Assembly: GCA_016937575.1 (NCBI GenBank)
Contig: JAFHKN010000003.1
Span: 1-50,692 of the forward strand
DNA: 50,692 nucleotides
From: Roseomonas aeriglobus
GTDB lineage: Bacteria > Pseudomonadota > Alphaproteobacteria > Sphingomonadales > Sphingomonadaceae
Direction of reading: 5' to 3'
The first letter of the stretch is position 1, and every line of letters starts with the position of its first letter. The notes beneath the pieces were generated by a model, which was given only the letters and a program-made list of their open reading frames with translations, had not been told where the DNA came from and made no database searches. This document shows, one piece after another, positions 1 through 50,692 of the stretch. The position numbers and the translations under genes were made by a program.

Positions 1-155
1 GGTCTATCCTTTCGTTTGCTGCGCAGCAAGATGACCGCGAAATTTACAAGTTCAAGCGATATAAGAATAAAGACAAATAGCGAGGATAAATAGGATCGAG
101 AACTGGAACGACTGCAGCGGAAGCGAGGATAAATGTGAACATTACCTCGCTGTCG
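1..155. promoter_or_regulatory. Upstream region of the 193-aa repeat-protein gene, with a 13-bp direct repeat
   Basis: On the circle this lies between the restriction endonuclease stop (156) and the start codon of the repeat-protein gene (32551-33132, minus strand), so it is that gene's 5' region. The 13-mer AGCGAGGATAAAT occurs at 79-91 and 122-134, 43 bp apart, with an A/T-rich patch at 40-80 and a CTGCAG at 112-117. The minus strand shows AAAGGA a few bases before the ATG. I infer a promoter with a possible repeated operator; no clear -35/-10 pair is visible. Confidence 0.45.
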
Positions 156-1216
156 CTACGGCCGGCCGCGCAGGCTCTCTCGGGCCTCGCTGAATACCAT
201 CAGCCGCTCAGGCTCCGCCGCGAACCAAGCGTAGCTGCCCCATGCGAGGCTATCGACCGTCTTCTTGAACGGCCCGGCGCTGCGATCGAGATAGGCGGTG
301 ACGAACGCGACGTGCTCGGCCGGGAAACCCGCTTCGGCGACCAGCTCCTCCAGTGCCTCCTTGCGGCGTTGGCTGATCGGACCATCGGTCGCGACCACCT
401 CCACGAACACCAGCAGCGGATGCACCGGGCCAAGATCGACCAGGATCGTATCCGGCAAGTTCTTGTCGGCCTGGATGGCAAGGCCAATCGATCGCGCCAG
501 CGCATCGTCGCGCGCGACCACCTTGTTCCCGCTCTCGCTGAGAAACACCACGGCCGGGGCGGTGAGAAAGGCGGGTGCGAACACCTCCACCACTGCCTTA
601 GTGATCTCGGAACTCGGCCCCGGCTTCATTCGGCGCGTCTCCCCATTGGGGAAGGTGACAAGCACCTGGTCCGCGCTGACGCCCGCGCCCTGGCGCACAA
701 TCGCCAATCGGGCGAGCGCGCCCTTGTTCAACGCTTCGGCCTGCCATGCCGCGATGCGAGCCTGCAGCGCCTCGCCAGTGAGGCAGGATCGAACAATGCG
801 GCAAAGCTCGCCTTCAGAGCGTAGCGCGGCTTGCTCGATGTGGTGGGAAGGTCCGTGCGCTCAATCACGGCACCGATTGCCACCAGCCCCTCGCGCAAGG
901 TTTCGTCGCGGATCGGCTCACGGGTGTTGTCTTGATACCAGCGCCGGCCCTCTGTCTGGCTGCCAGTACGTAAGACCCCTGTCGCATAGGCGGTGCGGCT
1001 CGCATCATCGACAAGGCCGCCTGCTCGTCGGTCATGCGATAGACGTGCTTGGGACCAAGCATCGTCCCGCTGCCCTCGATCGCGTCGATATAGAGCGCGA
1101 CGAACACCGTGCTCGCGGCCAGCATCCGGGTAAGATAGGCGCGGTTGGGCGGCGCCATCGGGGAAGATCTCCTGCAGGCGGGCGTGAACCTCATCGCGGG
1201 TCAGCATCGGCATCAT
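156..1216 (-). pseudogene. BsuBI/PstI-type restriction endonuclease, first copy, broken by sequence errors
   Basis: Same gene as 33288-34349, but with one base missing near 782, one missing near 1015 and one extra near 1150, so no single frame spans it. The C-terminal frame (156-731) still carries the DLGP...EVVATDGP signature. Because the other copy of the same circle is open, I treat these as contig-end errors and not real mutations. Its ATG (1214-1216) overlaps the methyltransferase stop as ATGA. Confidence 0.85.
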
Positions 1217-2997
1217 GGCGCAACCTGCCCATAAAGCCGCGCGAGTTCGTCCTCGATCTCGGCACTGCAGGCTCCCCGGCCAACCAGGGCCTCCACCTGT
1301 CTCATCGCCGCAGGAGAGGGCAGGGGCAGCGCCTCCATCTCAAACGCCGACACGGCAACGCTACCGTTGATGCAGCGGAAGAGCTGGTCAACGATCCGGC
1401 TGTTCAGCACCGCCGCAACCGTCGCTGGCGATACGGCGGGACGTGCGACCGGGCGGACCATGTTCAGATGGTTCTCGACCACCACACCGCCGTGCTGGGC
1501 AATGAAGTCAGCCGGCAACTCGGCCGCGATCAGCCGACGTGCCTGCTCCTTGGCGGTGGTGCGCTGAACGAGGACGCACGCCTCCTCGACCAACAGCCAG
1601 ACGTCGCCACGCTCGATCTTGAAATAGGGCGCGTGATTGCGCTTCTCGGCTCGGAACGCGAACCGGCCGTCTGCAGACACGGCTTCGGCCCATATGAGCG
1701 GATGCACGCCGCGGGCAGAGCGCTGCCGCATCTGGTCCTTATAGCGGTTCCACACCAAGGGACCGGTGGACACGCTGTAGCCCCAATCGGCAAGCCGCGC
1801 CGGCATAGTCTCGGCCTTGGCTATCAGCGCGCTGTGGCACGGCTCACGCGGTGCAAGCCAAGGCTGCGATGCGGGGGAGGGGAGGGCGATCGTGCCGTTG
1901 CGGATGAGGCGTGCCTCGCGTTCGCTCGTAACCTCGACATAATGGACCTGGGCGCGGCCGGGCTTGGCGCCGCGCCGATAGGCGGCCAGCAACGTCTCCT
2001 GCAGGACGTCCTCGAATACACCACGACGCGCATGAACGAAGTCGATCGCCGCCGGGGGCGCCTCCTTCGCCATCAGCTCACGCAGCGCGGAATAATAATG
2101 GCCGGACAGGAAACTGGTGGGGGTGAGATAGGCGATGGTGCCGCCCTTCTTGGTCCAGCGCACGGCAATGTCGGTGAAGACGCCATAGAGGTTCGCGTGA
2201 CCGTAAAGGCCGCGCGCGAAGCGCTGGCGCTGCGCTGGGGTGAGGGTGACACGACCATAAGGCGGATTACCAATCACCAGGTCGAAGCGGGCGGTGGGCG
2301 CTTCCTCCAGCGTGTCGGCAACGCGCACGACAGTCGGCGCGGCACGTCCTGCAGCCGCGGTCACGTCCGCCAGCAGCAGCTCTATCGCGTTTTGCCCGAA
2401 GCCCGCGGCATAGGGGTCCAGCTCCAGCCCGACCAGGCGCGTGCCGATCTGTCGAAGCACGAACGCCGGCTCGGCTTCGGGAAGCGCGGCAATCATCCGT
2501 TCGGCTGCAGGCAACAGGAACGCGCCCCCGCCACTCGCCGGGTCCAGCACGCGAGCGCGGGTCCAGTCGATCCCCTGTTCCTCGGCCATGTCGAGCAATC
2601 GGTTCGCCAGCGCCGGCGGGGTGTAGAACGCCCCCAATGCCCCACGCTCCCGAGTAGCGAGCAAAGTCGTGTAGAGCCCGGTCAGGAAATAGACGGCCTC
2701 CGCGATCGGCAACGGTGCGGCCTCACGTCCCACGGCCAGCGCCAGCCCGGTGACGGCGCGATCAAGCCGACCGTAGGGCTTGGCGAAGGGCGGGCTGAGG
2801 CTCGCCTGAGGCCGCGCCTCGGCGCGATACGTCTCGATAGCGACGCGGGTGAACAGCGCCGCCATGTCGCGACGCTTCGGCTCGGGCAGCGTCTCAGCCC
2901 ATGCTCGCGCAAGCTGGCGCGCGCGCGCAAGCTCGTAGCGTTGCGCCTCAAGGTCTGCGGGTTGGACAAGCGGGTGGGTAGATGCTGCGGAAATCAT
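1213..2997 (-). CDS. Type II adenine-N6 DNA methyltransferase, BsuBI/PstI type
   Basis: Modification enzyme of the plasmid's type II restriction-modification system; by family it methylates adenine, and the known BsuBI and PstI members act on CTGCAG. Numbering from a TTG six bases upstream, the N-terminal helical region is followed by GAFYTPP (about 124), the S-adenosylmethionine-binding motif DPASGGGAF (about 154-162) and the catalytic NPPY (246-249); the remainder is the target-recognition region. About 594 aa, normal for the family. I place the start at the ATG at 2997 because it overlaps the upstream stop as ATGA, as in the neighbouring gene junctions; the TTG at 3003 is the alternative. 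The endonuclease follows with another ATGA overlap, so both are probably translated from one message. Sequence specificity is inferred from family only. Confidence 0.9.
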   Translation of the reverse strand: MISAASTHPLVQPADLEAQRYELARARQLARAWAETLPEPKRRDMAALFTRVAIETYRAEARPQASLSPPFAKPYGRLDRAVTGLALAVGREAAPLPIAEAVYFLTGLYTTLLATRERGALGAFYTPPALANRLLDMAEEQGIDWTRARVLDPASGGGAFLLPAAERMIAALPEAEPAFVLRQIGTRLVGLELDPYAAGFGQNAIELLLADVTAAAGRAAPTVVRVADTLEEAPTARFDLVIGNPPYGRVTLTPAQRQRFARGLYGHANLYGVFTDIAVRWTKKGGTIAYLTPTSFLSGHYYSALRELMAKEAPPAAIDFVHARRGVFEDVLQETLLAAYRRGAKPGRAQVHYVEVTSEREARLIRNGTIALPSPASQPWLAPREPCHSALIAKAETMPARLADWGYSVSTGPLVWNRYKDQMRQRSARGVHPLIWAEAVSADGRFAFRAEKRNHAPYFKIERGDVWLLVEEACVLVQRTTAKEQARRLIAAELPADFIAQHGGVVVENHLNMVRPVARPAVSPATVAAVLNSRIVDQLFRCINGSVAVSAFEMEALPLPSPAAMRQVEALVGRGACSAEIEDELARLYGQVAP

Positions 2998-4067
2998 GGC
3001 CAAAGCTCATTGACGCGATCGATAGGGGGAGTGCCAATGGCCTCGGGTGCTAGAAGGGTGAACGTCTCTCCGTCACATTCAATCGTTGATCCTCGAACTG
3101 TGTACGTCTCCTCAAGCTCCGAGTTTGCCCATTCGCAGAGGCTGGGAAGCCAATCGGGTTTCAGGTTTTGAAGCGCTCCACGGTGTATCTCCGCCGCATC
3201 ATTGAGATACTGCCTGCCCCGCCGCAGGTGGGCAAACGCCTTCGCCAGACTTACGGCATCGGACTTGTTTTCGAAGATGGCTACAGCGCAGCCGACCTCC
3301 GTGATTGCTCCATTGAGCGGGTGCGTCGGAGTTTGCCCAAGAAACATGCCCGGGTAGGGGATGCGAGCGACGACGATGACCTCTGTCTCAACATAGGTCT
3401 CTTCCCGGCCTTGGCGGTTCACACGCTTTCGCTTGCGACGGCGTTCTCGCTCTAGCCGCCCCTCACTCCTTTTGGCTTCCCCGGCCAGGACACCAAAAAG
3501 CTCTTGGGCGCGAAAGGCCGGCATCCATTTCGCGAGAAGATTGGTCCTCTGGTGCCATTCCCGGACCAGCGGCATGATCTGCTCTATCGCATCACAAGCT
3601 GGCTTCACGCGAGCTAGGTAATGAGCATGTTGAACCCGCCGGTCATAGTCGGCGACGGCCGCGTGCCATGCTCCGTCACCAAAATGCTTCTCGCCGCAAT
3701 TCAGTCCGATGCGAGCCTGCTCACCGCCTTCGATCTCCACTCGAAACCCGCGATTATGGAGCTGGTGCTGCTTGCACGCTGCACACCGAACCTTGGTGTT
3801 GGTGGTGTCCCGTGTGTCGTACCCAGAGATAACGCGAACGATCTTCGCACCAGTGGGCAGCGGGAAGACGAGCCCATGGTCGCTATCGACGGAGTCCGTC
3901 AGTCCTGCTGCGGCGAGCACCTGCCATCGGATTTCCTCTTCGGCCTGTACGGCCGTTTCCAGAAGCTCGGTTGATGACGCCATGTCGCTCATAGGAACAA
4001 CAGTAGAACGATTGTGCTCGGCTGAGAACTGCCGGTCTTCGTCGTGGGGTCGAAGACCAGCGATCAC
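2994..4067 (-). CDS. Unknown protein with a CxxC...C zinc-ribbon-like motif, in the R-M operon
   Basis: 357 aa, function not recognised. Residues about 93-130 contain CAAC followed about 26 residues later by LNCGEKHFG, a spacing that suggests a small metal-binding ribbon. A central stretch near residues 205-225 is very basic (RRRKRKR) and could contact nucleic acid. No helix-turn-helix or nuclease motif is evident, so I do not call it a control protein. It starts with GTG overlapping the recombinase stop as GTGA (4064-4067) and its own stop overlaps the methyltransferase ATG. An internal ATG at 3992 is possible but lacks a clear ribosome-binding site. The context suggests a role tied to restriction-modification or to the recombinase; this is inference only. 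Confidence 0.7.
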   Translation of the reverse strand: MIAGLRPHDEDRQFSAEHNRSTVVPMSDMASSTELLETAVQAEEEIRWQVLAAAGLTDSVDSDHGLVFPLPTGAKIVRVISGYDTRDTTNTKVRCAACKQHQLHNRGFRVEIEGGEQARIGLNCGEKHFGDGAWHAAVADYDRRVQHAHYLARVKPACDAIEQIMPLVREWHQRTNLLAKWMPAFRAQELFGVLAGEAKRSEGRLERERRRKRKRVNRQGREETYVETEVIVVARIPYPGMFLGQTPTHPLNGAITEVGCAVAIFENKSDAVSLAKAFAHLRRGRQYLNDAAEIHRGALQNLKPDWLPSLCEWANSELEETYTVRGSTIECDGETFTLLAPEAIGTPPIDRVNELWP

Positions 4068-4642
4068 GCGATTGCGCCAATCCGCGCCCGGTGCGCGCGC
4101 AACACGCGCTGCACGGTCGATCGCGACACGCGAAACAAGCTGGCGAGCTGGGCAGGGGAGCCTTGGCCGGATTCTGCCTTGGCGATGATCTCGGCGCGCT
4201 GAGGTCCGGTAAGGCTCGGCCGTCGTCCAAGGTGCCGCCCCGCCTTACGCGCGTGCGCCAGTCCGTTCATGGTCCGCTCGCGGATCATGGCGCGCTCAAA
4301 CTCGGCGAACGCGCCCAGCATCTGCGTCATCAATCGGCCCGGCGCGGTGGTGGTGTCGATCGCCTCCGTCACCGATCGGAATCCCGCGCCTGCGACGGTG
4401 ATCGCCTCAAGGGTGAACAGTAGATCGCGAAGCGAGCGCGACAGCCGGTCGAGCTTCCACACCACGAACACGTCGCCGGCCTTCAACGCGCCGATCGCGC
4501 GCGCCAGCTCGGGACGGTCAGCTCGGCCGCCCGATGCCTCCTCCTGGTAGATGGGATCGCACCCGGCATCGCGGAGCGCGCGAAGCTGCGGGTCTATGTC
4601 CTGGGAGTCGCCTCGGGACACGCGGGCATAGCCGATTTCCAT
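4064..4642 (-). CDS. Serine recombinase (resolvase/invertase family)
   Basis: 192 aa. The N-terminal catalytic domain begins with GYARVSRGD (nucleophile Ser9) and contains WKLDRLSRSLRDL and the EFERAMIRERT helix; a C-terminal helix-turn-helix (SRSTVQRVLR, about 172-181) gives small-serine-recombinase architecture. It cuts and rejoins DNA at a nearby res-like site. It heads the overlapping operon with the Cys-motif protein, methyltransferase and endonuclease. Its start codon is only about 22 bp from the left end of the transposition module at 4664, so its own upstream res site has probably been interrupted or displaced. It is distinct from the resolvase at 7195-7788, with only family-level resemblance. 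Confidence 0.9.
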   Translation of the reverse strand: MEIGYARVSRGDSQDIDPQLRALRDAGCDPIYQEEASGGRADRPELARAIGALKAGDVFVVWKLDRLSRSLRDLLFTLEAITVAGAGFRSVTEAIDTTTAPGRLMTQMLGAFAEFERAMIRERTMNGLAHARKAGRHLGRRPSLTGPQRAEIIAKAESGQGSPAQLASLFRVSRSTVQRVLRAHRARIGAIA

Positions 4643-4663
4643 GCCTTCATTCTGGCACGGGGT

Positions 4664-4721
4664 TGTGACACCTGCAAACCCTTGGAAAAGCTGTGTGGCT
4701 TTCAGCGGTAAATGTCACGAA
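4664..4721. repeat. Left inverted repeat of the transposition module
   Basis: The inner block 4689-4721 matches the reverse complement of 8560-8592 at 31 of 33 positions (shared core GCTTTCAGCGGTAAATGTCA). The outer block TGTGACACC at 4664-4672 matches TCTGACACC read inward from 8614. Together they give a 55-58 bp imperfect terminal repeat, as in Tn552/Tn5053-like elements that carry multiple transposase-binding sites at each end. Confidence 0.8.
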
Positions 4722-4729
4722 TGTCAGCA

Positions 4730-5560
4730 CTAGGTGACGCCGATGACGAGGGTGCTGCGGGCGGCTTCCACGACATCCTCGCTGATGGTTGCGAGGCCGT
4801 TGATCTTCAGCACGCGCTCGATCTGCACGAACAGGCGGTGCAGTAGCCGGAAATTGCCACCTGTGATCCGAACGATGGCCGCGACCGCTTGCGCGTCGGT
4901 GAAATCGGCGTCGTCGAGGGCAAGGCCGAGGTCGCGCCAGCGGCGGGTCAGCACGAAGGTCAGCTCCGCATCCTGCAACGGCCGATATTGGTGGGCGAAG
5001 CCGACCCGGCTGAAGAGCTGGGGATAGCGCGCCATGCGCTTTTCGATACCGGGCATCCCGATCAGGATGAGCCCGATCCCCTGCCGATCGAACACGTCAC
5101 GCATGTATTCCAGCGCCGTCGTCGACAGGCGCTCGGCTTCATCGACGATCACCATTTCGACGTAGCGGGTATGACGACTGACATAACGGACCTGTCCGAC
5201 TTTCTGAGGCCGGACGTGTTCGTCGATGCAATGGTCCACTCGGTCGAGCAGCCGGGGCAGATCCTGCCGCAGTTCGCGCAACGTGCTGCCGACCGAAGGT
5301 GTGTAGAAAACCGCACGTGCCTGAGCGAGGTGGGCATAGATTTCCAGGTCGGATGGATCGCGTGGTCCCCAAACGGTGAGCAGGGGCGCAGCCTTGTGCC
5401 ATCGGGCATACCGGCAGGCCGAGAGCGTTTTGCCGACGCCCGCTGGGCCATGACACAGGCCGATGTAGCGATGCTTCCGAACGGCGTCGGCGAACTCGAT
5501 GAAGCGGCGGTGCTCTTGGGTCGAGATGAAGCTGGTCGCGCGCGTACTGCCGGCGGTCAT
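4730..5560 (-). CDS. tniB: AAA+ transposition ATPase (TniB/IstB-like)
   Basis: 276 aa. Walker A GPAGVGKT at 38-45 and Walker B VIVDEAER at 137-144, followed by a C-terminal helical region. By family it binds ATP and DNA, selects or marks targets and activates its partner transposase. Its ATG overlaps the transposase stop as TGATG, so the two are translationally coupled. The gene ends just inside the left inverted repeat. No TniQ homologue accompanies it, so the set is closer to Tn552 (transposase, ATPase, resolvase) than to Tn5053. A general IstB-type helper is the alternative name; function in transposition is well supported by context. Confidence 0.87.
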   Translation of the reverse strand: MTAGSTRATSFISTQEHRRFIEFADAVRKHRYIGLCHGPAGVGKTLSACRYARWHKAAPLLTVWGPRDPSDLEIYAHLAQARAVFYTPSVGSTLRELRQDLPRLLDRVDHCIDEHVRPQKVGQVRYVSRHTRYVEMVIVDEAERLSTTALEYMRDVFDRQGIGLILIGMPGIEKRMARYPQLFSRVGFAHQYRPLQDAELTFVLTRRWRDLGLALDDADFTDAQAVAAIVRITGGNFRLLHRLFVQIERVLKINGLATISEDVVEAARSTLVIGVT

Positions 5561-7047
5561 CAGTCGCCCTCATAATAGGTGCGTAGCTTCGGCCGGCTTG
5601 GTGGCGGCGCCGGAGTCGCTGCGGAGACCGGCGCCAATTCAGGCAATCGCGCCGGTTTCGCGATCGGAGCCGGAGTGCGCAGGATCGCTGGAAGATAGTC
5701 TATAACGCTCGATTGCTTCTCCCTGATCTCCTGCCGCAGGCGACGCCGATGCGCGATCCGCGCCGCCTGGATGTCCTTTAGGGTGACACTGTTCGCGGCA
5801 TGATCCGCATCGATCGCCCGGCACAGGAACACGTTGCGATGGAACACGCGGACTTCGCCCATGTCGCGGGGGTCGTAGCGGATCGTCACCGGCTCGCCGA
5901 CGTAGGCTGCCAGCGTCGGATCGAAGTAGCGCAATCCCTCGAAGCGGATGCCGTCGCGGTGAACGGTGCGGGGCTTGGCGACCATGACCAGCAGCATGTC
6001 CAGTTCGGCAAGCGTCTCCGGCATCCGGGGCAACCAGCCATCGCCCCGCCATGCGGCTATCGGTGCCGCCCCGATCGAACGGTGGGGACGCGCATTATAG
6101 GTCGAGATGATCCAGGCGCCGATCGCCGCGTCCAGTTCGGCCAGTGAAAGGGCCGGTGGGGATACCGTCTTGCCGGCGCGCAGGTTGCCGGGGAGTTCGG
6201 CCAGCAGTTCGGTGTTGATGGTCCGGAACAGCCGCTCGATCTTGCCACGCCCCTGCGGACGGGCGACGGCTGAGTAGATCAGCCTGATACGCAGATCGGC
6301 CGCGGCCTGTTCGAGGTGGAGGCTGGTGAAGTCCGATCCGTGATCGACGTGCAGCACATCGGGAATGCCGCACACCGGCCATGCCGGATCGGCCTTGCGC
6401 CAGATGGCCTGGCGCAGCGCGAGCGACGTATTGAGCGCGGATGGCGCGCCGAGAAACACCATGTAGCCTGCGATCACGCGGGAATGATCGTCCACCACCG
6501 TCGTCAGCCACGGCCGTGTCGGCCTGCCACGAGCATCGAGGATGAGGATGTCGAGTTCGGTGTGGTCGGCCTGCCAGATCGCGTTCGGGCGATCGGCGCG
6601 ATGACGATGGACCATCTCGTATTTGTCGCGGAAAGCGGCAGCGCCCTCATGCGCGAGCGTCAGCATCGCAGGATCGATCCGGCGCACGATATCGCGAACG
6701 CTGCCGTAGGACGGCGTGTGCCATCCATATTCGCTAGCGACATGCACAACGCGACGATGGATGGTTGCGATCGAGGCCGGCGGCTTCGTCAGCGCCATGC
6801 CCTGGATCAGTTGGACCAGACCCTCCGGGAACGTCCGTGTGCCAGCTTCCGGACGAAGCGGCCGCGCGAGGCCCATTGGACCGTTGGCGGTATAGCGAGC
6901 GAGCCATCGCTGGACGGTGCGCAGCGAAACACCGGCATCGGCCGCGACTTTGGCCAGCGACGCGCCACCATGCAGATGGGCGCGAAGTGCCGCCATTCGC
7001 CGCGCCACCTCCGCGCCTCCTGTCTCCGATCTTCGACCATCCGCCAT
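5560..7047 (-). CDS. tniA: DD35E transposase with Mu-type C-terminal domain (TniA-like)
   Basis: 495 aa from the chosen ATG at 7047, which has AGGGGG a few bases upstream; the frame stays open to 7353, but that part overlaps the divergent resolvase and reads as non-coding. An N-terminal helix-turn-helix (about 30-50) is followed by an rve integrase core with D161 (ADHTELD), D235 (HVDHGSDF) and E271 (GKIERLF), giving DD35E spacing, and then a beta-rich Mu-transposase-like C-terminus (about 390-440). It performs strand transfer together with the ATPase encoded next. The length fits Tn552 p480 and TniA-type proteins. The gene lies inside the inverted repeats. Confidence 0.9.
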   Translation of the reverse strand: MADGRRSETGGAEVARRMAALRAHLHGGASLAKVAADAGVSLRTVQRWLARYTANGPMGLARPLRPEAGTRTFPEGLVQLIQGMALTKPPASIATIHRRVVHVASEYGWHTPSYGSVRDIVRRIDPAMLTLAHEGAAAFRDKYEMVHRHRADRPNAIWQADHTELDILILDARGRPTRPWLTTVVDDHSRVIAGYMVFLGAPSALNTSLALRQAIWRKADPAWPVCGIPDVLHVDHGSDFTSLHLEQAAADLRIRLIYSAVARPQGRGKIERLFRTINTELLAELPGNLRAGKTVSPPALSLAELDAAIGAWIISTYNARPHRSIGAAPIAAWRGDGWLPRMPETLAELDMLLVMVAKPRTVHRDGIRFEGLRYFDPTLAAYVGEPVTIRYDPRDMGEVRVFHRNVFLCRAIDADHAANSVTLKDIQAARIAHRRRLRQEIREKQSSVIDYLPAILRTPAPIAKPARLPELAPVSAATPAPPPSRPKLRTYYEGD

Positions 7048-7194
7048 GGTGATCGCCCCCTGTCCGATAGAGGATCGTTCAGCGGACTCGGCCGGTCGAT
7101 CTCCAACAGCACGGAAAGCGGCCGAAAGCCGAGTCTCACATAGATGGTACCATATGTTTTGCGGTGATGGGGCCTTATACGTTACACTCCGGCT
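7048..7194. promoter_or_regulatory. Divergent transposase/resolvase promoter and candidate res site
   Basis: The 147-bp gap between two divergent starts is where Tn552/Tn3-type elements keep res. It contains an imperfect 20-bp dyad at about 7138-7157 centred on ATGGTACCAT. The resolvase start (7195) has no Shine-Dalgarno sequence but has TTATAC about 14 bp upstream, so its message may be leaderless or nearly so. The res assignment is inference from position and symmetry. Confidence 0.45.
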
Positions 7195-7788
7195 ATGACG
7201 CACACGCTGATCGGCTATGCCCGCTGCTCGACCGACAAACAGGACCTTGCCGCCCAGCATGACGCGCTGCTCAAGCTCGGGGTGGCGGCCGATCGCATCT
7301 ACACCGACAAGGGGCTCACCGGCACGAACCGGGATCGCCCCGGCCTCGACCAAGCACTAGCCGCAGTACGAAGCGGCGACACGCTGGTAGTGCCCAAGCT
7401 TGACCGGCTCGCGCGATCAGTTCCGGACGCGCGCGCGATCGGGGACGGCCTTGCTGCCCGTGGGGTGAAGCTACAGCTTGGTGCCAGCGTCCACGATCCG
7501 GCTGACCCGATGGGTAAGCTGTTCTTCAACATCCTTGCCACCTTTGCCGAGTTCGAGGCGGACCTCATCAAGCTCCGCACCCGCGAGGGCATGGCGGTCG
7601 CCCGCGCTAAGGGGAAGCTGCGTGGGAAGAAGCCCAAGCTGTCCGATCGGCAGCAGAAGGAGCTTCGTCGCATGTACGATACCGACGACTACTCGATCAG
7701 CGACCTCGCCGAGCTGTTCTCGATTTCCCGGCCGACCGTTTATCGAACGCTCGGCAGGCATGCTGCCACAGCGGCGGCAGCGGCATGA
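7195..7788 (+). CDS. Serine resolvase of the transposition module
   Basis: 197 aa. Catalytic domain with IGYARCSTDKQDL (nucleophile Ser12), PKLDRLARS and the EFEADLIKLRTREG helix; a C-terminal helix-turn-helix (SISRPTVYRTL, about 174-184) and an alanine-rich tail. It would resolve cointegrates at a res site in the 147-bp divergent region upstream. Its arrangement, divergent from transposase plus ATPase, matches the BinR/TniR position in Tn552 and Tn5053 families. Its stop overlaps the start of the membrane passenger (ATGA, 7785-7788). Confidence 0.92.
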   Translation: MTHTLIGYARCSTDKQDLAAQHDALLKLGVAADRIYTDKGLTGTNRDRPGLDQALAAVRSGDTLVVPKLDRLARSVPDARAIGDGLAARGVKLQLGASVHDPADPMGKLFFNILATFAEFEADLIKLRTREGMAVARAKGKLRGKKPKLSDRQQKELRRMYDTDDYSISDLAELFSISRPTVYRTLGRHAATAAAAA

Positions 7789-8579
7789 ATCTCACCGAAC
7801 AACAAGATGCGAGTAGTGCTCGCCGCTTCGACTTCATCCTTCGCCAAGGGCTGTGGCTGGTTTCACTTCTAGCATCCATCACGCTGCCCGTTGTTTACTT
7901 TTCACGTCCGTTTGCGCCGGTTACACCCGGCCTCACCAGTATTCTCGGTTGGGGTAGCCTCTTAGGCGTGATAGCTGGCTTGGGGTCTGCGGCTTTTTAT
8001 GTTCCTCTGATGCGGCGTCAGTCTACCATTGGCCGCATCGGTTATTGGCTTACCTCGGCCATGATGGGTGCTTTCGCCGGTTGGGCAGCACTGGGTCTGC
8101 TGAATGACCGTGGTGGCACCCCTCTCGGAGATGTCGAACTGCCGATCGCCCGCGTCGAGCAGGCAGGTGATCAGTTCAGCATTTATACTATGCTACCTTC
8201 CTCACCCTCAAATATTATGCGGATATCATCGACCGAAATCATTGGCCTTCCTGTTGCCGGCCAATGCCTGTTCGGCAGATTGCGACGTGGTCTGTTCGCG
8301 GCTTCCTGGCTGTCGCGCCTTTCGGTTACGTCATGTTCGGCAAAGCGAGGTGAAGCAGGAACGAACGTGCTGATGCCGATAAATCGATGGATGGACTGGC
8401 GCTGGCACAAACCACGATCCTTCAGGCTGGACGGATCTCACCAAGCCTATGATGAGGCCCTTCCTCAGAGCGCAACGTGCCGGACCGAGCGGGAAAGCTG
8501 GCTTTATCAGTGCTTCCCCAAAGGAGCAGGCCGCAGGAGGCGACAATCAGTGATGTCACTTCGTGACATTTACCGCTGA
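7785..8579 (+). CDS. Small membrane protein of unknown function, C-terminal half suspect
   Basis: 264 aa as read. The first 110 residues contain three hydrophobic segments (about 24-42, 50-72 and 85-103) and look like a real inner-membrane protein. From about residue 165 the sequence becomes Arg/Ser/Cys-rich and ends inside the right inverted repeat, which is not typical of a coding end. Another frame at 8263-8350 encodes a plausible membrane-like tail (RGFLAVAPFGYVMFGKAR then stop), so the gene may be frameshifted near 8230-8290. Both copies of the circle agree there, so this is either a real mutation or a shared consensus error. The start overlaps the resolvase stop. Function not recognised. 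Confidence 0.5.
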   Translation: MNLTEQQDASSARRFDFILRQGLWLVSLLASITLPVVYFSRPFAPVTPGLTSILGWGSLLGVIAGLGSAAFYVPLMRRQSTIGRIGYWLTSAMMGAFAGWAALGLLNDRGGTPLGDVELPIARVEQAGDQFSIYTMLPSSPSNIMRISSTEIIGLPVAGQCLFGRLRRGLFAASWLSRLSVTSCSAKRGEAGTNVLMPINRWMDWRWHKPRSFRLDGSHQAYDEALPQSATCRTERESWLYQCFPKGAGRRRRQSVMSLRDIYR

Positions 8580-8614
8580 AAGCTACAAAGCTGGGGCAGG
8601 GGGTTGGTGTCAGA
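8560..8614. repeat. Right inverted repeat of the transposition module
   Basis: Reverse-complement partner of 4664-4721 (31 of 33 inner positions at 8560-8592, plus the outer TGACACC). Its inner edge adds a separate small palindrome, TGTCAC TTC GTGACA, at about 8555-8569. The outer edge merges into the palindromic box at 8608-8630, so the exact terminal base is uncertain. Confidence 0.78.
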
Positions 8615-8630
8615 ACCGACCGGTTATGAC
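8608..8630. repeat. 23-bp palindromic box, left bracket of the sulfur island
   Basis: Arms TGTCAGAACCG and CGGTTATGAC form an imperfect palindrome, which with flanks extends to GGTGTCA...TGACACC. The same box in the same orientation is at 17636-17658 with one mismatch. The two copies enclose exactly the sulfur gene island. Half of the palindrome also resembles the left transposon end near 4655-4672. It could be a transposon terminus or a recombinase crossover site. Confidence 0.8.
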
Positions 8631-8681
8631 ACCAGCAGCGTTACGGACTAGAACGGCGAAACAGTAAACGTGTCGGCGTGA

Positions 8682-9227
8682 TCAGTCGGGGATCAGTGCC
8701 CAACCACGCAGTTGCAAAGTCGCCATAGTCGTCAGCGCAGACACGTCAGTTTCGACACTCTTTCCTACCGTAGCGGGGTCGATCCCGTTTCCGATAAGAG
8801 CTTGGCTGCATACCCGAACGGATACACCCGCCTTTTTCAACGCCTCAATTAAGGCAAGGTTGGGATTCGCAGCTACTCCCGTCTTTGTCGCATAGGCGCG
8901 ATCTTCGGTAACGATGGGCGTCGCCGGACCGTGGACGATCACGACGACATCGCCTTGTTCTGGACGAACGCCATCGTTGCCCAGCAGGTTCAAAAAGCGG
9001 GCGACCTTCTCCAGCGATGGATTGATTTTATCCGGCGTTGCCGCGGCCTTGGTCACATTGAACAGCACGCGATAGCGCAACTTGCGATCGGGCCGTTCCG
9101 CAGCACCTTCGACGGGTGTGATCGCGCCATATCCCGGTATCACCGCCTGCCTAGGCACGCCGGCTGAAGCACTGACGCTGCTCATGAGTGACAAGCATCC
9201 TGCAAGAGCAATGATTGGCATACGCAT
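8682..9227 (-). CDS. DsrE-family periplasmic sulfur protein
   Basis: 181 aa. Residues 1-23 are a signal peptide ending in SASAG. The mature part has the DsrE-type alpha/beta pattern (VVVIVHGPATPIV, then NPNLALIEALKKAGVSVRVCSQAL) with one cysteine at about residue 140 in the position used by this family for sulfur relay. The start ATG has AGAAGGA upstream. It is the last gene of the minus-strand arm peroxiredoxin, ArsR regulator, DsrE, divergent from the persulfide dioxygenase arm. I infer a periplasmic carrier or sensor of sulfane sulfur; the exact substrate is unknown. Confidence 0.8.
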   Translation of the reverse strand: MRMPIIALAGCLSLMSSVSASAGVPRQAVIPGYGAITPVEGAAERPDRKLRYRVLFNVTKAAATPDKINPSLEKVARFLNLLGNDGVRPEQGDVVVIVHGPATPIVTEDRAYATKTGVAANPNLALIEALKKAGVSVRVCSQALIGNGIDPATVGKSVETDVSALTTMATLQLRGWALIPD

Positions 9228-9255
9228 CCGCTTTTTCCTTCTTCAGCCGAAATGA

Positions 9256-9663
9256 TCAGCCAACTCTCGCAAAAACGGCCGCACCGATGTTTTGCGGTCG
9301 AACCACGGACGGCGTCTCGCGCGGTCGCACTGGGCGGGGGGCCGGGGCCGTTTGGGGAGCCGACAGATCGTCGGCTCCGAACATCGCCTCCAGGGTTCGC
9401 ACACACAGTGCGGCTGCATCGTCGGCAAGACGGTAGTGAACCTGCTTCGCCTCACGCCTGGTCTTCACCAGATCGGCGCGCCGCAGCTCGGCAAGCTGCT
9501 GACTGAGCGCTGGTTGGGTCACGCCCGTGGCCGCCTCGATGTCCGCCACCTGCCGTTCGCCACCCAGCAGATAGGACAGGATCATAAGGCGCTGCGGCTG
9601 CGCGAACACGCGCAGCTTCTCGACTGCAACGTCGGCAAGCGCGCGGGACTGGTAGATCGCCAT
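9256..9663 (-). CDS. ArsR/SmtB-family regulator, probable sulfide or persulfide repressor
   Basis: Winged-helix protein of about 135 aa: AQPQRLMILSYLLGGERQVADIEAATGVTQP, then the recognition helix ALSQQLAELRRADLV and the wing KQVHYRL, as in BigR/SqrR/YgaV. The context (persulfide dioxygenase, SQR, DUF442, YeeE) is the classic BigR-type regulon. Known BigR/SqrR sensors use two conserved cysteines; here the first position reads ILSYL (Ser) and only one cysteine is present in the whole protein (C88 counting from a GTG at 9666). A proline-rich tail of about 35 residues is added. The ATG at 9663 shares a base with the peroxiredoxin stop (TGATG). It probably represses the divergent promoters; the ligand is inferred. 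Confidence 0.85.
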   Translation of the reverse strand: MAIYQSRALADVAVEKLRVFAQPQRLMILSYLLGGERQVADIEAATGVTQPALSQQLAELRRADLVKTRREAKQVHYRLADDAAALCVRTLEAMFGADDLSAPQTAPAPRPVRPRETPSVVRPQNIGAAVFARVG

Positions 9664-10280
9664 CACCGGTCAGCCTTCGTCTGGTGAAACCAGTCGGCGC
9701 CTGCGTTCCCCGGCAAAGCGGGAGGCAGGAGCACGTCGTCGCCCGGCTGCCAGTCAGCGGGCGTATAGGCCTCGCCATCGGCCGAACGCTGCAACGCCCT
9801 GACCGTGCGAAGCATCTCGTCGACCGAGCGCCCGACATTCATCGGATACCAGCTGAGTGCGCGGATAATGCCTTTGGGATCGATGAAGTAGGTTGCACGT
9901 ACCGTTGAGGCATCGCCAGCCTGCTCGTCGAGCATGCCGTAGGCATACCCAACCGCCATCGACGGATCCTCGATCACCGGAAACGGCACCTCGACATCAA
10001 AAACGTCGTGGATCGCGCGAAGCCAGGCGACATGAGAGTAGAGGCTGTCGACCGACAGCCCCAACAATACGCAATCCAGCTCCTCGAATTGAGGGGCCGC
10101 TTTAGCCAAGGCCACAAACTCGCTCGTGCAAACCGGCGTGAAGTCAGCAGGGTGCGAGAAAAACACAATCCAGCGCCCACGATACTGATCGAGCGCAATC
10201 TCGCCCTGAGTGGTGCGGGCGGTGAAGTTCGGGGCTGCATCCCCGATGCGCAGCGAGCGCGGCATGTTCGCTTCCATCAT
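9663..10280 (-). CDS. Peroxiredoxin, 1-Cys (Prx6-like) type
   Basis: 205 aa from the ATG at 10280, which has GGAGG just upstream; a TTG at 10295 overlaps that site and is unlikely. Thioredoxin fold with the peroxidatic motif HPADFTPVCTSEF (Cys at about 51) and the extended C-terminal domain (PADWQPGDDVLLPP) typical of Prx6/AhpC2-like enzymes. It reduces hydroperoxides and, in some family members, persulfides, in the cytosol. It is first in the minus-strand arm and divergent from the persulfide dioxygenase, consistent with co-induction during sulfide oxidation. Confidence 0.9.
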   Translation of the reverse strand: MMEANMPRSLRIGDAAPNFTARTTQGEIALDQYRGRWIVFFSHPADFTPVCTSEFVALAKAAPQFEELDCVLLGLSVDSLYSHVAWLRAIHDVFDVEVPFPVIEDPSMAVGYAYGMLDEQAGDASTVRATYFIDPKGIIRALSWYPMNVGRSVDEMLRTVRALQRSADGEAYTPADWQPGDDVLLPPALPGNAGADWFHQTKADR

Positions 10281-10371
10281 TTCCATTCCTCCCAAATGGC
10301 ACGAACACCCCGTTGACGCAATACGCTTACACAGCTACATAAACCATGAGTTTGTTTAAATGGAGATGGTC
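10281..10371. promoter_or_regulatory. Divergent control region of the sulfur island
   Basis: On the plus strand TTGACG (10313-10318) and TACATA (10336-10341) are separated by 17 bp, a good sigma70-like promoter for the nine-gene arm. Immediately downstream is a short dyad AAAC-N5-GTTT (about 10341-10353) followed by TTTAAA, a candidate operator for the ArsR-type regulator. The promoter for the minus-strand arm must lie in the same 90 bp but is not distinct. Confidence 0.6.
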
Positions 10372-11289
10372 ATGGACCCGGTTTTGAGCGAAGCCAACGC
10401 CCAGATCAGACGCGCAAAAGCGGCCGGATCGCCGGTCGTTCAGTCCTTCTTTGATGAGCCTACCAACACAGCGACCTACGTCGTTTGGGACGTGGCGACG
10501 AAAAAGGCTGCGATCGTCGACAGCGTCCTCGATTTTGACGCCGCGGCTGGCCGGACCAAAACCGCGTCGGCGGACGCAGTGATCGCTTACGTGCGGGATC
10601 AGGGACTGACGGTCGATTGGCTGCTGGAAACCCATGCTCATGCCGATCACCTGTCTGCGGCACCTTATCTTCAGCAGGCGCTTGGCGGGCAGCTCGCGAT
10701 CGGTCGTGAGATCATCCGGGTTCAGAACGTGTTCGGCAAAATCTTCAACGCCGGCACCGATTTTGAGCGCAACGGTTCCGAGTTCGACCGGCTGTTCGAG
10801 GACGGCGACCGCTTTGCCATCGGCAACATCGACGCCATTGCGCTGCACGTGCCCGGCCATACGCCGGCGGACATGGCCTATGCGATTGGGGACGCGGTCT
10901 TCACCGGCGATACGCTCTTCATGCCCGATTACGGCACCGCGCGGGCAGACTTCCCTGGTGGCGACGCACGCCAGCTATTCCGCTCGATCCGCCGGCTCAT
11001 GCAGCTGCCGGACGAGACGCGCCTGTTCCTCTGCCACGACTACAAGGCGGTGGGTCGCGACCAATATGTCTGGGAGACGACTGTAGGCGCACAGCGTGTC
11101 GGCAACGTGCATGTCCACGAAGGGGTCAGCGAAGACGACTTCGTCGCGATGCGGACCAGTCGCGACGCCACCTTGTCGATGCCGAAGCTCATCCTGCCCT
11201 CGATCCAGGTGAACATGCGCGGTGGTCATCTGCCGGAGCCGGAAGCCAACGGCACCCGCTACCTCAAAATTCCGCTGGATGCGCTGTGA
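10372..11289 (+). CDS. Persulfide dioxygenase 1 (ETHE1/Blh-like metallo-beta-lactamase fold)
   Basis: 305 aa from the ATG at 10372 (GGAG upstream; ATGs at 10360 and 10366 are alternatives). MBL-fold motif THAHADH (about 87-93), PGHTPADM, FTGDTLF and FLCHDY supply the iron ligands expected of ETHE1-type enzymes, which oxidise glutathione persulfide to sulfite. It is the first gene of the plus-strand operon directly behind the divergent promoter. The domain is Blh-like but without the fused DUF442 part, which is encoded separately at 12170. A second, different dioxygenase lies at the other end of the island (16712). Confidence 0.92.
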   Translation: MDPVLSEANAQIRRAKAAGSPVVQSFFDEPTNTATYVVWDVATKKAAIVDSVLDFDAAAGRTKTASADAVIAYVRDQGLTVDWLLETHAHADHLSAAPYLQQALGGQLAIGREIIRVQNVFGKIFNAGTDFERNGSEFDRLFEDGDRFAIGNIDAIALHVPGHTPADMAYAIGDAVFTGDTLFMPDYGTARADFPGGDARQLFRSIRRLMQLPDETRLFLCHDYKAVGRDQYVWETTVGAQRVGNVHVHEGVSEDDFVAMRTSRDATLSMPKLILPSIQVNMRGGHLPEPEANGTRYLKIPLDAL

Positions 11290-11726
11290 TGCCAGGCTTT
11301 CCCCATGCCATGCCGCTCGAAGGCTTCATCGGCGGGCTGATGATCGGTGTCGCCGCGGCGATCATGCTGCTGGGCAACGGGCGCATCGCCGGTGTCAGCG
11401 GCATGTTCGCAAGAGTTTTGGGTCTTACCGATGGAGGTCCACCATGGGCCCTCGCGCTGCTCTTTACCGCGGGTCTGCCCTTGGGCGCGGGTATTGCTGC
11501 GGCCAGTTTGGGCGTGAAAGCCAGCTTTCCGGCATCGCTTTCGCTGATTGCCGTCGCCGGTCTGGTCGTCGGTATCGGAACGCGGCTTGGGTCCGGGTGC
11601 ACCAGTGGTCACGGCGTATGCGGCCTGTCCCGCCTGTCGCCCCGGTCCATCGCCGCGACCGTCACGTTCATGGCGACCGGCGTCGTCACGGTCACGATCA
11701 TGCGTCTGTCCGGGGTGATACTGTGA
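11289..11726 (+). CDS. YeeE/YedE-family sulfur transporter, first half
   Basis: 145 aa, four predicted membrane helices, with the family motif GSGCTSGHGVCG (about 100-111) that carries the conserved cysteines. YeeE/YedE proteins such as TsuA import thiosulfate or related sulfur compounds through the inner membrane. Here the protein is split in two genes, as in many BigR-type operons. The start overlaps the dioxygenase stop (TGATG) and the stop overlaps the next ATG. The transported compound is unknown. Confidence 0.88.
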   Translation: MPGFPHAMPLEGFIGGLMIGVAAAIMLLGNGRIAGVSGMFARVLGLTDGGPPWALALLFTAGLPLGAGIAAASLGVKASFPASLSLIAVAGLVVGIGTRLGSGCTSGHGVCGLSRLSPRSIAATVTFMATGVVTVTIMRLSGVIL

Positions 11727-12151
11727 TGCGCCAGAACCTCATTTCACTCGCTAGCGGGACGCTGTTCGGCGCCGGCCTTGCCATCTCCGGAATGATCGAT
11801 CCGGCGCGGGTGCGCGCGTTCCTCGATGTCACCGGCGCGTGGGACCCGACCTTGGCGTTCGTCATGGCAGGCGCGATCCTGCCGATGGCGATAGCCTGGT
11901 TCGTCGTGCGGCGTCGCTCGACCCCGATCGCGGCCGAACAATTCCACACGCCCGCCACCTCGCCGATCGACCGGCGCCTCATCGGCGGTGCGGCCTTGTT
12001 CGGCATAGGCTGGGGCATCGTCGGATTGTGCCCAGGTCCCGCCATTGCCGCACTGGCGATCCAGCCTCTGCCGGCACTGGTCTTCATCGCTGCAATGGCC
12101 CTCGGCGTTGCCGTCCACCGCTTTGCATTCACTTCCCGCCGTTCGGCCTGA
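11726..12151 (+). CDS. YeeE/YedE-family sulfur transporter, second half (DUF6691-like)
   Basis: 141 aa, about four membrane helices, with ASGTLFGAGLAISGM and GLCPGPA motifs that mirror the cysteine motif of the first half. It likely forms one transporter with the preceding protein. The ATG shares its first base with the preceding stop (11726). A spacer of 18 bp containing AGGAG separates it from the DUF442 gene. Role in uptake or movement of sulfur species is inferred from family and context. Confidence 0.87.
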   Translation: MRQNLISLASGTLFGAGLAISGMIDPARVRAFLDVTGAWDPTLAFVMAGAILPMAIAWFVVRRRSTPIAAEQFHTPATSPIDRRLIGGAALFGIGWGIVGLCPGPAIAALAIQPLPALVFIAAMALGVAVHRFAFTSRRSA

Positions 12152-12169
12152 TCAGACAGGAGACATCAC

Positions 12170-12604
12170 ATGGCTTTCAAGCAGATCACCTCGTCCTTCT
12201 CTGCCGCCCCCCAGCTGACGCAAGACGACCTCGCCGCTGCCGCGAAGGCAGGATATCGCTCGATCATCTCAAGCCGCCCGGACGGCGAGGAGGCGGGCCA
12301 GCCAAGCGCGGAAGAAATGGCCCGAATGGCAGGCGACCACGGTCTCGCGTTTGCCCATGTCCCTATCGTACCGGGCAAGGCGACTGACGCCGATGCGGAT
12401 CGCATGAAGGAGGCGCTAGCCACGCTGCCACAGCCGACGCTCGGCTTCTGCCGTAGCGGGACGCGCGCGGCGACCTTGTGGGCGTTGGCCGAGGCCGATC
12501 GCGCCGACCCGGCGACGATCGTCGACCAAGCAAAGGCAGCCGGGTACGACCTTGCCGATCTCACGCCTGCGCTGAAGCGCCGTTCCGAAAGGGCTGATCA
12601 ATGA
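12170..12604 (+). CDS. DUF442 / TIGR01244 sulfurtransferase-phosphatase-like protein
   Basis: 144 aa. Tyrosine-phosphatase-like fold with the active-site loop FCRSGTRA (Cys94), the family signature that replaces the classical HCxxGxxR. In other bacteria this domain is fused N-terminally to the ETHE1-type dioxygenase as Blh. Here it stands alone in the same operon. It may act as a rhodanese-like carrier passing sulfane sulfur between SQR and the dioxygenase. AGGAG precedes the ATG, and its stop overlaps the sqr ATG (ATGA, 12601-12604). Confidence 0.88.
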   Translation: MAFKQITSSFSAAPQLTQDDLAAAAKAGYRSIISSRPDGEEAGQPSAEEMARMAGDHGLAFAHVPIVPGKATDADADRMKEALATLPQPTLGFCRSGTRAATLWALAEADRADPATIVDQAKAAGYDLADLTPALKRRSERADQ

Positions 12605-13833
12605 CCTACGACATCGTCATCATCGGGGGCGGTGCCGCCGGCATCGCGACCGCTTCCAGCATTCTGAAGCGCAACGCCAAAGTGACGATCGCGGTCGTCG
12701 ATCCGGCGACCGACCATTATTACCAGCCCGGCTGGACGATGGTGGGGGCCGGCGTCTTCACTCCCGAACAGACGCGCAAGGCCGAATCCGACATAATGCC
12801 AAAGGGCGTTAAGTGGGTACGGTTGCCCGCCGTTGCCATCGACCCCGACCGTAACACGGTCGAGCTCGAAGACGGTGACACATTGACCTATCGCGTTCTG
12901 GTCGTCGCGCCCGGGCTGCGCCTGGCGTGGGAGAAGATCGAAGGGCTGCCTGAGGCTCTCGGCCGCAACGGCGTCACCTCCAACTATCGCTACGATCTGG
13001 CACCCTACACCTACCAGCTCGTCAAGGAATTGCGGCAGGGGCGGGCGCTGTTCTCGCAGCCACCCATGCCGATCAAGTGCGCCGGCGCACCGCAGAAAGC
13101 GATGTATCTCTCCTGCGACATCTGGCGGGATAGCGGCGTTCTCCCAGCTATCGACGTCGAGTTCCATAATGCCGGCGCAGCCCTGTTCGGGGTCCCGACC
13201 TACGTCCCGGCGCTGATGGAATATGTCGAGAAGTACGGTATCGATCTCAGGCTTGAGTCCAACCTGGTCGCGGTCGACGCCGATCGCCGCGTCGCCACGT
13301 TCGAGCGCAAGCAGGACGGCGTCTCCGAGCGGATCGAACGTGAGTTCGATATGCTCCATGTCGTGCCACCTCAGGTGTCACATGCGGTCGTCGCAAATAG
13401 CCCGCTTGCGGCTGCGAGCGGCTTCGTCGAGGTCGACGAGACTACGCTGCGGCACAAGCGATTTGAAAACATCTTTGGCCTTGGCGATGCCGCTGGCACC
13501 AGCAACGCCAAGACCGCCGCTGCTGCTCGCGTCCAGGCGCCCGTGGTCGCAGTCAACGCGCTGGCCGCGCTCGACGGCAGACCCCCCGTTGCCGATTATA
13601 ATGGTTACGGCTCATGCCCGCTCACGGTCGAACGCGGTAAGATCGTCCTCGCCGAGTTCGGCTATGGCGGAAAGCTGCTGCCCAGCTTCCCATCCTGGCT
13701 GCTGGACGGAACGCGTCCGACGCGCACCGCGTGGTTCCTGAAAGAGCGGATGCTGCCCCCGATCTACTGGCAGGGCATGCTGAAAGGCCGTGAGTGGATG
13801 GCCGCTCCACACGAGATCGGCAAGGCGGCATGA
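12601..13833 (+). CDS. sqr: Sulfide:quinone oxidoreductase
   Basis: 410 aa FAD-dependent flavoprotein: N-terminal dinucleotide fold IIGGGAAGIATAS, a second FAD segment FGLGDAAGT (about 292-300), and cysteines at 160, 172 and 339 (PIKCAGAP, LSCDIW, YGSCPL). C160 and C339 fit the redox pair of SQR; the C-terminal WFLKERMLPPIYWQGMLKG is an amphipathic membrane-association region. It oxidises sulfide to a persulfide acceptor and passes electrons to quinone at the cytoplasmic membrane. It overlaps both neighbours (ATGA on each side). This is the key enzyme of the island. Confidence 0.92.
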   Translation: MTYDIVIIGGGAAGIATASSILKRNAKVTIAVVDPATDHYYQPGWTMVGAGVFTPEQTRKAESDIMPKGVKWVRLPAVAIDPDRNTVELEDGDTLTYRVLVVAPGLRLAWEKIEGLPEALGRNGVTSNYRYDLAPYTYQLVKELRQGRALFSQPPMPIKCAGAPQKAMYLSCDIWRDSGVLPAIDVEFHNAGAALFGVPTYVPALMEYVEKYGIDLRLESNLVAVDADRRVATFERKQDGVSERIEREFDMLHVVPPQVSHAVVANSPLAAASGFVEVDETTLRHKRFENIFGLGDAAGTSNAKTAAAARVQAPVVAVNALAALDGRPPVADYNGYGSCPLTVERGKIVLAEFGYGGKLLPSFPSWLLDGTRPTRTAWFLKERMLPPIYWQGMLKGREWMAAPHEIGKAA

Positions 13834-14612
13834 TCCTCGAACCAATCCAGTATCTGCTTGGCGCCTTGTCCGGCAGCCTGGTCGGATTCACCCTCGGGCT
13901 CGTCGGTGGCGGTGGCTCGATCCTCGCCGTGCCGCTCATGGTGTATCTGGTGCGCGTTCCCGACGCGCACCTCGCCATCGGTACGAGCGCGTTTGCCGTG
14001 GCGGCCAATGCCGCGACCGGTCTGATCGGTCATGCCAAGGCTCATACCGTAAAATGGCGGTGCGGCGGCATGTATGCGACTGCCGGCGTCATCGGTGCGC
14101 TACTCGGATCCACCGCGGGCAAGGCCGTCGATGGCGGCAAGCTCCTCTTTCTATTCGCGCTCGTCATGATCGTCGTCGGCGTTGTGATGCTGCGCGGGCG
14201 GGGTGACGCTGGTAATCCCGGTGCAGAATGCAACCGGGAGAAGGCGCCCAAGGTGCTGGGTTATGGCCTCGGCACCGGACTGTTTTCAGGCTTCTTTGGC
14301 ATCGGTGGTGGCTTCCTGATCGTTCCCGGACTGATTGGATCGACGGGCATGCCGATCCTCAACGCCGTCGGCACGTCGCTGATCGCCGTCACCGCGTTCG
14401 GGCTAACGACCGCTGCCAACTACGCGTTCTCCGGGCTTGTGGATTGGCCGCTCGCCTTCGCCTTCATCGGCGGTGGAGTTATCGGCGGGTTGATCGGCAC
14501 GCGGATCGCTAAGCGTCTGGGCACGGGCAGTACGCTCACCACGGTTTTCGCAATGCTGATCTTCGTGGTCGCAGCCTATATGCTCTGGAAGAGCGCAGGC
14601 GCGTTTCTGTGA
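13830..14612 (+). CDS. TauE/SafE-family sulfite exporter
   Basis: 260 aa with 7-8 membrane helices and the two duplicated family motifs, GFTLGLVGGGGSILAVPL near the N-terminus and GFFGIGGGFLIVPGL in the second half, followed by NAVGTSLIAVTAFG. Start chosen at the ATG overlapping the sqr stop (ATGA, 13830-13833). It probably exports the sulfite made by the persulfide dioxygenases, completing detoxification of sulfide. Confidence 0.9.
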   Translation: MILEPIQYLLGALSGSLVGFTLGLVGGGGSILAVPLMVYLVRVPDAHLAIGTSAFAVAANAATGLIGHAKAHTVKWRCGGMYATAGVIGALLGSTAGKAVDGGKLLFLFALVMIVVGVVMLRGRGDAGNPGAECNREKAPKVLGYGLGTGLFSGFFGIGGGFLIVPGLIGSTGMPILNAVGTSLIAVTAFGLTTAANYAFSGLVDWPLAFAFIGGGVIGGLIGTRIAKRLGTGSTLTTVFAMLIFVVAAYMLWKSAGAFL

Positions 14613-15421
14613 TGGGCAGCGCAATTGCCATCGGGCCGCTGATGATGGCGGTCGATCGCGGATTGGCGGTTCTGTGCGTCGCCGTGTTCCTCGGTTTGAC
14701 GGCGCTGGCGGGACGGTTCCGCTTCCCGCGAGTGTCGATGGTCGCGACCAGTGCTATTGTCGTCGGGCTGGTGACGGCCCGGATCGGCTATGTCGCGACG
14801 CATTGGGCGAGCTACGCCGATGCTCCACTTTCCATCCTAGCTATATGGCAGGGAGGCTTCTCGGCCGTCGCCGGCCTCGCCGGCGCTGCGGTAACGCTGG
14901 CGTTCCGGCTCGGCCGAACGCGCGCTCTGGCGATAGGCTGGGCAGCGCTTGCCGTAGCTGGCGGCCTCTGGTTCACGCTTCAGGCGCTGATCCCGCCCGT
15001 GACCTACGGCCCCTTTCCCTATCATCTCGCCCTAACGACGCCATCCGGCGCTCCGCTCCCGCTTGATCGTTTCCGGGGTCGTCCCTTCGTGGTCAATCTG
15101 TGGGCGACATGGTGCGGCCCATGCCGGCGCGAGCTGCCGATGCTCGATGCTGCTGCGTCGCGCCGTGGAGAGGTTCCGATTCTGCTCGCCGATCAGGGTG
15201 AGGCGCCGGCGACCGTTACCCAGTTCCTTACCCGCGAAGGCATCGGTGCCGGCAACGTCGCGCTTGATCCCGACCGTAGGCTTTCCCGAGCCTTCGAAGT
15301 CGCCGGCTATCCCGCAACCGCCTTCGTCGCCGCGAATGGCACGATCGTGCAGCTTCAGCTCGGAGAGTTGTCGCGCGCCGCGCTCGCCGATGGAATTGAT
15401 AAGGCAAGGAAACACCGATGA
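14612..15421 (+). CDS. Lgt-like membrane domain fused to TlpA-type thioredoxin domain
   Basis: 269 aa from the ATG at 14612 (sharing a base with the tauE-like stop). The N-terminal part (about 1-128) has four membrane helices and a stretch TARIGYVATHW...IWQGGFSAVAGL that resembles prolipoprotein diacylglyceryl transferase, without that enzyme's full set of catalytic residues that I can recognise. The C-terminal part is a TlpA/ResA-like thioredoxin fold with NLWATWCGPCRRELPML (WCGPC at about 167-171) and a cis-Pro segment AGYPATAF. It probably reduces periplasmic disulfides or polysulfides. It overlaps the following DsbA gene (ATGA, 15418-15421). Confidence 0.8.
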   Translation: MGSAIAIGPLMMAVDRGLAVLCVAVFLGLTALAGRFRFPRVSMVATSAIVVGLVTARIGYVATHWASYADAPLSILAIWQGGFSAVAGLAGAAVTLAFRLGRTRALAIGWAALAVAGGLWFTLQALIPPVTYGPFPYHLALTTPSGAPLPLDRFRGRPFVVNLWATWCGPCRRELPMLDAAASRRGEVPILLADQGEAPATVTQFLTREGIGAGNVALDPDRRLSRAFEVAGYPATAFVAANGTIVQLQLGELSRAALADGIDKARKHR

Positions 15422-16047
15422 ACCGCCGCAACCTTCTCTTTCGCGGCGCTCTAGCCGCGCTTGCTTTCGCCGTGCCGATGACACCTGCGGTCGGGCAGCA
15501 GCAGCCTGATTTGTCGCGCAAGGCAGTCGTCGACGATCCCGTAGCCCCCAAGCGGGCCGGCACCGCCTATGACGTCACCGTTGTCGAGTTCTTCGACTAC
15601 AACTGCCCCTATTGCCGTCGCATGGAGCCGGTGCTGAACGCGCTGCTTCGCTCCGACCCGAAGGTCCGGATCGTGTATCGGGATTGGCCAATATTCGGAC
15701 CCGCCTCCCGTGAGGCGTCCCGGGCGGCCGTCGCGAGCCAGTGGCAGGGCAGGCATGCCGCCTTCCATGGAGCGCTGCTTGCCTCGCCGGCGCGGCTCGA
15801 CAGCGCCGGTATCAGGGCAGCTGCTGTGAAAGCCAAGGTGGATTGGCCGCGTCTGCAACGTGACCTGAAGACGCGTGGCGCGGAAATCGATGCGCTGCTC
15901 GCACGCACCAATGCGATTGCCGAAGCGATCGGGTTCAATGGGACGCCGGCGCTGATCGTCGGCTCGCAGGTCGTGGCCGGCGCGGTCGATCTGCCGGCGC
16001 TCCGCCGCCTCGTCGCCACGGCGCGCAGCAAGCCCGGAGGGCGTTGA
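15418..16047 (+). CDS. DsbA-family periplasmic thiol oxidoreductase, CPYC type
   Basis: 209 aa. A signal peptide with MNRRNLLFRG followed by a hydrophobic core and a likely cleavage after PAVG (about 26); the Arg pair hints at Tat export, though Sec is possible. Thioredoxin fold with FFDYNCPYCRRM (CPYC at 63-66), the DWPIFGP insert and cis-Pro at NGTPALIVG. This belongs to the DsbA/Com1-like group. It probably partners with the TlpA-like fusion upstream and the second DsbA downstream in handling periplasmic thiols or persulfides. Confidence 0.88.
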   Translation: MNRRNLLFRGALAALAFAVPMTPAVGQQQPDLSRKAVVDDPVAPKRAGTAYDVTVVEFFDYNCPYCRRMEPVLNALLRSDPKVRIVYRDWPIFGPASREASRAAVASQWQGRHAAFHGALLASPARLDSAGIRAAAVKAKVDWPRLQRDLKTRGAEIDALLARTNAIAEAIGFNGTPALIVGSQVVAGAVDLPALRRLVATARSKPGGR

Positions 16048-16049
16048 GC

Positions 16050-16691
16050 GTGCCGGGGCCACTCAGTCGGAGGCAGGCGGTCGGGCTCGGCGCTGTAGTC
16101 GTGGGGGGCTGGGCGGTCGGACAGGTGCTGCGGCGCACCGCCCCGATTGGGCGTGACGTTGGTCCGACCGCCGACCTGATCCTGACAGGCGGCAGTTCGC
16201 CTGAGCACGGTCCTGCCGACGCGACGTTGCGGCTTGCCGTTTTCACCGATTATCGTTGCCCGGCCTGCCGTCACGCCTTCCCCGCGTTGGAAGAGGCCGT
16301 GCGACGCGATGGCAAAATTAGGGTCATCTACAAGGATTGGCCGATCTTCGGTCCACCGTCTGAACGTGCCGCGAGCGTTGCGCTCAGCTGTGCCGAACAG
16401 GGCATCTACCCGGTCGTCCATCGCCAGCTGATGGCCGACAACCGTACGATTGACGACGACATGCTGCGGGACGTCGTAATCGGCGCTGGCGGTGACTGGC
16501 TGAGCGCAACGACGTGGCTTGCTTCGCATGCACAGGCTGTCGCGGCGCGCCTGCGTGCGAACGGCCAAGAGGCCTATTCGATCGGCTTGGCCGGCACCCC
16601 GGGCTTTCTTGCCGGACGCATGCTGGTGATGGGCGCGATCGATCCGGGTGATTTCGAGCGGTTGTTCGCGCGGGCGCGGGCAGAAAGCTAA
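16050..16691 (+). CDS. DsbA-family thiol oxidoreductase, CPAC type
   Basis: 213 aa from the GTG at 16050, which sits at a good distance from GGAGGG; a TTG at 16044 that overlaps the preceding stop is the alternative. The N-terminus LSRRQAVGLGAVVVGG looks like a twin-arginine-type signal or anchor. The catalytic motif is FTDYRCPACRHAF (CPAC), with DWPIFGPPSERAA and cis-Pro at AGTPGFLAG. It is a paralogue of the preceding CPYC protein with a different dipeptide, so its redox potential should differ. It ends 20 bp before the second persulfide dioxygenase. Confidence 0.87.
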   Translation: MPGPLSRRQAVGLGAVVVGGWAVGQVLRRTAPIGRDVGPTADLILTGGSSPEHGPADATLRLAVFTDYRCPACRHAFPALEEAVRRDGKIRVIYKDWPIFGPPSERAASVALSCAEQGIYPVVHRQLMADNRTIDDDMLRDVVIGAGGDWLSATTWLASHAQAVAARLRANGQEAYSIGLAGTPGFLAGRMLVMGAIDPGDFERLFARARAES

Positions 16692-16711
16692 CAGAGCGAG
16701 AGGATGAAAAC

Positions 16712-17602
16712 ATGATCGAGTATAAGCACGATGGTATGACCGTTGCGTCGCTCCATGATGAGCGCACTGGTAGCTTCCAATATGTTGTCGTCGACGACAC
16801 TACGAAGACGGCTGCGATCATCGATCCAGTTCTGGATTTTGACCCGCGCGCTGGTGCGACCGCGACCCGAAACGCGGATCTTATCCTCGACTATGTGCGC
16901 GAAAAGGGGCTAACCGTCGAATGGGTGCTCGACACCCACCCACACGCCGATCATTTTTCAGCCGTTCCGTACCTCACCGGCAAGACCGGTGGCAAAACCG
17001 CGATCGGCAACAAGGTCGTGGAAGTGCAAAAGCTGTGGCGGGACATCTACTGCCTGCCCGATCTCGCCGTCGACGGCAGCCAGTGGGACCGGTTGTTTGC
17101 GGATGGCGAGCGTTTCCGGATCGGCACGCTCGATGCTCATGTCATGCTGTCGCCGGGCCATACGCTTGCCTCGATCACTTATGTCGTCGGTGACGCCGCG
17201 TTCGTTCACGATACGCTGATGGTTCCCGATAGTGGCACAAGCCGAGCGGACTTCCCGGGTGGTGATGCTCATTCGCTGTGGTGCTCGATCCGCGCCATCC
17301 TCGATCTGCCACCCGAAACCGCAACCTATGTTGGGCATGACTATGGCAAGGATGGCAGGGACGTACTTGGTCGCTCGACCGTCGCCGATCAGCGTCGCGA
17401 CAACATCCATGTTCACGATGGCATCGACGAAGCCGAGTTCGTCGCGACCCGCGAGAAACGCGACGCATCGCTCCCACTACCCGACCTGATGCTCGCCGCG
17501 CTTCAGGTGAACATACGTGGCGGCCGGCTGCCGGATGCGGACAAGTGTGGGACGGCGTTTCTCAAGGTGCCTCTGAACCGGTTTGGACCTGGTGCTTCAT
17601 AG
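16712..17602 (+). CDS. Persulfide dioxygenase 2 (metallo-beta-lactamase fold)
   Basis: 296 aa. THPHADH (75-81), LSPGHT, VHDTLM and VGHDYG give the ETHE1-like metal site. It differs clearly from the first dioxygenase (THAHADH, FTGDTL, FLCHDY), so it is a diverged paralogue rather than a recent duplicate. GAGAGGATG-type spacing precedes the ATG. It closes the plus-strand sulfur operon and is followed within 35 bp by the right palindromic box, so it is the last gene of the island. Confidence 0.9.
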   Translation: MIEYKHDGMTVASLHDERTGSFQYVVVDDTTKTAAIIDPVLDFDPRAGATATRNADLILDYVREKGLTVEWVLDTHPHADHFSAVPYLTGKTGGKTAIGNKVVEVQKLWRDIYCLPDLAVDGSQWDRLFADGERFRIGTLDAHVMLSPGHTLASITYVVGDAAFVHDTLMVPDSGTSRADFPGGDAHSLWCSIRAILDLPPETATYVGHDYGKDGRDVLGRSTVADQRRDNIHVHDGIDEAEFVATREKRDASLPLPDLMLAALQVNIRGGRLPDADKCGTAFLKVPLNRFGPGAS

Positions 17603-17635
17603 CTCAGTCCGCGCTAGGGCAGCTGCTGTTTCAAG

Positions 17636-17658
17636 TGTCAGAACCGAACGGTTATGAC
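17636..17658. repeat. 23-bp palindromic box, right bracket of the sulfur island
   Basis: Same orientation and 22 of 23 bases identical to 8608-8630. Read inward toward the island it gives GGTTCTGACACTTGAAAC, which resembles the left transposon end GGTTGTGACACCTGCAAAC. It therefore also qualifies as an outer right end of the transposon. Confidence 0.8.
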
Positions 17659-17852
17659 CCTCGGAGGGAGGGCGGCGGTATTCGACCATGCCGGCTCGGA
17701 AAGCTGCCCGGGCGCTAACCACCGCTTTTTGCCGTCCGTAAGCCAACGGATCAGCATTGCGCGTCGGTCGCACCGAATGTGGTTTCTGTCTCACGGAGCG
17801 TGCGTTCCCCGCATCGATCCGTCTCACGCAATGCGAGCCGAAAACCGCCCTA

Positions 17853-17934
17853 TATTGCAGTTCCGGGCGATCATCATTGCGAGCCGCTACATCTATTGCA
17901 GTTCCGGGCGATCATCATTGCGAGCCGCTACAGC
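17853..17934. repeat. 41-bp perfect-period tandem duplication
   Basis: Two adjacent copies beginning TATTGCAGTTCCGGGCG and ending GAGCCGCTACA(T/G)C, 41 bp apart, with a third start TATT then divergence. The sequence in one frame leads directly into the membrane-protein fragment. This looks like a slippage or recombination scar and is too short and few-copy to be a CRISPR array. Confidence 0.85.
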
Positions 17935-18260
17935 TATTCGGCATCGCGCTGCTGCTCCGGCTGAGGCTCGGCCTATGGGGGGCGCTAGCGCTGGCCGGCC
18001 TGTTCACCGTCGAAGTCGGGCTCACGCTGAACTTCCTCGGCGGCGAGGCCCAAACGATCGCGAGCCTCACATGGCTGTCCTGGGCGTATCTGGCGCTATC
18101 GGCCGCGGTGGTGGCAGCGAACGCGAAGTCACTCGGGGCATCTGTTGGCGGTGGGCCTCTTCACCAGTCACCCCGAAGCCTATCCGTCGCACGCCGCTCC
18201 GGCCGCCGCCGAGCAGTCATGAACGAACAACGTAGCCAAGCACCGCCGCGAGCGCGATAA
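17935..18260 (+). pseudogene. Membrane-protein remnant
   Basis: After the tandem repeat the frame encodes IALLLRLRLGLWGALALAG and two further hydrophobic segments (to about 18150), then an Arg/Ser-rich tail. There is no start codon of its own next to the hydrophobic part; the open frame begins upstream through the repeat. I read it as the internal part of a multi-pass membrane protein whose 5' end was lost. Family not recognised. Confidence 0.35.
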
Positions 18261-18302
18261 GAATGGCGGCAGCATCGAACACGCCAGGCAAAGTGGCGCT
18301 CA
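18216..18302 (-). pseudogene. N-terminal remnant of a cation:proton antiporter
   Basis: A 28-codon frame, MSATLPGVFDAAAILIALAA followed by VLGYVVRS and a stop. The LAxILIALAAxLGY pattern is the first helix of CPA1-type sodium/proton antiporters, which run to 400 or more residues, so this is probably a truncated 5' end. It is too short for certainty. Confidence 0.35.
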
Positions 18303-18321
18303 TCACATAAGATCGCCCTCG

Positions 18322-19593
18322 TTATAGAATGTGCCTTGGACCGGTTGTCGCGGCCCGAACGTCACGAATTATCATGCCGCTATGCGGGAGCGCCGGTAAA
18401 CGGGACCAAGCGATGCCGAGGTCCTGCTCGGGCACATCGTAGGTGATTTCCGTGGACAGAAAGCGGACTGCAATCTTCATCAGCTCGACCGTGACCGGTT
18501 CGCCCGGGCAGCGATGATGGACATGCGCTTCGCCGCCCCCCTGAGGAATGAAGCCGAATGCGCCACCATCATCCTCTTGGAAGCGTTCCGGACGGAATTC
18601 GTCCGGCCCCGACCAGGTGCGCGCATCGCGATCCGTGCCGAACAGGTCGAGCATCGCGCGCCGCCCCTTCGGGAAGTGCATGCCTCGCCACGTGAACCCG
18701 GTGCGCACCCGTGCCGCCACAGCCGGGAAAAAGGGGTAAAAGCGCCGCACCTCTTGAACAAACGCATCCAGGTCGGTGTCATCGCCGGCGCGGAAGCGTG
18801 CCCTCCACTCGGGGTGCAGATGAAGCGCGTGCGCGGCGAACGTGATGAAGACCGCCACCGCGACTGTTGGCCGCAACACGTTCAGGAGTTCGACCGCCGC
18901 GATGCGGAGCGATAAGGGCTGCCCTCCAAGATCGCGGTGCGAGGCTATCGCGCCGAGGGCGGACCCTGGCGGCGTCTCGATGCGAGAGACGCGGGCGTCG
19001 TGGATGAGATTAGACAGCCAGCGCTCGGCGCGGCGGCGGGCCAAGCGCGAGCGCAAATGCCGAGGGCCGATGCTCGCCGCGGCATCAAACATGGCTACGA
19101 GCTGCCGGGTTCGACGGCGCACTTCGGTTTCGGCGAGCGGCACGCCCGCCCAGGCGCACACGGCGCGCGCAAGAGGCTCGTGTAGCGCATCGTATAGCAC
19201 GATCTCGCTCCTGGAGCGCCATCGGGTCGCGGCGACGGCAAGCTCCTCGCCGAATCGAGTGCCGAGCGCCACCACCCGGTCCTGGGTCATCAGCGATACG
19301 AACAACGCCTTGCGGTGGCGGTGTTCCTCGCCATCGAGTCCCTGAACGCCGCCCTTGCCGAGCAGCGTCGCCCGAACCGGCTCGGGCATCGCGCCCTGAC
19401 GCGCGAACCGCGCCTCGTCGTAGAAGAGCTCGGCGGCATCGGAGCCGCTCATGCAGATGGTCGGCCGGAGCAGAAGGCGGGTCCTGAAAGCGTCGGACCC
19501 ATAGCGGCGACACCGTGTCGCGATGTAGCGGTACGGATCGCGCAGCAATCGAGCCGTCGCGTCGAGGGTCGGTTCCTGAGGCATCTTCGTCAT
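18322..19593 (-). CDS. Cytochrome P450, CYP152-type fatty-acid peroxygenase
   Basis: 423 aa from the ATG at 19593 (GGGGAG upstream; the frame opens 30 bases earlier with a GTG). The heme loop is GGGEAHVHHRCPGE (heme-ligand Cys at about 362), preceded by an ExxR-type EVRRFYPF. The I-helix lacks the usual acid-Thr pair and has NVLRPTVA with Arg at about 241, the CYP152 hallmark in which the substrate carboxylate serves as acid catalyst. Such enzymes hydroxylate fatty acids at the alpha or beta carbon with hydrogen peroxide and need no reductase, consistent with no ferredoxin nearby. The position relative to the sulfur island suggests separate cargo. Confidence 0.9.
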   Translation of the reverse strand: MTKMPQEPTLDATARLLRDPYRYIATRCRRYGSDAFRTRLLLRPTICMSGSDAAELFYDEARFARQGAMPEPVRATLLGKGGVQGLDGEEHRHRKALFVSLMTQDRVVALGTRFGEELAVAATRWRSRSEIVLYDALHEPLARAVCAWAGVPLAETEVRRRTRQLVAMFDAAASIGPRHLRSRLARRRAERWLSNLIHDARVSRIETPPGSALGAIASHRDLGGQPLSLRIAAVELLNVLRPTVAVAVFITFAAHALHLHPEWRARFRAGDDTDLDAFVQEVRRFYPFFPAVAARVRTGFTWRGMHFPKGRRAMLDLFGTDRDARTWSGPDEFRPERFQEDDGGAFGFIPQGGGEAHVHHRCPGEPVTVELMKIAVRFLSTEITYDVPEQDLGIAWSRLPALPHSGMIIRDVRAATTGPRHIL

Positions 19594-19914
19594 GCTCGTC
19601 TCCCCCCGCGGTCCGGGCATCACGATGTGCGGTCCATCGGTCGTCGAAAAGTAGTGTCACTGCTCCTGAACCGCGCCGCCACATCCGCCAAGTTGAAAGC
19701 CGGCCACAGGATCGGCTGAAAGCTTGACCGCACCTGAGTAAAGAGGACAGACCAAACGATGGCGCTCGGCGTTGGTCGGTAAGCTTGCCTCATAAGCCGC
19801 ACTCTGATGCCGGCTATGACACTTCGCAATCCGCAGGGAAACTCGATACCCCGCTATCAATTAAACGTTTTTAGTCGGCGTCCTCGCACTGCTGACGTTC
19901 GAGGAGATTATAGG
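19594..19914. other. Intergenic region between P450 and CDF gene
   Basis: 321 bp separating the divergent P450 and CDF genes, so both promoters should lie here. An A/T-rich patch at about 19857-19873 (ATTAAACGTTTTTAG) precedes the CDF gene. Other short frames cross it but have no codon pattern or ribosome-binding site that I trust. No transposase fragment is recognisable. Confidence 0.5.
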
Positions 19915-20523
19915 ATGGCTGCCGCTACCGATCGTCAAGCACCGGACGAACGACGCACGCTCTGGATCGTGCTGCTGCTGAACGTCGCCATTGCAGCGGG
20001 CTTCTTCGCCGCCGGGCTCTTTGCGGACTCCAGCGCCCTGATCGCGAACGGCGTGGACAACCTGTCGGACACGGCCGTGTACGCGCTCAGTCTCATAGCG
20101 CTCAGCCACGGGCAGACCTGGAAGAGGCGCGCCGCGACCGCGTCGGGCGTCATGCTGCTGATTTTCGCCGGCGGCATCCTGATTGACGTCGGCCGCCGCT
20201 ATATCCAGGGCAGCGAACCGATCGGGCCGACGATGATGGTCATGTCGGCGGTTGCCGGCGTCGTGAACTACATCTGCCTGCGGCTGCTTCAGCGGCTGAA
20301 GCAGAAGGACGTGAACCTCCGCGCCGCCACCACCTTCAGCTTCAACGACTTCATCTCGAACGGGGGCATCCTGATCGCCGGCGTGCTGGTGTTTTGGCTT
20401 GGAAGCAACTGGCCCGACCTGCTGGTCGGGCTCGCGACCGCCCTCATCGCGATCAAGGGCGGCATCGAAATCCTGCGCGACGCACGCGCTGAAACCAAGA
20501 ACGACGAGGGCAGGACATCATGA
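19915..20523 (+). CDS. Short cation diffusion facilitator (CDF) transporter
   Basis: 202 aa from the ATG at 19915 (GAGGAG and TAGG upstream; the frame is open to 19807). Five to six membrane helices with the CDF metal-site helices ANGVDNLSDTAVYALSL (TM2) and FSFNDFISNGGILIAGV (TM5). It ends right after TM6 and lacks the usual cytosolic C-terminal domain of about 90 residues, as in the short CDF subgroup. It exports divalent metal ions by proton exchange; the metal is not predictable. The IS6-like end begins three bases after its stop. Confidence 0.85.
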   Translation: MAAATDRQAPDERRTLWIVLLLNVAIAAGFFAAGLFADSSALIANGVDNLSDTAVYALSLIALSHGQTWKRRAATASGVMLLIFAGGILIDVGRRYIQGSEPIGPTMMVMSAVAGVVNYICLRLLQRLKQKDVNLRAATTFSFNDFISNGGILIAGVLVFWLGSNWPDLLVGLATALIAIKGGIEILRDARAETKNDEGRTS

Positions 20524-20525
20524 CC

Positions 20526-20565
20526 GGCTCTGTTGCGTAGATCGGCGCAGGCGCTCGTCGGATAG
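20526..20565. mobile_element. Solo IS6-family-like terminal repeat
   Basis: GGCTCTGTTGC at 20526-20536, continuing GTAGATCGGCGCAGG, resembles IS6100/IS26-type inverted repeats, which start GGCTCTGTTGCAAA or GGCACTGTTGCAAA. No transposase and no partner end are present nearby. This is probably a remnant left by a deletion. The assignment rests on memory of the consensus only. Confidence 0.45.
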
Positions 20566-20680
20566 TTAGATAACGGCACACCCAAGAGCGATGCACCGGG
20601 TTCGCAATCCGTCCGGCTGCAACCGTTCGGTCGGATACCCTGCCGGGCTCCTTCGTTCTGGCCAAGGAAGGAGAATTTGC

Positions 20681-21052
20681 ATGGCTGACAACAACGTGGA
20701 AACCGACGAAACCGATCGTCTGATCGCCTCCAACAAGGTCGAGGGCACCGCCGTCTATGACCGCGAGGGCAACAAGCTCGGCTCGGTTTACAACTTCATG
20801 GTCGATAAGCGATCGGGCAAGGCCGAATATGCCGTCATGTCGTTCGGCGGCTTCCTGGGCATGGGCGACGACTATCACCCGCTGCCTTGGGATCAGCTCA
20901 CCTACGATACCGACAAGGGCGGCTATGTCGTCAATCTTACCAAGGAACAGCTTGAAGGCGGCCCGCGCTACAGCGCCGGCAACGAGCCGGCATTCGATCG
21001 GGCCTACGGCCAACAGGTCTATGGCTATTACGGGTCGAGCTACAATTACTGA
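20681..21052 (+). CDS. PRC-barrel domain protein
   Basis: 123 aa from the ATG at 20681 with AAGGAG upstream. A PRC-barrel core (about 15-75: LIASNKVEGTAVYDREGNKLGSV and beyond) with an acidic N-terminus and a Tyr/Gly-rich tail (YGQQVYGYYGSSYNY). Such single-domain proteins are common stress-associated proteins in sphingomonads and rhizobia; function is unknown. It is monocistronic, with a strong hairpin 3 bp after its stop. Confidence 0.85.
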   Translation: MADNNVETDETDRLIASNKVEGTAVYDREGNKLGSVYNFMVDKRSGKAEYAVMSFGGFLGMGDDYHPLPWDQLTYDTDKGGYVVNLTKEQLEGGPRYSAGNEPAFDRAYGQQVYGYYGSSYNY

Positions 21053-21055
21053 GCT

Positions 21056-21085
21056 GATGGGCGGCGGGTTGGCCCGCCGCCCATC
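21056..21085 (+). terminator. Hairpin terminator after the PRC-barrel gene
   Basis: A 13-bp perfect G/C-rich stem (GATGGGCGGCGGG / CCCGCCGCCCATC) with a TTGG loop, followed by ATTCTCC. It lies between the PRC-barrel stop and the convergent DUF6118-like gene. The weak T tract leaves some doubt about intrinsic termination. Confidence 0.75.
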
Positions 21086-21208
21086 ATTCTCCTGACTGCG
21101 CGAGAGGCGCAATCGTGCCCGCGACCCACGCCCGATTAGACGCCCGCGCCGCTTCGGTGGCTTGCCTGGTCGACGCGACCTCGCCGCGCTGCTGACGTTG
21201 ATAATCAA

Positions 21209-21931
21209 TCAGTCCGTCGCCCTCGGCTCCTCCGGCCTAATCCTGACCGTGCATCGCGCCGGCTCGCCCGCCTTGTTCGCCGCTCGCTGGCAGCGCTCAA
21301 GCGCTTCCTCGTTGCCCCGGCCGATCACCGCGCCCGCCACCATCGCGTTCCAGGTGTCAGGCCCGTTCACCGTCGCCAACCGGCGCGCGCCCTCCCATGC
21401 CGACCCGCCAAGCGTCCGCGCCGCCATGCTTTCCGGCCATCGCCAGCTATCCGGCGTCGCCCGCAAGATCGGCCCCGCGAGCAACGTCCATAGCACGACC
21501 CCGACGAGGACGCCGCCGATTGCCACCAACCCCAACCAACGGTTCTGCTGGTCGCCGGTCCGCCCGGACACGACATAGGCGTGAAGCTGCCGCGTCATGT
21601 CGTCCAGACCCTTCCTCGCGGTCGCCAGCGCGGCCTGATCCTCGCGCCTAGCGGCAGCTCCGGCTGCGACGATGCGTTGCGTCATCTGCTCGGGCGTCAT
21701 CGCCAGCGCCGGCGCTGTTTTCAGGAACTGACCGATGCGCCCGATATTTTCGGCCGCCGTGTTCAAGCCGCGCTGCAACTCGCCCAACGTCTCGGTATAG
21801 TCGGGCACGTCGATCGCGCCGCGCTCGGCCGCCAAGCCCTCCACGGCGCGGCGCAACAACGCCAGCTCGCCGCGCATGGCCTCAAACGCCTCGGCCGCGT
21901 CTGCTCCGCCCTGGTCGTCCTCGTCCGCCAC
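21209..21931 (-). CDS. DUF6118-like membrane-anchored protein next to the relaxase
   Basis: 240 aa. An acidic N-terminus, a long predicted coiled-coil or helical region (about 15-125) and one membrane helix (WLGLVAIGGVLVGVVLWTLL, about 133-152), then a C-terminal part with two cysteines. It resembles the DUF6118 proteins found downstream of Ti-type traA in sphingomonad plasmids; its role is unknown. It lies 9 bp downstream of the relaxase on the same strand, so they are probably one transcript. The topology suggests a cytosolic coiled coil anchored to the inner membrane, possibly linking the relaxosome to the membrane. Confidence 0.7.
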   Translation of the reverse strand: MADEDDQGGADAAEAFEAMRGELALLRRAVEGLAAERGAIDVPDYTETLGELQRGLNTAAENIGRIGQFLKTAPALAMTPEQMTQRIVAAGAAARREDQAALATARKGLDDMTRQLHAYVVSGRTGDQQNRWLGLVAIGGVLVGVVLWTLLAGPILRATPDSWRWPESMAARTLGGSAWEGARRLATVNGPDTWNAMVAGAVIGRGNEEALERCQRAANKAGEPARCTVRIRPEEPRATD

Positions 21932-21940
21932 CTGTCCCCC

Positions 21941-24856
21941 TTACCGGCTCATACCACGGTCGCGGTCACGCCCGATGCTGAGCGACCGCGCCAGCTCCTG
22001 CCCGATTGACCGGCTCCGCTCCATTTTCAGCTCCAACTCGGGCAAGCGGCGACGCAGCGCGGATTCGAGCTGCGGGTCGCGATGCAGCCCGCCCGCAATG
22101 GCCTCCATGCGCTTGCCGAGTTTTTCCGCGCCCGCGCGGTCGCCGGCACGCTCCATGCTGGCGACTGCCTCCTTCATGCCCTGCCACTGCTCCACGAACC
22201 GGCCCGCGCGCTTCTCCGGGTCGATGCGGACCTGACGCTCGGTTTCCATCGCCTTCGCCGCGCCGCCCGTGTTCCCCTCGGCCGCGTCGCGTGCGAGCCG
22301 GGGGTCACGCTCGATCGCGCTGGCGAGGTCGCGCGCGCCGTGCGGCCGCACCTGGTCGAGCGCGTCGCCGGCCTTCACCAGCGCCTGTTCCTGGTGCGCC
22401 AGCACCGGCAAGCCCTTATCCCGCATCCGGCCTATATCCGCTGCGGCGCGCCCATAGCGTTCGATCGCGCGGGCCTGCGAGGGTGCCAGCGATCGATCGG
22501 CCGCGACACGCTCGGGCGACGTCGCCCGCTCCGCTGCCGGTTTCGGCCGGAAGCCGTCGAACATGCCCCTGGCCTTGTCGCGGACCTTCGCCACCAATTG
22601 GCGCGCGCGTTCCGGGAACCGGATCTCGCGCCGATCGGCGAACGCGCGGGCCTGGTCCTGCTCGGGCCGAGCATAGTCGCCCGCCATCTCCTTGCCCCGA
22701 TCACGCGACAGGGCGCGGACGAGCTGGCGCTGATCGGCGAAGTCGTCGCGGCCATAATGAAGCTGCACGCCGTCGCGGTGCCGAGATAGCCCGACATAGG
22801 CGCTGTGGCGGTCCATGCCGGGGGTGGCGAGGACGTGGGCGCTATCGACCGTCACGCCCTGCGATTTGTGGAACGTCGCCGCGTAACCATGATCGACATG
22901 GGCATAGTCCTTGGTGTCGAACGCGACCCCGCGCCCGTCATCGAGGCGCACCGCCATGCCCTCGGGCGATACCCGCTCGATCGTTGCGAGCGTACCGTTC
23001 TTCACCCCCATGCCGCGCTCGTTGCGCAGGAACATGATGCGGTCGCCGGTTGCGAACTGGCGCTCGCCGCGCTCGGCCTTCACCGTCACGTCGTCGCCAA
23101 GGTCGCCGGATGCGCGCAATCGGTCGCGCGCCTCGCCATTGAGGCTCTGCACCTCGGCATTGGTGTGGGTGAGGATGATGCGGGTCTTGCCCGGCTCGGC
23201 CTGGCGCGCGCGATCCCAACCGTCCACCAGCTCGCCGCGCGCCTGCTCCCGCGTGTCGGCCGCGTGGACCATGCCCTTGTCGTCATAGGCATGGATTGCC
23301 TCGCCCGTACGCCCGGTCGCCAGCGCGCGCGTCGCGTCGCGCTGCCAATCCTCGCGTTGCCGGCGTATCTCGGTGATCTCGGCCGCGCCGTGGCGCTCGG
23401 CGACGCTGCGGAACGCCGCGCCGGCCTCGATCGCCTGCAACTGCTCGGGGTCGCCCACCATCACGACCTTGGCCCCGGCGTCGCGGGCCTGGCTCAACAC
23501 GCGCTCCATCTGGCGCGAGCCGATCATGCCGGCCTCGTCCACGACCAGCACGTCCTTCGGACCCAGCTGCTCGCGCCCCTGCCCCCACGCATGTTCAAGG
23601 CTGGCAATGGTGCGTGAGGCTATGCCCGATCCACCCTCCAGATTTTCGGCCGCAATGCCGGACAGCGCCGCGCCGCGAACGGTGTAGCCCGCCTGCTCCC
23701 ATCCATCGCGCGCGACGCCCAACATGGCGGATTTGCCGGTGCCGGCATAGCCGATCACATTGGCGATGCCGCTTGGCCCGGTTATATGCTCCAGCGCGGC
23801 TCGCTGCTCGTCTCCGAGCACGAGTCCTTCACTCCCGGCAGCGGCGCTCGCTCTGCTCAGCATCGCGGCCGGGAGACCATGATCCCTCCGCGCCGCCAGC
23901 TCGTCTCCAGCACGCTCAAGCCGTGCTTCGGTCGCGATCATCTCGCGGGACGTGAACCGCTCCTGGTCGCGCCCATCCTTCCCCAATGCGACCAGCTCGG
24001 GGCTGGCGCGCACCGCCCCCATCACTTGGTCGAACTGCTCCTTGCCGTCGCTATGCCGGAACGCGAACGTCGCAAGGTCGCGGGTGGTGAACGTGGCCTG
24101 CTGCCGCGTGATCGCGTCCAACGCGACATTGGGATTGGCGATGATCCGCTCACCGTTCTCGCGGGCGATGCGCGTGTGATCCTCGATCCGCTCCGCCTCA
24201 AGCCCTTGGCTTGGTCGCCGTGATGCTGCGGGTCCGATCTTGTGCTGCGGCTCCAGCCCGATCCCCTGCGCCTCATAGGAGCGATGATCGATCCGACCCT
24301 CAAGCCCAAGCTCGGCCATGCGCTCATTGACGTGCGCGCTCCACGCTTCGCGCCAGTCCTTTAACAGCTCGGTGCTGTTCCAGTCGCGGTTCTTCTTTCC
24401 GAACCCCTCCGGCCCTACGTCGCGCATCGTCATCATGACATGCGCGTGCGGCTTGGGCGTGCCGTCCTTCGCCTTGTCCCAATGCACGTTCAGGTCCGCG
24501 ACCATCCCGCGATCGACAAACTGCTTCTTCACGAAATCGCGGGCGAGCTGGACGCCCTGCTTCTCGTTCATCTCGCGCGGAATCGAGAACTCCACCTCGC
24601 GGGCAAGCTGCGCGTCCTTGCGCTTCTCGCCTGCCTCCACCTCGTTCCACAGCGTCGTGCGATCGTTTAAACGCTCCGGCGCGCCTTCCGGCAACATCAC
24701 CTCGGAGTGGATGACGCCCGCCTTGTTCGAGAAATCGTGATCGCGGTTGAGTCGGTCGTCGTGCAGCTCGGATGCGGAACGATAGGCGGCGCTCGCAACG
24801 GCGCTCGATCCGTTCGCGCGGCTCACAACCTTGGCGGAGAAATGGTAGATCGCCAT
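21941..24856 (-). CDS. traA: MobQ-type conjugative relaxase-helicase TraA
   Basis: 971 aa. An N-terminal relaxase domain (MAIYHFSAKVVSRANGSSAV, catalytic-tyrosine region AAYRS at about 23-27, metal-binding HAHV at 137-140), then an RecD/TraI-like helicase with Walker A GYAGTGKS (369-376), Walker B VVDEAGM (438-444) and the helicase C-terminal TPGMDRHSAYVGLSRH. An Ala/Arg-rich C-terminal extension follows. It nicks oriT and unwinds the transferred strand. It is transcribed away from oriT and from traC/traD/traG, as in Ti plasmids. Length and architecture are normal for the family. Confidence 0.93.
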   Translation of the reverse strand: MAIYHFSAKVVSRANGSSAVASAAYRSASELHDDRLNRDHDFSNKAGVIHSEVMLPEGAPERLNDRTTLWNEVEAGEKRKDAQLAREVEFSIPREMNEKQGVQLARDFVKKQFVDRGMVADLNVHWDKAKDGTPKPHAHVMMTMRDVGPEGFGKKNRDWNSTELLKDWREAWSAHVNERMAELGLEGRIDHRSYEAQGIGLEPQHKIGPAASRRPSQGLEAERIEDHTRIARENGERIIANPNVALDAITRQQATFTTRDLATFAFRHSDGKEQFDQVMGAVRASPELVALGKDGRDQERFTSREMIATEARLERAGDELAARRDHGLPAAMLSRASAAAGSEGLVLGDEQRAALEHITGPSGIANVIGYAGTGKSAMLGVARDGWEQAGYTVRGAALSGIAAENLEGGSGIASRTIASLEHAWGQGREQLGPKDVLVVDEAGMIGSRQMERVLSQARDAGAKVVMVGDPEQLQAIEAGAAFRSVAERHGAAEITEIRRQREDWQRDATRALATGRTGEAIHAYDDKGMVHAADTREQARGELVDGWDRARQAEPGKTRIILTHTNAEVQSLNGEARDRLRASGDLGDDVTVKAERGERQFATGDRIMFLRNERGMGVKNGTLATIERVSPEGMAVRLDDGRGVAFDTKDYAHVDHGYAATFHKSQGVTVDSAHVLATPGMDRHSAYVGLSRHRDGVQLHYGRDDFADQRQLVRALSRDRGKEMAGDYARPEQDQARAFADRREIRFPERARQLVAKVRDKARGMFDGFRPKPAAERATSPERVAADRSLAPSQARAIERYGRAAADIGRMRDKGLPVLAHQEQALVKAGDALDQVRPHGARDLASAIERDPRLARDAAEGNTGGAAKAMETERQVRIDPEKRAGRFVEQWQGMKEAVASMERAGDRAGAEKLGKRMEAIAGGLHRDPQLESALRRRLPELELKMERSRSIGQELARSLSIGRDRDRGMSR

Positions 24857-24875
24857 GACGCCTGCGATACTGCCT

Positions 24876-24918
24876 TACTTAGCGCACGTCGGCAACGACG
24901 TATAAGCGCGCACTCATC
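24876..24918. other. Origin of transfer (oriT) with candidate nic site
   Basis: A perfect 6-bp inverted repeat ACGTCG-GCAA-CGACGT (24886-24901) is followed directly by TATAAGCGCGCACTC (24901-24915), which resembles the RSF1010/Ti-type nic region TAAGTGCGCCCT. It lies between the divergent traA and the traC/traD/traG genes, where Ti-type oriT is found. The position of the nick is inferred from that resemblance. Confidence 0.7.
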
Positions 24919-24991
24919 CTCCGCTTCGCTCCTGCTGATTGACTTGCTGTCTCTCGGTGAGGCTGGCATGCTGCCCTTCAAGGAAGGCGAC

Positions 24992-25258
24992 ATGACGATG
25001 ATCCGGATTTACAGGGAATCAGGCGAGGCACCTGTCGCCACAATCGACGGCATGCGCTTGCTTAAGGGTGACGGTGACACGCAAATCGCTTCGATCGACA
25101 ATGACAAGGTTTACGGCGGCTCGGGCCGGATTCAGCTCCTCTACATTGCAGGCGATCGCGTGTTCAAAGGCATGGGCAGCATGCAACTCGCTCGCATCGA
25201 TCGCGGCAGGGTTTGTGCTGGAACGTCAGGCCCTCAGCTCGCGGCCTTCGAGGAATGA
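24992..25258 (+). CDS. Small beta-repeat protein with a possible in-frame stop
   Basis: 88 aa from the ATG at 24992 with AAGGAAGG upstream. The protein is built of four imperfect repeats of about 17-19 residues: VATIDGMRLLKGDG, IASIDNDKVYGGSG, LLYIAGDRVFKGMG, LARIDRGRVCAGTSG. This suggests a small all-beta fold. After the TGA at 25256-25258 the same frame stays open for 33 more codons (25259-25360) encoding a sensible ending, so the gene may be interrupted or read through. It lies between oriT and traC; function is unknown. Confidence 0.6.
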   Translation: MTMIRIYRESGEAPVATIDGMRLLKGDGDTQIASIDNDKVYGGSGRIQLLYIAGDRVFKGMGSMQLARIDRGRVCAGTSGPQLAAFEE

Positions 25259-25373
25259 CAGATTACCGATGATGCCGGCGCGGTGATCGGCCACATCGAC
25301 CATCCAGTCACCGCCGCCGAGCTGGCAGCGGTGCTTCATCTCGTGTTCGCAATCTTCTGAGGGAGAAACGGAT

Positions 25374-25697
25374 ATGCGAAAGGTGCGAAACTACGATGCG
25401 GAGCTGAAGGCGCTGGAGGACAAGGCGCGTGCCTTGAAGGCGCGCCGTGTCGAGCAGCTCGGCCAGCTCGTCACCGCCACCGGGGCCGATGCGCTCGACA
25501 TGGAAACGCTAGCCGGTGCGCTGCTCGATGCCGTCGCGTTGAAGAATGCGGAAACGAAGGAGGCGTGGCGCGTGAAAGGCGCTGCCTTCTTTCAGCGGCG
25601 CGCGCGCAAAACTGGCCGGGCTGCTGGCAGCAACGGCGACGACGGCAATGCGCAACCGGGCGCTGATCCAGCGTCTGGAAGCGGCGCAGCGTCGTAA
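25374..25697 (+). CDS. traC: Conjugal transfer protein TraC-like
   Basis: 107 aa. An N-terminal basic helical region (DAELKALEDKARALKARRVEQLGQLV), a middle helical part and a Gly/Ala/Asp-rich disordered tail. It occupies the traC position of Ti-type and sphingomonad mobilisation modules, between oriT and traD, and probably helps the relaxase bind oriT. GGAG precedes the ATG. It overlaps traD by about 50 bp. The name rests on size, composition and synteny. Confidence 0.65.
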   Translation: MRKVRNYDAELKALEDKARALKARRVEQLGQLVTATGADALDMETLAGALLDAVALKNAETKEAWRVKGAAFFQRRARKTGRAAGSNGDDGNAQPGADPASGSGAAS

Positions 25698-25959
25698 CGA
25701 TACGCGGGCCTGGGTCGTGCAACGCCGCGAACGCACCCGTCACCTGATCGAGCTGGGCGGCCTCGTCCAGAAAGCCGGCCTGGTCGAACTCGCCGACGAC
25801 GATCGCGCGACGATCTACGGCGCGCTGCTTGAGCTGGTCGGCCGCGCTCGCAGCGACGATGCGGGCGACACGCTCACACTCTGGAAGCGGCGCGGCAAAC
25901 GCGCGTTCGACGCGGAAAGCGAAGTGACGGAGAGAGGCGATGGCGCTCCTGGATATTGA
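25648..25959 (+). CDS. traD: Conjugal transfer protein TraD (Ti type)
   Basis: 103 aa. The central segment RRERTRHLIELGGLVQKAGL is the signature of the small TraD family of Ti-type plasmids, followed by a helical segment ending ALLELV and a C-terminal LWKRRGKRAF. It acts with the relaxosome, probably as an accessory DNA-binding protein. The ATG at 25648 lies inside traC and no better start is visible except GTG codons near 25713. It overlaps the next small gene by 20 bp. Confidence 0.8.
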   Translation: MRNRALIQRLEAAQRRNDTRAWVVQRRERTRHLIELGGLVQKAGLVELADDDRATIYGALLELVGRARSDDAGDTLTLWKRRGKRAFDAESEVTERGDGAPGY

Positions 25960-26224
25960 GGCGATCCGCAGGCAAATCCGCGCCCTGGATTTCGTGCGCG
26001 GCACCCCGGCCGAAGTTGCCATGTGGCGCGACGATGATGCGGACTCGCGCGCCAATCTCGCCATCGAAGGCATGGCGCTGGAAACGGACGAGCACCTGCT
26101 GTTCGACATGCTACGCGACGAGGCCGTGCCCCCTGCCCTCGCCACCCAAATCGTCCTCAAGCTGCTGGCCCATCCCGACGCCGATCCGGCGCTGGCGATC
26201 ACGCCGCTGGAACGGGTCTGCTGA
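25940..26224 (+). CDS. Small protein of unknown function between traD and traG
   Basis: 94 aa, acidic, predicted mostly helical, no recognised family. GGAGAGAGG precedes the ATG. Its stop shares a base with the traG start (26224), which argues that it is real and co-translated with the coupling protein. It may be an accessory factor or chaperone for the coupling protein; this is inference from position only. Confidence 0.65.
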   Translation: MALLDIEAIRRQIRALDFVRGTPAEVAMWRDDDADSRANLAIEGMALETDEHLLFDMLRDEAVPPALATQIVLKLLAHPDADPALAITPLERVC

Positions 26225-27792
26225 TGGCGGGGCCGCTCATCGGCGGGCGTCGGCCGATCAGCTGGCGGCTCGCGATCGTCGTCTCGTTCGTCGCGGCCTA
26301 TGCGACCGCGCGATGGCTGGAAGGCATCTTCGGCGTCGGACAGATTTCCGGCACCGTGTCGTTCCTGGTCCTGGTCGGCCTGATCGGCGCAACCTGGTGG
26401 ATCAACAGCCGGGCCGGCAAGCGTCGCAATGAGCTGCTGGGCTCGGCCCGCTTTGGCGACCGCGCCGACGTGCGCAAGCTGGAGACGAGCGGAGATCTCC
26501 TGATCGGTCGCGGCAAGGAATCCGGCAAGCTGCTCTGCTATGACGGCGCGGCACACCTGCTGACGATAGCACCCACCCGATCGGGCAAGGGCGTCGGCAC
26601 GATCATCCCCAACCTGCTCCTGCTCGACCGCTCGGTGGTCTGCATCGACCCCAAGGGCGAGAATGCCCGCGTCACGGCCCGTGCGAGGTCGAGGAAGGGC
26701 CTTGTGTGGTGCCTGGACCCCTTCGGCGTCTCCGGGCGTCCTGCGGCCCGCTACAACCCCTTGGCGCAGCTTGATCCCGCCAGCCCAGACCTCGCGGAAG
26801 ATGCGCAGACGATCGCCGACGCGCTGGTCCATGATGCGCCGGGGCAATCGGGCGAGGCGCACTGGAACGAGGAAGCCAAGGCGCTGATCGCCGGCGTGAT
26901 CCTGCACACCGTCGTCCACGAGCCGCCTGTCCGCGCCACGCTCGCCACCGTGCGCGACAAGCTCACCCGCGATCCCGCCGCTTTCGCCGCGCTGCTCGCG
27001 GACATGCAGGCCAGCACCGGCGCGCATGGCCTGATCGCGCGCGCCGCCAATCGCCAGCTCGGCAAATCCGATCGCGAAGCGGCGGGCGTGCTGTCATCCG
27101 CCCAGCGCCACACCCACTTTCTCGACAGCCCGCGCCTGGTCGAAAGCACCTCGGCTTCCGATTTCCGGTTCGCGGACCTGAAGGAACAGCCCGGCACCGT
27201 GTTCCTGTGCCTGCCGCCCGATCGGCTCGATACCTATGCCCGCTGGCTGCGGCTGCTGGTCGCGCAGGCTGTCACCGACATGGCGCGCTCCCCTGCCCGG
27301 CCGACAAGCCCCGTGCTGTTCCTGCTCGATGAGTTCGCCGCCCTCGGCCGACTGGAGCCGGTGGAGCGCGCGATGGGGCTGATGGCGGGCTACGGCCTCC
27401 AGCTCTGGCCGATCCTCCAGGACATGCACCAGCTCCGCGCCCTCTATGGCGAGCGCGCCGGCACCTTCCTGTCCAATGCCGGCGTGATCCAGACGTTCGG
27501 GGTCAACGATCACGCCACCGCCGACATGCTCTCGCGCACGATTGGAGACACGACGTTGGAATATGCGACCCTCAGCACGTCGCGCGGCACGGGCTGGGGT
27601 GAAAATCGCGCCGGTCCCTCGGAAAGCGTCAGCACGCATGTCACGGCGCGGCGGCTCGTCACGCCCGACGAAATCATGCGGATGCCGGCCGATACGCTCC
27701 TGTTGCTGCGCCAGGGGGAACGCCCGCTCTGGGCCTCCAAAATCCGTTACTATGACCAGCGCGAGTTCGCCGGCCTGTTCGATCCGGCGTGA
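26224..27792 (+). CDS. traG: Type IV coupling protein TraG/VirD4-like
   Basis: 522 aa. Two N-terminal membrane helices (about 16-33 and 39-58), Walker A TRSGKGVG (about 117-124), VVCIDPKGEN, Walker B LFLLDEFAALGRLEP and a conserved C-terminal GWGENRAGPSESVS region. It recruits the relaxosome and pumps DNA through a type IV channel. The N-terminus is shorter than in VirD4 of Ti plasmids, as in other sphingomonad mobilisation modules. No mating-pair-formation genes follow, so it must use a channel from a helper element. Confidence 0.92.
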   Translation: MAGPLIGGRRPISWRLAIVVSFVAAYATARWLEGIFGVGQISGTVSFLVLVGLIGATWWINSRAGKRRNELLGSARFGDRADVRKLETSGDLLIGRGKESGKLLCYDGAAHLLTIAPTRSGKGVGTIIPNLLLLDRSVVCIDPKGENARVTARARSRKGLVWCLDPFGVSGRPAARYNPLAQLDPASPDLAEDAQTIADALVHDAPGQSGEAHWNEEAKALIAGVILHTVVHEPPVRATLATVRDKLTRDPAAFAALLADMQASTGAHGLIARAANRQLGKSDREAAGVLSSAQRHTHFLDSPRLVESTSASDFRFADLKEQPGTVFLCLPPDRLDTYARWLRLLVAQAVTDMARSPARPTSPVLFLLDEFAALGRLEPVERAMGLMAGYGLQLWPILQDMHQLRALYGERAGTFLSNAGVIQTFGVNDHATADMLSRTIGDTTLEYATLSTSRGTGWGENRAGPSESVSTHVTARRLVTPDEIMRMPADTLLLLRQGERPLWASKIRYYDQREFAGLFDPA

Positions 27793-27968
27793 TCGCACAC
27801 ACCATTCCTGGAAGGTCGAACGGTGAGCTTTGGGGTAGCGCCCTACCTCCCTCGCCGCCGGCGGAACGCTGAAGGCACACACCGCCGGTTTCGCTTGGCT
27901 TCTTTCGGAAGCCCTGCGGCCGATAGGCCGCTCTGGTGACGGCGTTAGCCGGCACGGATCGAAAGCGC

Positions 27969-27985
27969 ATTGGCCGTAGGCCAAT
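27969..27985 (+). terminator. Candidate terminator downstream of traG
   Basis: Perfect 7-bp stem ATTGGCC-GTA-GGCCAAT followed by TCCGTTTGTTCTC and GGTTTT. It lies between the traG stop and the A/T-rich part of the origin, where insulation of replication from transfer transcription would be useful. The T tract is imperfect. Confidence 0.5.
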
Positions 27986-28016
27986 TCCGTTTGTTCTCTT
28001 GGTTTTGCGATCGGGA

Positions 28017-28359
28017 TGCGCCCGCGGTTAAGAGATTCTGTTAAATAGGAATCGTTAAAGAAGTTAAGCCGCCAAAAAACCGGAATCTTGCTTTTACAAT
28101 CAATCACTTACTGAGTCGTCCGGTGGGTGAAACCCCGTGATTCGGTGTGTGATACCCCGATAGTCCGGTGGGTGAAACCCCGACGCCATGGTGTGTGAAA
28201 CCCCGAGACTCTGGAGCCGAAAAGAGGTCTTCCCGCGCCAGTTATCCACAGCCTGACTGGGCTCAGGCATCAACCGGAGCGTGTCAGGGCCCAGGCAGCA
28301 TCGCTGGCCGGTGGGTGATCCCCCGATAGTTGGAGCTGCGGTGTGTGAAACCCCGATAG
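28017..28359. other. Iteron-containing replication origin (oriV)
   Basis: An A/T-rich stretch at 28027-28110 is followed by six 17-bp iterons with consensus GGTGKGTGAWACCCCGA starting at 28122, 28144, 28167, 28190, 28310 and 28340. The first four are spaced 22-23 bp apart (two helical turns). A perfect DnaA box TTATCCACA is at 28242-28250 between the two groups. The set lies immediately downstream of the repA stop. This is the expected layout of an iteron-controlled theta origin. Confidence 0.88.
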
Positions 28360-29313
28360 TCAGCGTCGGCCAGCAAGCCGGTCCATGTGCGCGTCGATCT
28401 CCTCGGCCCGCTTGCGCTCGGCGTCGAAACGGGCGCGCCGTTCCTCCTCGGCACGCATCCTCTCGGCAAGCGCAAGCGCCTCGGCCTCGCCGCGAAGTCT
28501 GAAGAGCACGGCCGGACTTTTATCCGTCGTCTCGGTCAGTTCCATCGCATAGTCGGGGAGTTGGTCGGCCTCGATCACGCGCCGGAGCATTCGATTGAAC
28601 TCCTTGGGCTGGGCGTCGCTGCCGGTCTTGTCGCGAAGCAACTCGACGCGGCACACCCATCCGCCGCGCTGCGTGCCGGCGTGCTTGCGGGCGATACGAT
28701 ACAGCGCCCGCTCAAGCCCGCCGGAGAGCAGGAAATAGTCGGGGTGCATGGTGAGCAGTGACTTCTCGTTGACGATGCCCTCATAGACCCAATCCGAGAG
28801 GGTCAGCGTCATGCCACGCGGCTGCTCCGTCTCGGCGTCGGTGTCGAAGGTCCAGCTATCGAGCCAGTTGAAGCCGGCCTTCTGCCGGCGCTTCGTGGCG
28901 CGGATCGAAGTCGTGATGGAGGTCGTCTGTAGCCGGAGGAGCGCGGCTTGCAGCTCCTGATAGTCCCTGCCCCCTGTGCTGCGCTTGATCGCCCGCAGCA
29001 GGTCGTAGGGCGTGGTTGTCAGCGTGCGGGGCAGATCGTTCAGCCCCTGCTGCTTCATGCGGTTGAGCGTGGACGCAGCCCATATCAGGATATCGGCATC
29101 CCAGATCGTGGCCATGCCGTAGTCGGGAATGGCCTGGACGCGCACCCAGGCATCGCCATCCGGGCTGCGATACTCGATCGGCTTCAGCCGCTTGCGCTTC
29201 TGGAGCGAGAAGAACGGCCGCTCCATGACCTCCCGCTGGTCCTTGAGCGGAAGATCGCCGAGCGCCGGAATGAACAGATCGAACTCGGGATTGGGATCGC
29301 GCCGCTTGCTCAC
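28360..29313 (-). CDS. repA: Replication initiator RepA (RPA family)
   Basis: 317 aa. RPA-type replication initiator with two winged-helix regions: an N-terminal part (FFSLQKRKRLKPIEYRSPDG, WDADILIWAASTLNRM) and a central part (LRAIKRSTGGRDYQEL, WTFDTDAETEQPRGMTL), then a charged C-terminal helix. It binds the iterons that begin a few bases after its stop and opens the origin with DnaA. Starts with GTG overlapping the upstream ribbon-helix-helix gene as GTGA (29310-29313), so copy control and partition are translationally linked. Confidence 0.9.
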   Translation of the reverse strand: MSKRRDPNPEFDLFIPALGDLPLKDQREVMERPFFSLQKRKRLKPIEYRSPDGDAWVRVQAIPDYGMATIWDADILIWAASTLNRMKQQGLNDLPRTLTTTPYDLLRAIKRSTGGRDYQELQAALLRLQTTSITTSIRATKRRQKAGFNWLDSWTFDTDAETEQPRGMTLTLSDWVYEGIVNEKSLLTMHPDYFLLSGGLERALYRIARKHAGTQRGGWVCRVELLRDKTGSDAQPKEFNRMLRRVIEADQLPDYAMELTETTDKSPAVLFRLRGEAEALALAERMRAEEERRARFDAERKRAEEIDAHMDRLAGRR

Positions 29314-29636
29314 GGCGCGAACCTGGTATGTCCCCGCTGGACCAGATACTGGCGCAGCAACCGCTCGGTGATGACGGTAAGGGGCTCCCCGCCCTCCTCG
29401 ACGCTGAGTTGGCGCAGCGTGCGGTGCATGTCCTCGGGAATGTGGATCAGCACCGGCTTCTTGCCGGGATGGCTGCTGCGCCGGGCGGGTGCTGCCGGGG
29501 CCGGTGGTTCGGCCGTGCGCCGCGACCGGCGCGGGGCGGCGGGCTGCGGCGCGGGAGGTGCGTCGGCCACGGGAGCCGGTGCCTCGGGCTCGTCATCGAA
29601 GATGCCGGCGAGCGCGGAAGTTTTCTTCGCCATCAT
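29310..29636 (-). CDS. Ribbon-helix-helix partition protein (ParB-like partner)
   Basis: 108 aa. A disordered Pro/Ala/Arg-rich N-terminal half (residues about 15-58) followed by a ribbon-helix-helix domain: PVLIHIPEDMHRTLRQLSVEEG and LTVITERLLRQYL. It is encoded immediately after parA with an ATGA overlap and probably binds the partition site (CGCTTAG clusters) as the ParB-equivalent, while also repressing the operon. It does not resemble large ParB proteins. Confidence 0.8.
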   Translation of the reverse strand: MMAKKTSALAGIFDDEPEAPAPVADAPPAPQPAAPRRSRRTAEPPAPAAPARRSSHPGKKPVLIHIPEDMHRTLRQLSVEEGGEPLTVITERLLRQYLVQRGHTRFAP

Positions 29637-30286
29637 CCAACCTCGCTTACTTGCTTAGTCGTAAAGCCGCTTAGTCGCTTAGCCTCGCTATAGGCGGCGC
29701 GCAACTCGGCCGCCGCCTTGCTGTCCGGGTCCGTCTCGGCCGCCGTTCTGCCGAGCGGCGTGGCCTTGTAGAAATCCTTGCGGAAGTGGAGGCGGCTGTC
29801 GAACATCGTCACGCCCTTCGCCGCGAAGCCGGCATGGGCCTCCTGCCCCTCCCCGCCCTGATGCGGAACCTGCGTTAGTATGACGGCGAACGGCGTGCCT
29901 GCCTGCTGCACCTGCTTGACGGTCTGCAGCACCGAATGAACGTCCAGCCCTCGCGGCGCGACAGGAATGATGACGAAATCCGCCTGCTCGGCTGCGAGCA
30001 AGGCAATGTCCTTGGAGTTCGCCGGCGTGTCGATGATGATGAGGTCGATCTTGCCGCTGCTACGCCCGCGCGAGACGTGGAGCGGTAGGCCAGCGACGCT
30101 GCTGTCCTTCACCATCACGTCGTCGTCGTCGCGGCGTTCCGACCAGTAGAGCGCCGATCCCTGGCGATCGTCGGCATCGAGGATGACGACGGACGCTCCT
30201 TCCCGAGCGGCTTCCACGGCGAAGCCCGTCGACAGGGTAGTTTTTGATTGTCCGCCCTTCTGCGCGATGACAGCCCAGACCTGCAT
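29633..30286 (-). CDS. parA: ParA-family partition ATPase
   Basis: 217 aa, a short type Ib-like ParA without an N-terminal DNA-binding extension. The deviant Walker A is KGGQSKTT (10-17), followed by VVILDADDRQGSALYW and DLIIIDTPA. It moves the plasmid using ATP-driven DNA binding. It heads the three-gene operon parA, ribbon-helix-helix gene, repA. The last 15 codons contain several CGCTTAG/GCTTAG repeats on the plus strand, so its 3' end may double as a binding site. Confidence 0.9.
   Translation of the reverse strand: MQVWAVIAQKGGQSKTTLSTGFAVEAAREGASVVILDADDRQGSALYWSERRDDDDVMVKDSSVAGLPLHVSRGRSSGKIDLIIIDTPANSKDIALLAAEQADFVIIPVAPRGLDVHSVLQTVKQVQQAGTPFAVILTQVPHQGGEGQEAHAGFAAKGVTMFDSRLHFRKDFYKATPLGRTAAETDPDSKAAAELRAAYSEAKRLSGFTTKQVSEVG
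29645..29682. repeat. CGCTTAG repeat cluster A (inside the 3' end of parA)
   Basis: GCTTAC at 29645, TGCTTAG at 29652-29658, CGCTTAG at 29668-29674 and 29676-29682. The same heptamer recurs in clusters on the other side of parA and beyond, so I infer binding sites for the ribbon-helix-helix protein. Confidence 0.6.
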
Positions 30287-30340
30287 ATATGCTCCTACTA
30301 AGCGGCTAAGCGATTTATACTGCTTAACCGCTTAGTATGC
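30287..30340. promoter_or_regulatory. CGCTTAG repeat cluster B, candidate parS/operator of the par-rep operon
   Basis: CTAAGCG at 30298-30304 and 30306-30312, then the opposite orientation CGCTTAG at 30329-30335, directly upstream of the parA start at 30286, with TTTATACTG between them. The paired inverted arrangement over a promoter-like stretch suggests both centromere and autoregulatory operator. Confidence 0.65.
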
Positions 30341-30365
30341 AATCTGCCGTCGCTTGGCTCGCCTA

Positions 30366-30421
30366 GATCAACATGCGGTCCTCAGCGTCACATCAATCAG
30401 GTTGGTGCCTTAATGTTGATC
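30366..30421. repeat. Long-range inverted repeat upstream of the par operon
   Basis: GATCAACAT (30366-30374) and ATGTTGATC (30413-30421) are perfect inverted copies 38 bp apart in an otherwise empty intergenic stretch. No matching regulator is identified. Confidence 0.5.
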
Positions 30422-30492
30422 GAGTTCGATGCCGGCCCTGGAGCCCGGATCGCCATCCGAAGAGAGCCAAGACTGCCGCTTATCTAATTAAT

Positions 30493-30515
30493 CGCTTAGT
30501 CGCTTAATAGCTTAG
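30493..30515. repeat. CGCTTAG repeat cluster C
   Basis: CGCTTAG at 30493-30499, CGCTTAA at 30501-30507 and AGCTTAG at 30509-30515, spaced 8 bp, ending directly at the stop of the DUF1971 gene. It is the third cluster of the same heptamer, about 160 bp from cluster B, supporting a multi-site centromere. Confidence 0.6.
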
Positions 30516-30824
30516 TTAGCTGGCCGCTTTTCGGTAGAACTCGACATGGAAGCGGACAGGGCCGAGCGGTGCGACATGATGCAGGATGGTGGGCTCCACG
30601 ATCCCCGGCGCTCCTTCATGTGTGAGCACCGCTTCGAACGGATCGCGCCGGGAATCTGTCACTCGGTAGCTCAGGCTACCGCTCTCCACCTTGATAACCC
30701 CCCACACTCCGTCCTTGGTCGAATGATCGCTCAGCAGTCCCTTGGGAACAGTCTCTTCGGTGAAGGTATCGGTGCGCTTGTGGTATTCCAGTCCCTCAGG
30801 AAGGAGGGCAGCTGTAGCGGTCAT
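30516..30824 (-). CDS. DUF1971 (TehB N-terminal-like) cupin-fold protein
   Basis: 102 aa. Sequence LPEGLEYHKRTDTFTEETVP, then SDHSTKDGVWGVIKVESGSL and a C-terminal VRFHVEFYRK are the hallmarks of the DUF1971 domain, which forms a small cupin-like beta barrel and also occurs in front of the TehB tellurite methyltransferase. Standalone copies often pair with globins in nitrosative-stress clusters. The ATG overlaps the globin stop as ATGA. Biochemical role unknown. Confidence 0.88.
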   Translation of the reverse strand: MTATAALLPEGLEYHKRTDTFTEETVPKGLLSDHSTKDGVWGVIKVESGSLSYRVTDSRRDPFEAVLTHEGAPGIVEPTILHHVAPLGPVRFHVEFYRKAAS

Positions 30825-31267
30825 GCCGCCTCAGCTGCGTAAAGCTCCACCTCACGGTTGATGAGGATATCCGCCAGGAACCAGTAGGCCTCGCCCCACG
30901 CGTTCAGAATGTCGTCGGTTGCAGCCTCGCCCAACACGTCACGAATCGCCGGCAGGAGCGCGTTGGCGACCGCAGGATAGTGTTCGGGCTTGATATGGGT
31001 CTCGACATGGCGCGCGGCGATGCGTTCGATCGCAGGCTTCAACGCGTCCAGCTTATCGACGTTCTGCGCAAAGGCGAGGATCGCCGCGGCAAGCCGCTTC
31101 GGCTGAGCGCCGGACTCGTGAGCCGCCATGTCGAACAAAGCCTTGATCTCGGGATCGACGAACAAGCGCTGGTACATGCGTGTGGTGATATCCACGCCAT
31201 GCTGCTGGAGCGCCGGAGCCGTCGCTTTGACCAACGCCATCGTTTCGGGGGAGAGTGGCTTTGACAT
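30821..31267 (-). CDS. Single-domain bacterial globin
   Basis: 148 aa globin of the flavohaemoglobin/Vitreoscilla type without a reductase domain. Tyr32 (B10 position, MYQRLF), Phe45 (CD1, IKALFDMA) and the proximal His87 in AARHVETHIKPEHY are visible. It probably binds oxygen or nitric oxide in the cytosol; nitric oxide dioxygenation would need a separate reductase. It forms an operon with the DUF1971 gene. The upstream region has a palindrome at 31359-31372. Confidence 0.92.
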   Translation of the reverse strand: MSKPLSPETMALVKATAPALQQHGVDITTRMYQRLFVDPEIKALFDMAAHESGAQPKRLAAAILAFAQNVDKLDALKPAIERIAARHVETHIKPEHYPAVANALLPAIRDVLGEAATDDILNAWGEAYWFLADILINREVELYAAEAA

Positions 31268-31358
31268 GCTGAGAGGCTCCGGATTGCAGACTTAGCGAGA
31301 AAACGCTCGGTGGGCGGGGCAGGTTTCCGACCGGACCGATCCTCACCTTTGCCGATGA

Positions 31359-31372
31359 CGTGATGTATCACG
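31359..31372. promoter_or_regulatory. Candidate operator upstream of the globin operon
   Basis: CGTGAT-GT-ATCACG, two perfect 6-bp arms about 92 bp before the globin ATG. Nitric-oxide-responsive repressors or FNR-like proteins bind dyads of this general kind, but the 2-bp spacing does not match FNR. The rest of the 243-bp intergenic region to 31510 shows nothing else distinct. Confidence 0.45.
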
Positions 31373-31510
31373 AATTGCCGCGCCAGTCGCGAATGTCCTG
31401 AGTTCCGCGACAGCTGGGCAGTGCCGCTCACCCAGCGGGTTCGGTGTCGCAAAAGTCAGTCGCTTCCGCTGCTACTTCGCTGGGCATTAGCGCCATGAAC
31501 GCTTAGCCGA

Positions 31511-32329
31511 TCAGACCGCAGCCTCAGAAGGTACCGGCGCCGCCTGCACCAGACGAATAAACGCGGACCGCAGCGTTGTTCGCTCAGGATTTGAGAGAGT
31601 GGCTTGCTGATAGTGAATGCGGCCGACACGCAGAAGCGCTCGATCGTAATCCGGCGGGACTTGTGTGCTCGATGCAAATGCTGCCTGAAGAGCTGCCAGC
31701 TCTTGAGCTTCAAGTGCCGCAATAATGGGCTCAATCAGGCCATCGAGCCCTGTGTTTGCGGTCGCCGCACTTGCCGCTGCGGGGGTTGCTGGTGGCGCAT
31801 AGGACAAGAAGGCGCTGATAGCCGCTTTGTCCCATTCAGTCGTGGTATCCGACTCCTGCTTCAACGAACGGCTTTGATTGGCCCGGGAAGGCTCGATTCC
31901 TAGAAGATGAACCCGCACACCAAACTGCTGCGCGAGAACGACACCGACGCGCACATCTTCGTCACCGGACACAAGAACAACATCGGTGATTGCCTGGTTA
32001 CGTGCCAGCTCCACCATGTCGGTAACGATCAGTGCATCAACACCCTTCTGCTCGCCAGCCGAGTTAATCTGGCCGAGCCGCACCTTGATGTCATCGGAGT
32101 CAGCCAGAGCTGCCTGCTCCGGCGTAGGCCGACCCAGCCGCATTGCATCGTACCAGTAGATGCGGAGCAGGGGCAGGTCGCATTGCGCCTTCGCGACTTC
32201 CCTCAGCGCTTGCACGACCTTGGAAATGTCGAGCGTGATCGTCTCCCGGCTCTGCCGGGTGCCCGTTAGGAGTACTGAGCCCTGCGCGAACAGGTAACCC
32301 GCATCGACAAAAACCGCCGAACGACGCAT
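31511..32329 (-). CDS. NYN-domain (PIN-like) putative ribonuclease
   Basis: 272 aa from the ATG at 32329 (GGGGG upstream); the frame is open to 32350 but that part falls in a hairpin. NYN-domain pattern: AVFVDAGYLF at the N-terminus, DALIVTDMVELARN in the middle and TDVVLVSGDEDVRVGV with the acidic residues (Asp10, Asp near 113, Asp near 131-133) that bind metal in PIN/NYN nucleases. After about residue 175 a flexible Ala-rich linker leads to a helical C-terminal part of unknown role. It is preceded by a promoter with two CCTGCAGG boxes and by a leader hairpin. Substrate unknown. Confidence 0.85.
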   Translation of the reverse strand: MRRSAVFVDAGYLFAQGSVLLTGTRQSRETITLDISKVVQALREVAKAQCDLPLLRIYWYDAMRLGRPTPEQAALADSDDIKVRLGQINSAGEQKGVDALIVTDMVELARNQAITDVVLVSGDEDVRVGVVLAQQFGVRVHLLGIEPSRANQSRSLKQESDTTTEWDKAAISAFLSYAPPATPAAASAATANTGLDGLIEPIIAALEAQELAALQAAFASSTQVPPDYDRALLRVGRIHYQQATLSNPERTTLRSAFIRLVQAAPVPSEAAV

Positions 32330-32350
32330 TGCGTAGCCCCCAAATAGCAA

Positions 32351-32370
32351 AGGGCGCCCGCAGGCGCCCT
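32351..32370 (-). terminator. Hairpin in the leader of the NYN gene
   Basis: A perfect 8-bp stem AGGGCGCC-CGCA-GGCGCCCT; on the minus strand it is followed by TTGCTATTTGG. It either terminates transcription arriving from the 193-aa protein gene or acts as an attenuator in the NYN leader, since the candidate promoter lies upstream of it. The T tract is short. Confidence 0.6.
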
Positions 32371-32423
32371 CTTAGTACCAGTGCGCTGGACGTGCGTAAT
32401 CTCCGCCCCGCGCTACAGCGTCG

Positions 32424-32483
32424 TAGATAGGCGCATGCCTGCAGGTTTGTCAAGTACGCGTTAGCACGCGCGTGCCTGCAGGT
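32424..32483 (-). promoter_or_regulatory. Promoter of the NYN gene with two CCTGCAGG operator-like repeats
   Basis: On the minus strand TTGACA (32448-32453) and TATCTA (32424-32429) are separated by 18 bp. The 16-bp element ACCTGCAGGCAyGCGC occurs twice in direct orientation: at 32431-32446 within the spacer and at 32468-32483 just upstream of the -35. Each contains the 8-bp palindrome CCTGCAGG and therefore a CTGCAG site. I infer a tandem operator or a methylation-sensitive promoter. Confidence 0.55.
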
Positions 32484-32550
32484 ACGCGTCTATCGGCCTC
32501 GCCCGCCAGACACGGGCATAGTAGCCGATCACCGCCGCCAAACTACAGCC

Positions 32551-33132
32551 TCAGAAGCCGCCGTTGATGAGGCGCTGCACCTTCTCCATTTCCCTGGCGG
32601 CTCGCATCATTGGGCTGTCCTGCAGTTCGCGCATCAGACGCACCGTTGGGTTGTTCTGAAGCTCCTCGATGGCGCGCATCGTGGGGCTGTTCCGGAACTC
32701 CTCAATCGCTCGCAGGGCCGGACTTTCCTGGTATCGACGAGCTGCCTCCTGAGCCGCCCGCATCCCCGGGCTGTTCATCATCTCCTGAGCGGCACGGAAA
32801 CCTGGCCCCAACGCCTCCTGCATCTTCCGGTGAGCCTCCGCGATGTGGCGGCCCGTGCGGGGAGAGTAGGGCGCGCTCACGCGGCGTGCTGGCATCGATG
32901 CGGCTGCGCGCCTAGCCTGAGCCTCCGCCATATACTGGGCCTTGCCCGCCTTCCATTTCACCTGCAGCCGCCGAATGCTCGACGGCTCGGGCTTGTCGAG
33001 AGCACGCCGGATCGCGGTCGTTGGCCGAAGCGACGGGTTCGCCACGATCATGTCCGCCACCTTCTTGAGGGTGGGACCGTCGTTCAGGCCAGTGCCAACC
33101 GGCCGGCCACGGCTCCGCTTGTTGCTATTCAT
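32551..33132 (-). CDS. Repeat protein with RGRP motif, unknown function
   Basis: 193 aa, strongly basic. The N-terminus KRSRGRPVGTG resembles an AT-hook. Residues 20-65 form a compact helical domain (TLKKVADMIVANPSLRPTTA, SSIRRLQVKWK). From about 109 to 184 there are six 12-residue repeats (one with a 4-residue insert) of the form xPxhRAxxExhx, e.g. SPALRAIEEFRN, SPTMRAIEELQN, NPTVRLMRELQD, SPMMRAAREMEK, predicting a chain of short helices. AAAGGA precedes the ATG. On the circle it lies directly downstream of the restriction endonuclease on the same strand. No family recognised; a nucleic-acid-binding or chromatin-like role is a guess. Confidence 0.7.
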   Translation of the reverse strand: MNSNKRSRGRPVGTGLNDGPTLKKVADMIVANPSLRPTTAIRRALDKPEPSSIRRLQVKWKAGKAQYMAEAQARRAAASMPARRVSAPYSPRTGRHIAEAHRKMQEALGPGFRAAQEMMNSPGMRAAQEAARRYQESPALRAIEEFRNSPTMRAIEELQNNPTVRLMRELQDSPMMRAAREMEKVQRLINGGF

Positions 33133-33287
33133 GGTCTATCCTTTCGTTTGCTGCGCAGCAAGATGACCGCGAAATTTACAAGTTCAAGCGATAAGAAATA
33201 AAGACAAATAGCGAGGATAAATAGGATCGAGAACTGGAACGACTGCAGCGGAAGCGAGGATAAATGTGAACATTACCCTCGCTGTCG

Positions 33288-34349
33288 CTACGGCCGGCCG
33301 CGCAGGCTCTCTCGGGCCTCGCTGAATACCATCAGCCGCTCAGGCTCCGCCGCGAACCAAGCGTAGCTGCCCCATGCGAGGCTATCGACCGTCTTCTTGA
33401 ACGGCCCGGCGCTGCGATCGAGATAGGCGGTGACGAACGCGACGTGCTCGGCCGGGAAACCCGCTTCGGCGACCAGCTCCTCCAGTGCCTCCTTGCGGCG
33501 TTGGCTGATCGGACCATCGGTCGCGACCACCTCCACGAACACCAGCAGCGGATGCACCGGGCCAAGATCGACCAGGATCGTATCCGGCAAGTTCTTGTCG
33601 GCCTGGATGGCAAGGCCAATCGATCGCGCCAGCGCATCGTCGCGCGCGACCACCTTGTTCCCGCTCTCGCTGAGAAACACCACGGCCGGGGCGGTGAGAA
33701 AGGCGGGTGCGAACACCTCCACCACTGCCTTAGTGATCTCGGAACTCGGCCCCGGCTTCATTCGGCGCGTCTCCCCATTGGGGAAGGTGACAAGCACCTG
33801 GTCCGCGCTGACGCCCGCGCCCTGGCGCACAATCGCCAATCGGGCGAGCGCGCCCTTGTTCAACGCTTCGGCCTGCCATGCCGCGATGCGAGCCTGCAGC
33901 GCCTCGCCAGTGAGGGCAGGATCGAACAATGCGGCAAAGCTCGCCTTCAGAGCGTAGCGCGGCTTGCTCGATGTGGTGGGAAGGTCCGTGCGCTCAATCA
34001 CGGCACCGATTGCCACCAGCCCCTCGCGCAAGGTTTCGTCGCGGATCGGCTCACGGGTGTTGTCTTGATACCAGCGCCGGCCCTCTGTCTGGCTGCCAGT
34101 ACGTAAGACCCCTGTCGCATAGGCGGTGCGGCTCGCATCATCGACAAGGGCCGCCTGCTCGTCGGTCATGCGATAGACGTGCTTGGGACCAAGCATCGTC
34201 CCGCTGCCCTCGATCGCGTCGATATAGAGCGCGACGAACACCGTGCTCGCGGCCAGCATCCGGGTAAGATAGGCGCGGTTGGGCGCGCCATCGGGGAAGA
34301 TCTCCTGCAGGCGGGCGTGAACCTCATCGCGGGTCAGCATCGGCATCAT
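33288..34349 (-). CDS. Type II restriction endonuclease, BsuBI/PstI family (intact copy)
   Basis: 353 aa, complete here. An N-terminal helical domain (1-150) precedes the BsuBI/PstI-type catalytic domain: TILVDLGPVHPLLVFVEVVA with Asp251 and Glu273, TDGPISQRRKEAL, and a conserved C-terminal WGSYAWFAAEPE. The known family members PstI and BsuBI cut CTGCAG; whether this enzyme does is untested. The ATG overlaps the methyltransferase stop (ATGA, 34346-34349), so the endonuclease is made after and coupled to its methyltransferase. It is the last gene of the overlapping recombinase/Cys-motif/methyltransferase/endonuclease operon. Confidence 0.9.
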   Translation of the reverse strand: MMPMLTRDEVHARLQEIFPDGAPNRAYLTRMLAASTVFVALYIDAIEGSGTMLGPKHVYRMTDEQAALVDDASRTAYATGVLRTGSQTEGRRWYQDNTREPIRDETLREGLVAIGAVIERTDLPTTSSKPRYALKASFAALFDPALTGEALQARIAAWQAEALNKGALARLAIVRQGAGVSADQVLVTFPNGETRRMKPGPSSEITKAVVEVFAPAFLTAPAVVFLSESGNKVVARDDALARSIGLAIQADKNLPDTILVDLGPVHPLLVFVEVVATDGPISQRRKEALEELVAEAGFPAEHVAFVTAYLDRSAGPFKKTVDSLAWGSYAWFAAEPERLMVFSEARESLRGRP

Positions 34350-36130
34350 GGCGCAACCTGCCCATAAAGCCGCGCGAGTTCGTCCTCGATCTCGGCACTG
34401 CAGGCTCCCCGGCCAACCAGGGCCTCCACCTGTCTCATCGCCGCAGGAGAGGGCAGGGGCAGCGCCTCCATCTCAAACGCCGACACGGCAACGCTACCGT
34501 TGATGCAGCGGAAGAGCTGGTCAACGATCCGGCTGTTCAGCACCGCCGCAACCGTCGCTGGCGATACGGCGGGACGTGCGACCGGGCGGACCATGTTCAG
34601 ATGGTTCTCGACCACCACACCGCCGTGCTGGGCAATGAAGTCAGCCGGCAACTCGGCCGCGATCAGCCGACGTGCCTGCTCCTTGGCGGTGGTGCGCTGA
34701 ACGAGGACGCACGCCTCCTCGACCAACAGCCAGACGTCGCCACGCTCGATCTTGAAATAGGGCGCGTGATTGCGCTTCTCGGCTCGGAACGCGAACCGGC
34801 CGTCTGCAGACACGGCTTCGGCCCATATGAGCGGATGCACGCCGCGGGCAGAGCGCTGCCGCATCTGGTCCTTATAGCGGTTCCACACCAAGGGACCGGT
34901 GGACACGCTGTAGCCCCAATCGGCAAGCCGCGCCGGCATAGTCTCGGCCTTGGCTATCAGCGCGCTGTGGCACGGCTCACGCGGTGCAAGCCAAGGCTGC
35001 GATGCGGGGGAGGGGAGGGCGATCGTGCCGTTGCGGATGAGGCGTGCCTCGCGTTCGCTCGTAACCTCGACATAATGGACCTGGGCGCGGCCGGGCTTGG
35101 CGCCGCGCCGATAGGCGGCCAGCAACGTCTCCTGCAGGACGTCCTCGAATACACCACGACGCGCATGAACGAAGTCGATCGCCGCCGGGGGCGCCTCCTT
35201 CGCCATCAGCTCACGCAGCGCGGAATAATAATGGCCGGACAGGAAACTGGTGGGGGTGAGATAGGCGATGGTGCCGCCCTTCTTGGTCCAGCGCACGGCA
35301 ATGTCGGTGAAGACGCCATAGAGGTTCGCGTGACCGTAAAGGCCGCGCGCGAAGCGCTGGCGCTGCGCTGGGGTGAGGGTGACACGACCATAAGGCGGAT
35401 TACCAATCACCAGGTCGAAGCGGGCGGTGGGCGCTTCCTCCAGCGTGTCGGCAACGCGCACGACAGTCGGCGCGGCACGTCCTGCAGCCGCGGTCACGTC
35501 CGCCAGCAGCAGCTCTATCGCGTTTTGCCCGAAGCCCGCGGCATAGGGGTCCAGCTCCAGCCCGACCAGGCGCGTGCCGATCTGTCGAAGCACGAACGCC
35601 GGCTCGGCTTCGGGAAGCGCGGCAATCATCCGTTCGGCTGCAGGCAACAGGAACGCGCCCCCGCCACTCGCCGGGTCCAGCACGCGAGCGCGGGTCCAGT
35701 CGATCCCCTGTTCCTCGGCCATGTCGAGCAATCGGTTCGCCAGCGCCGGCGGGGTGTAGAACGCCCCCAATGCCCCACGCTCCCGAGTAGCGAGCAAAGT
35801 CGTGTAGAGCCCGGTCAGGAAATAGACGGCCTCCGCGATCGGCAACGGTGCGGCCTCACGTCCCACGGCCAGCGCCAGCCCGGTGACGGCGCGATCAAGC
35901 CGACCGTAGGGCTTGGCGAAGGGCGGGCTGAGGCTCGCCTGAGGCCGCGCCTCGGCGCGATACGTCTCGATAGCGACGCGGGTGAACAGCGCCGCCATGT
36001 CGCGACGCTTCGGCTCGGGCAGCGTCTCAGCCCATGCTCGCGCAAGCTGGCGCGCGCGCGCAAGCTCGTAGCGTTGCGCCTCAAGGTCTGCGGGTTGGAC
36101 AAGCGGGTGGGTAGATGCTGCGGAAATCAT
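34346..36130 (-). CDS. Type II adenine-N6 DNA methyltransferase (second copy)
   Basis: Identical translation to the gene at 1213-2997. Same ATGA overlaps on both sides. Redundant assembly copy, not a paralogue. Confidence 0.9.
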   Translation of the reverse strand: MISAASTHPLVQPADLEAQRYELARARQLARAWAETLPEPKRRDMAALFTRVAIETYRAEARPQASLSPPFAKPYGRLDRAVTGLALAVGREAAPLPIAEAVYFLTGLYTTLLATRERGALGAFYTPPALANRLLDMAEEQGIDWTRARVLDPASGGGAFLLPAAERMIAALPEAEPAFVLRQIGTRLVGLELDPYAAGFGQNAIELLLADVTAAAGRAAPTVVRVADTLEEAPTARFDLVIGNPPYGRVTLTPAQRQRFARGLYGHANLYGVFTDIAVRWTKKGGTIAYLTPTSFLSGHYYSALRELMAKEAPPAAIDFVHARRGVFEDVLQETLLAAYRRGAKPGRAQVHYVEVTSEREARLIRNGTIALPSPASQPWLAPREPCHSALIAKAETMPARLADWGYSVSTGPLVWNRYKDQMRQRSARGVHPLIWAEAVSADGRFAFRAEKRNHAPYFKIERGDVWLLVEEACVLVQRTTAKEQARRLIAAELPADFIAQHGGVVVENHLNMVRPVARPAVSPATVAAVLNSRIVDQLFRCINGSVAVSAFEMEALPLPSPAAMRQVEALVGRGACSAEIEDELARLYGQVAP

Positions 36131-37200
36131 GGCCAAAGCTCATTGACGCGATCGATAGGGGGAGTGCCAATGGCCTCGGGTGCTAGAAGGGTGAACGTCT
36201 CTCCGTCACATTCAATCGTTGATCCTCGAACTGTGTACGTCTCCTCAAGCTCCGAGTTTGCCCATTCGCAGAGGCTGGGAAGCCAATCGGGTTTCAGGTT
36301 TTGAAGCGCTCCACGGTGTATCTCCGCCGCATCATTGAGATACTGCCTGCCCCGCCGCAGGTGGGCAAACGCCTTCGCCAGACTTACGGCATCGGACTTG
36401 TTTTCGAAGATGGCTACAGCGCAGCCGACCTCCGTGATTGCTCCATTGAGCGGGTGCGTCGGAGTTTGCCCAAGAAACATGCCCGGGTAGGGGATGCGAG
36501 CGACGACGATGACCTCTGTCTCAACATAGGTCTCTTCCCGGCCTTGGCGGTTCACACGCTTTCGCTTGCGACGGCGTTCTCGCTCTAGCCGCCCCTCACT
36601 CCTTTTGGCTTCCCCGGCCAGGACACCAAAAAGCTCTTGGGCGCGAAAGGCCGGCATCCATTTCGCGAGAAGATTGGTCCTCTGGTGCCATTCCCGGACC
36701 AGCGGCATGATCTGCTCTATCGCATCACAAGCTGGCTTCACGCGAGCTAGGTAATGAGCATGTTGAACCCGCCGGTCATAGTCGGCGACGGCCGCGTGCC
36801 ATGCTCCGTCACCAAAATGCTTCTCGCCGCAATTCAGTCCGATGCGAGCCTGCTCACCGCCTTCGATCTCCACTCGAAACCCGCGATTATGGAGCTGGTG
36901 CTGCTTGCACGCTGCACACCGAACCTTGGTGTTGGTGGTGTCCCGTGTGTCGTACCCAGAGATAACGCGAACGATCTTCGCACCAGTGGGCAGCGGGAAG
37001 ACGAGCCCATGGTCGCTATCGACGGAGTCCGTCAGTCCTGCTGCGGCGAGCACCTGCCATCGGATTTCCTCTTCGGCCTGTACGGCCGTTTCCAGAAGCT
37101 CGGTTGATGACGCCATGTCGCTCATAGGAACAACAGTAGAACGATTGTGCTCGGCTGAGAACTGCCGGTCTTCGTCGTGGGGTCGAAGACCAGCGATCAC
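36127..37200 (-). CDS. Cys-motif protein of unknown function (second copy)
   Basis: Identical to 2994-4067, including the GTG start overlapping the recombinase stop. Redundant assembly copy. Confidence 0.7.
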   Translation of the reverse strand: MIAGLRPHDEDRQFSAEHNRSTVVPMSDMASSTELLETAVQAEEEIRWQVLAAAGLTDSVDSDHGLVFPLPTGAKIVRVISGYDTRDTTNTKVRCAACKQHQLHNRGFRVEIEGGEQARIGLNCGEKHFGDGAWHAAVADYDRRVQHAHYLARVKPACDAIEQIMPLVREWHQRTNLLAKWMPAFRAQELFGVLAGEAKRSEGRLERERRRKRKRVNRQGREETYVETEVIVVARIPYPGMFLGQTPTHPLNGAITEVGCAVAIFENKSDAVSLAKAFAHLRRGRQYLNDAAEIHRGALQNLKPDWLPSLCEWANSELEETYTVRGSTIECDGETFTLLAPEAIGTPPIDRVNELWP

Positions 37201-37775
37201 GCGATTGCGCCAATCCGCGCCCGGTGCGCGCGCAACACGCGCTGCACGGTCGATCGCGACACGCGAAACAAGCTGGCGAGCTGGGCAGGGGAGCCTTGGC
37301 CGGATTCTGCCTTGGCGATGATCTCGGCGCGCTGAGGTCCGGTAAGGCTCGGCCGTCGTCCAAGGTGCCGCCCCGCCTTACGCGCGTGCGCCAGTCCGTT
37401 CATGGTCCGCTCGCGGATCATGGCGCGCTCAAACTCGGCGAACGCGCCCAGCATCTGCGTCATCAATCGGCCCGGCGCGGTGGTGGTGTCGATCGCCTCC
37501 GTCACCGATCGGAATCCCGCGCCTGCGACGGTGATCGCCTCAAGGGTGAACAGTAGATCGCGAAGCGAGCGCGACAGCCGGTCGAGCTTCCACACCACGA
37601 ACACGTCGCCGGCCTTCAACGCGCCGATCGCGCGCGCCAGCTCGGGACGGTCAGCTCGGCCGCCCGATGCCTCCTCCTGGTAGATGGGATCGCACCCGGC
37701 ATCGCGGAGCGCGCGAAGCTGCGGGTCTATGTCCTGGGAGTCGCCTCGGGACACGCGGGCATAGCCGATTTCCAT
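37197..37775 (-). CDS. Serine recombinase (second copy)
   Basis: Identical to 4064-4642. Redundant assembly copy. Confidence 0.9.
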   Translation of the reverse strand: MEIGYARVSRGDSQDIDPQLRALRDAGCDPIYQEEASGGRADRPELARAIGALKAGDVFVVWKLDRLSRSLRDLLFTLEAITVAGAGFRSVTEAIDTTTAPGRLMTQMLGAFAEFERAMIRERTMNGLAHARKAGRHLGRRPSLTGPQRAEIIAKAESGQGSPAQLASLFRVSRSTVQRVLRAHRARIGAIA

Positions 37776-37796
37776 GCCTTCATTCTGGCACGGGGT

Positions 37797-37854
37797 TGTG
37801 ACACCTGCAAACCCTTGGAAAAGCTGTGTGGCTTTCAGCGGTAAATGTCACGAA
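37797..37854. repeat. Left inverted repeat of the transposition module (second copy)
   Basis: Same as 4664-4721, paired with 41693-41747 here. Redundant assembly copy. Confidence 0.8.
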
Positions 37855-37862
37855 TGTCAGCA

Positions 37863-38693
37863 CTAGGTGACGCCGATGACGAGGGTGCTGCGGGCGGCTT
37901 CCACGACATCCTCGCTGATGGTTGCGAGGCCGTTGATCTTCAGCACGCGCTCGATCTGCACGAACAGGCGGTGCAGTAGCCGGAAATTGCCACCTGTGAT
38001 CCGAACGATGGCCGCGACCGCTTGCGCGTCGGTGAAATCGGCGTCGTCGAGGGCAAGGCCGAGGTCGCGCCAGCGGCGGGTCAGCACGAAGGTCAGCTCC
38101 GCATCCTGCAACGGCCGATATTGGTGGGCGAAGCCGACCCGGCTGAAGAGCTGGGGATAGCGCGCCATGCGCTTTTCGATACCGGGCATCCCGATCAGGA
38201 TGAGCCCGATCCCCTGCCGATCGAACACGTCACGCATGTATTCCAGCGCCGTCGTCGACAGGCGCTCGGCTTCATCGACGATCACCATTTCGACGTAGCG
38301 GGTATGACGACTGACATAACGGACCTGTCCGACTTTCTGAGGCCGGACGTGTTCGTCGATGCAATGGTCCACTCGGTCGAGCAGCCGGGGCAGATCCTGC
38401 CGCAGTTCGCGCAACGTGCTGCCGACCGAAGGTGTGTAGAAAACCGCACGTGCCTGAGCGAGGTGGGCATAGATTTCCAGGTCGGATGGATCGCGTGGTC
38501 CCCAAACGGTGAGCAGGGGCGCAGCCTTGTGCCATCGGGCATACCGGCAGGCCGAGAGCGTTTTGCCGACGCCCGCTGGGCCATGACACAGGCCGATGTA
38601 GCGATGCTTCCGAACGGCGTCGGCGAACTCGATGAAGCGGCGGTGCTCTTGGGTCGAGATGAAGCTGGTCGCGCGCGTACTGCCGGCGGTCAT
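37863..38693 (-). CDS. tniB: AAA+ transposition ATPase (second copy)
   Basis: Identical to 4730-5560. Redundant assembly copy. Confidence 0.87.
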   Translation of the reverse strand: MTAGSTRATSFISTQEHRRFIEFADAVRKHRYIGLCHGPAGVGKTLSACRYARWHKAAPLLTVWGPRDPSDLEIYAHLAQARAVFYTPSVGSTLRELRQDLPRLLDRVDHCIDEHVRPQKVGQVRYVSRHTRYVEMVIVDEAERLSTTALEYMRDVFDRQGIGLILIGMPGIEKRMARYPQLFSRVGFAHQYRPLQDAELTFVLTRRWRDLGLALDDADFTDAQAVAAIVRITGGNFRLLHRLFVQIERVLKINGLATISEDVVEAARSTLVIGVT

Positions 38694-40180
38694 CAGTCGC
38701 CCTCATAATAGGTGCGTAGCTTCGGCCGGCTTGGTGGCGGCGCCGGAGTCGCTGCGGAGACCGGCGCCAATTCAGGCAATCGCGCCGGTTTCGCGATCGG
38801 AGCCGGAGTGCGCAGGATCGCTGGAAGATAGTCTATAACGCTCGATTGCTTCTCCCTGATCTCCTGCCGCAGGCGACGCCGATGCGCGATCCGCGCCGCC
38901 TGGATGTCCTTTAGGGTGACACTGTTCGCGGCATGATCCGCATCGATCGCCCGGCACAGGAACACGTTGCGATGGAACACGCGGACTTCGCCCATGTCGC
39001 GGGGGTCGTAGCGGATCGTCACCGGCTCGCCGACGTAGGCTGCCAGCGTCGGATCGAAGTAGCGCAATCCCTCGAAGCGGATGCCGTCGCGGTGAACGGT
39101 GCGGGGCTTGGCGACCATGACCAGCAGCATGTCCAGTTCGGCAAGCGTCTCCGGCATCCGGGGCAACCAGCCATCGCCCCGCCATGCGGCTATCGGTGCC
39201 GCCCCGATCGAACGGTGGGGACGCGCATTATAGGTCGAGATGATCCAGGCGCCGATCGCCGCGTCCAGTTCGGCCAGTGAAAGGGCCGGTGGGGATACCG
39301 TCTTGCCGGCGCGCAGGTTGCCGGGGAGTTCGGCCAGCAGTTCGGTGTTGATGGTCCGGAACAGCCGCTCGATCTTGCCACGCCCCTGCGGACGGGCGAC
39401 GGCTGAGTAGATCAGCCTGATACGCAGATCGGCCGCGGCCTGTTCGAGGTGGAGGCTGGTGAAGTCCGATCCGTGATCGACGTGCAGCACATCGGGAATG
39501 CCGCACACCGGCCATGCCGGATCGGCCTTGCGCCAGATGGCCTGGCGCAGCGCGAGCGACGTATTGAGCGCGGATGGCGCGCCGAGAAACACCATGTAGC
39601 CTGCGATCACGCGGGAATGATCGTCCACCACCGTCGTCAGCCACGGCCGTGTCGGCCTGCCACGAGCATCGAGGATGAGGATGTCGAGTTCGGTGTGGTC
39701 GGCCTGCCAGATCGCGTTCGGGCGATCGGCGCGATGACGATGGACCATCTCGTATTTGTCGCGGAAAGCGGCAGCGCCCTCATGCGCGAGCGTCAGCATC
39801 GCAGGATCGATCCGGCGCACGATATCGCGAACGCTGCCGTAGGACGGCGTGTGCCATCCATATTCGCTAGCGACATGCACAACGCGACGATGGATGGTTG
39901 CGATCGAGGCCGGCGGCTTCGTCAGCGCCATGCCCTGGATCAGTTGGACCAGACCCTCCGGGAACGTCCGTGTGCCAGCTTCCGGACGAAGCGGCCGCGC
40001 GAGGCCCATTGGACCGTTGGCGGTATAGCGAGCGAGCCATCGCTGGACGGTGCGCAGCGAAACACCGGCATCGGCCGCGACTTTGGCCAGCGACGCGCCA
40101 CCATGCAGATGGGCGCGAAGTGCCGCCATTCGCCGCGCCACCTCCGCGCCTCCTGTCTCCGATCTTCGACCATCCGCCAT
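38693..40180 (-). CDS. tniA: DD35E transposase (second copy)
   Basis: Identical to 5560-7047, with the same preferred ATG. Redundant assembly copy. Confidence 0.9.
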   Translation of the reverse strand: MADGRRSETGGAEVARRMAALRAHLHGGASLAKVAADAGVSLRTVQRWLARYTANGPMGLARPLRPEAGTRTFPEGLVQLIQGMALTKPPASIATIHRRVVHVASEYGWHTPSYGSVRDIVRRIDPAMLTLAHEGAAAFRDKYEMVHRHRADRPNAIWQADHTELDILILDARGRPTRPWLTTVVDDHSRVIAGYMVFLGAPSALNTSLALRQAIWRKADPAWPVCGIPDVLHVDHGSDFTSLHLEQAAADLRIRLIYSAVARPQGRGKIERLFRTINTELLAELPGNLRAGKTVSPPALSLAELDAAIGAWIISTYNARPHRSIGAAPIAAWRGDGWLPRMPETLAELDMLLVMVAKPRTVHRDGIRFEGLRYFDPTLAAYVGEPVTIRYDPRDMGEVRVFHRNVFLCRAIDADHAANSVTLKDIQAARIAHRRRLRQEIREKQSSVIDYLPAILRTPAPIAKPARLPELAPVSAATPAPPPSRPKLRTYYEGD

Positions 40181-40327
40181 GGTGATCGCCCCCTGTCCGA
40201 TAGAGGATCGTTCAGCGGACTCGGCCGGTCGATCTCCAACAGCACGGAAAGCGGCCGAAAGCCGAGTCTCACATAGATGGTACCATATGTTTTGCGGTGA
40301 TGGGGCCTTATACGTTACACTCCGGCT

Positions 40328-40921
40328 ATGACGCACACGCTGATCGGCTATGCCCGCTGCTCGACCGACAAACAGGACCTTGCCGCCCAGCATGACGCGC
40401 TGCTCAAGCTCGGGGTGGCGGCCGATCGCATCTACACCGACAAGGGGCTCACCGGCACGAACCGGGATCGCCCCGGCCTCGACCAAGCACTAGCCGCAGT
40501 ACGAAGCGGCGACACGCTGGTAGTGCCCAAGCTTGACCGGCTCGCGCGATCAGTTCCGGACGCGCGCGCGATCGGGGACGGCCTTGCTGCCCGTGGGGTG
40601 AAGCTACAGCTTGGTGCCAGCGTCCACGATCCGGCTGACCCGATGGGTAAGCTGTTCTTCAACATCCTTGCCACCTTTGCCGAGTTCGAGGCGGACCTCA
40701 TCAAGCTCCGCACCCGCGAGGGCATGGCGGTCGCCCGCGCTAAGGGGAAGCTGCGTGGGAAGAAGCCCAAGCTGTCCGATCGGCAGCAGAAGGAGCTTCG
40801 TCGCATGTACGATACCGACGACTACTCGATCAGCGACCTCGCCGAGCTGTTCTCGATTTCCCGGCCGACCGTTTATCGAACGCTCGGCAGGCATGCTGCC
40901 ACAGCGGCGGCAGCGGCATGA
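40328..40921 (+). CDS. Serine resolvase of the transposition module (second copy)
   Basis: Identical to 7195-7788. Redundant assembly copy. Confidence 0.92.
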   Translation: MTHTLIGYARCSTDKQDLAAQHDALLKLGVAADRIYTDKGLTGTNRDRPGLDQALAAVRSGDTLVVPKLDRLARSVPDARAIGDGLAARGVKLQLGASVHDPADPMGKLFFNILATFAEFEADLIKLRTREGMAVARAKGKLRGKKPKLSDRQQKELRRMYDTDDYSISDLAELFSISRPTVYRTLGRHAATAAAAA

Positions 40922-41712
40922 ATCTCACCGAACAACAAGATGCGAGTAGTGCTCGCCGCTTCGACTTCATCCTTCGCCAAGGGCTGTGGCTGGTTTCACT
41001 TCTAGCATCCATCACGCTGCCCGTTGTTTACTTTTCACGTCCGTTTGCGCCGGTTACACCCGGCCTCACCAGTATTCTCGGTTGGGGTAGCCTCTTAGGC
41101 GTGATAGCTGGCTTGGGGTCTGCGGCTTTTTATGTTCCTCTGATGCGGCGTCAGTCTACCATTGGCCGCATCGGTTATTGGCTTACCTCGGCCATGATGG
41201 GTGCTTTCGCCGGTTGGGCAGCACTGGGTCTGCTGAATGACCGTGGTGGCACCCCTCTCGGAGATGTCGAACTGCCGATCGCCCGCGTCGAGCAGGCAGG
41301 TGATCAGTTCAGCATTTATACTATGCTACCTTCCTCACCCTCAAATATTATGCGGATATCATCGACCGAAATCATTGGCCTTCCTGTTGCCGGCCAATGC
41401 CTGTTCGGCAGATTGCGACGTGGTCTGTTCGCGGCTTCCTGGCTGTCGCGCCTTTCGGTTACGTCATGTTCGGCAAAGCGAGGTGAAGCAGGAACGAACG
41501 TGCTGATGCCGATAAATCGATGGATGGACTGGCGCTGGCACAAACCACGATCCTTCAGGCTGGACGGATCTCACCAAGCCTATGATGAGGCCCTTCCTCA
41601 GAGCGCAACGTGCCGGACCGAGCGGGAAAGCTGGCTTTATCAGTGCTTCCCCAAAGGAGCAGGCCGCAGGAGGCGACAATCAGTGATGTCACTTCGTGAC
41701 ATTTACCGCTGA
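40918..41712 (+). CDS. Small membrane protein, suspect C-terminus (second copy)
   Basis: Identical to 7785-8579, including the odd C-terminal half. Agreement between copies makes a random contig-end error less likely for this gene. Confidence 0.5.
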   Translation: MNLTEQQDASSARRFDFILRQGLWLVSLLASITLPVVYFSRPFAPVTPGLTSILGWGSLLGVIAGLGSAAFYVPLMRRQSTIGRIGYWLTSAMMGAFAGWAALGLLNDRGGTPLGDVELPIARVEQAGDQFSIYTMLPSSPSNIMRISSTEIIGLPVAGQCLFGRLRRGLFAASWLSRLSVTSCSAKRGEAGTNVLMPINRWMDWRWHKPRSFRLDGSHQAYDEALPQSATCRTERESWLYQCFPKGAGRRRRQSVMSLRDIYR

Positions 41713-41747
41713 AAGCTACAAAGCTGGGGCAGGGGGTTGGTGTCAGA
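41693..41747. repeat. Right inverted repeat of the transposition module (second copy)
   Basis: Same as 8560-8614. Redundant assembly copy; the palindromic box follows at 41741-41763. Confidence 0.78.
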
Positions 41748-41814
41748 ACCGACCGGTTATGACACCAGCAGCGTTACGGACTAGAACGGCGAAACAGTAA
41801 ACGTGTCGGCGTGA

Positions 41815-42360
41815 TCAGTCGGGGATCAGTGCCCAACCACGCAGTTGCAAAGTCGCCATAGTCGTCAGCGCAGACACGTCAGTTTCGACACTCTTTCCTA
41901 CCGTAGCGGGGTCGATCCCGTTTCCGATAAGAGCTTGGCTGCATACCCGAACGGATACACCCGCCTTTTTCAACGCCTCAATTAAGGCAAGGTTGGGATT
42001 CGCAGCTACTCCCGTCTTTGTCGCATAGGCGCGATCTTCGGTAACGATGGGCGTCGCCGGACCGTGGACGATCACGACGACATCGCCTTGTTCTGGACGA
42101 ACGCCATCGTTGCCCAGCAGGTTCAAAAAGCGGGCGACCTTCTCCAGCGATGGATTGATTTTATCCGGCGTTGCCGCGGCCTTGGTCACATTGAACAGCA
42201 CGCGATAGCGCAACTTGCGATCGGGCCGTTCCGCAGCACCTTCGACGGGTGTGATCGCGCCATATCCCGGTATCACCGCCTGCCTAGGCACGCCGGCTGA
42301 AGCACTGACGCTGCTCATGAGTGACAAGCATCCTGCAAGAGCAATGATTGGCATACGCAT
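41815..42360 (-). CDS. DsrE-family periplasmic protein (second copy)
   Basis: Identical to 8682-9227. Redundant assembly copy. Confidence 0.8.
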   Translation of the reverse strand: MRMPIIALAGCLSLMSSVSASAGVPRQAVIPGYGAITPVEGAAERPDRKLRYRVLFNVTKAAATPDKINPSLEKVARFLNLLGNDGVRPEQGDVVVIVHGPATPIVTEDRAYATKTGVAANPNLALIEALKKAGVSVRVCSQALIGNGIDPATVGKSVETDVSALTTMATLQLRGWALIPD

Positions 42361-42388
42361 CCGCTTTTTCCTTCTTCAGCCGAAATGA

Positions 42389-42796
42389 TCAGCCAACTCT
42401 CGCAAAAACGGCCGCACCGATGTTTTGCGGTCGAACCACGGACGGCGTCTCGCGCGGTCGCACTGGGCGGGGGGCCGGGGCCGTTTGGGGAGCCGACAGA
42501 TCGTCGGCTCCGAACATCGCCTCCAGGGTTCGCACACACAGTGCGGCTGCATCGTCGGCAAGACGGTAGTGAACCTGCTTCGCCTCACGCCTGGTCTTCA
42601 CCAGATCGGCGCGCCGCAGCTCGGCAAGCTGCTGACTGAGCGCTGGTTGGGTCACGCCCGTGGCCGCCTCGATGTCCGCCACCTGCCGTTCGCCACCCAG
42701 CAGATAGGACAGGATCATAAGGCGCTGCGGCTGCGCGAACACGCGCAGCTTCTCGACTGCAACGTCGGCAAGCGCGCGGGACTGGTAGATCGCCAT
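42389..42796 (-). CDS. ArsR/SmtB-family regulator (second copy)
   Basis: Identical to 9256-9663; it also shows the single cysteine, so this is not a local base-call error in one copy. Confidence 0.85.
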   Translation of the reverse strand: MAIYQSRALADVAVEKLRVFAQPQRLMILSYLLGGERQVADIEAATGVTQPALSQQLAELRRADLVKTRREAKQVHYRLADDAAALCVRTLEAMFGADDLSAPQTAPAPRPVRPRETPSVVRPQNIGAAVFARVG

Positions 42797-43413
42797 CACC
42801 GGTCAGCCTTCGTCTGGTGAAACCAGTCGGCGCCTGCGTTCCCCGGCAAAGCGGGAGGCAGGAGCACGTCGTCGCCCGGCTGCCAGTCAGCGGGCGTATA
42901 GGCCTCGCCATCGGCCGAACGCTGCAACGCCCTGACCGTGCGAAGCATCTCGTCGACCGAGCGCCCGACATTCATCGGATACCAGCTGAGTGCGCGGATA
43001 ATGCCTTTGGGATCGATGAAGTAGGTTGCACGTACCGTTGAGGCATCGCCAGCCTGCTCGTCGAGCATGCCGTAGGCATACCCAACCGCCATCGACGGAT
43101 CCTCGATCACCGGAAACGGCACCTCGACATCAAAAACGTCGTGGATCGCGCGAAGCCAGGCGACATGAGAGTAGAGGCTGTCGACCGACAGCCCCAACAA
43201 TACGCAATCCAGCTCCTCGAATTGAGGGGCCGCTTTAGCCAAGGCCACAAACTCGCTCGTGCAAACCGGCGTGAAGTCAGCAGGGTGCGAGAAAAACACA
43301 ATCCAGCGCCCACGATACTGATCGAGCGCAATCTCGCCCTGAGTGGTGCGGGCGGTGAAGTTCGGGGCTGCATCCCCGATGCGCAGCGAGCGCGGCATGT
43401 TCGCTTCCATCAT
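42796..43413 (-). CDS. 1-Cys peroxiredoxin (second copy)
   Basis: Identical to 9663-10280. Redundant assembly copy. Confidence 0.9.
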   Translation of the reverse strand: MMEANMPRSLRIGDAAPNFTARTTQGEIALDQYRGRWIVFFSHPADFTPVCTSEFVALAKAAPQFEELDCVLLGLSVDSLYSHVAWLRAIHDVFDVEVPFPVIEDPSMAVGYAYGMLDEQAGDASTVRATYFIDPKGIIRALSWYPMNVGRSVDEMLRTVRALQRSADGEAYTPADWQPGDDVLLPPALPGNAGADWFHQTKADR

Positions 43414-43504
43414 TTCCATTCCTCCCAAATGGCACGAACACCCCGTTGACGCAATACGCTTACACAGCTACATAAACCATGAGTTTGTTTAAATGGAGAT
43501 GGTC

Positions 43505-44422
43505 ATGGACCCGGTTTTGAGCGAAGCCAACGCCCAGATCAGACGCGCAAAAGCGGCCGGATCGCCGGTCGTTCAGTCCTTCTTTGATGAGCCTACCAAC
43601 ACAGCGACCTACGTCGTTTGGGACGTGGCGACGAAAAAGGCTGCGATCGTCGACAGCGTCCTCGATTTTGACGCCGCGGCTGGCCGGACCAAAACCGCGT
43701 CGGCGGACGCAGTGATCGCTTACGTGCGGGATCAGGGACTGACGGTCGATTGGCTGCTGGAAACCCATGCTCATGCCGATCACCTGTCTGCGGCACCTTA
43801 TCTTCAGCAGGCGCTTGGCGGGCAGCTCGCGATCGGTCGTGAGATCATCCGGGTTCAGAACGTGTTCGGCAAAATCTTCAACGCCGGCACCGATTTTGAG
43901 CGCAACGGTTCCGAGTTCGACCGGCTGTTCGAGGACGGCGACCGCTTTGCCATCGGCAACATCGACGCCATTGCGCTGCACGTGCCCGGCCATACGCCGG
44001 CGGACATGGCCTATGCGATTGGGGACGCGGTCTTCACCGGCGATACGCTCTTCATGCCCGATTACGGCACCGCGCGGGCAGACTTCCCTGGTGGCGACGC
44101 ACGCCAGCTATTCCGCTCGATCCGCCGGCTCATGCAGCTGCCGGACGAGACGCGCCTGTTCCTCTGCCACGACTACAAGGCGGTGGGTCGCGACCAATAT
44201 GTCTGGGAGACGACTGTAGGCGCACAGCGTGTCGGCAACGTGCATGTCCACGAAGGGGTCAGCGAAGACGACTTCGTCGCGATGCGGACCAGTCGCGACG
44301 CCACCTTGTCGATGCCGAAGCTCATCCTGCCCTCGATCCAGGTGAACATGCGCGGTGGTCATCTGCCGGAGCCGGAAGCCAACGGCACCCGCTACCTCAA
44401 AATTCCGCTGGATGCGCTGTGA
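43505..44422 (+). CDS. Persulfide dioxygenase 1 (second copy)
   Basis: Identical to 10372-11289, with the same divergent promoter region in front. Redundant assembly copy. Confidence 0.92.
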   Translation: MDPVLSEANAQIRRAKAAGSPVVQSFFDEPTNTATYVVWDVATKKAAIVDSVLDFDAAAGRTKTASADAVIAYVRDQGLTVDWLLETHAHADHLSAAPYLQQALGGQLAIGREIIRVQNVFGKIFNAGTDFERNGSEFDRLFEDGDRFAIGNIDAIALHVPGHTPADMAYAIGDAVFTGDTLFMPDYGTARADFPGGDARQLFRSIRRLMQLPDETRLFLCHDYKAVGRDQYVWETTVGAQRVGNVHVHEGVSEDDFVAMRTSRDATLSMPKLILPSIQVNMRGGHLPEPEANGTRYLKIPLDAL

Positions 44423-44859
44423 TGCCAGGCTTTCCCCATGCCATGCCGCTCGAAGGCTTCATCGGCGGGCTGATGATCGGTGTCGCCGCGGCGATCATGC
44501 TGCTGGGCAACGGGCGCATCGCCGGTGTCAGCGGCATGTTCGCAAGAGTTTTGGGTCTTACCGATGGAGGTCCACCATGGGCCCTCGCGCTGCTCTTTAC
44601 CGCGGGTCTGCCCTTGGGCGCGGGTATTGCTGCGGCCAGTTTGGGCGTGAAAGCCAGCTTTCCGGCATCGCTTTCGCTGATTGCCGTCGCCGGTCTGGTC
44701 GTCGGTATCGGAACGCGGCTTGGGTCCGGGTGCACCAGTGGTCACGGCGTATGCGGCCTGTCCCGCCTGTCGCCCCGGTCCATCGCCGCGACCGTCACGT
44801 TCATGGCGACCGGCGTCGTCACGGTCACGATCATGCGTCTGTCCGGGGTGATACTGTGA
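44422..44859 (+). CDS. YeeE/YedE transporter, first half (second copy)
   Basis: Identical to 11289-11726. Redundant assembly copy. Confidence 0.88.
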   Translation: MPGFPHAMPLEGFIGGLMIGVAAAIMLLGNGRIAGVSGMFARVLGLTDGGPPWALALLFTAGLPLGAGIAAASLGVKASFPASLSLIAVAGLVVGIGTRLGSGCTSGHGVCGLSRLSPRSIAATVTFMATGVVTVTIMRLSGVIL

Positions 44860-45284
44860 TGCGCCAGAACCTCATTTCACTCGCTAGCGGGACGCTGTTC
44901 GGCGCCGGCCTTGCCATCTCCGGAATGATCGATCCGGCGCGGGTGCGCGCGTTCCTCGATGTCACCGGCGCGTGGGACCCGACCTTGGCGTTCGTCATGG
45001 CAGGCGCGATCCTGCCGATGGCGATAGCCTGGTTCGTCGTGCGGCGTCGCTCGACCCCGATCGCGGCCGAACAATTCCACACGCCCGCCACCTCGCCGAT
45101 CGACCGGCGCCTCATCGGCGGTGCGGCCTTGTTCGGCATAGGCTGGGGCATCGTCGGATTGTGCCCAGGTCCCGCCATTGCCGCACTGGCGATCCAGCCT
45201 CTGCCGGCACTGGTCTTCATCGCTGCAATGGCCCTCGGCGTTGCCGTCCACCGCTTTGCATTCACTTCCCGCCGTTCGGCCTGA
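44859..45284 (+). CDS. YeeE/YedE transporter, second half (second copy)
   Basis: Identical to 11726-12151. Redundant assembly copy. Confidence 0.87.
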   Translation: MRQNLISLASGTLFGAGLAISGMIDPARVRAFLDVTGAWDPTLAFVMAGAILPMAIAWFVVRRRSTPIAAEQFHTPATSPIDRRLIGGAALFGIGWGIVGLCPGPAIAALAIQPLPALVFIAAMALGVAVHRFAFTSRRSA

Positions 45285-45302
45285 TCAGACAGGAGACATC
45301 AC

Positions 45303-45737
45303 ATGGCTTTCAAGCAGATCACCTCGTCCTTCTCTGCCGCCCCCCAGCTGACGCAAGACGACCTCGCCGCTGCCGCGAAGGCAGGATATCGCTCGATCAT
45401 CTCAAGCCGCCCGGACGGCGAGGAGGCGGGCCAGCCAAGCGCGGAAGAAATGGCCCGAATGGCAGGCGACCACGGTCTCGCGTTTGCCCATGTCCCTATC
45501 GTACCGGGCAAGGCGACTGACGCCGATGCGGATCGCATGAAGGAGGCGCTAGCCACGCTGCCACAGCCGACGCTCGGCTTCTGCCGTAGCGGGACGCGCG
45601 CGGCGACCTTGTGGGCGTTGGCCGAGGCCGATCGCGCCGACCCGGCGACGATCGTCGACCAAGCAAAGGCAGCCGGGTACGACCTTGCCGATCTCACGCC
45701 TGCGCTGAAGCGCCGTTCCGAAAGGGCTGATCAATGA
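45303..45737 (+). CDS. DUF442 protein (second copy)
   Basis: Identical to 12170-12604. Redundant assembly copy. Confidence 0.88.
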   Translation: MAFKQITSSFSAAPQLTQDDLAAAAKAGYRSIISSRPDGEEAGQPSAEEMARMAGDHGLAFAHVPIVPGKATDADADRMKEALATLPQPTLGFCRSGTRAATLWALAEADRADPATIVDQAKAAGYDLADLTPALKRRSERADQ

Positions 45738-46965
45738 CCTACGACATCGTCATCATCGGGGGCGGTGCCGCCGGCATCGCGACCGCTTCCAGCATTCTGA
45801 AGCGCAACGCCAAAGTGACGATCGCGGTCGTCGATCCGGCGACCGACCATTATTACCAGCCCGGCTGGACGATGGTGGGGGCCGGCGTCTTCACTCCCGA
45901 ACAGACGCGCAAGGCCGAATCCGACATAATGCCAAAGGGCGTTAAGTGGGTACGGTTGCCCGCCGTTGCCATCGACCCCGACCGTAACACGGTCGAGCTC
46001 GAAGACGGTGACACATTGACCTATCGCGTTCTGGTCGTCGCGCCCGGGCTGCGCCTGGCGTGGGAGAAGATCGAAGGGCTGCCTGAGGCTCTCGGCCGCA
46101 ACGGCGTCACCTCCAACTATCGCTACGATCTGGCACCCTACACCTACCAGCTCGTCAAGGAATTGCGGCAGGGGCGGGCGCTGTTCTCGCAGCCACCCAT
46201 GCCGATCAAGTGCGCCGGCGCACCGCAGAAAGCGATGTATCTCTCCTGCGACATCTGGCGGGATAGCGGCGTTCTCCCAGCTATCGACGTCGAGTTCCAT
46301 AATGCCGGCGCAGCCCTGTTCGGGGTCCCGACCTACGTCCCGGCGCTGATGGAATATGTCGAGAAGTACGGTATCGATCTCAGGCTTGAGTCCAACCTGG
46401 TCGCGGTCGACGCCGATCGCCGCGTCGCCACGTTCGAGCGCAAGCAGGACGGCGTCTCCGAGCGGATCGAACGTGAGTTCGATATGCTCCATGTCGTGCC
46501 ACCTCAGGTGTCACATGCGGTCGTCGCAAATAGCCCGCTTGCGGCTGCGAGCGGCTTCGTCGAGGTCGACGAGACTACGCTGCGGCACAAGCGATTTGAA
46601 AACATCTTTGGCCTTGGCGATGCCGCTGGCACCAGCAACGCCAAGACCGCCGCTGCTGCTCGCGTCCAGGCGCCCGTGGTCGCAGTCAACGCGCTGGCCG
46701 CGCTCGACGGCAGACCCCCGTTGCCGATTATAATGGTTACGGCTCATGCCCGCTCACGGTCGAACGCGGTAAGATCGTCCTCGCCGAGTTCGGCTATGGC
46801 GGAAAGCTGCTGCCCAGCTTCCCATCCTGGCTGCTGGACGGAACGCGTCCGACGCGCACCGCGTGGTTCCTGAAAGAGCGGATGCTGCCCCCGATCTACT
46901 GGCAGGGCATGCTGAAAGGCCGTGAGTGGATGGCCGCTCCACACGAGATCGGCAAGGCGGCATGA
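45734..46965 (+). pseudogene. sqr: Sulfide:quinone oxidoreductase (second copy, frameshifted by sequence error)
   Basis: One C is missing from a C run near 46718 relative to 12601-13833, so the frame switches after GRPP and ends in nonsense at 46873. The correct frame resumes to the stop at 46963-46965. Use the first copy. Confidence 0.85.
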
Positions 46966-47745
46966 TCCTCGAACCAATCCAGTATCTGCTTGGCGCCTTG
47001 TCCGGCAGCCTGGTCGGATTCACCCTCGGGCTCGTCGGTGGCGGTGGCTCGATCCTCGCCGTGCCGCTCATGGTGTATCTGGTGCGCGTTCCCGACGCGC
47101 ACCTCGCCATCGGTTACGAGCGCGTTTGCCGTGGCGGCCAATGCCGCGACCGGTCTGATCGGTCATGCCAAGGCTCATACCGTAAAATGGCGGTGCGGCG
47201 GCATGTATGCGACTGCCGGCGTCATCGGTGCGCTACTCGGATCCACCGCGGGCAAGGCCGTCGATGGCGGCAAGCTCCTCTTTCTATTCGCGCTCGTCAT
47301 GATCGTCGTCGGCGTTGTGATGCTGCGCGGGCGGGGTGACGCTGGTAATCCCGGTGCAGAATGCAACCGGGAGAAGGCGCCCAAGGTGCTGGGTTATGGC
47401 CTCGGCACCGGACTGTTTTCAGGCTTCTTTGGCATCGGTGGTGGCTTCCTGATCGTTCCCGGACTGATTGGATCGACGGGCATGCCGATCCTCAACGCCG
47501 TCGGCACGTCGCTGATCGCCGTCACCGCGTTCGGGCTAACGACCGCTGCCAACTACGCGTTCTCCGGGCTTGTGGATTGGCCGCTCGCCTTCGCCTTCAT
47601 CGGCGGTGGAGTTATCGGCGGGTTGATCGGCACGCGGATCGCTAAGCGTCTGGGCACGGGCAGTACGCTCACCACGGTTTTCGCAATGCTGATCTTCGTG
47701 GTCGCAGCCTATATGCTCTGGAAGAGCGCAGGCGCGTTTCTGTGA
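46962..47745 (+). pseudogene. TauE/SafE exporter (second copy, frameshifted by sequence error)
   Basis: An extra T near 47114 (ATCGGTTACGAG instead of ATCGGTACGAG) breaks the frame relative to 13830-14612. Use the first copy. Confidence 0.85.
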
Positions 47746-48550
47746 TGGGCAGCGCAATTGCCATCGGGCCGCTGATGATGGCGGTCGATCGCGGATTGGC
47801 GGTTCTGTGCGTCGCCGTGTTCCTCGGTTTGACGGCGCTGGCGGGACGGTTCCGCTTCCCGCGAGTGTCGATGGTCGCGACCAGTGCTATTGTCGTCGGG
47901 CTGGTGACGGCCCGGATCGGCTATGTCGCGACGCATTGGGCGAGCTACGCCGATGCTCCACTTTCCATCCTAGCTATATGGCAGGGAGGCTTCTCGGCCG
48001 TCGCCGGCCTCGCCGGCGCTGCGGTAACGCTGGCGTTCCGGCTCGGCCGACGCGCGCTCTGGCGATAGGCTGGGCAGCGCTTGCCGTAGCTGGCGGCCTC
48101 TGGTTCACGCTTCAGGCGCTGATTCCCGCCCGTGACCTACGGCCCCTTTCCCTATCATCTCGCCCTAACGACGCCATCCGGCGCTCCGCTCCCGCTTGAT
48201 CGTTTCCGGGGTCGTCCCTTCGTGGTCAATCTTGGGCGACATGGTGCGGCCCATGCCGGCGCGAGCTGCCGATGCTCGATGCTGCTGCGTCGCGCCGTGG
48301 AGAGGTTCCGATTCTGCTCGCCGATCAGGGTGAGGCGCCGGCGACCGTTACCCAGTTTCCTTACCCGAAGGCATCGGTGCCGGCAACGTCGCGCTTGATC
48401 CCGACCGTAGGCTTTCCCGAGCCTTCGAAGTCGCCGGCTATCCCGCAACCGCCTTCGTCGCCGCGAATGGCACGATCGTGCAGCTCAGCTCGGAGAGTTG
48501 TCGCGCGCCGCGCTCGCCGATGGAATGATAAGGCAAGGAAACACCGATGA
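47745..48550 (+). pseudogene. Lgt-like/TlpA fusion (second copy, multiple sequence errors)
   Basis: At least six indels between 48050 and 48530 relative to 14612-15421, including loss of a base at the WCGPC-coding region. Use the first copy. Confidence 0.85.
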
Positions 48551-49180
48551 ACCGCCGCAACCTTCTCTTTCGCGGCGCTCTAGCCGCCGCTTGGCTTTCG
48601 CCGTCCGATGACACCTGCGGTCGGGCAGCAGCAGCCTGATTTGTCGCGCAAGGCAGTCGTCGACGATCCCGTAGCCCCCAAGCGGGCCGGCACCGCCTAT
48701 GACGTCACCGTTGTCGAGTTCTTCGACTACAACTGCCCTATTGCCGTCGCATGGAGCCGGTGCTGAACGCGCTGCTTCGCTCCGACCCGAAGGTCCGGAT
48801 CGTGTATCGGGATTGGCCAATATTCGGACCCGCCTCCCGTGAGGCGTCCCGGGCGCCGTCGCGAGCCAGTGGCAGGGCAGGCATGCCGCCTTCCATGGAG
48901 CGCTGCTTGCCTCGCCGGCGCGGCTCGGACAGCGCCGGTATCAGGGCAGCTGCTGTGAAAGCCAAGGTGGGATTGGCCGCGTCCTGCAACGTGACCTGAA
49001 GACGCGTGGCGCGGAAATCGATGCGCTGCTCGCACGCACCCAATGCGATTGCCCGAAGCGATCGGGTTCAATGGGACGCCGGCGCTGATCGTCGGCTCGC
49101 AGGTCGTGGCCGGCGCGGTCGATCTGCCGGCGCTCCGCCGCCTCGTCGCCACGGCGCGCAGCAAGCCCGGAGGGCGTTGA
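48547..49180 (+). pseudogene. DsbA-family CPYC protein (second copy, multiple sequence errors)
   Basis: About ten indels relative to 15418-16047, including one in the CPYC-coding region near 48740. Use the first copy. Confidence 0.85.
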
Positions 49181-49182
49181 GC

Positions 49183-49826
49183 GTGCCGGGGCCACTCAGT
49201 CGGAGGCAGGCGGTCGGGCTCGGCGCTGTAGTCGTGGGGGCTGGGCGGTCGGGACAGGTGCTGCGGCGCACCGCCCCGATTGGGGCGTGACGTTGGTCCG
49301 ACCGCCGACCTGATCCTGACAGGCGGCAGTTCGCCTGAGCACGGTCCTGCCGACGCGACGTTGCGGCTTGCCGTTTTCACCGATTATCGTTGCCCGGCCT
49401 GCCGTCACGCCTTCCCCGCGTTGGAAGAGGCCGTGCGACGCGATGGCAAAATTAGGGTCATCTACAAGGATTGGCCGATCTTCGGTCCACCGTCTGAACG
49501 TGCCGCGAGCGTTGCGCTCAGCTGTGCCGAACAGGGCATCTACCCGGTCGTCCATCGCCAGCTGATGGCCGACAACCGTACGATTTGACGACGACATGCT
49601 GCGGGACGTCGTAATCGGCGCTGGCGGTGACTGGCTGAGCGCAACGACGTGGCTTGCTTCGCATGCACAGGCTGTCGCGGCGCGCCTGCGTGCGAACGGC
49701 CAAGAGGCCTATTCGATCGGCTTGGCCGGCACCCCGGGCTTTCTTGCCGGACGCATGCTGGTGATGGGCGCGATCGATCCGGGTGATTTCGAGCGGTTGT
49801 TCGCGCGGGCGCGGGCAGAAAGCTAA
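49183..49826 (+). pseudogene. DsbA-family CPAC protein (second copy, multiple sequence errors)
   Basis: Indels near 49240, 49284 and 49585 relative to 16050-16691. Use the first copy. Confidence 0.85.
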
Positions 49827-49846
49827 CAGAGCGAGAGGATGAAAAC

Positions 49847-50692
49847 ATGATCGAGTATAAGCACGATGGTATGACCGTTGCGTCGCTCCATGATGAGCGC
49901 ACTGGTAGCTTCCAATATGTTGTCGTCGACGACACTACGAAGACGGCTGCGATCATCGATCCAGTTCTGGATTTTGACCCGCGCGCTGGTGCGACCGCGA
50001 CCCGAAACGCGGATCTTATCCTCGACTATGTGCGCGAAAAGGGGCTAACCGTCGAATGGGTGCTCGACACCCACCCACACGCCGATCATTTTTCAGCCGT
50101 TCCGTACCTCACCGGCAAGACCGGTGGCAAACCGCGATCGGCAACAAGGTCGTGGAAGTGCAAAAGCTGTGGCGGGACATCTACTGCCTGCCCGATCTCG
50201 CCGTCGACGGCAGCCAGTGGGACCGGTTGTTTGCGGATGGCGAGCGTTTCCGGATCGGCACGCTCGATGCTCATGTCATGCTGTCGCCGGGCCATACGCT
50301 TGCCTCGATCACTTATGTCGTCGGTGACGCCGCGTTCGTTCACGATACGCTGATGGTTCCCGATAGTGGCACAAGCCGAGCGGACTTCCCGGGTGGTGAT
50401 GCTCATTCGCTGTGGTGCTCGATCCGCGCCATCCTCGATCTGCCACCCGAACCGCAACCTATGTTGGGCATGACTATGGCAAGGATGGCAGGGACGTACT
50501 TGGTCGCTCGACCGTCGCCGATCAGCGTCGCGACAACATCCATGTTCACGATGGCATCGACGAAGCCGAGTTCGTCGCGACCCGCGAGAAACGCGACGCA
50601 TCGCTCCCACTACCCGACCTGATGCTCGCCGCGCTTCAGGTGAACATACGTGGCGGCCGGCTGCCGGATGCGGACAAGTGTGGGACGGCGTT
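49847..50692 (+). pseudogene. Persulfide dioxygenase 2 (second copy, frameshifted and cut by the window end)
   Basis: Single A deletions near 50130 and 50449 relative to 16712-17602, and the window ends about 43 bases before the stop. Use the first copy. Confidence 0.85.

Follow-up and report, generated by a model that had tools for sequence, protein, structure and literature searches.

We find that the two boxes flanking a sulfur gene island in this genome are likely subsite-I sites of sphingomonad plasmid resolvases, which bound gene modules that have been shuffled. The present arrangement, as judged from sequence comparison, likely arose by recombination between two sites that both had the central dinucleotide AC. 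The window analysed here is the whole of contig C3 (50,692 bp), and its features are collected in Table 1.

Two similar sites flank the sulfur island

As previously noted, the boxes (8608-8630 and 17636-17658) lie 9028 bp apart on the same strand and differ at one position; no such pair is expected (100 shuffles). Extended to 26-mers, both match GTGTCANAACCG-NN-CGGTTNTGACAC, box 1 without and box 2 with one mismatch, so that 2 bp are flanked by two inverted arms of 12 bp. Box 1 has the central dinucleotide AC, and box 2 has AA. A third copy, absent from the preliminary description, is found at 41741. Since the first 17.56 kb of the contig recur at its end (99.8% identity, offset 33,133), this copy most likely represents box 1 again, in a circular plasmid of about 33.1 kb that was read twice, although it might also be a true duplication. 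No further copies with up to three mismatches were found in the same genome.

The observation that the sulfur genes lie only between the boxes was confirmed: among the 13 inner open reading frames tested for protein families, 12 are of sulfur or redox type and the remaining one is an ArsR-type regulator, whereas the 17 tested outside gave no sulfur family. We take the first MBL-fold hydrolase to be persulfide-dioxygenase-like and the oxidoreductase to be sulfide:quinone-reductase-like; the DUF6691 protein is presumably a transport partner.

Table 1. Coordinates of the features in the window
Feature	Position	Strand	Basis
Serine resolvase res1 (192 aa), proposed cognate of the boxes	4064-4642	-	Pfam Resolvase, 1e-42
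Accessory motif of the res, TGACACCTGCAAACC	4666-4680	+	identical to the motif of relatives, 25-26 bp from site I
Target duplication AAGCTG (6 bp), left	4688-4693
Tn402-like transposon (3.9 kb), between accessory motif and site I	4694-8587		inverted ends TGT[G/A]GCTTTCAGCGGTAAATGTCACGAA
tniB	4730-5560		Pfam AAA_22 in element
tniA	5560-about 7050		Pfam Mu-transpos_C/rve in element
Second serine recombinase	7195-7788		Pfam Resolvase in element
Open reading frame in transposon	7785-8579
Target duplication AAGCTG (6 bp), right	8588-8593
Box 1, putative res site I, centre AC	8607-8632	+	sequence and layout comparison with relatives
DsrE-family protein	8682-9227	-	Pfam PF02635
ArsR-type regulator	9256-9666	-	Pfam HTH_5
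Peroxiredoxin (AhpC/TSA)	9663-10295	-	Pfam
MBL-fold hydrolase	10360-11289	+	Pfam Lactamase_B
YeeE/YedE-type sulfur transport component	11286-11726	+	Pfam Sulf_transp
DUF6691 protein	11723-12151	+	Pfam
TIGR01244-type sulfur transferase	12170-12604	+	Pfam BLH_phosphatase; name from L027 homologue
FAD/NAD(P) oxidoreductase	12601-13833	+	Pfam Pyr_redox_2
TauE/SafE exporter	13794-14612	+	Pfam
TlpA-type thioredoxin, LGT-like N-terminal part	14609-15421	+	Pfam
Two DsbA-family proteins	15418-16047, 16044-16691	+	Pfam DSBA twice
Second MBL-fold hydrolase	16712-17602	+	Pfam
Box 2, putative right-end site, centre AA	17635-17660	+
Right end of 13-kb sulfur transposon	17760-17932	-	inverted match to left end in L026, L027, L068-L071

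Box 1 probably belongs to a res that was split by a transposon

Box 1 has two arms in inverted orientation, separated by 2 bp, as is characteristic of site I of a res and, once the transposon next to it is removed, lies upstream of the resolvase gene res1. Rejoining the transposon flanks restores the order of accessory motif, 26 bp and site I, which is the layout found upstream of eight related plasmid resolvases. The 26-mer is intact (up to three mismatches) in six of these relatives and apparently interrupted in the other two (L037 and L038). In a free scan over 20-95 bp, the accessory motif (up to three mismatches) was found 25-26 bp away in all 17 motif-bearing sites. These comparisons support that box 1 is the crossover subsite I of the res of this plasmid resolvase. 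The plasmid pRSMS3 has the resolvase and P450 region and lacks the sulfur island. For box 2, neither an accessory motif at the fixed spacing nor a position upstream of a resolvase gene was found. The best sequence relatives of res1 in the PDB are the DNA invertases 4m6f (4e-39) and 3uj3 (3e-38), followed by the gamma-delta/Tn3 resolvase; that the closest solved relatives are invertases was counted against a reading as resolvase shuffling.

With the transposon inserted, box 1 is now 3.9 kb from its accessory motif. A second copy of the transposon on contig C4 (19233-23127) is 100% identical over the match, has the same end bases and is located 90 bp upstream of the start of another resolvase gene, and the res of L038 holds a similar transposon end. 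The transposon encodes the Pfam domains of TniA and TniB. No TniQ was detected among its four open reading frames tested (Pfam), and the best matches in the window to Tn402-family ends have 9-10 mismatches and were rejected. The Tn402/Tn5053 transposons are described as 'res site hunters' in PMC7765201, and the element in the window resembles them in its TniA/TniB-type genes and in its insertion at res, with two copies that are each upstream of a resolvase gene. It differs from them in having ends of about 28 bp and of other sequence instead of the 25-bp family ends, a target duplication of 6 bp instead of 5 bp and no detected TniQ. A comparable case, according to PMC12217951, is the In104 insert that splits the res of SGI1, where removal of the insert restores the res as it does here; the host and the insert are different.

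Sites of this kind bracket many gene sets in sphingomonads

Box-type sites were found in 25 of the 397 family genomes and, among the matches listed, in 98 of the 295 genus genomes; the reversed-pattern control gave none. No box was present in viral contigs, and a scan of 289 genomes of the class, only four of them from the family, gave a match (up to one mismatch) in the genome of the window alone. The preliminary description had proposed to look for the box around other cargo, and sites of this kind do bracket other gene sets: in the regions examined, at least 28 groups of intervals (46 intervals) lie between them. As these regions were chosen for containing at least two sites, the intervals are a selected set. 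It had also been stated that boxes widespread outside mobile elements would argue against a mobile function; sites do occur on contigs of up to 5.19 Mb, but there, in the regions examined, they are also mostly paired around cargo.

The two ends of an interval have unequal centres in 43 of the 46 intervals and in 27 of the 28 groups. Equal centres at both ends occur in one group (L109/L166/L156; GA/GA in L156), which includes L156 for this count, and in the L164 group the ends are equal only when read as inverted. Often, one end has a centre AC, GA or TC and, 26 bp further out, the accessory motif, whereas the opposite end is without the motif and has mostly AA, sometimes AG. Intervals were oriented with AA or AG on the right, thus the left and right counts are partly given by construction, and the motif accompanies the left site (up to three mismatches) in only 14 of 46 intervals. 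We therefore refer to an orientation-free test on 95 distinct site contexts, merged at 75% identity and excluding loci L001-L016, five duplicates of the window, sites near locus ends and sites with more than two mismatches. The motif is located at 24-27 bp in 20 of these contexts, never on both sides, and the centre AA occurs in none of these 20 compared to 31 of the 75 others (Fisher P=1.3e-4). Some modules stand in rows, with centre orders such as AC-GA-AA and TC-AC-AA.

Flanks change at the sites

Sequence comparison revealed that flanks change at the sites while the other side stays nearly identical. This comparison left out L156 (which overlaps L157), L107, L108r, L110, L024r and L034r as well as site pairs less than 300 bp or more than 17 kb apart (e.g. 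L098 4864/5000 and L158 3049/3139). The sulfur island is 99.94-99.99% identical in L026, L028, L065, L066 and L067 (6.3 kb compared in the latter), and in all five the sequence immediately left of the box is unlike the window. Outside the window, the near-identical island thus starts at box 1 as well, preceded by left flanks unlike that of the window, and it is also present inside a 13-kb transposon. The right end of this transposon is retained in the window, with its last 39 bp doubled (17853-17891 and 17894-17932); its target duplication is GCTAGC in L026 and AGTAGC in L068. The suggestion that a 13-kb element carries the island as its cargo hence holds for other genomes, but the element there has another transposition module and its ends are outside the boxes. 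Among related transposons that carry different cargo, those of L113-L117 contain no site (up to four mismatches) and that of L112 contains one, so other cargo in this kind of transposon is not always bounded by sites.

The borders of the island are not the same everywhere, which had been named as a refuting observation and which applies in part. In the divergent lineage of L031 and L162, the right site is displaced outward by about 0.9 kb and, in L031, lies past a cytochrome gene; in L032, no box was seen at the left border, and in L030 the island is cut on the right by an IS region. An IS-like end lies within the left box of L028, L030 and L031. A search of the 397 family genomes with the left end of the island gave matches in 15; the only strong one is that of the window itself, and the best of the others reaches 69% identity (E 1e-31).

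A second switch point was found at a GA site, where 685 bp are 98.5-99.9% identical up to the site and are followed by unrelated DNA (L157/L132 compared to L166/L127/L129). It is represented by 10 rows from seven distinct places with five continuations (two judged partly by eye), and the right half-site varies with the continuation. In addition, L109 and L166 share an 11.5-kb interval that is 99.6% identical from site to site between unlike outer flanks. The module of L153 recurs within L154, where a degenerate site (four mismatches) is located at the predicted module start; the next best within about 125 bp has 11 mismatches. The same cargo does not keep one left centre over time: the sulfur group has AC or GA, the L099r/L150/L151/L157 group has AC, AG or GA, and L097/L100 have AT or AC. 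In L105 and L106, the shared sequence continues for about 150 bp beyond the left site and 180 bp beyond the right one, thus the shared unit is larger than site to site there. Among the regions compared, no pair has different cargo between long identical flanks on both sides; only short shared ends were found, as in L029/L105 (149 bp at 81% and 84 bp at 79%).

Proposed history and alternative explanations

In the mechanism that we propose, the resolvase of the resident plasmid would have its site I in box 1, and box 2 would delimit the sulfur module on the right; many other modules would be enclosed by sites of this kind in the same way. The resolvase would switch flanks by a 180-degree exchange between sites of the same centre. 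In the simplest history, the 13-kb sulfur transposon would have entered a pRSMS3-like plasmid, and the AC site of the plasmid would then have recombined in direct orientation with the AC site of the module. The transposition genes and the intervening plasmid DNA would have been lost, leaving a hybrid box 1, before the res-hunting transposon split the res of this box.

Alternatively, modules might be exchanged by homologous recombination between short conserved ends, with the sites being mere landmarks inside them. In various pairs among L029, L105, L149, L150, L151 and L099r, an identity of roughly 75-90% extends over about 110-150 bp at the left ends and over about 45-160 bp at the right ends. 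Furthermore, the pair L150/L151 from one genome, initially taken as a module swap, was dropped as support because its identity drops toward the sites, a pattern that points to homologous recombination. However, no homology was detectable outside the site between the window and L026 or L065 (left), between L029 and the window (both sides) or at the GA switch site, and 26 bp are short for homologous recombination. We thus consider this explanation unlikely in general.

It was also suggested that the boxes are crossover sites of a serine recombinase from which the island is excised as a circle, to reintegrate elsewhere. The direct orientation, the site-I anatomy and the nearby resolvase fit this suggestion, and its first part, a crossover-type site, is supported for box 1 and res1; the group with equal centres at both ends (L109/L166/L156) would also agree with it. 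However, a mismatch of the central dinucleotide is reported to block resolvase recombination, such pairs giving at most trace recombinants (PMC11607074). The AC and AA centres thus make a 9-kb circle unlikely, and the island should not excise. In addition, insertion of a circle would leave equal centres, in contrast to the ends of 43 of 46 intervals, and box 1 is severed from its accessory motif. Overall, excision as a circle appears improbable.

As inverted repeats at gene ends, the boxes could be transcription terminators or regulator operators that flank operons by chance, which we rejected as very improbable given the fixed spacing to the accessory motif upstream of resolvase genes, the two constant arms around a free centre and the flank switching. 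A reading of the boxes as nested right ends of the transposon at 4.7-8.6 kb, from whose right end box 1 is 19 bp away, is refuted with near certainty by the true ends at 4694 and 8587 with their 6-bp target duplication, by the C4 copy that ends at the same bases and by related resolvases that adjoin box 1 without this transposon.

Relation to known systems

The shuffling of DNA by resolvases at res sites was reportedly described by Kholodii in 2001. In such shuffling, related res sites of different elements recombine and new DNA is joined at res, as proposed here. Unlike in the known cases, the modules here are bounded on both sides, often by one end with a res-like motif and one bare end of another centre, and some stand in rows. 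CinH-RS2 and res-dependent exchange are described in PMC9501444, as are the pdif (dif/Xer) modules of Acinetobacter plasmids, which likewise are discrete gene modules between short recombination sites. In contrast to pdif sites with a centre of about 6 bp, the sites here have a free centre of 2 bp between 12-bp arms, as is typical for serine recombinases, and resolvase genes are nearby (judged by the centre). Integron cassettes also form rows, beside a primary site and by means of a tyrosine recombinase; the modules here contain multiple genes and would depend on a serine recombinase.

In laboratory recombinase-mediated cassette exchange, unequal (heterospecific) end sites block excision and permit swaps. 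The modules described here also have unequal end sites, and they may possibly work in the same way, by natural cassette exchange. We tentatively suggest that sphingomonads have a genus-wide cassette exchange, in which unequal centres (AC, GA or TC compared to AA or AG) would serve as an address that blocks excision and allows modules with matching ends to be exchanged or joined in rows, with resolvases encoded by resident plasmids acting in trans. We know of no natural case of cassette exchange between heterospecific sites, and modules between unequal res sites were not described in the literature searched, which contained few subscription papers. If true, such an exchange would explain how gene sets for sulfur, arsenic, efflux and other functions move between the plasmids and chromosomes of Sphingomonas without integrases of their own. 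It would also give a biological role to the known biochemical rule that the centres must match, and the sites would provide a search key for modules that are now missed by annotation.

The boxes and the plasmid resolvase

Two boxes around the sulfur island had been noted before, and we found both in place, with a single difference between them and none expected by chance. At 26 bp, both boxes fit GTGTCANAACCG-NN-CGGTTNTGACAC, i.e. inverted 12-bp arms flanking two free bases. The difference lies in the middle of the site: box 1 has the centre AC, box 2 the centre AA. The outer arm of box 2 departs from the consensus at one position. A third copy exists because the first 17.56 kb of the window, which is the entire contig, stands again at its end. 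The contig probably represents a circular plasmid, about 33.1 kb in size, that was read past its own start. A restriction-gene ORF is intact in the second repeat copy and in pieces in the first, as expected for a poor contig end. The remaining plasmid encodes (Pfam) a replication initiator, ParA-type, MobA/MobL and coupling proteins and a BsuBI/PstI-type restriction enzyme.

Coordinates of the features in the window and in comparison loci (L numbers, mostly regions of other genomes)
Feature	Position	Remark
Resolvase gene	4064-4642	
Tn402-like transposon	4694-8587	3,894 bp; inverted ends, 6-bp duplication AAGCTG; between resolvase gene and box 1
Box 1	8607-8632	centre AC
Box 2	17635-17660	centre AA
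Further box copy	41741	inside repeated contig end
Terminal repeat pair	1-17559 and 33134-50692	99.8% identical
Restriction-gene ORF	33288-34349; 156-1216	intact; in pieces
Sulfur transposon right end	17760-17932	
Tandem in right end	17853-17932	last 39 bp, twice
Equal-centre (GA, GA) modules	L109 4498-16029; L166 3017-14548; L156 3060-12648	
Inner AC site, L099	6840-6865	
Res-like stretches, small Paracoccus plasmids	NZ_CP031086.1 6777-6857; NC_019356.1 3203-3283	77-78%

When the flanks of the transposon are rejoined without the insert, the resolvase start is followed by the motif TGACACCTGCAAACC, and this by box 1 after a spacing of 26 bp. The same upstream layout was found in 8 plasmid relatives of the resolvase, in two of which (L037 and L038) the box itself appears interrupted. 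When the DNA at 20-95 bp from each site was scanned freely, the motif (at most three mismatches) turned up beside 17 sites, every time at 25-26 bp. Because the rejoined flanks give the layout of the relatives, we identify the res of the plasmid resolvase as split by the transposon, with box 1 as its predicted crossover subsite (site I). Similar cases are described for res-site hunter transposons (PMC7765201) and for In104, which splits the res of SGI1 (PMC12217951). As its end sequences and 6-bp duplication set the element apart from the Tn5053 family, and no TniQ was found in its four ORFs tested, we call it only Tn402-like. A second copy, on another contig of the genome (C4:19233), is identical across the matched 3.9 kb and has no evident target duplication at its flanks; another resolvase gene starts 90 bp away from it. 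Both copies lie upstream of resolvase genes. A different element, whose end is ...GCGAGCGTTTACA, abuts sites of this kind in L065, and one of similar sequence does so in L051.

The sulfur island in other genomes

The island is 99.94-99.99% identical to the window in L026, L028, L065, L066 and L067 (6.3 kb compared in the last), 98% in L027 and L068, 89.8% in L029 and 81% in L031 and L162. The preliminary description considered the island as transposon cargo with the boxes as nested right ends. The first part was borne out in other genomes, with both ends seen in L026, L027 and L068-L071, whereas the true ends, TGTAGCGGCTCGCAATGATGATCGCCCGGAACTGCAATA, are located outside the boxes. In L066, the common 1.5 kb left of the island and the right end are present, the left end lying beyond the stretch compared. 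Annotated genes in L026 and L027 include an AAA ATPase, an IS481-type transposase and a resolvase. Target duplications of 6 bp flank the transposon in L026 (GCTAGC) and L068 (AGTAGC), and a clear duplication is absent at the ends in L027, L069, L070 and L071.

The window retains the right end of this transposon and switches at box 1 to the res of the plasmid resolvase. The terminal 39 bp, in tandem here, are single in L026 and L027. In L067 (Sphingomonas sp. Ag1), a different 1.8-kb module, with short-chain dehydrogenase-like and LysR-like ORFs (assigned by sight), stands before box 1, preceded by the unbroken res of a 98% identical resolvase. The plasmid pRSMS3 (Sphingobium sp. RSMS) lacks the island but shares the resolvase (91%) and the P450 region (96%), and one plasmid of S. 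yanoikuyae SHJ carries two island copies. No box was seen at the island's left border in L032. In L028, L030 and L031 the left box is interrupted by TTTTTCAACAG, which is probably the end of an IS, and the box may be a target of one IS family. The same end is also found in a palindromic site upstream of the L037 resolvase, i.e. at four loci in all. LR699074.1 (Beijerinckiaceae bacterium RH AL1), presumably of an order other than the window's host, contains parts of the sulfur transposon at 99-100% identity, which suggests recent wide transfer.

Paired sites and flank switching

The site consensus (at most two mismatches) is present in 25 of 397 family genomes and 98 of 295 genus genomes, eleven genomes, including the window's own, being in both sets; the reversed pattern gave none in either. 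Among 289 class genomes (at most one mismatch), the site occurs only in the window's own genome, and it was found in none of the viral contigs scanned. Other cargo had been proposed as a check, and the box indeed flanks varied non-sulfur cargo. By sight from ORFs, this includes an efflux pump together with two-component genes (L105), arsenic genes (L099), transport of cations and chromate (L104), a TonB receptor (L098) and small enzymes with regulators (L096, L100, L101).

Among the matches listed, regions chosen for holding at least two sites yielded 46 intervals between neighbouring sites, in 28 groups by common cargo. Unequal centres are the rule, in 43 intervals and 27 groups; only one module (L109, L166, L156) departs from it, and in the L164 group centres are equal only when the sites are read as inverted. 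With orientation chosen so that AA or AG lies right, the right-end centre is AA in 33 intervals and AG in 5, and in three cargo groups the left centre varies while AA on the right is constant. Independently of orientation, centre AA was found in 0 of 20 site contexts with the accessory motif and 31 of 75 without (Fisher p 1.3e-4, only a guide as the 95 distinct contexts share descent). In some cases, modules follow one another in a row (AC-GA-AA in L149; TC-AC-AA in L099 and L067). The inner AC site of L099 lies inside a longer inverted repeat (GATTAGGACATG ... CATGTCCTAATC).

Flanks switch at the sites. The 685 bp before one GA site are 98.5-99.9% identical (L157/L132 versus L166/L127/L129), followed by unrelated DNA. 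Ten rows at this point represent 7 distinct places with five continuations, L147 being judged by eye only and L155 having just 106 bp ahead of the site; L109 has 94-97% identity before the site and, beyond it, one weak 44-bp match. The right half-site varies with the continuation, and the left half and the centre are constant (one base different in L109). The 11.5-kb GA-to-GA interval is 99.6% identical from site to site between L109 and L166, with unlike DNA outside except for short weak matches, and this module could be the one able to circularise. In L109, no more than about 30 bp separate one site from the end of a resolvase gene. The 3.7-kb module of L153 is found again in L154, at 94%, where it forms the right part of a 9.3-kb interval. 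If it is a module, it needs a site at its start in L154, and we found a degenerate one there; it has 4 mismatches, against 11 for the next best within about 125 bp. In L029, the sulfur module has flanks unlike the window's on both sides; its short outer ends are similar to the ones in L105 and L099, two loci with other cargo.

Mechanism and implications

Resolvases cut the DNA around the two bases of the centre, and the ends are rejoined after a half-turn. Sites with unequal centres are reported to give trace recombinants at most (PMC11607074, citing Stark 1991). In our best reading, the window's left border was probably made by one AC x AC event between the plasmid res and the module site, which would have deleted the intervening DNA; we infer that the resolvase itself made the joins. 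A bolder reading, in which an AC x AC event and an AA x AA event together swap whole modules, is somewhat less likely than not: identity between L150 and L151 declines toward the sites, the common units of L105 and L106 are larger than site-to-site, left centres have not stayed the same within cargo groups (the sulfur group has AC and GA), and among the records compared no pair combines long identical outer flanks with different cargo. Excision of the island as a circle via the boxes, as once proposed, is not expected because the centres AC and AA differ, and circle insertion at a site would leave equal centres, in contrast to their presence in only one group.

Among the systems already described are the shuffling of DNA by resolvases between res sites, Xer pdif modules and res-site hunters (PMC9501444, PMC7765201). 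The Paracoccus stretches suggest that the site family may reach beyond sphingomonads. In the literature searched, we found no description of modules that pair a res-like site on one side with a bare site of different centre on the other; such two-ended modules, some in rows and spread over a genus, appear to be new.
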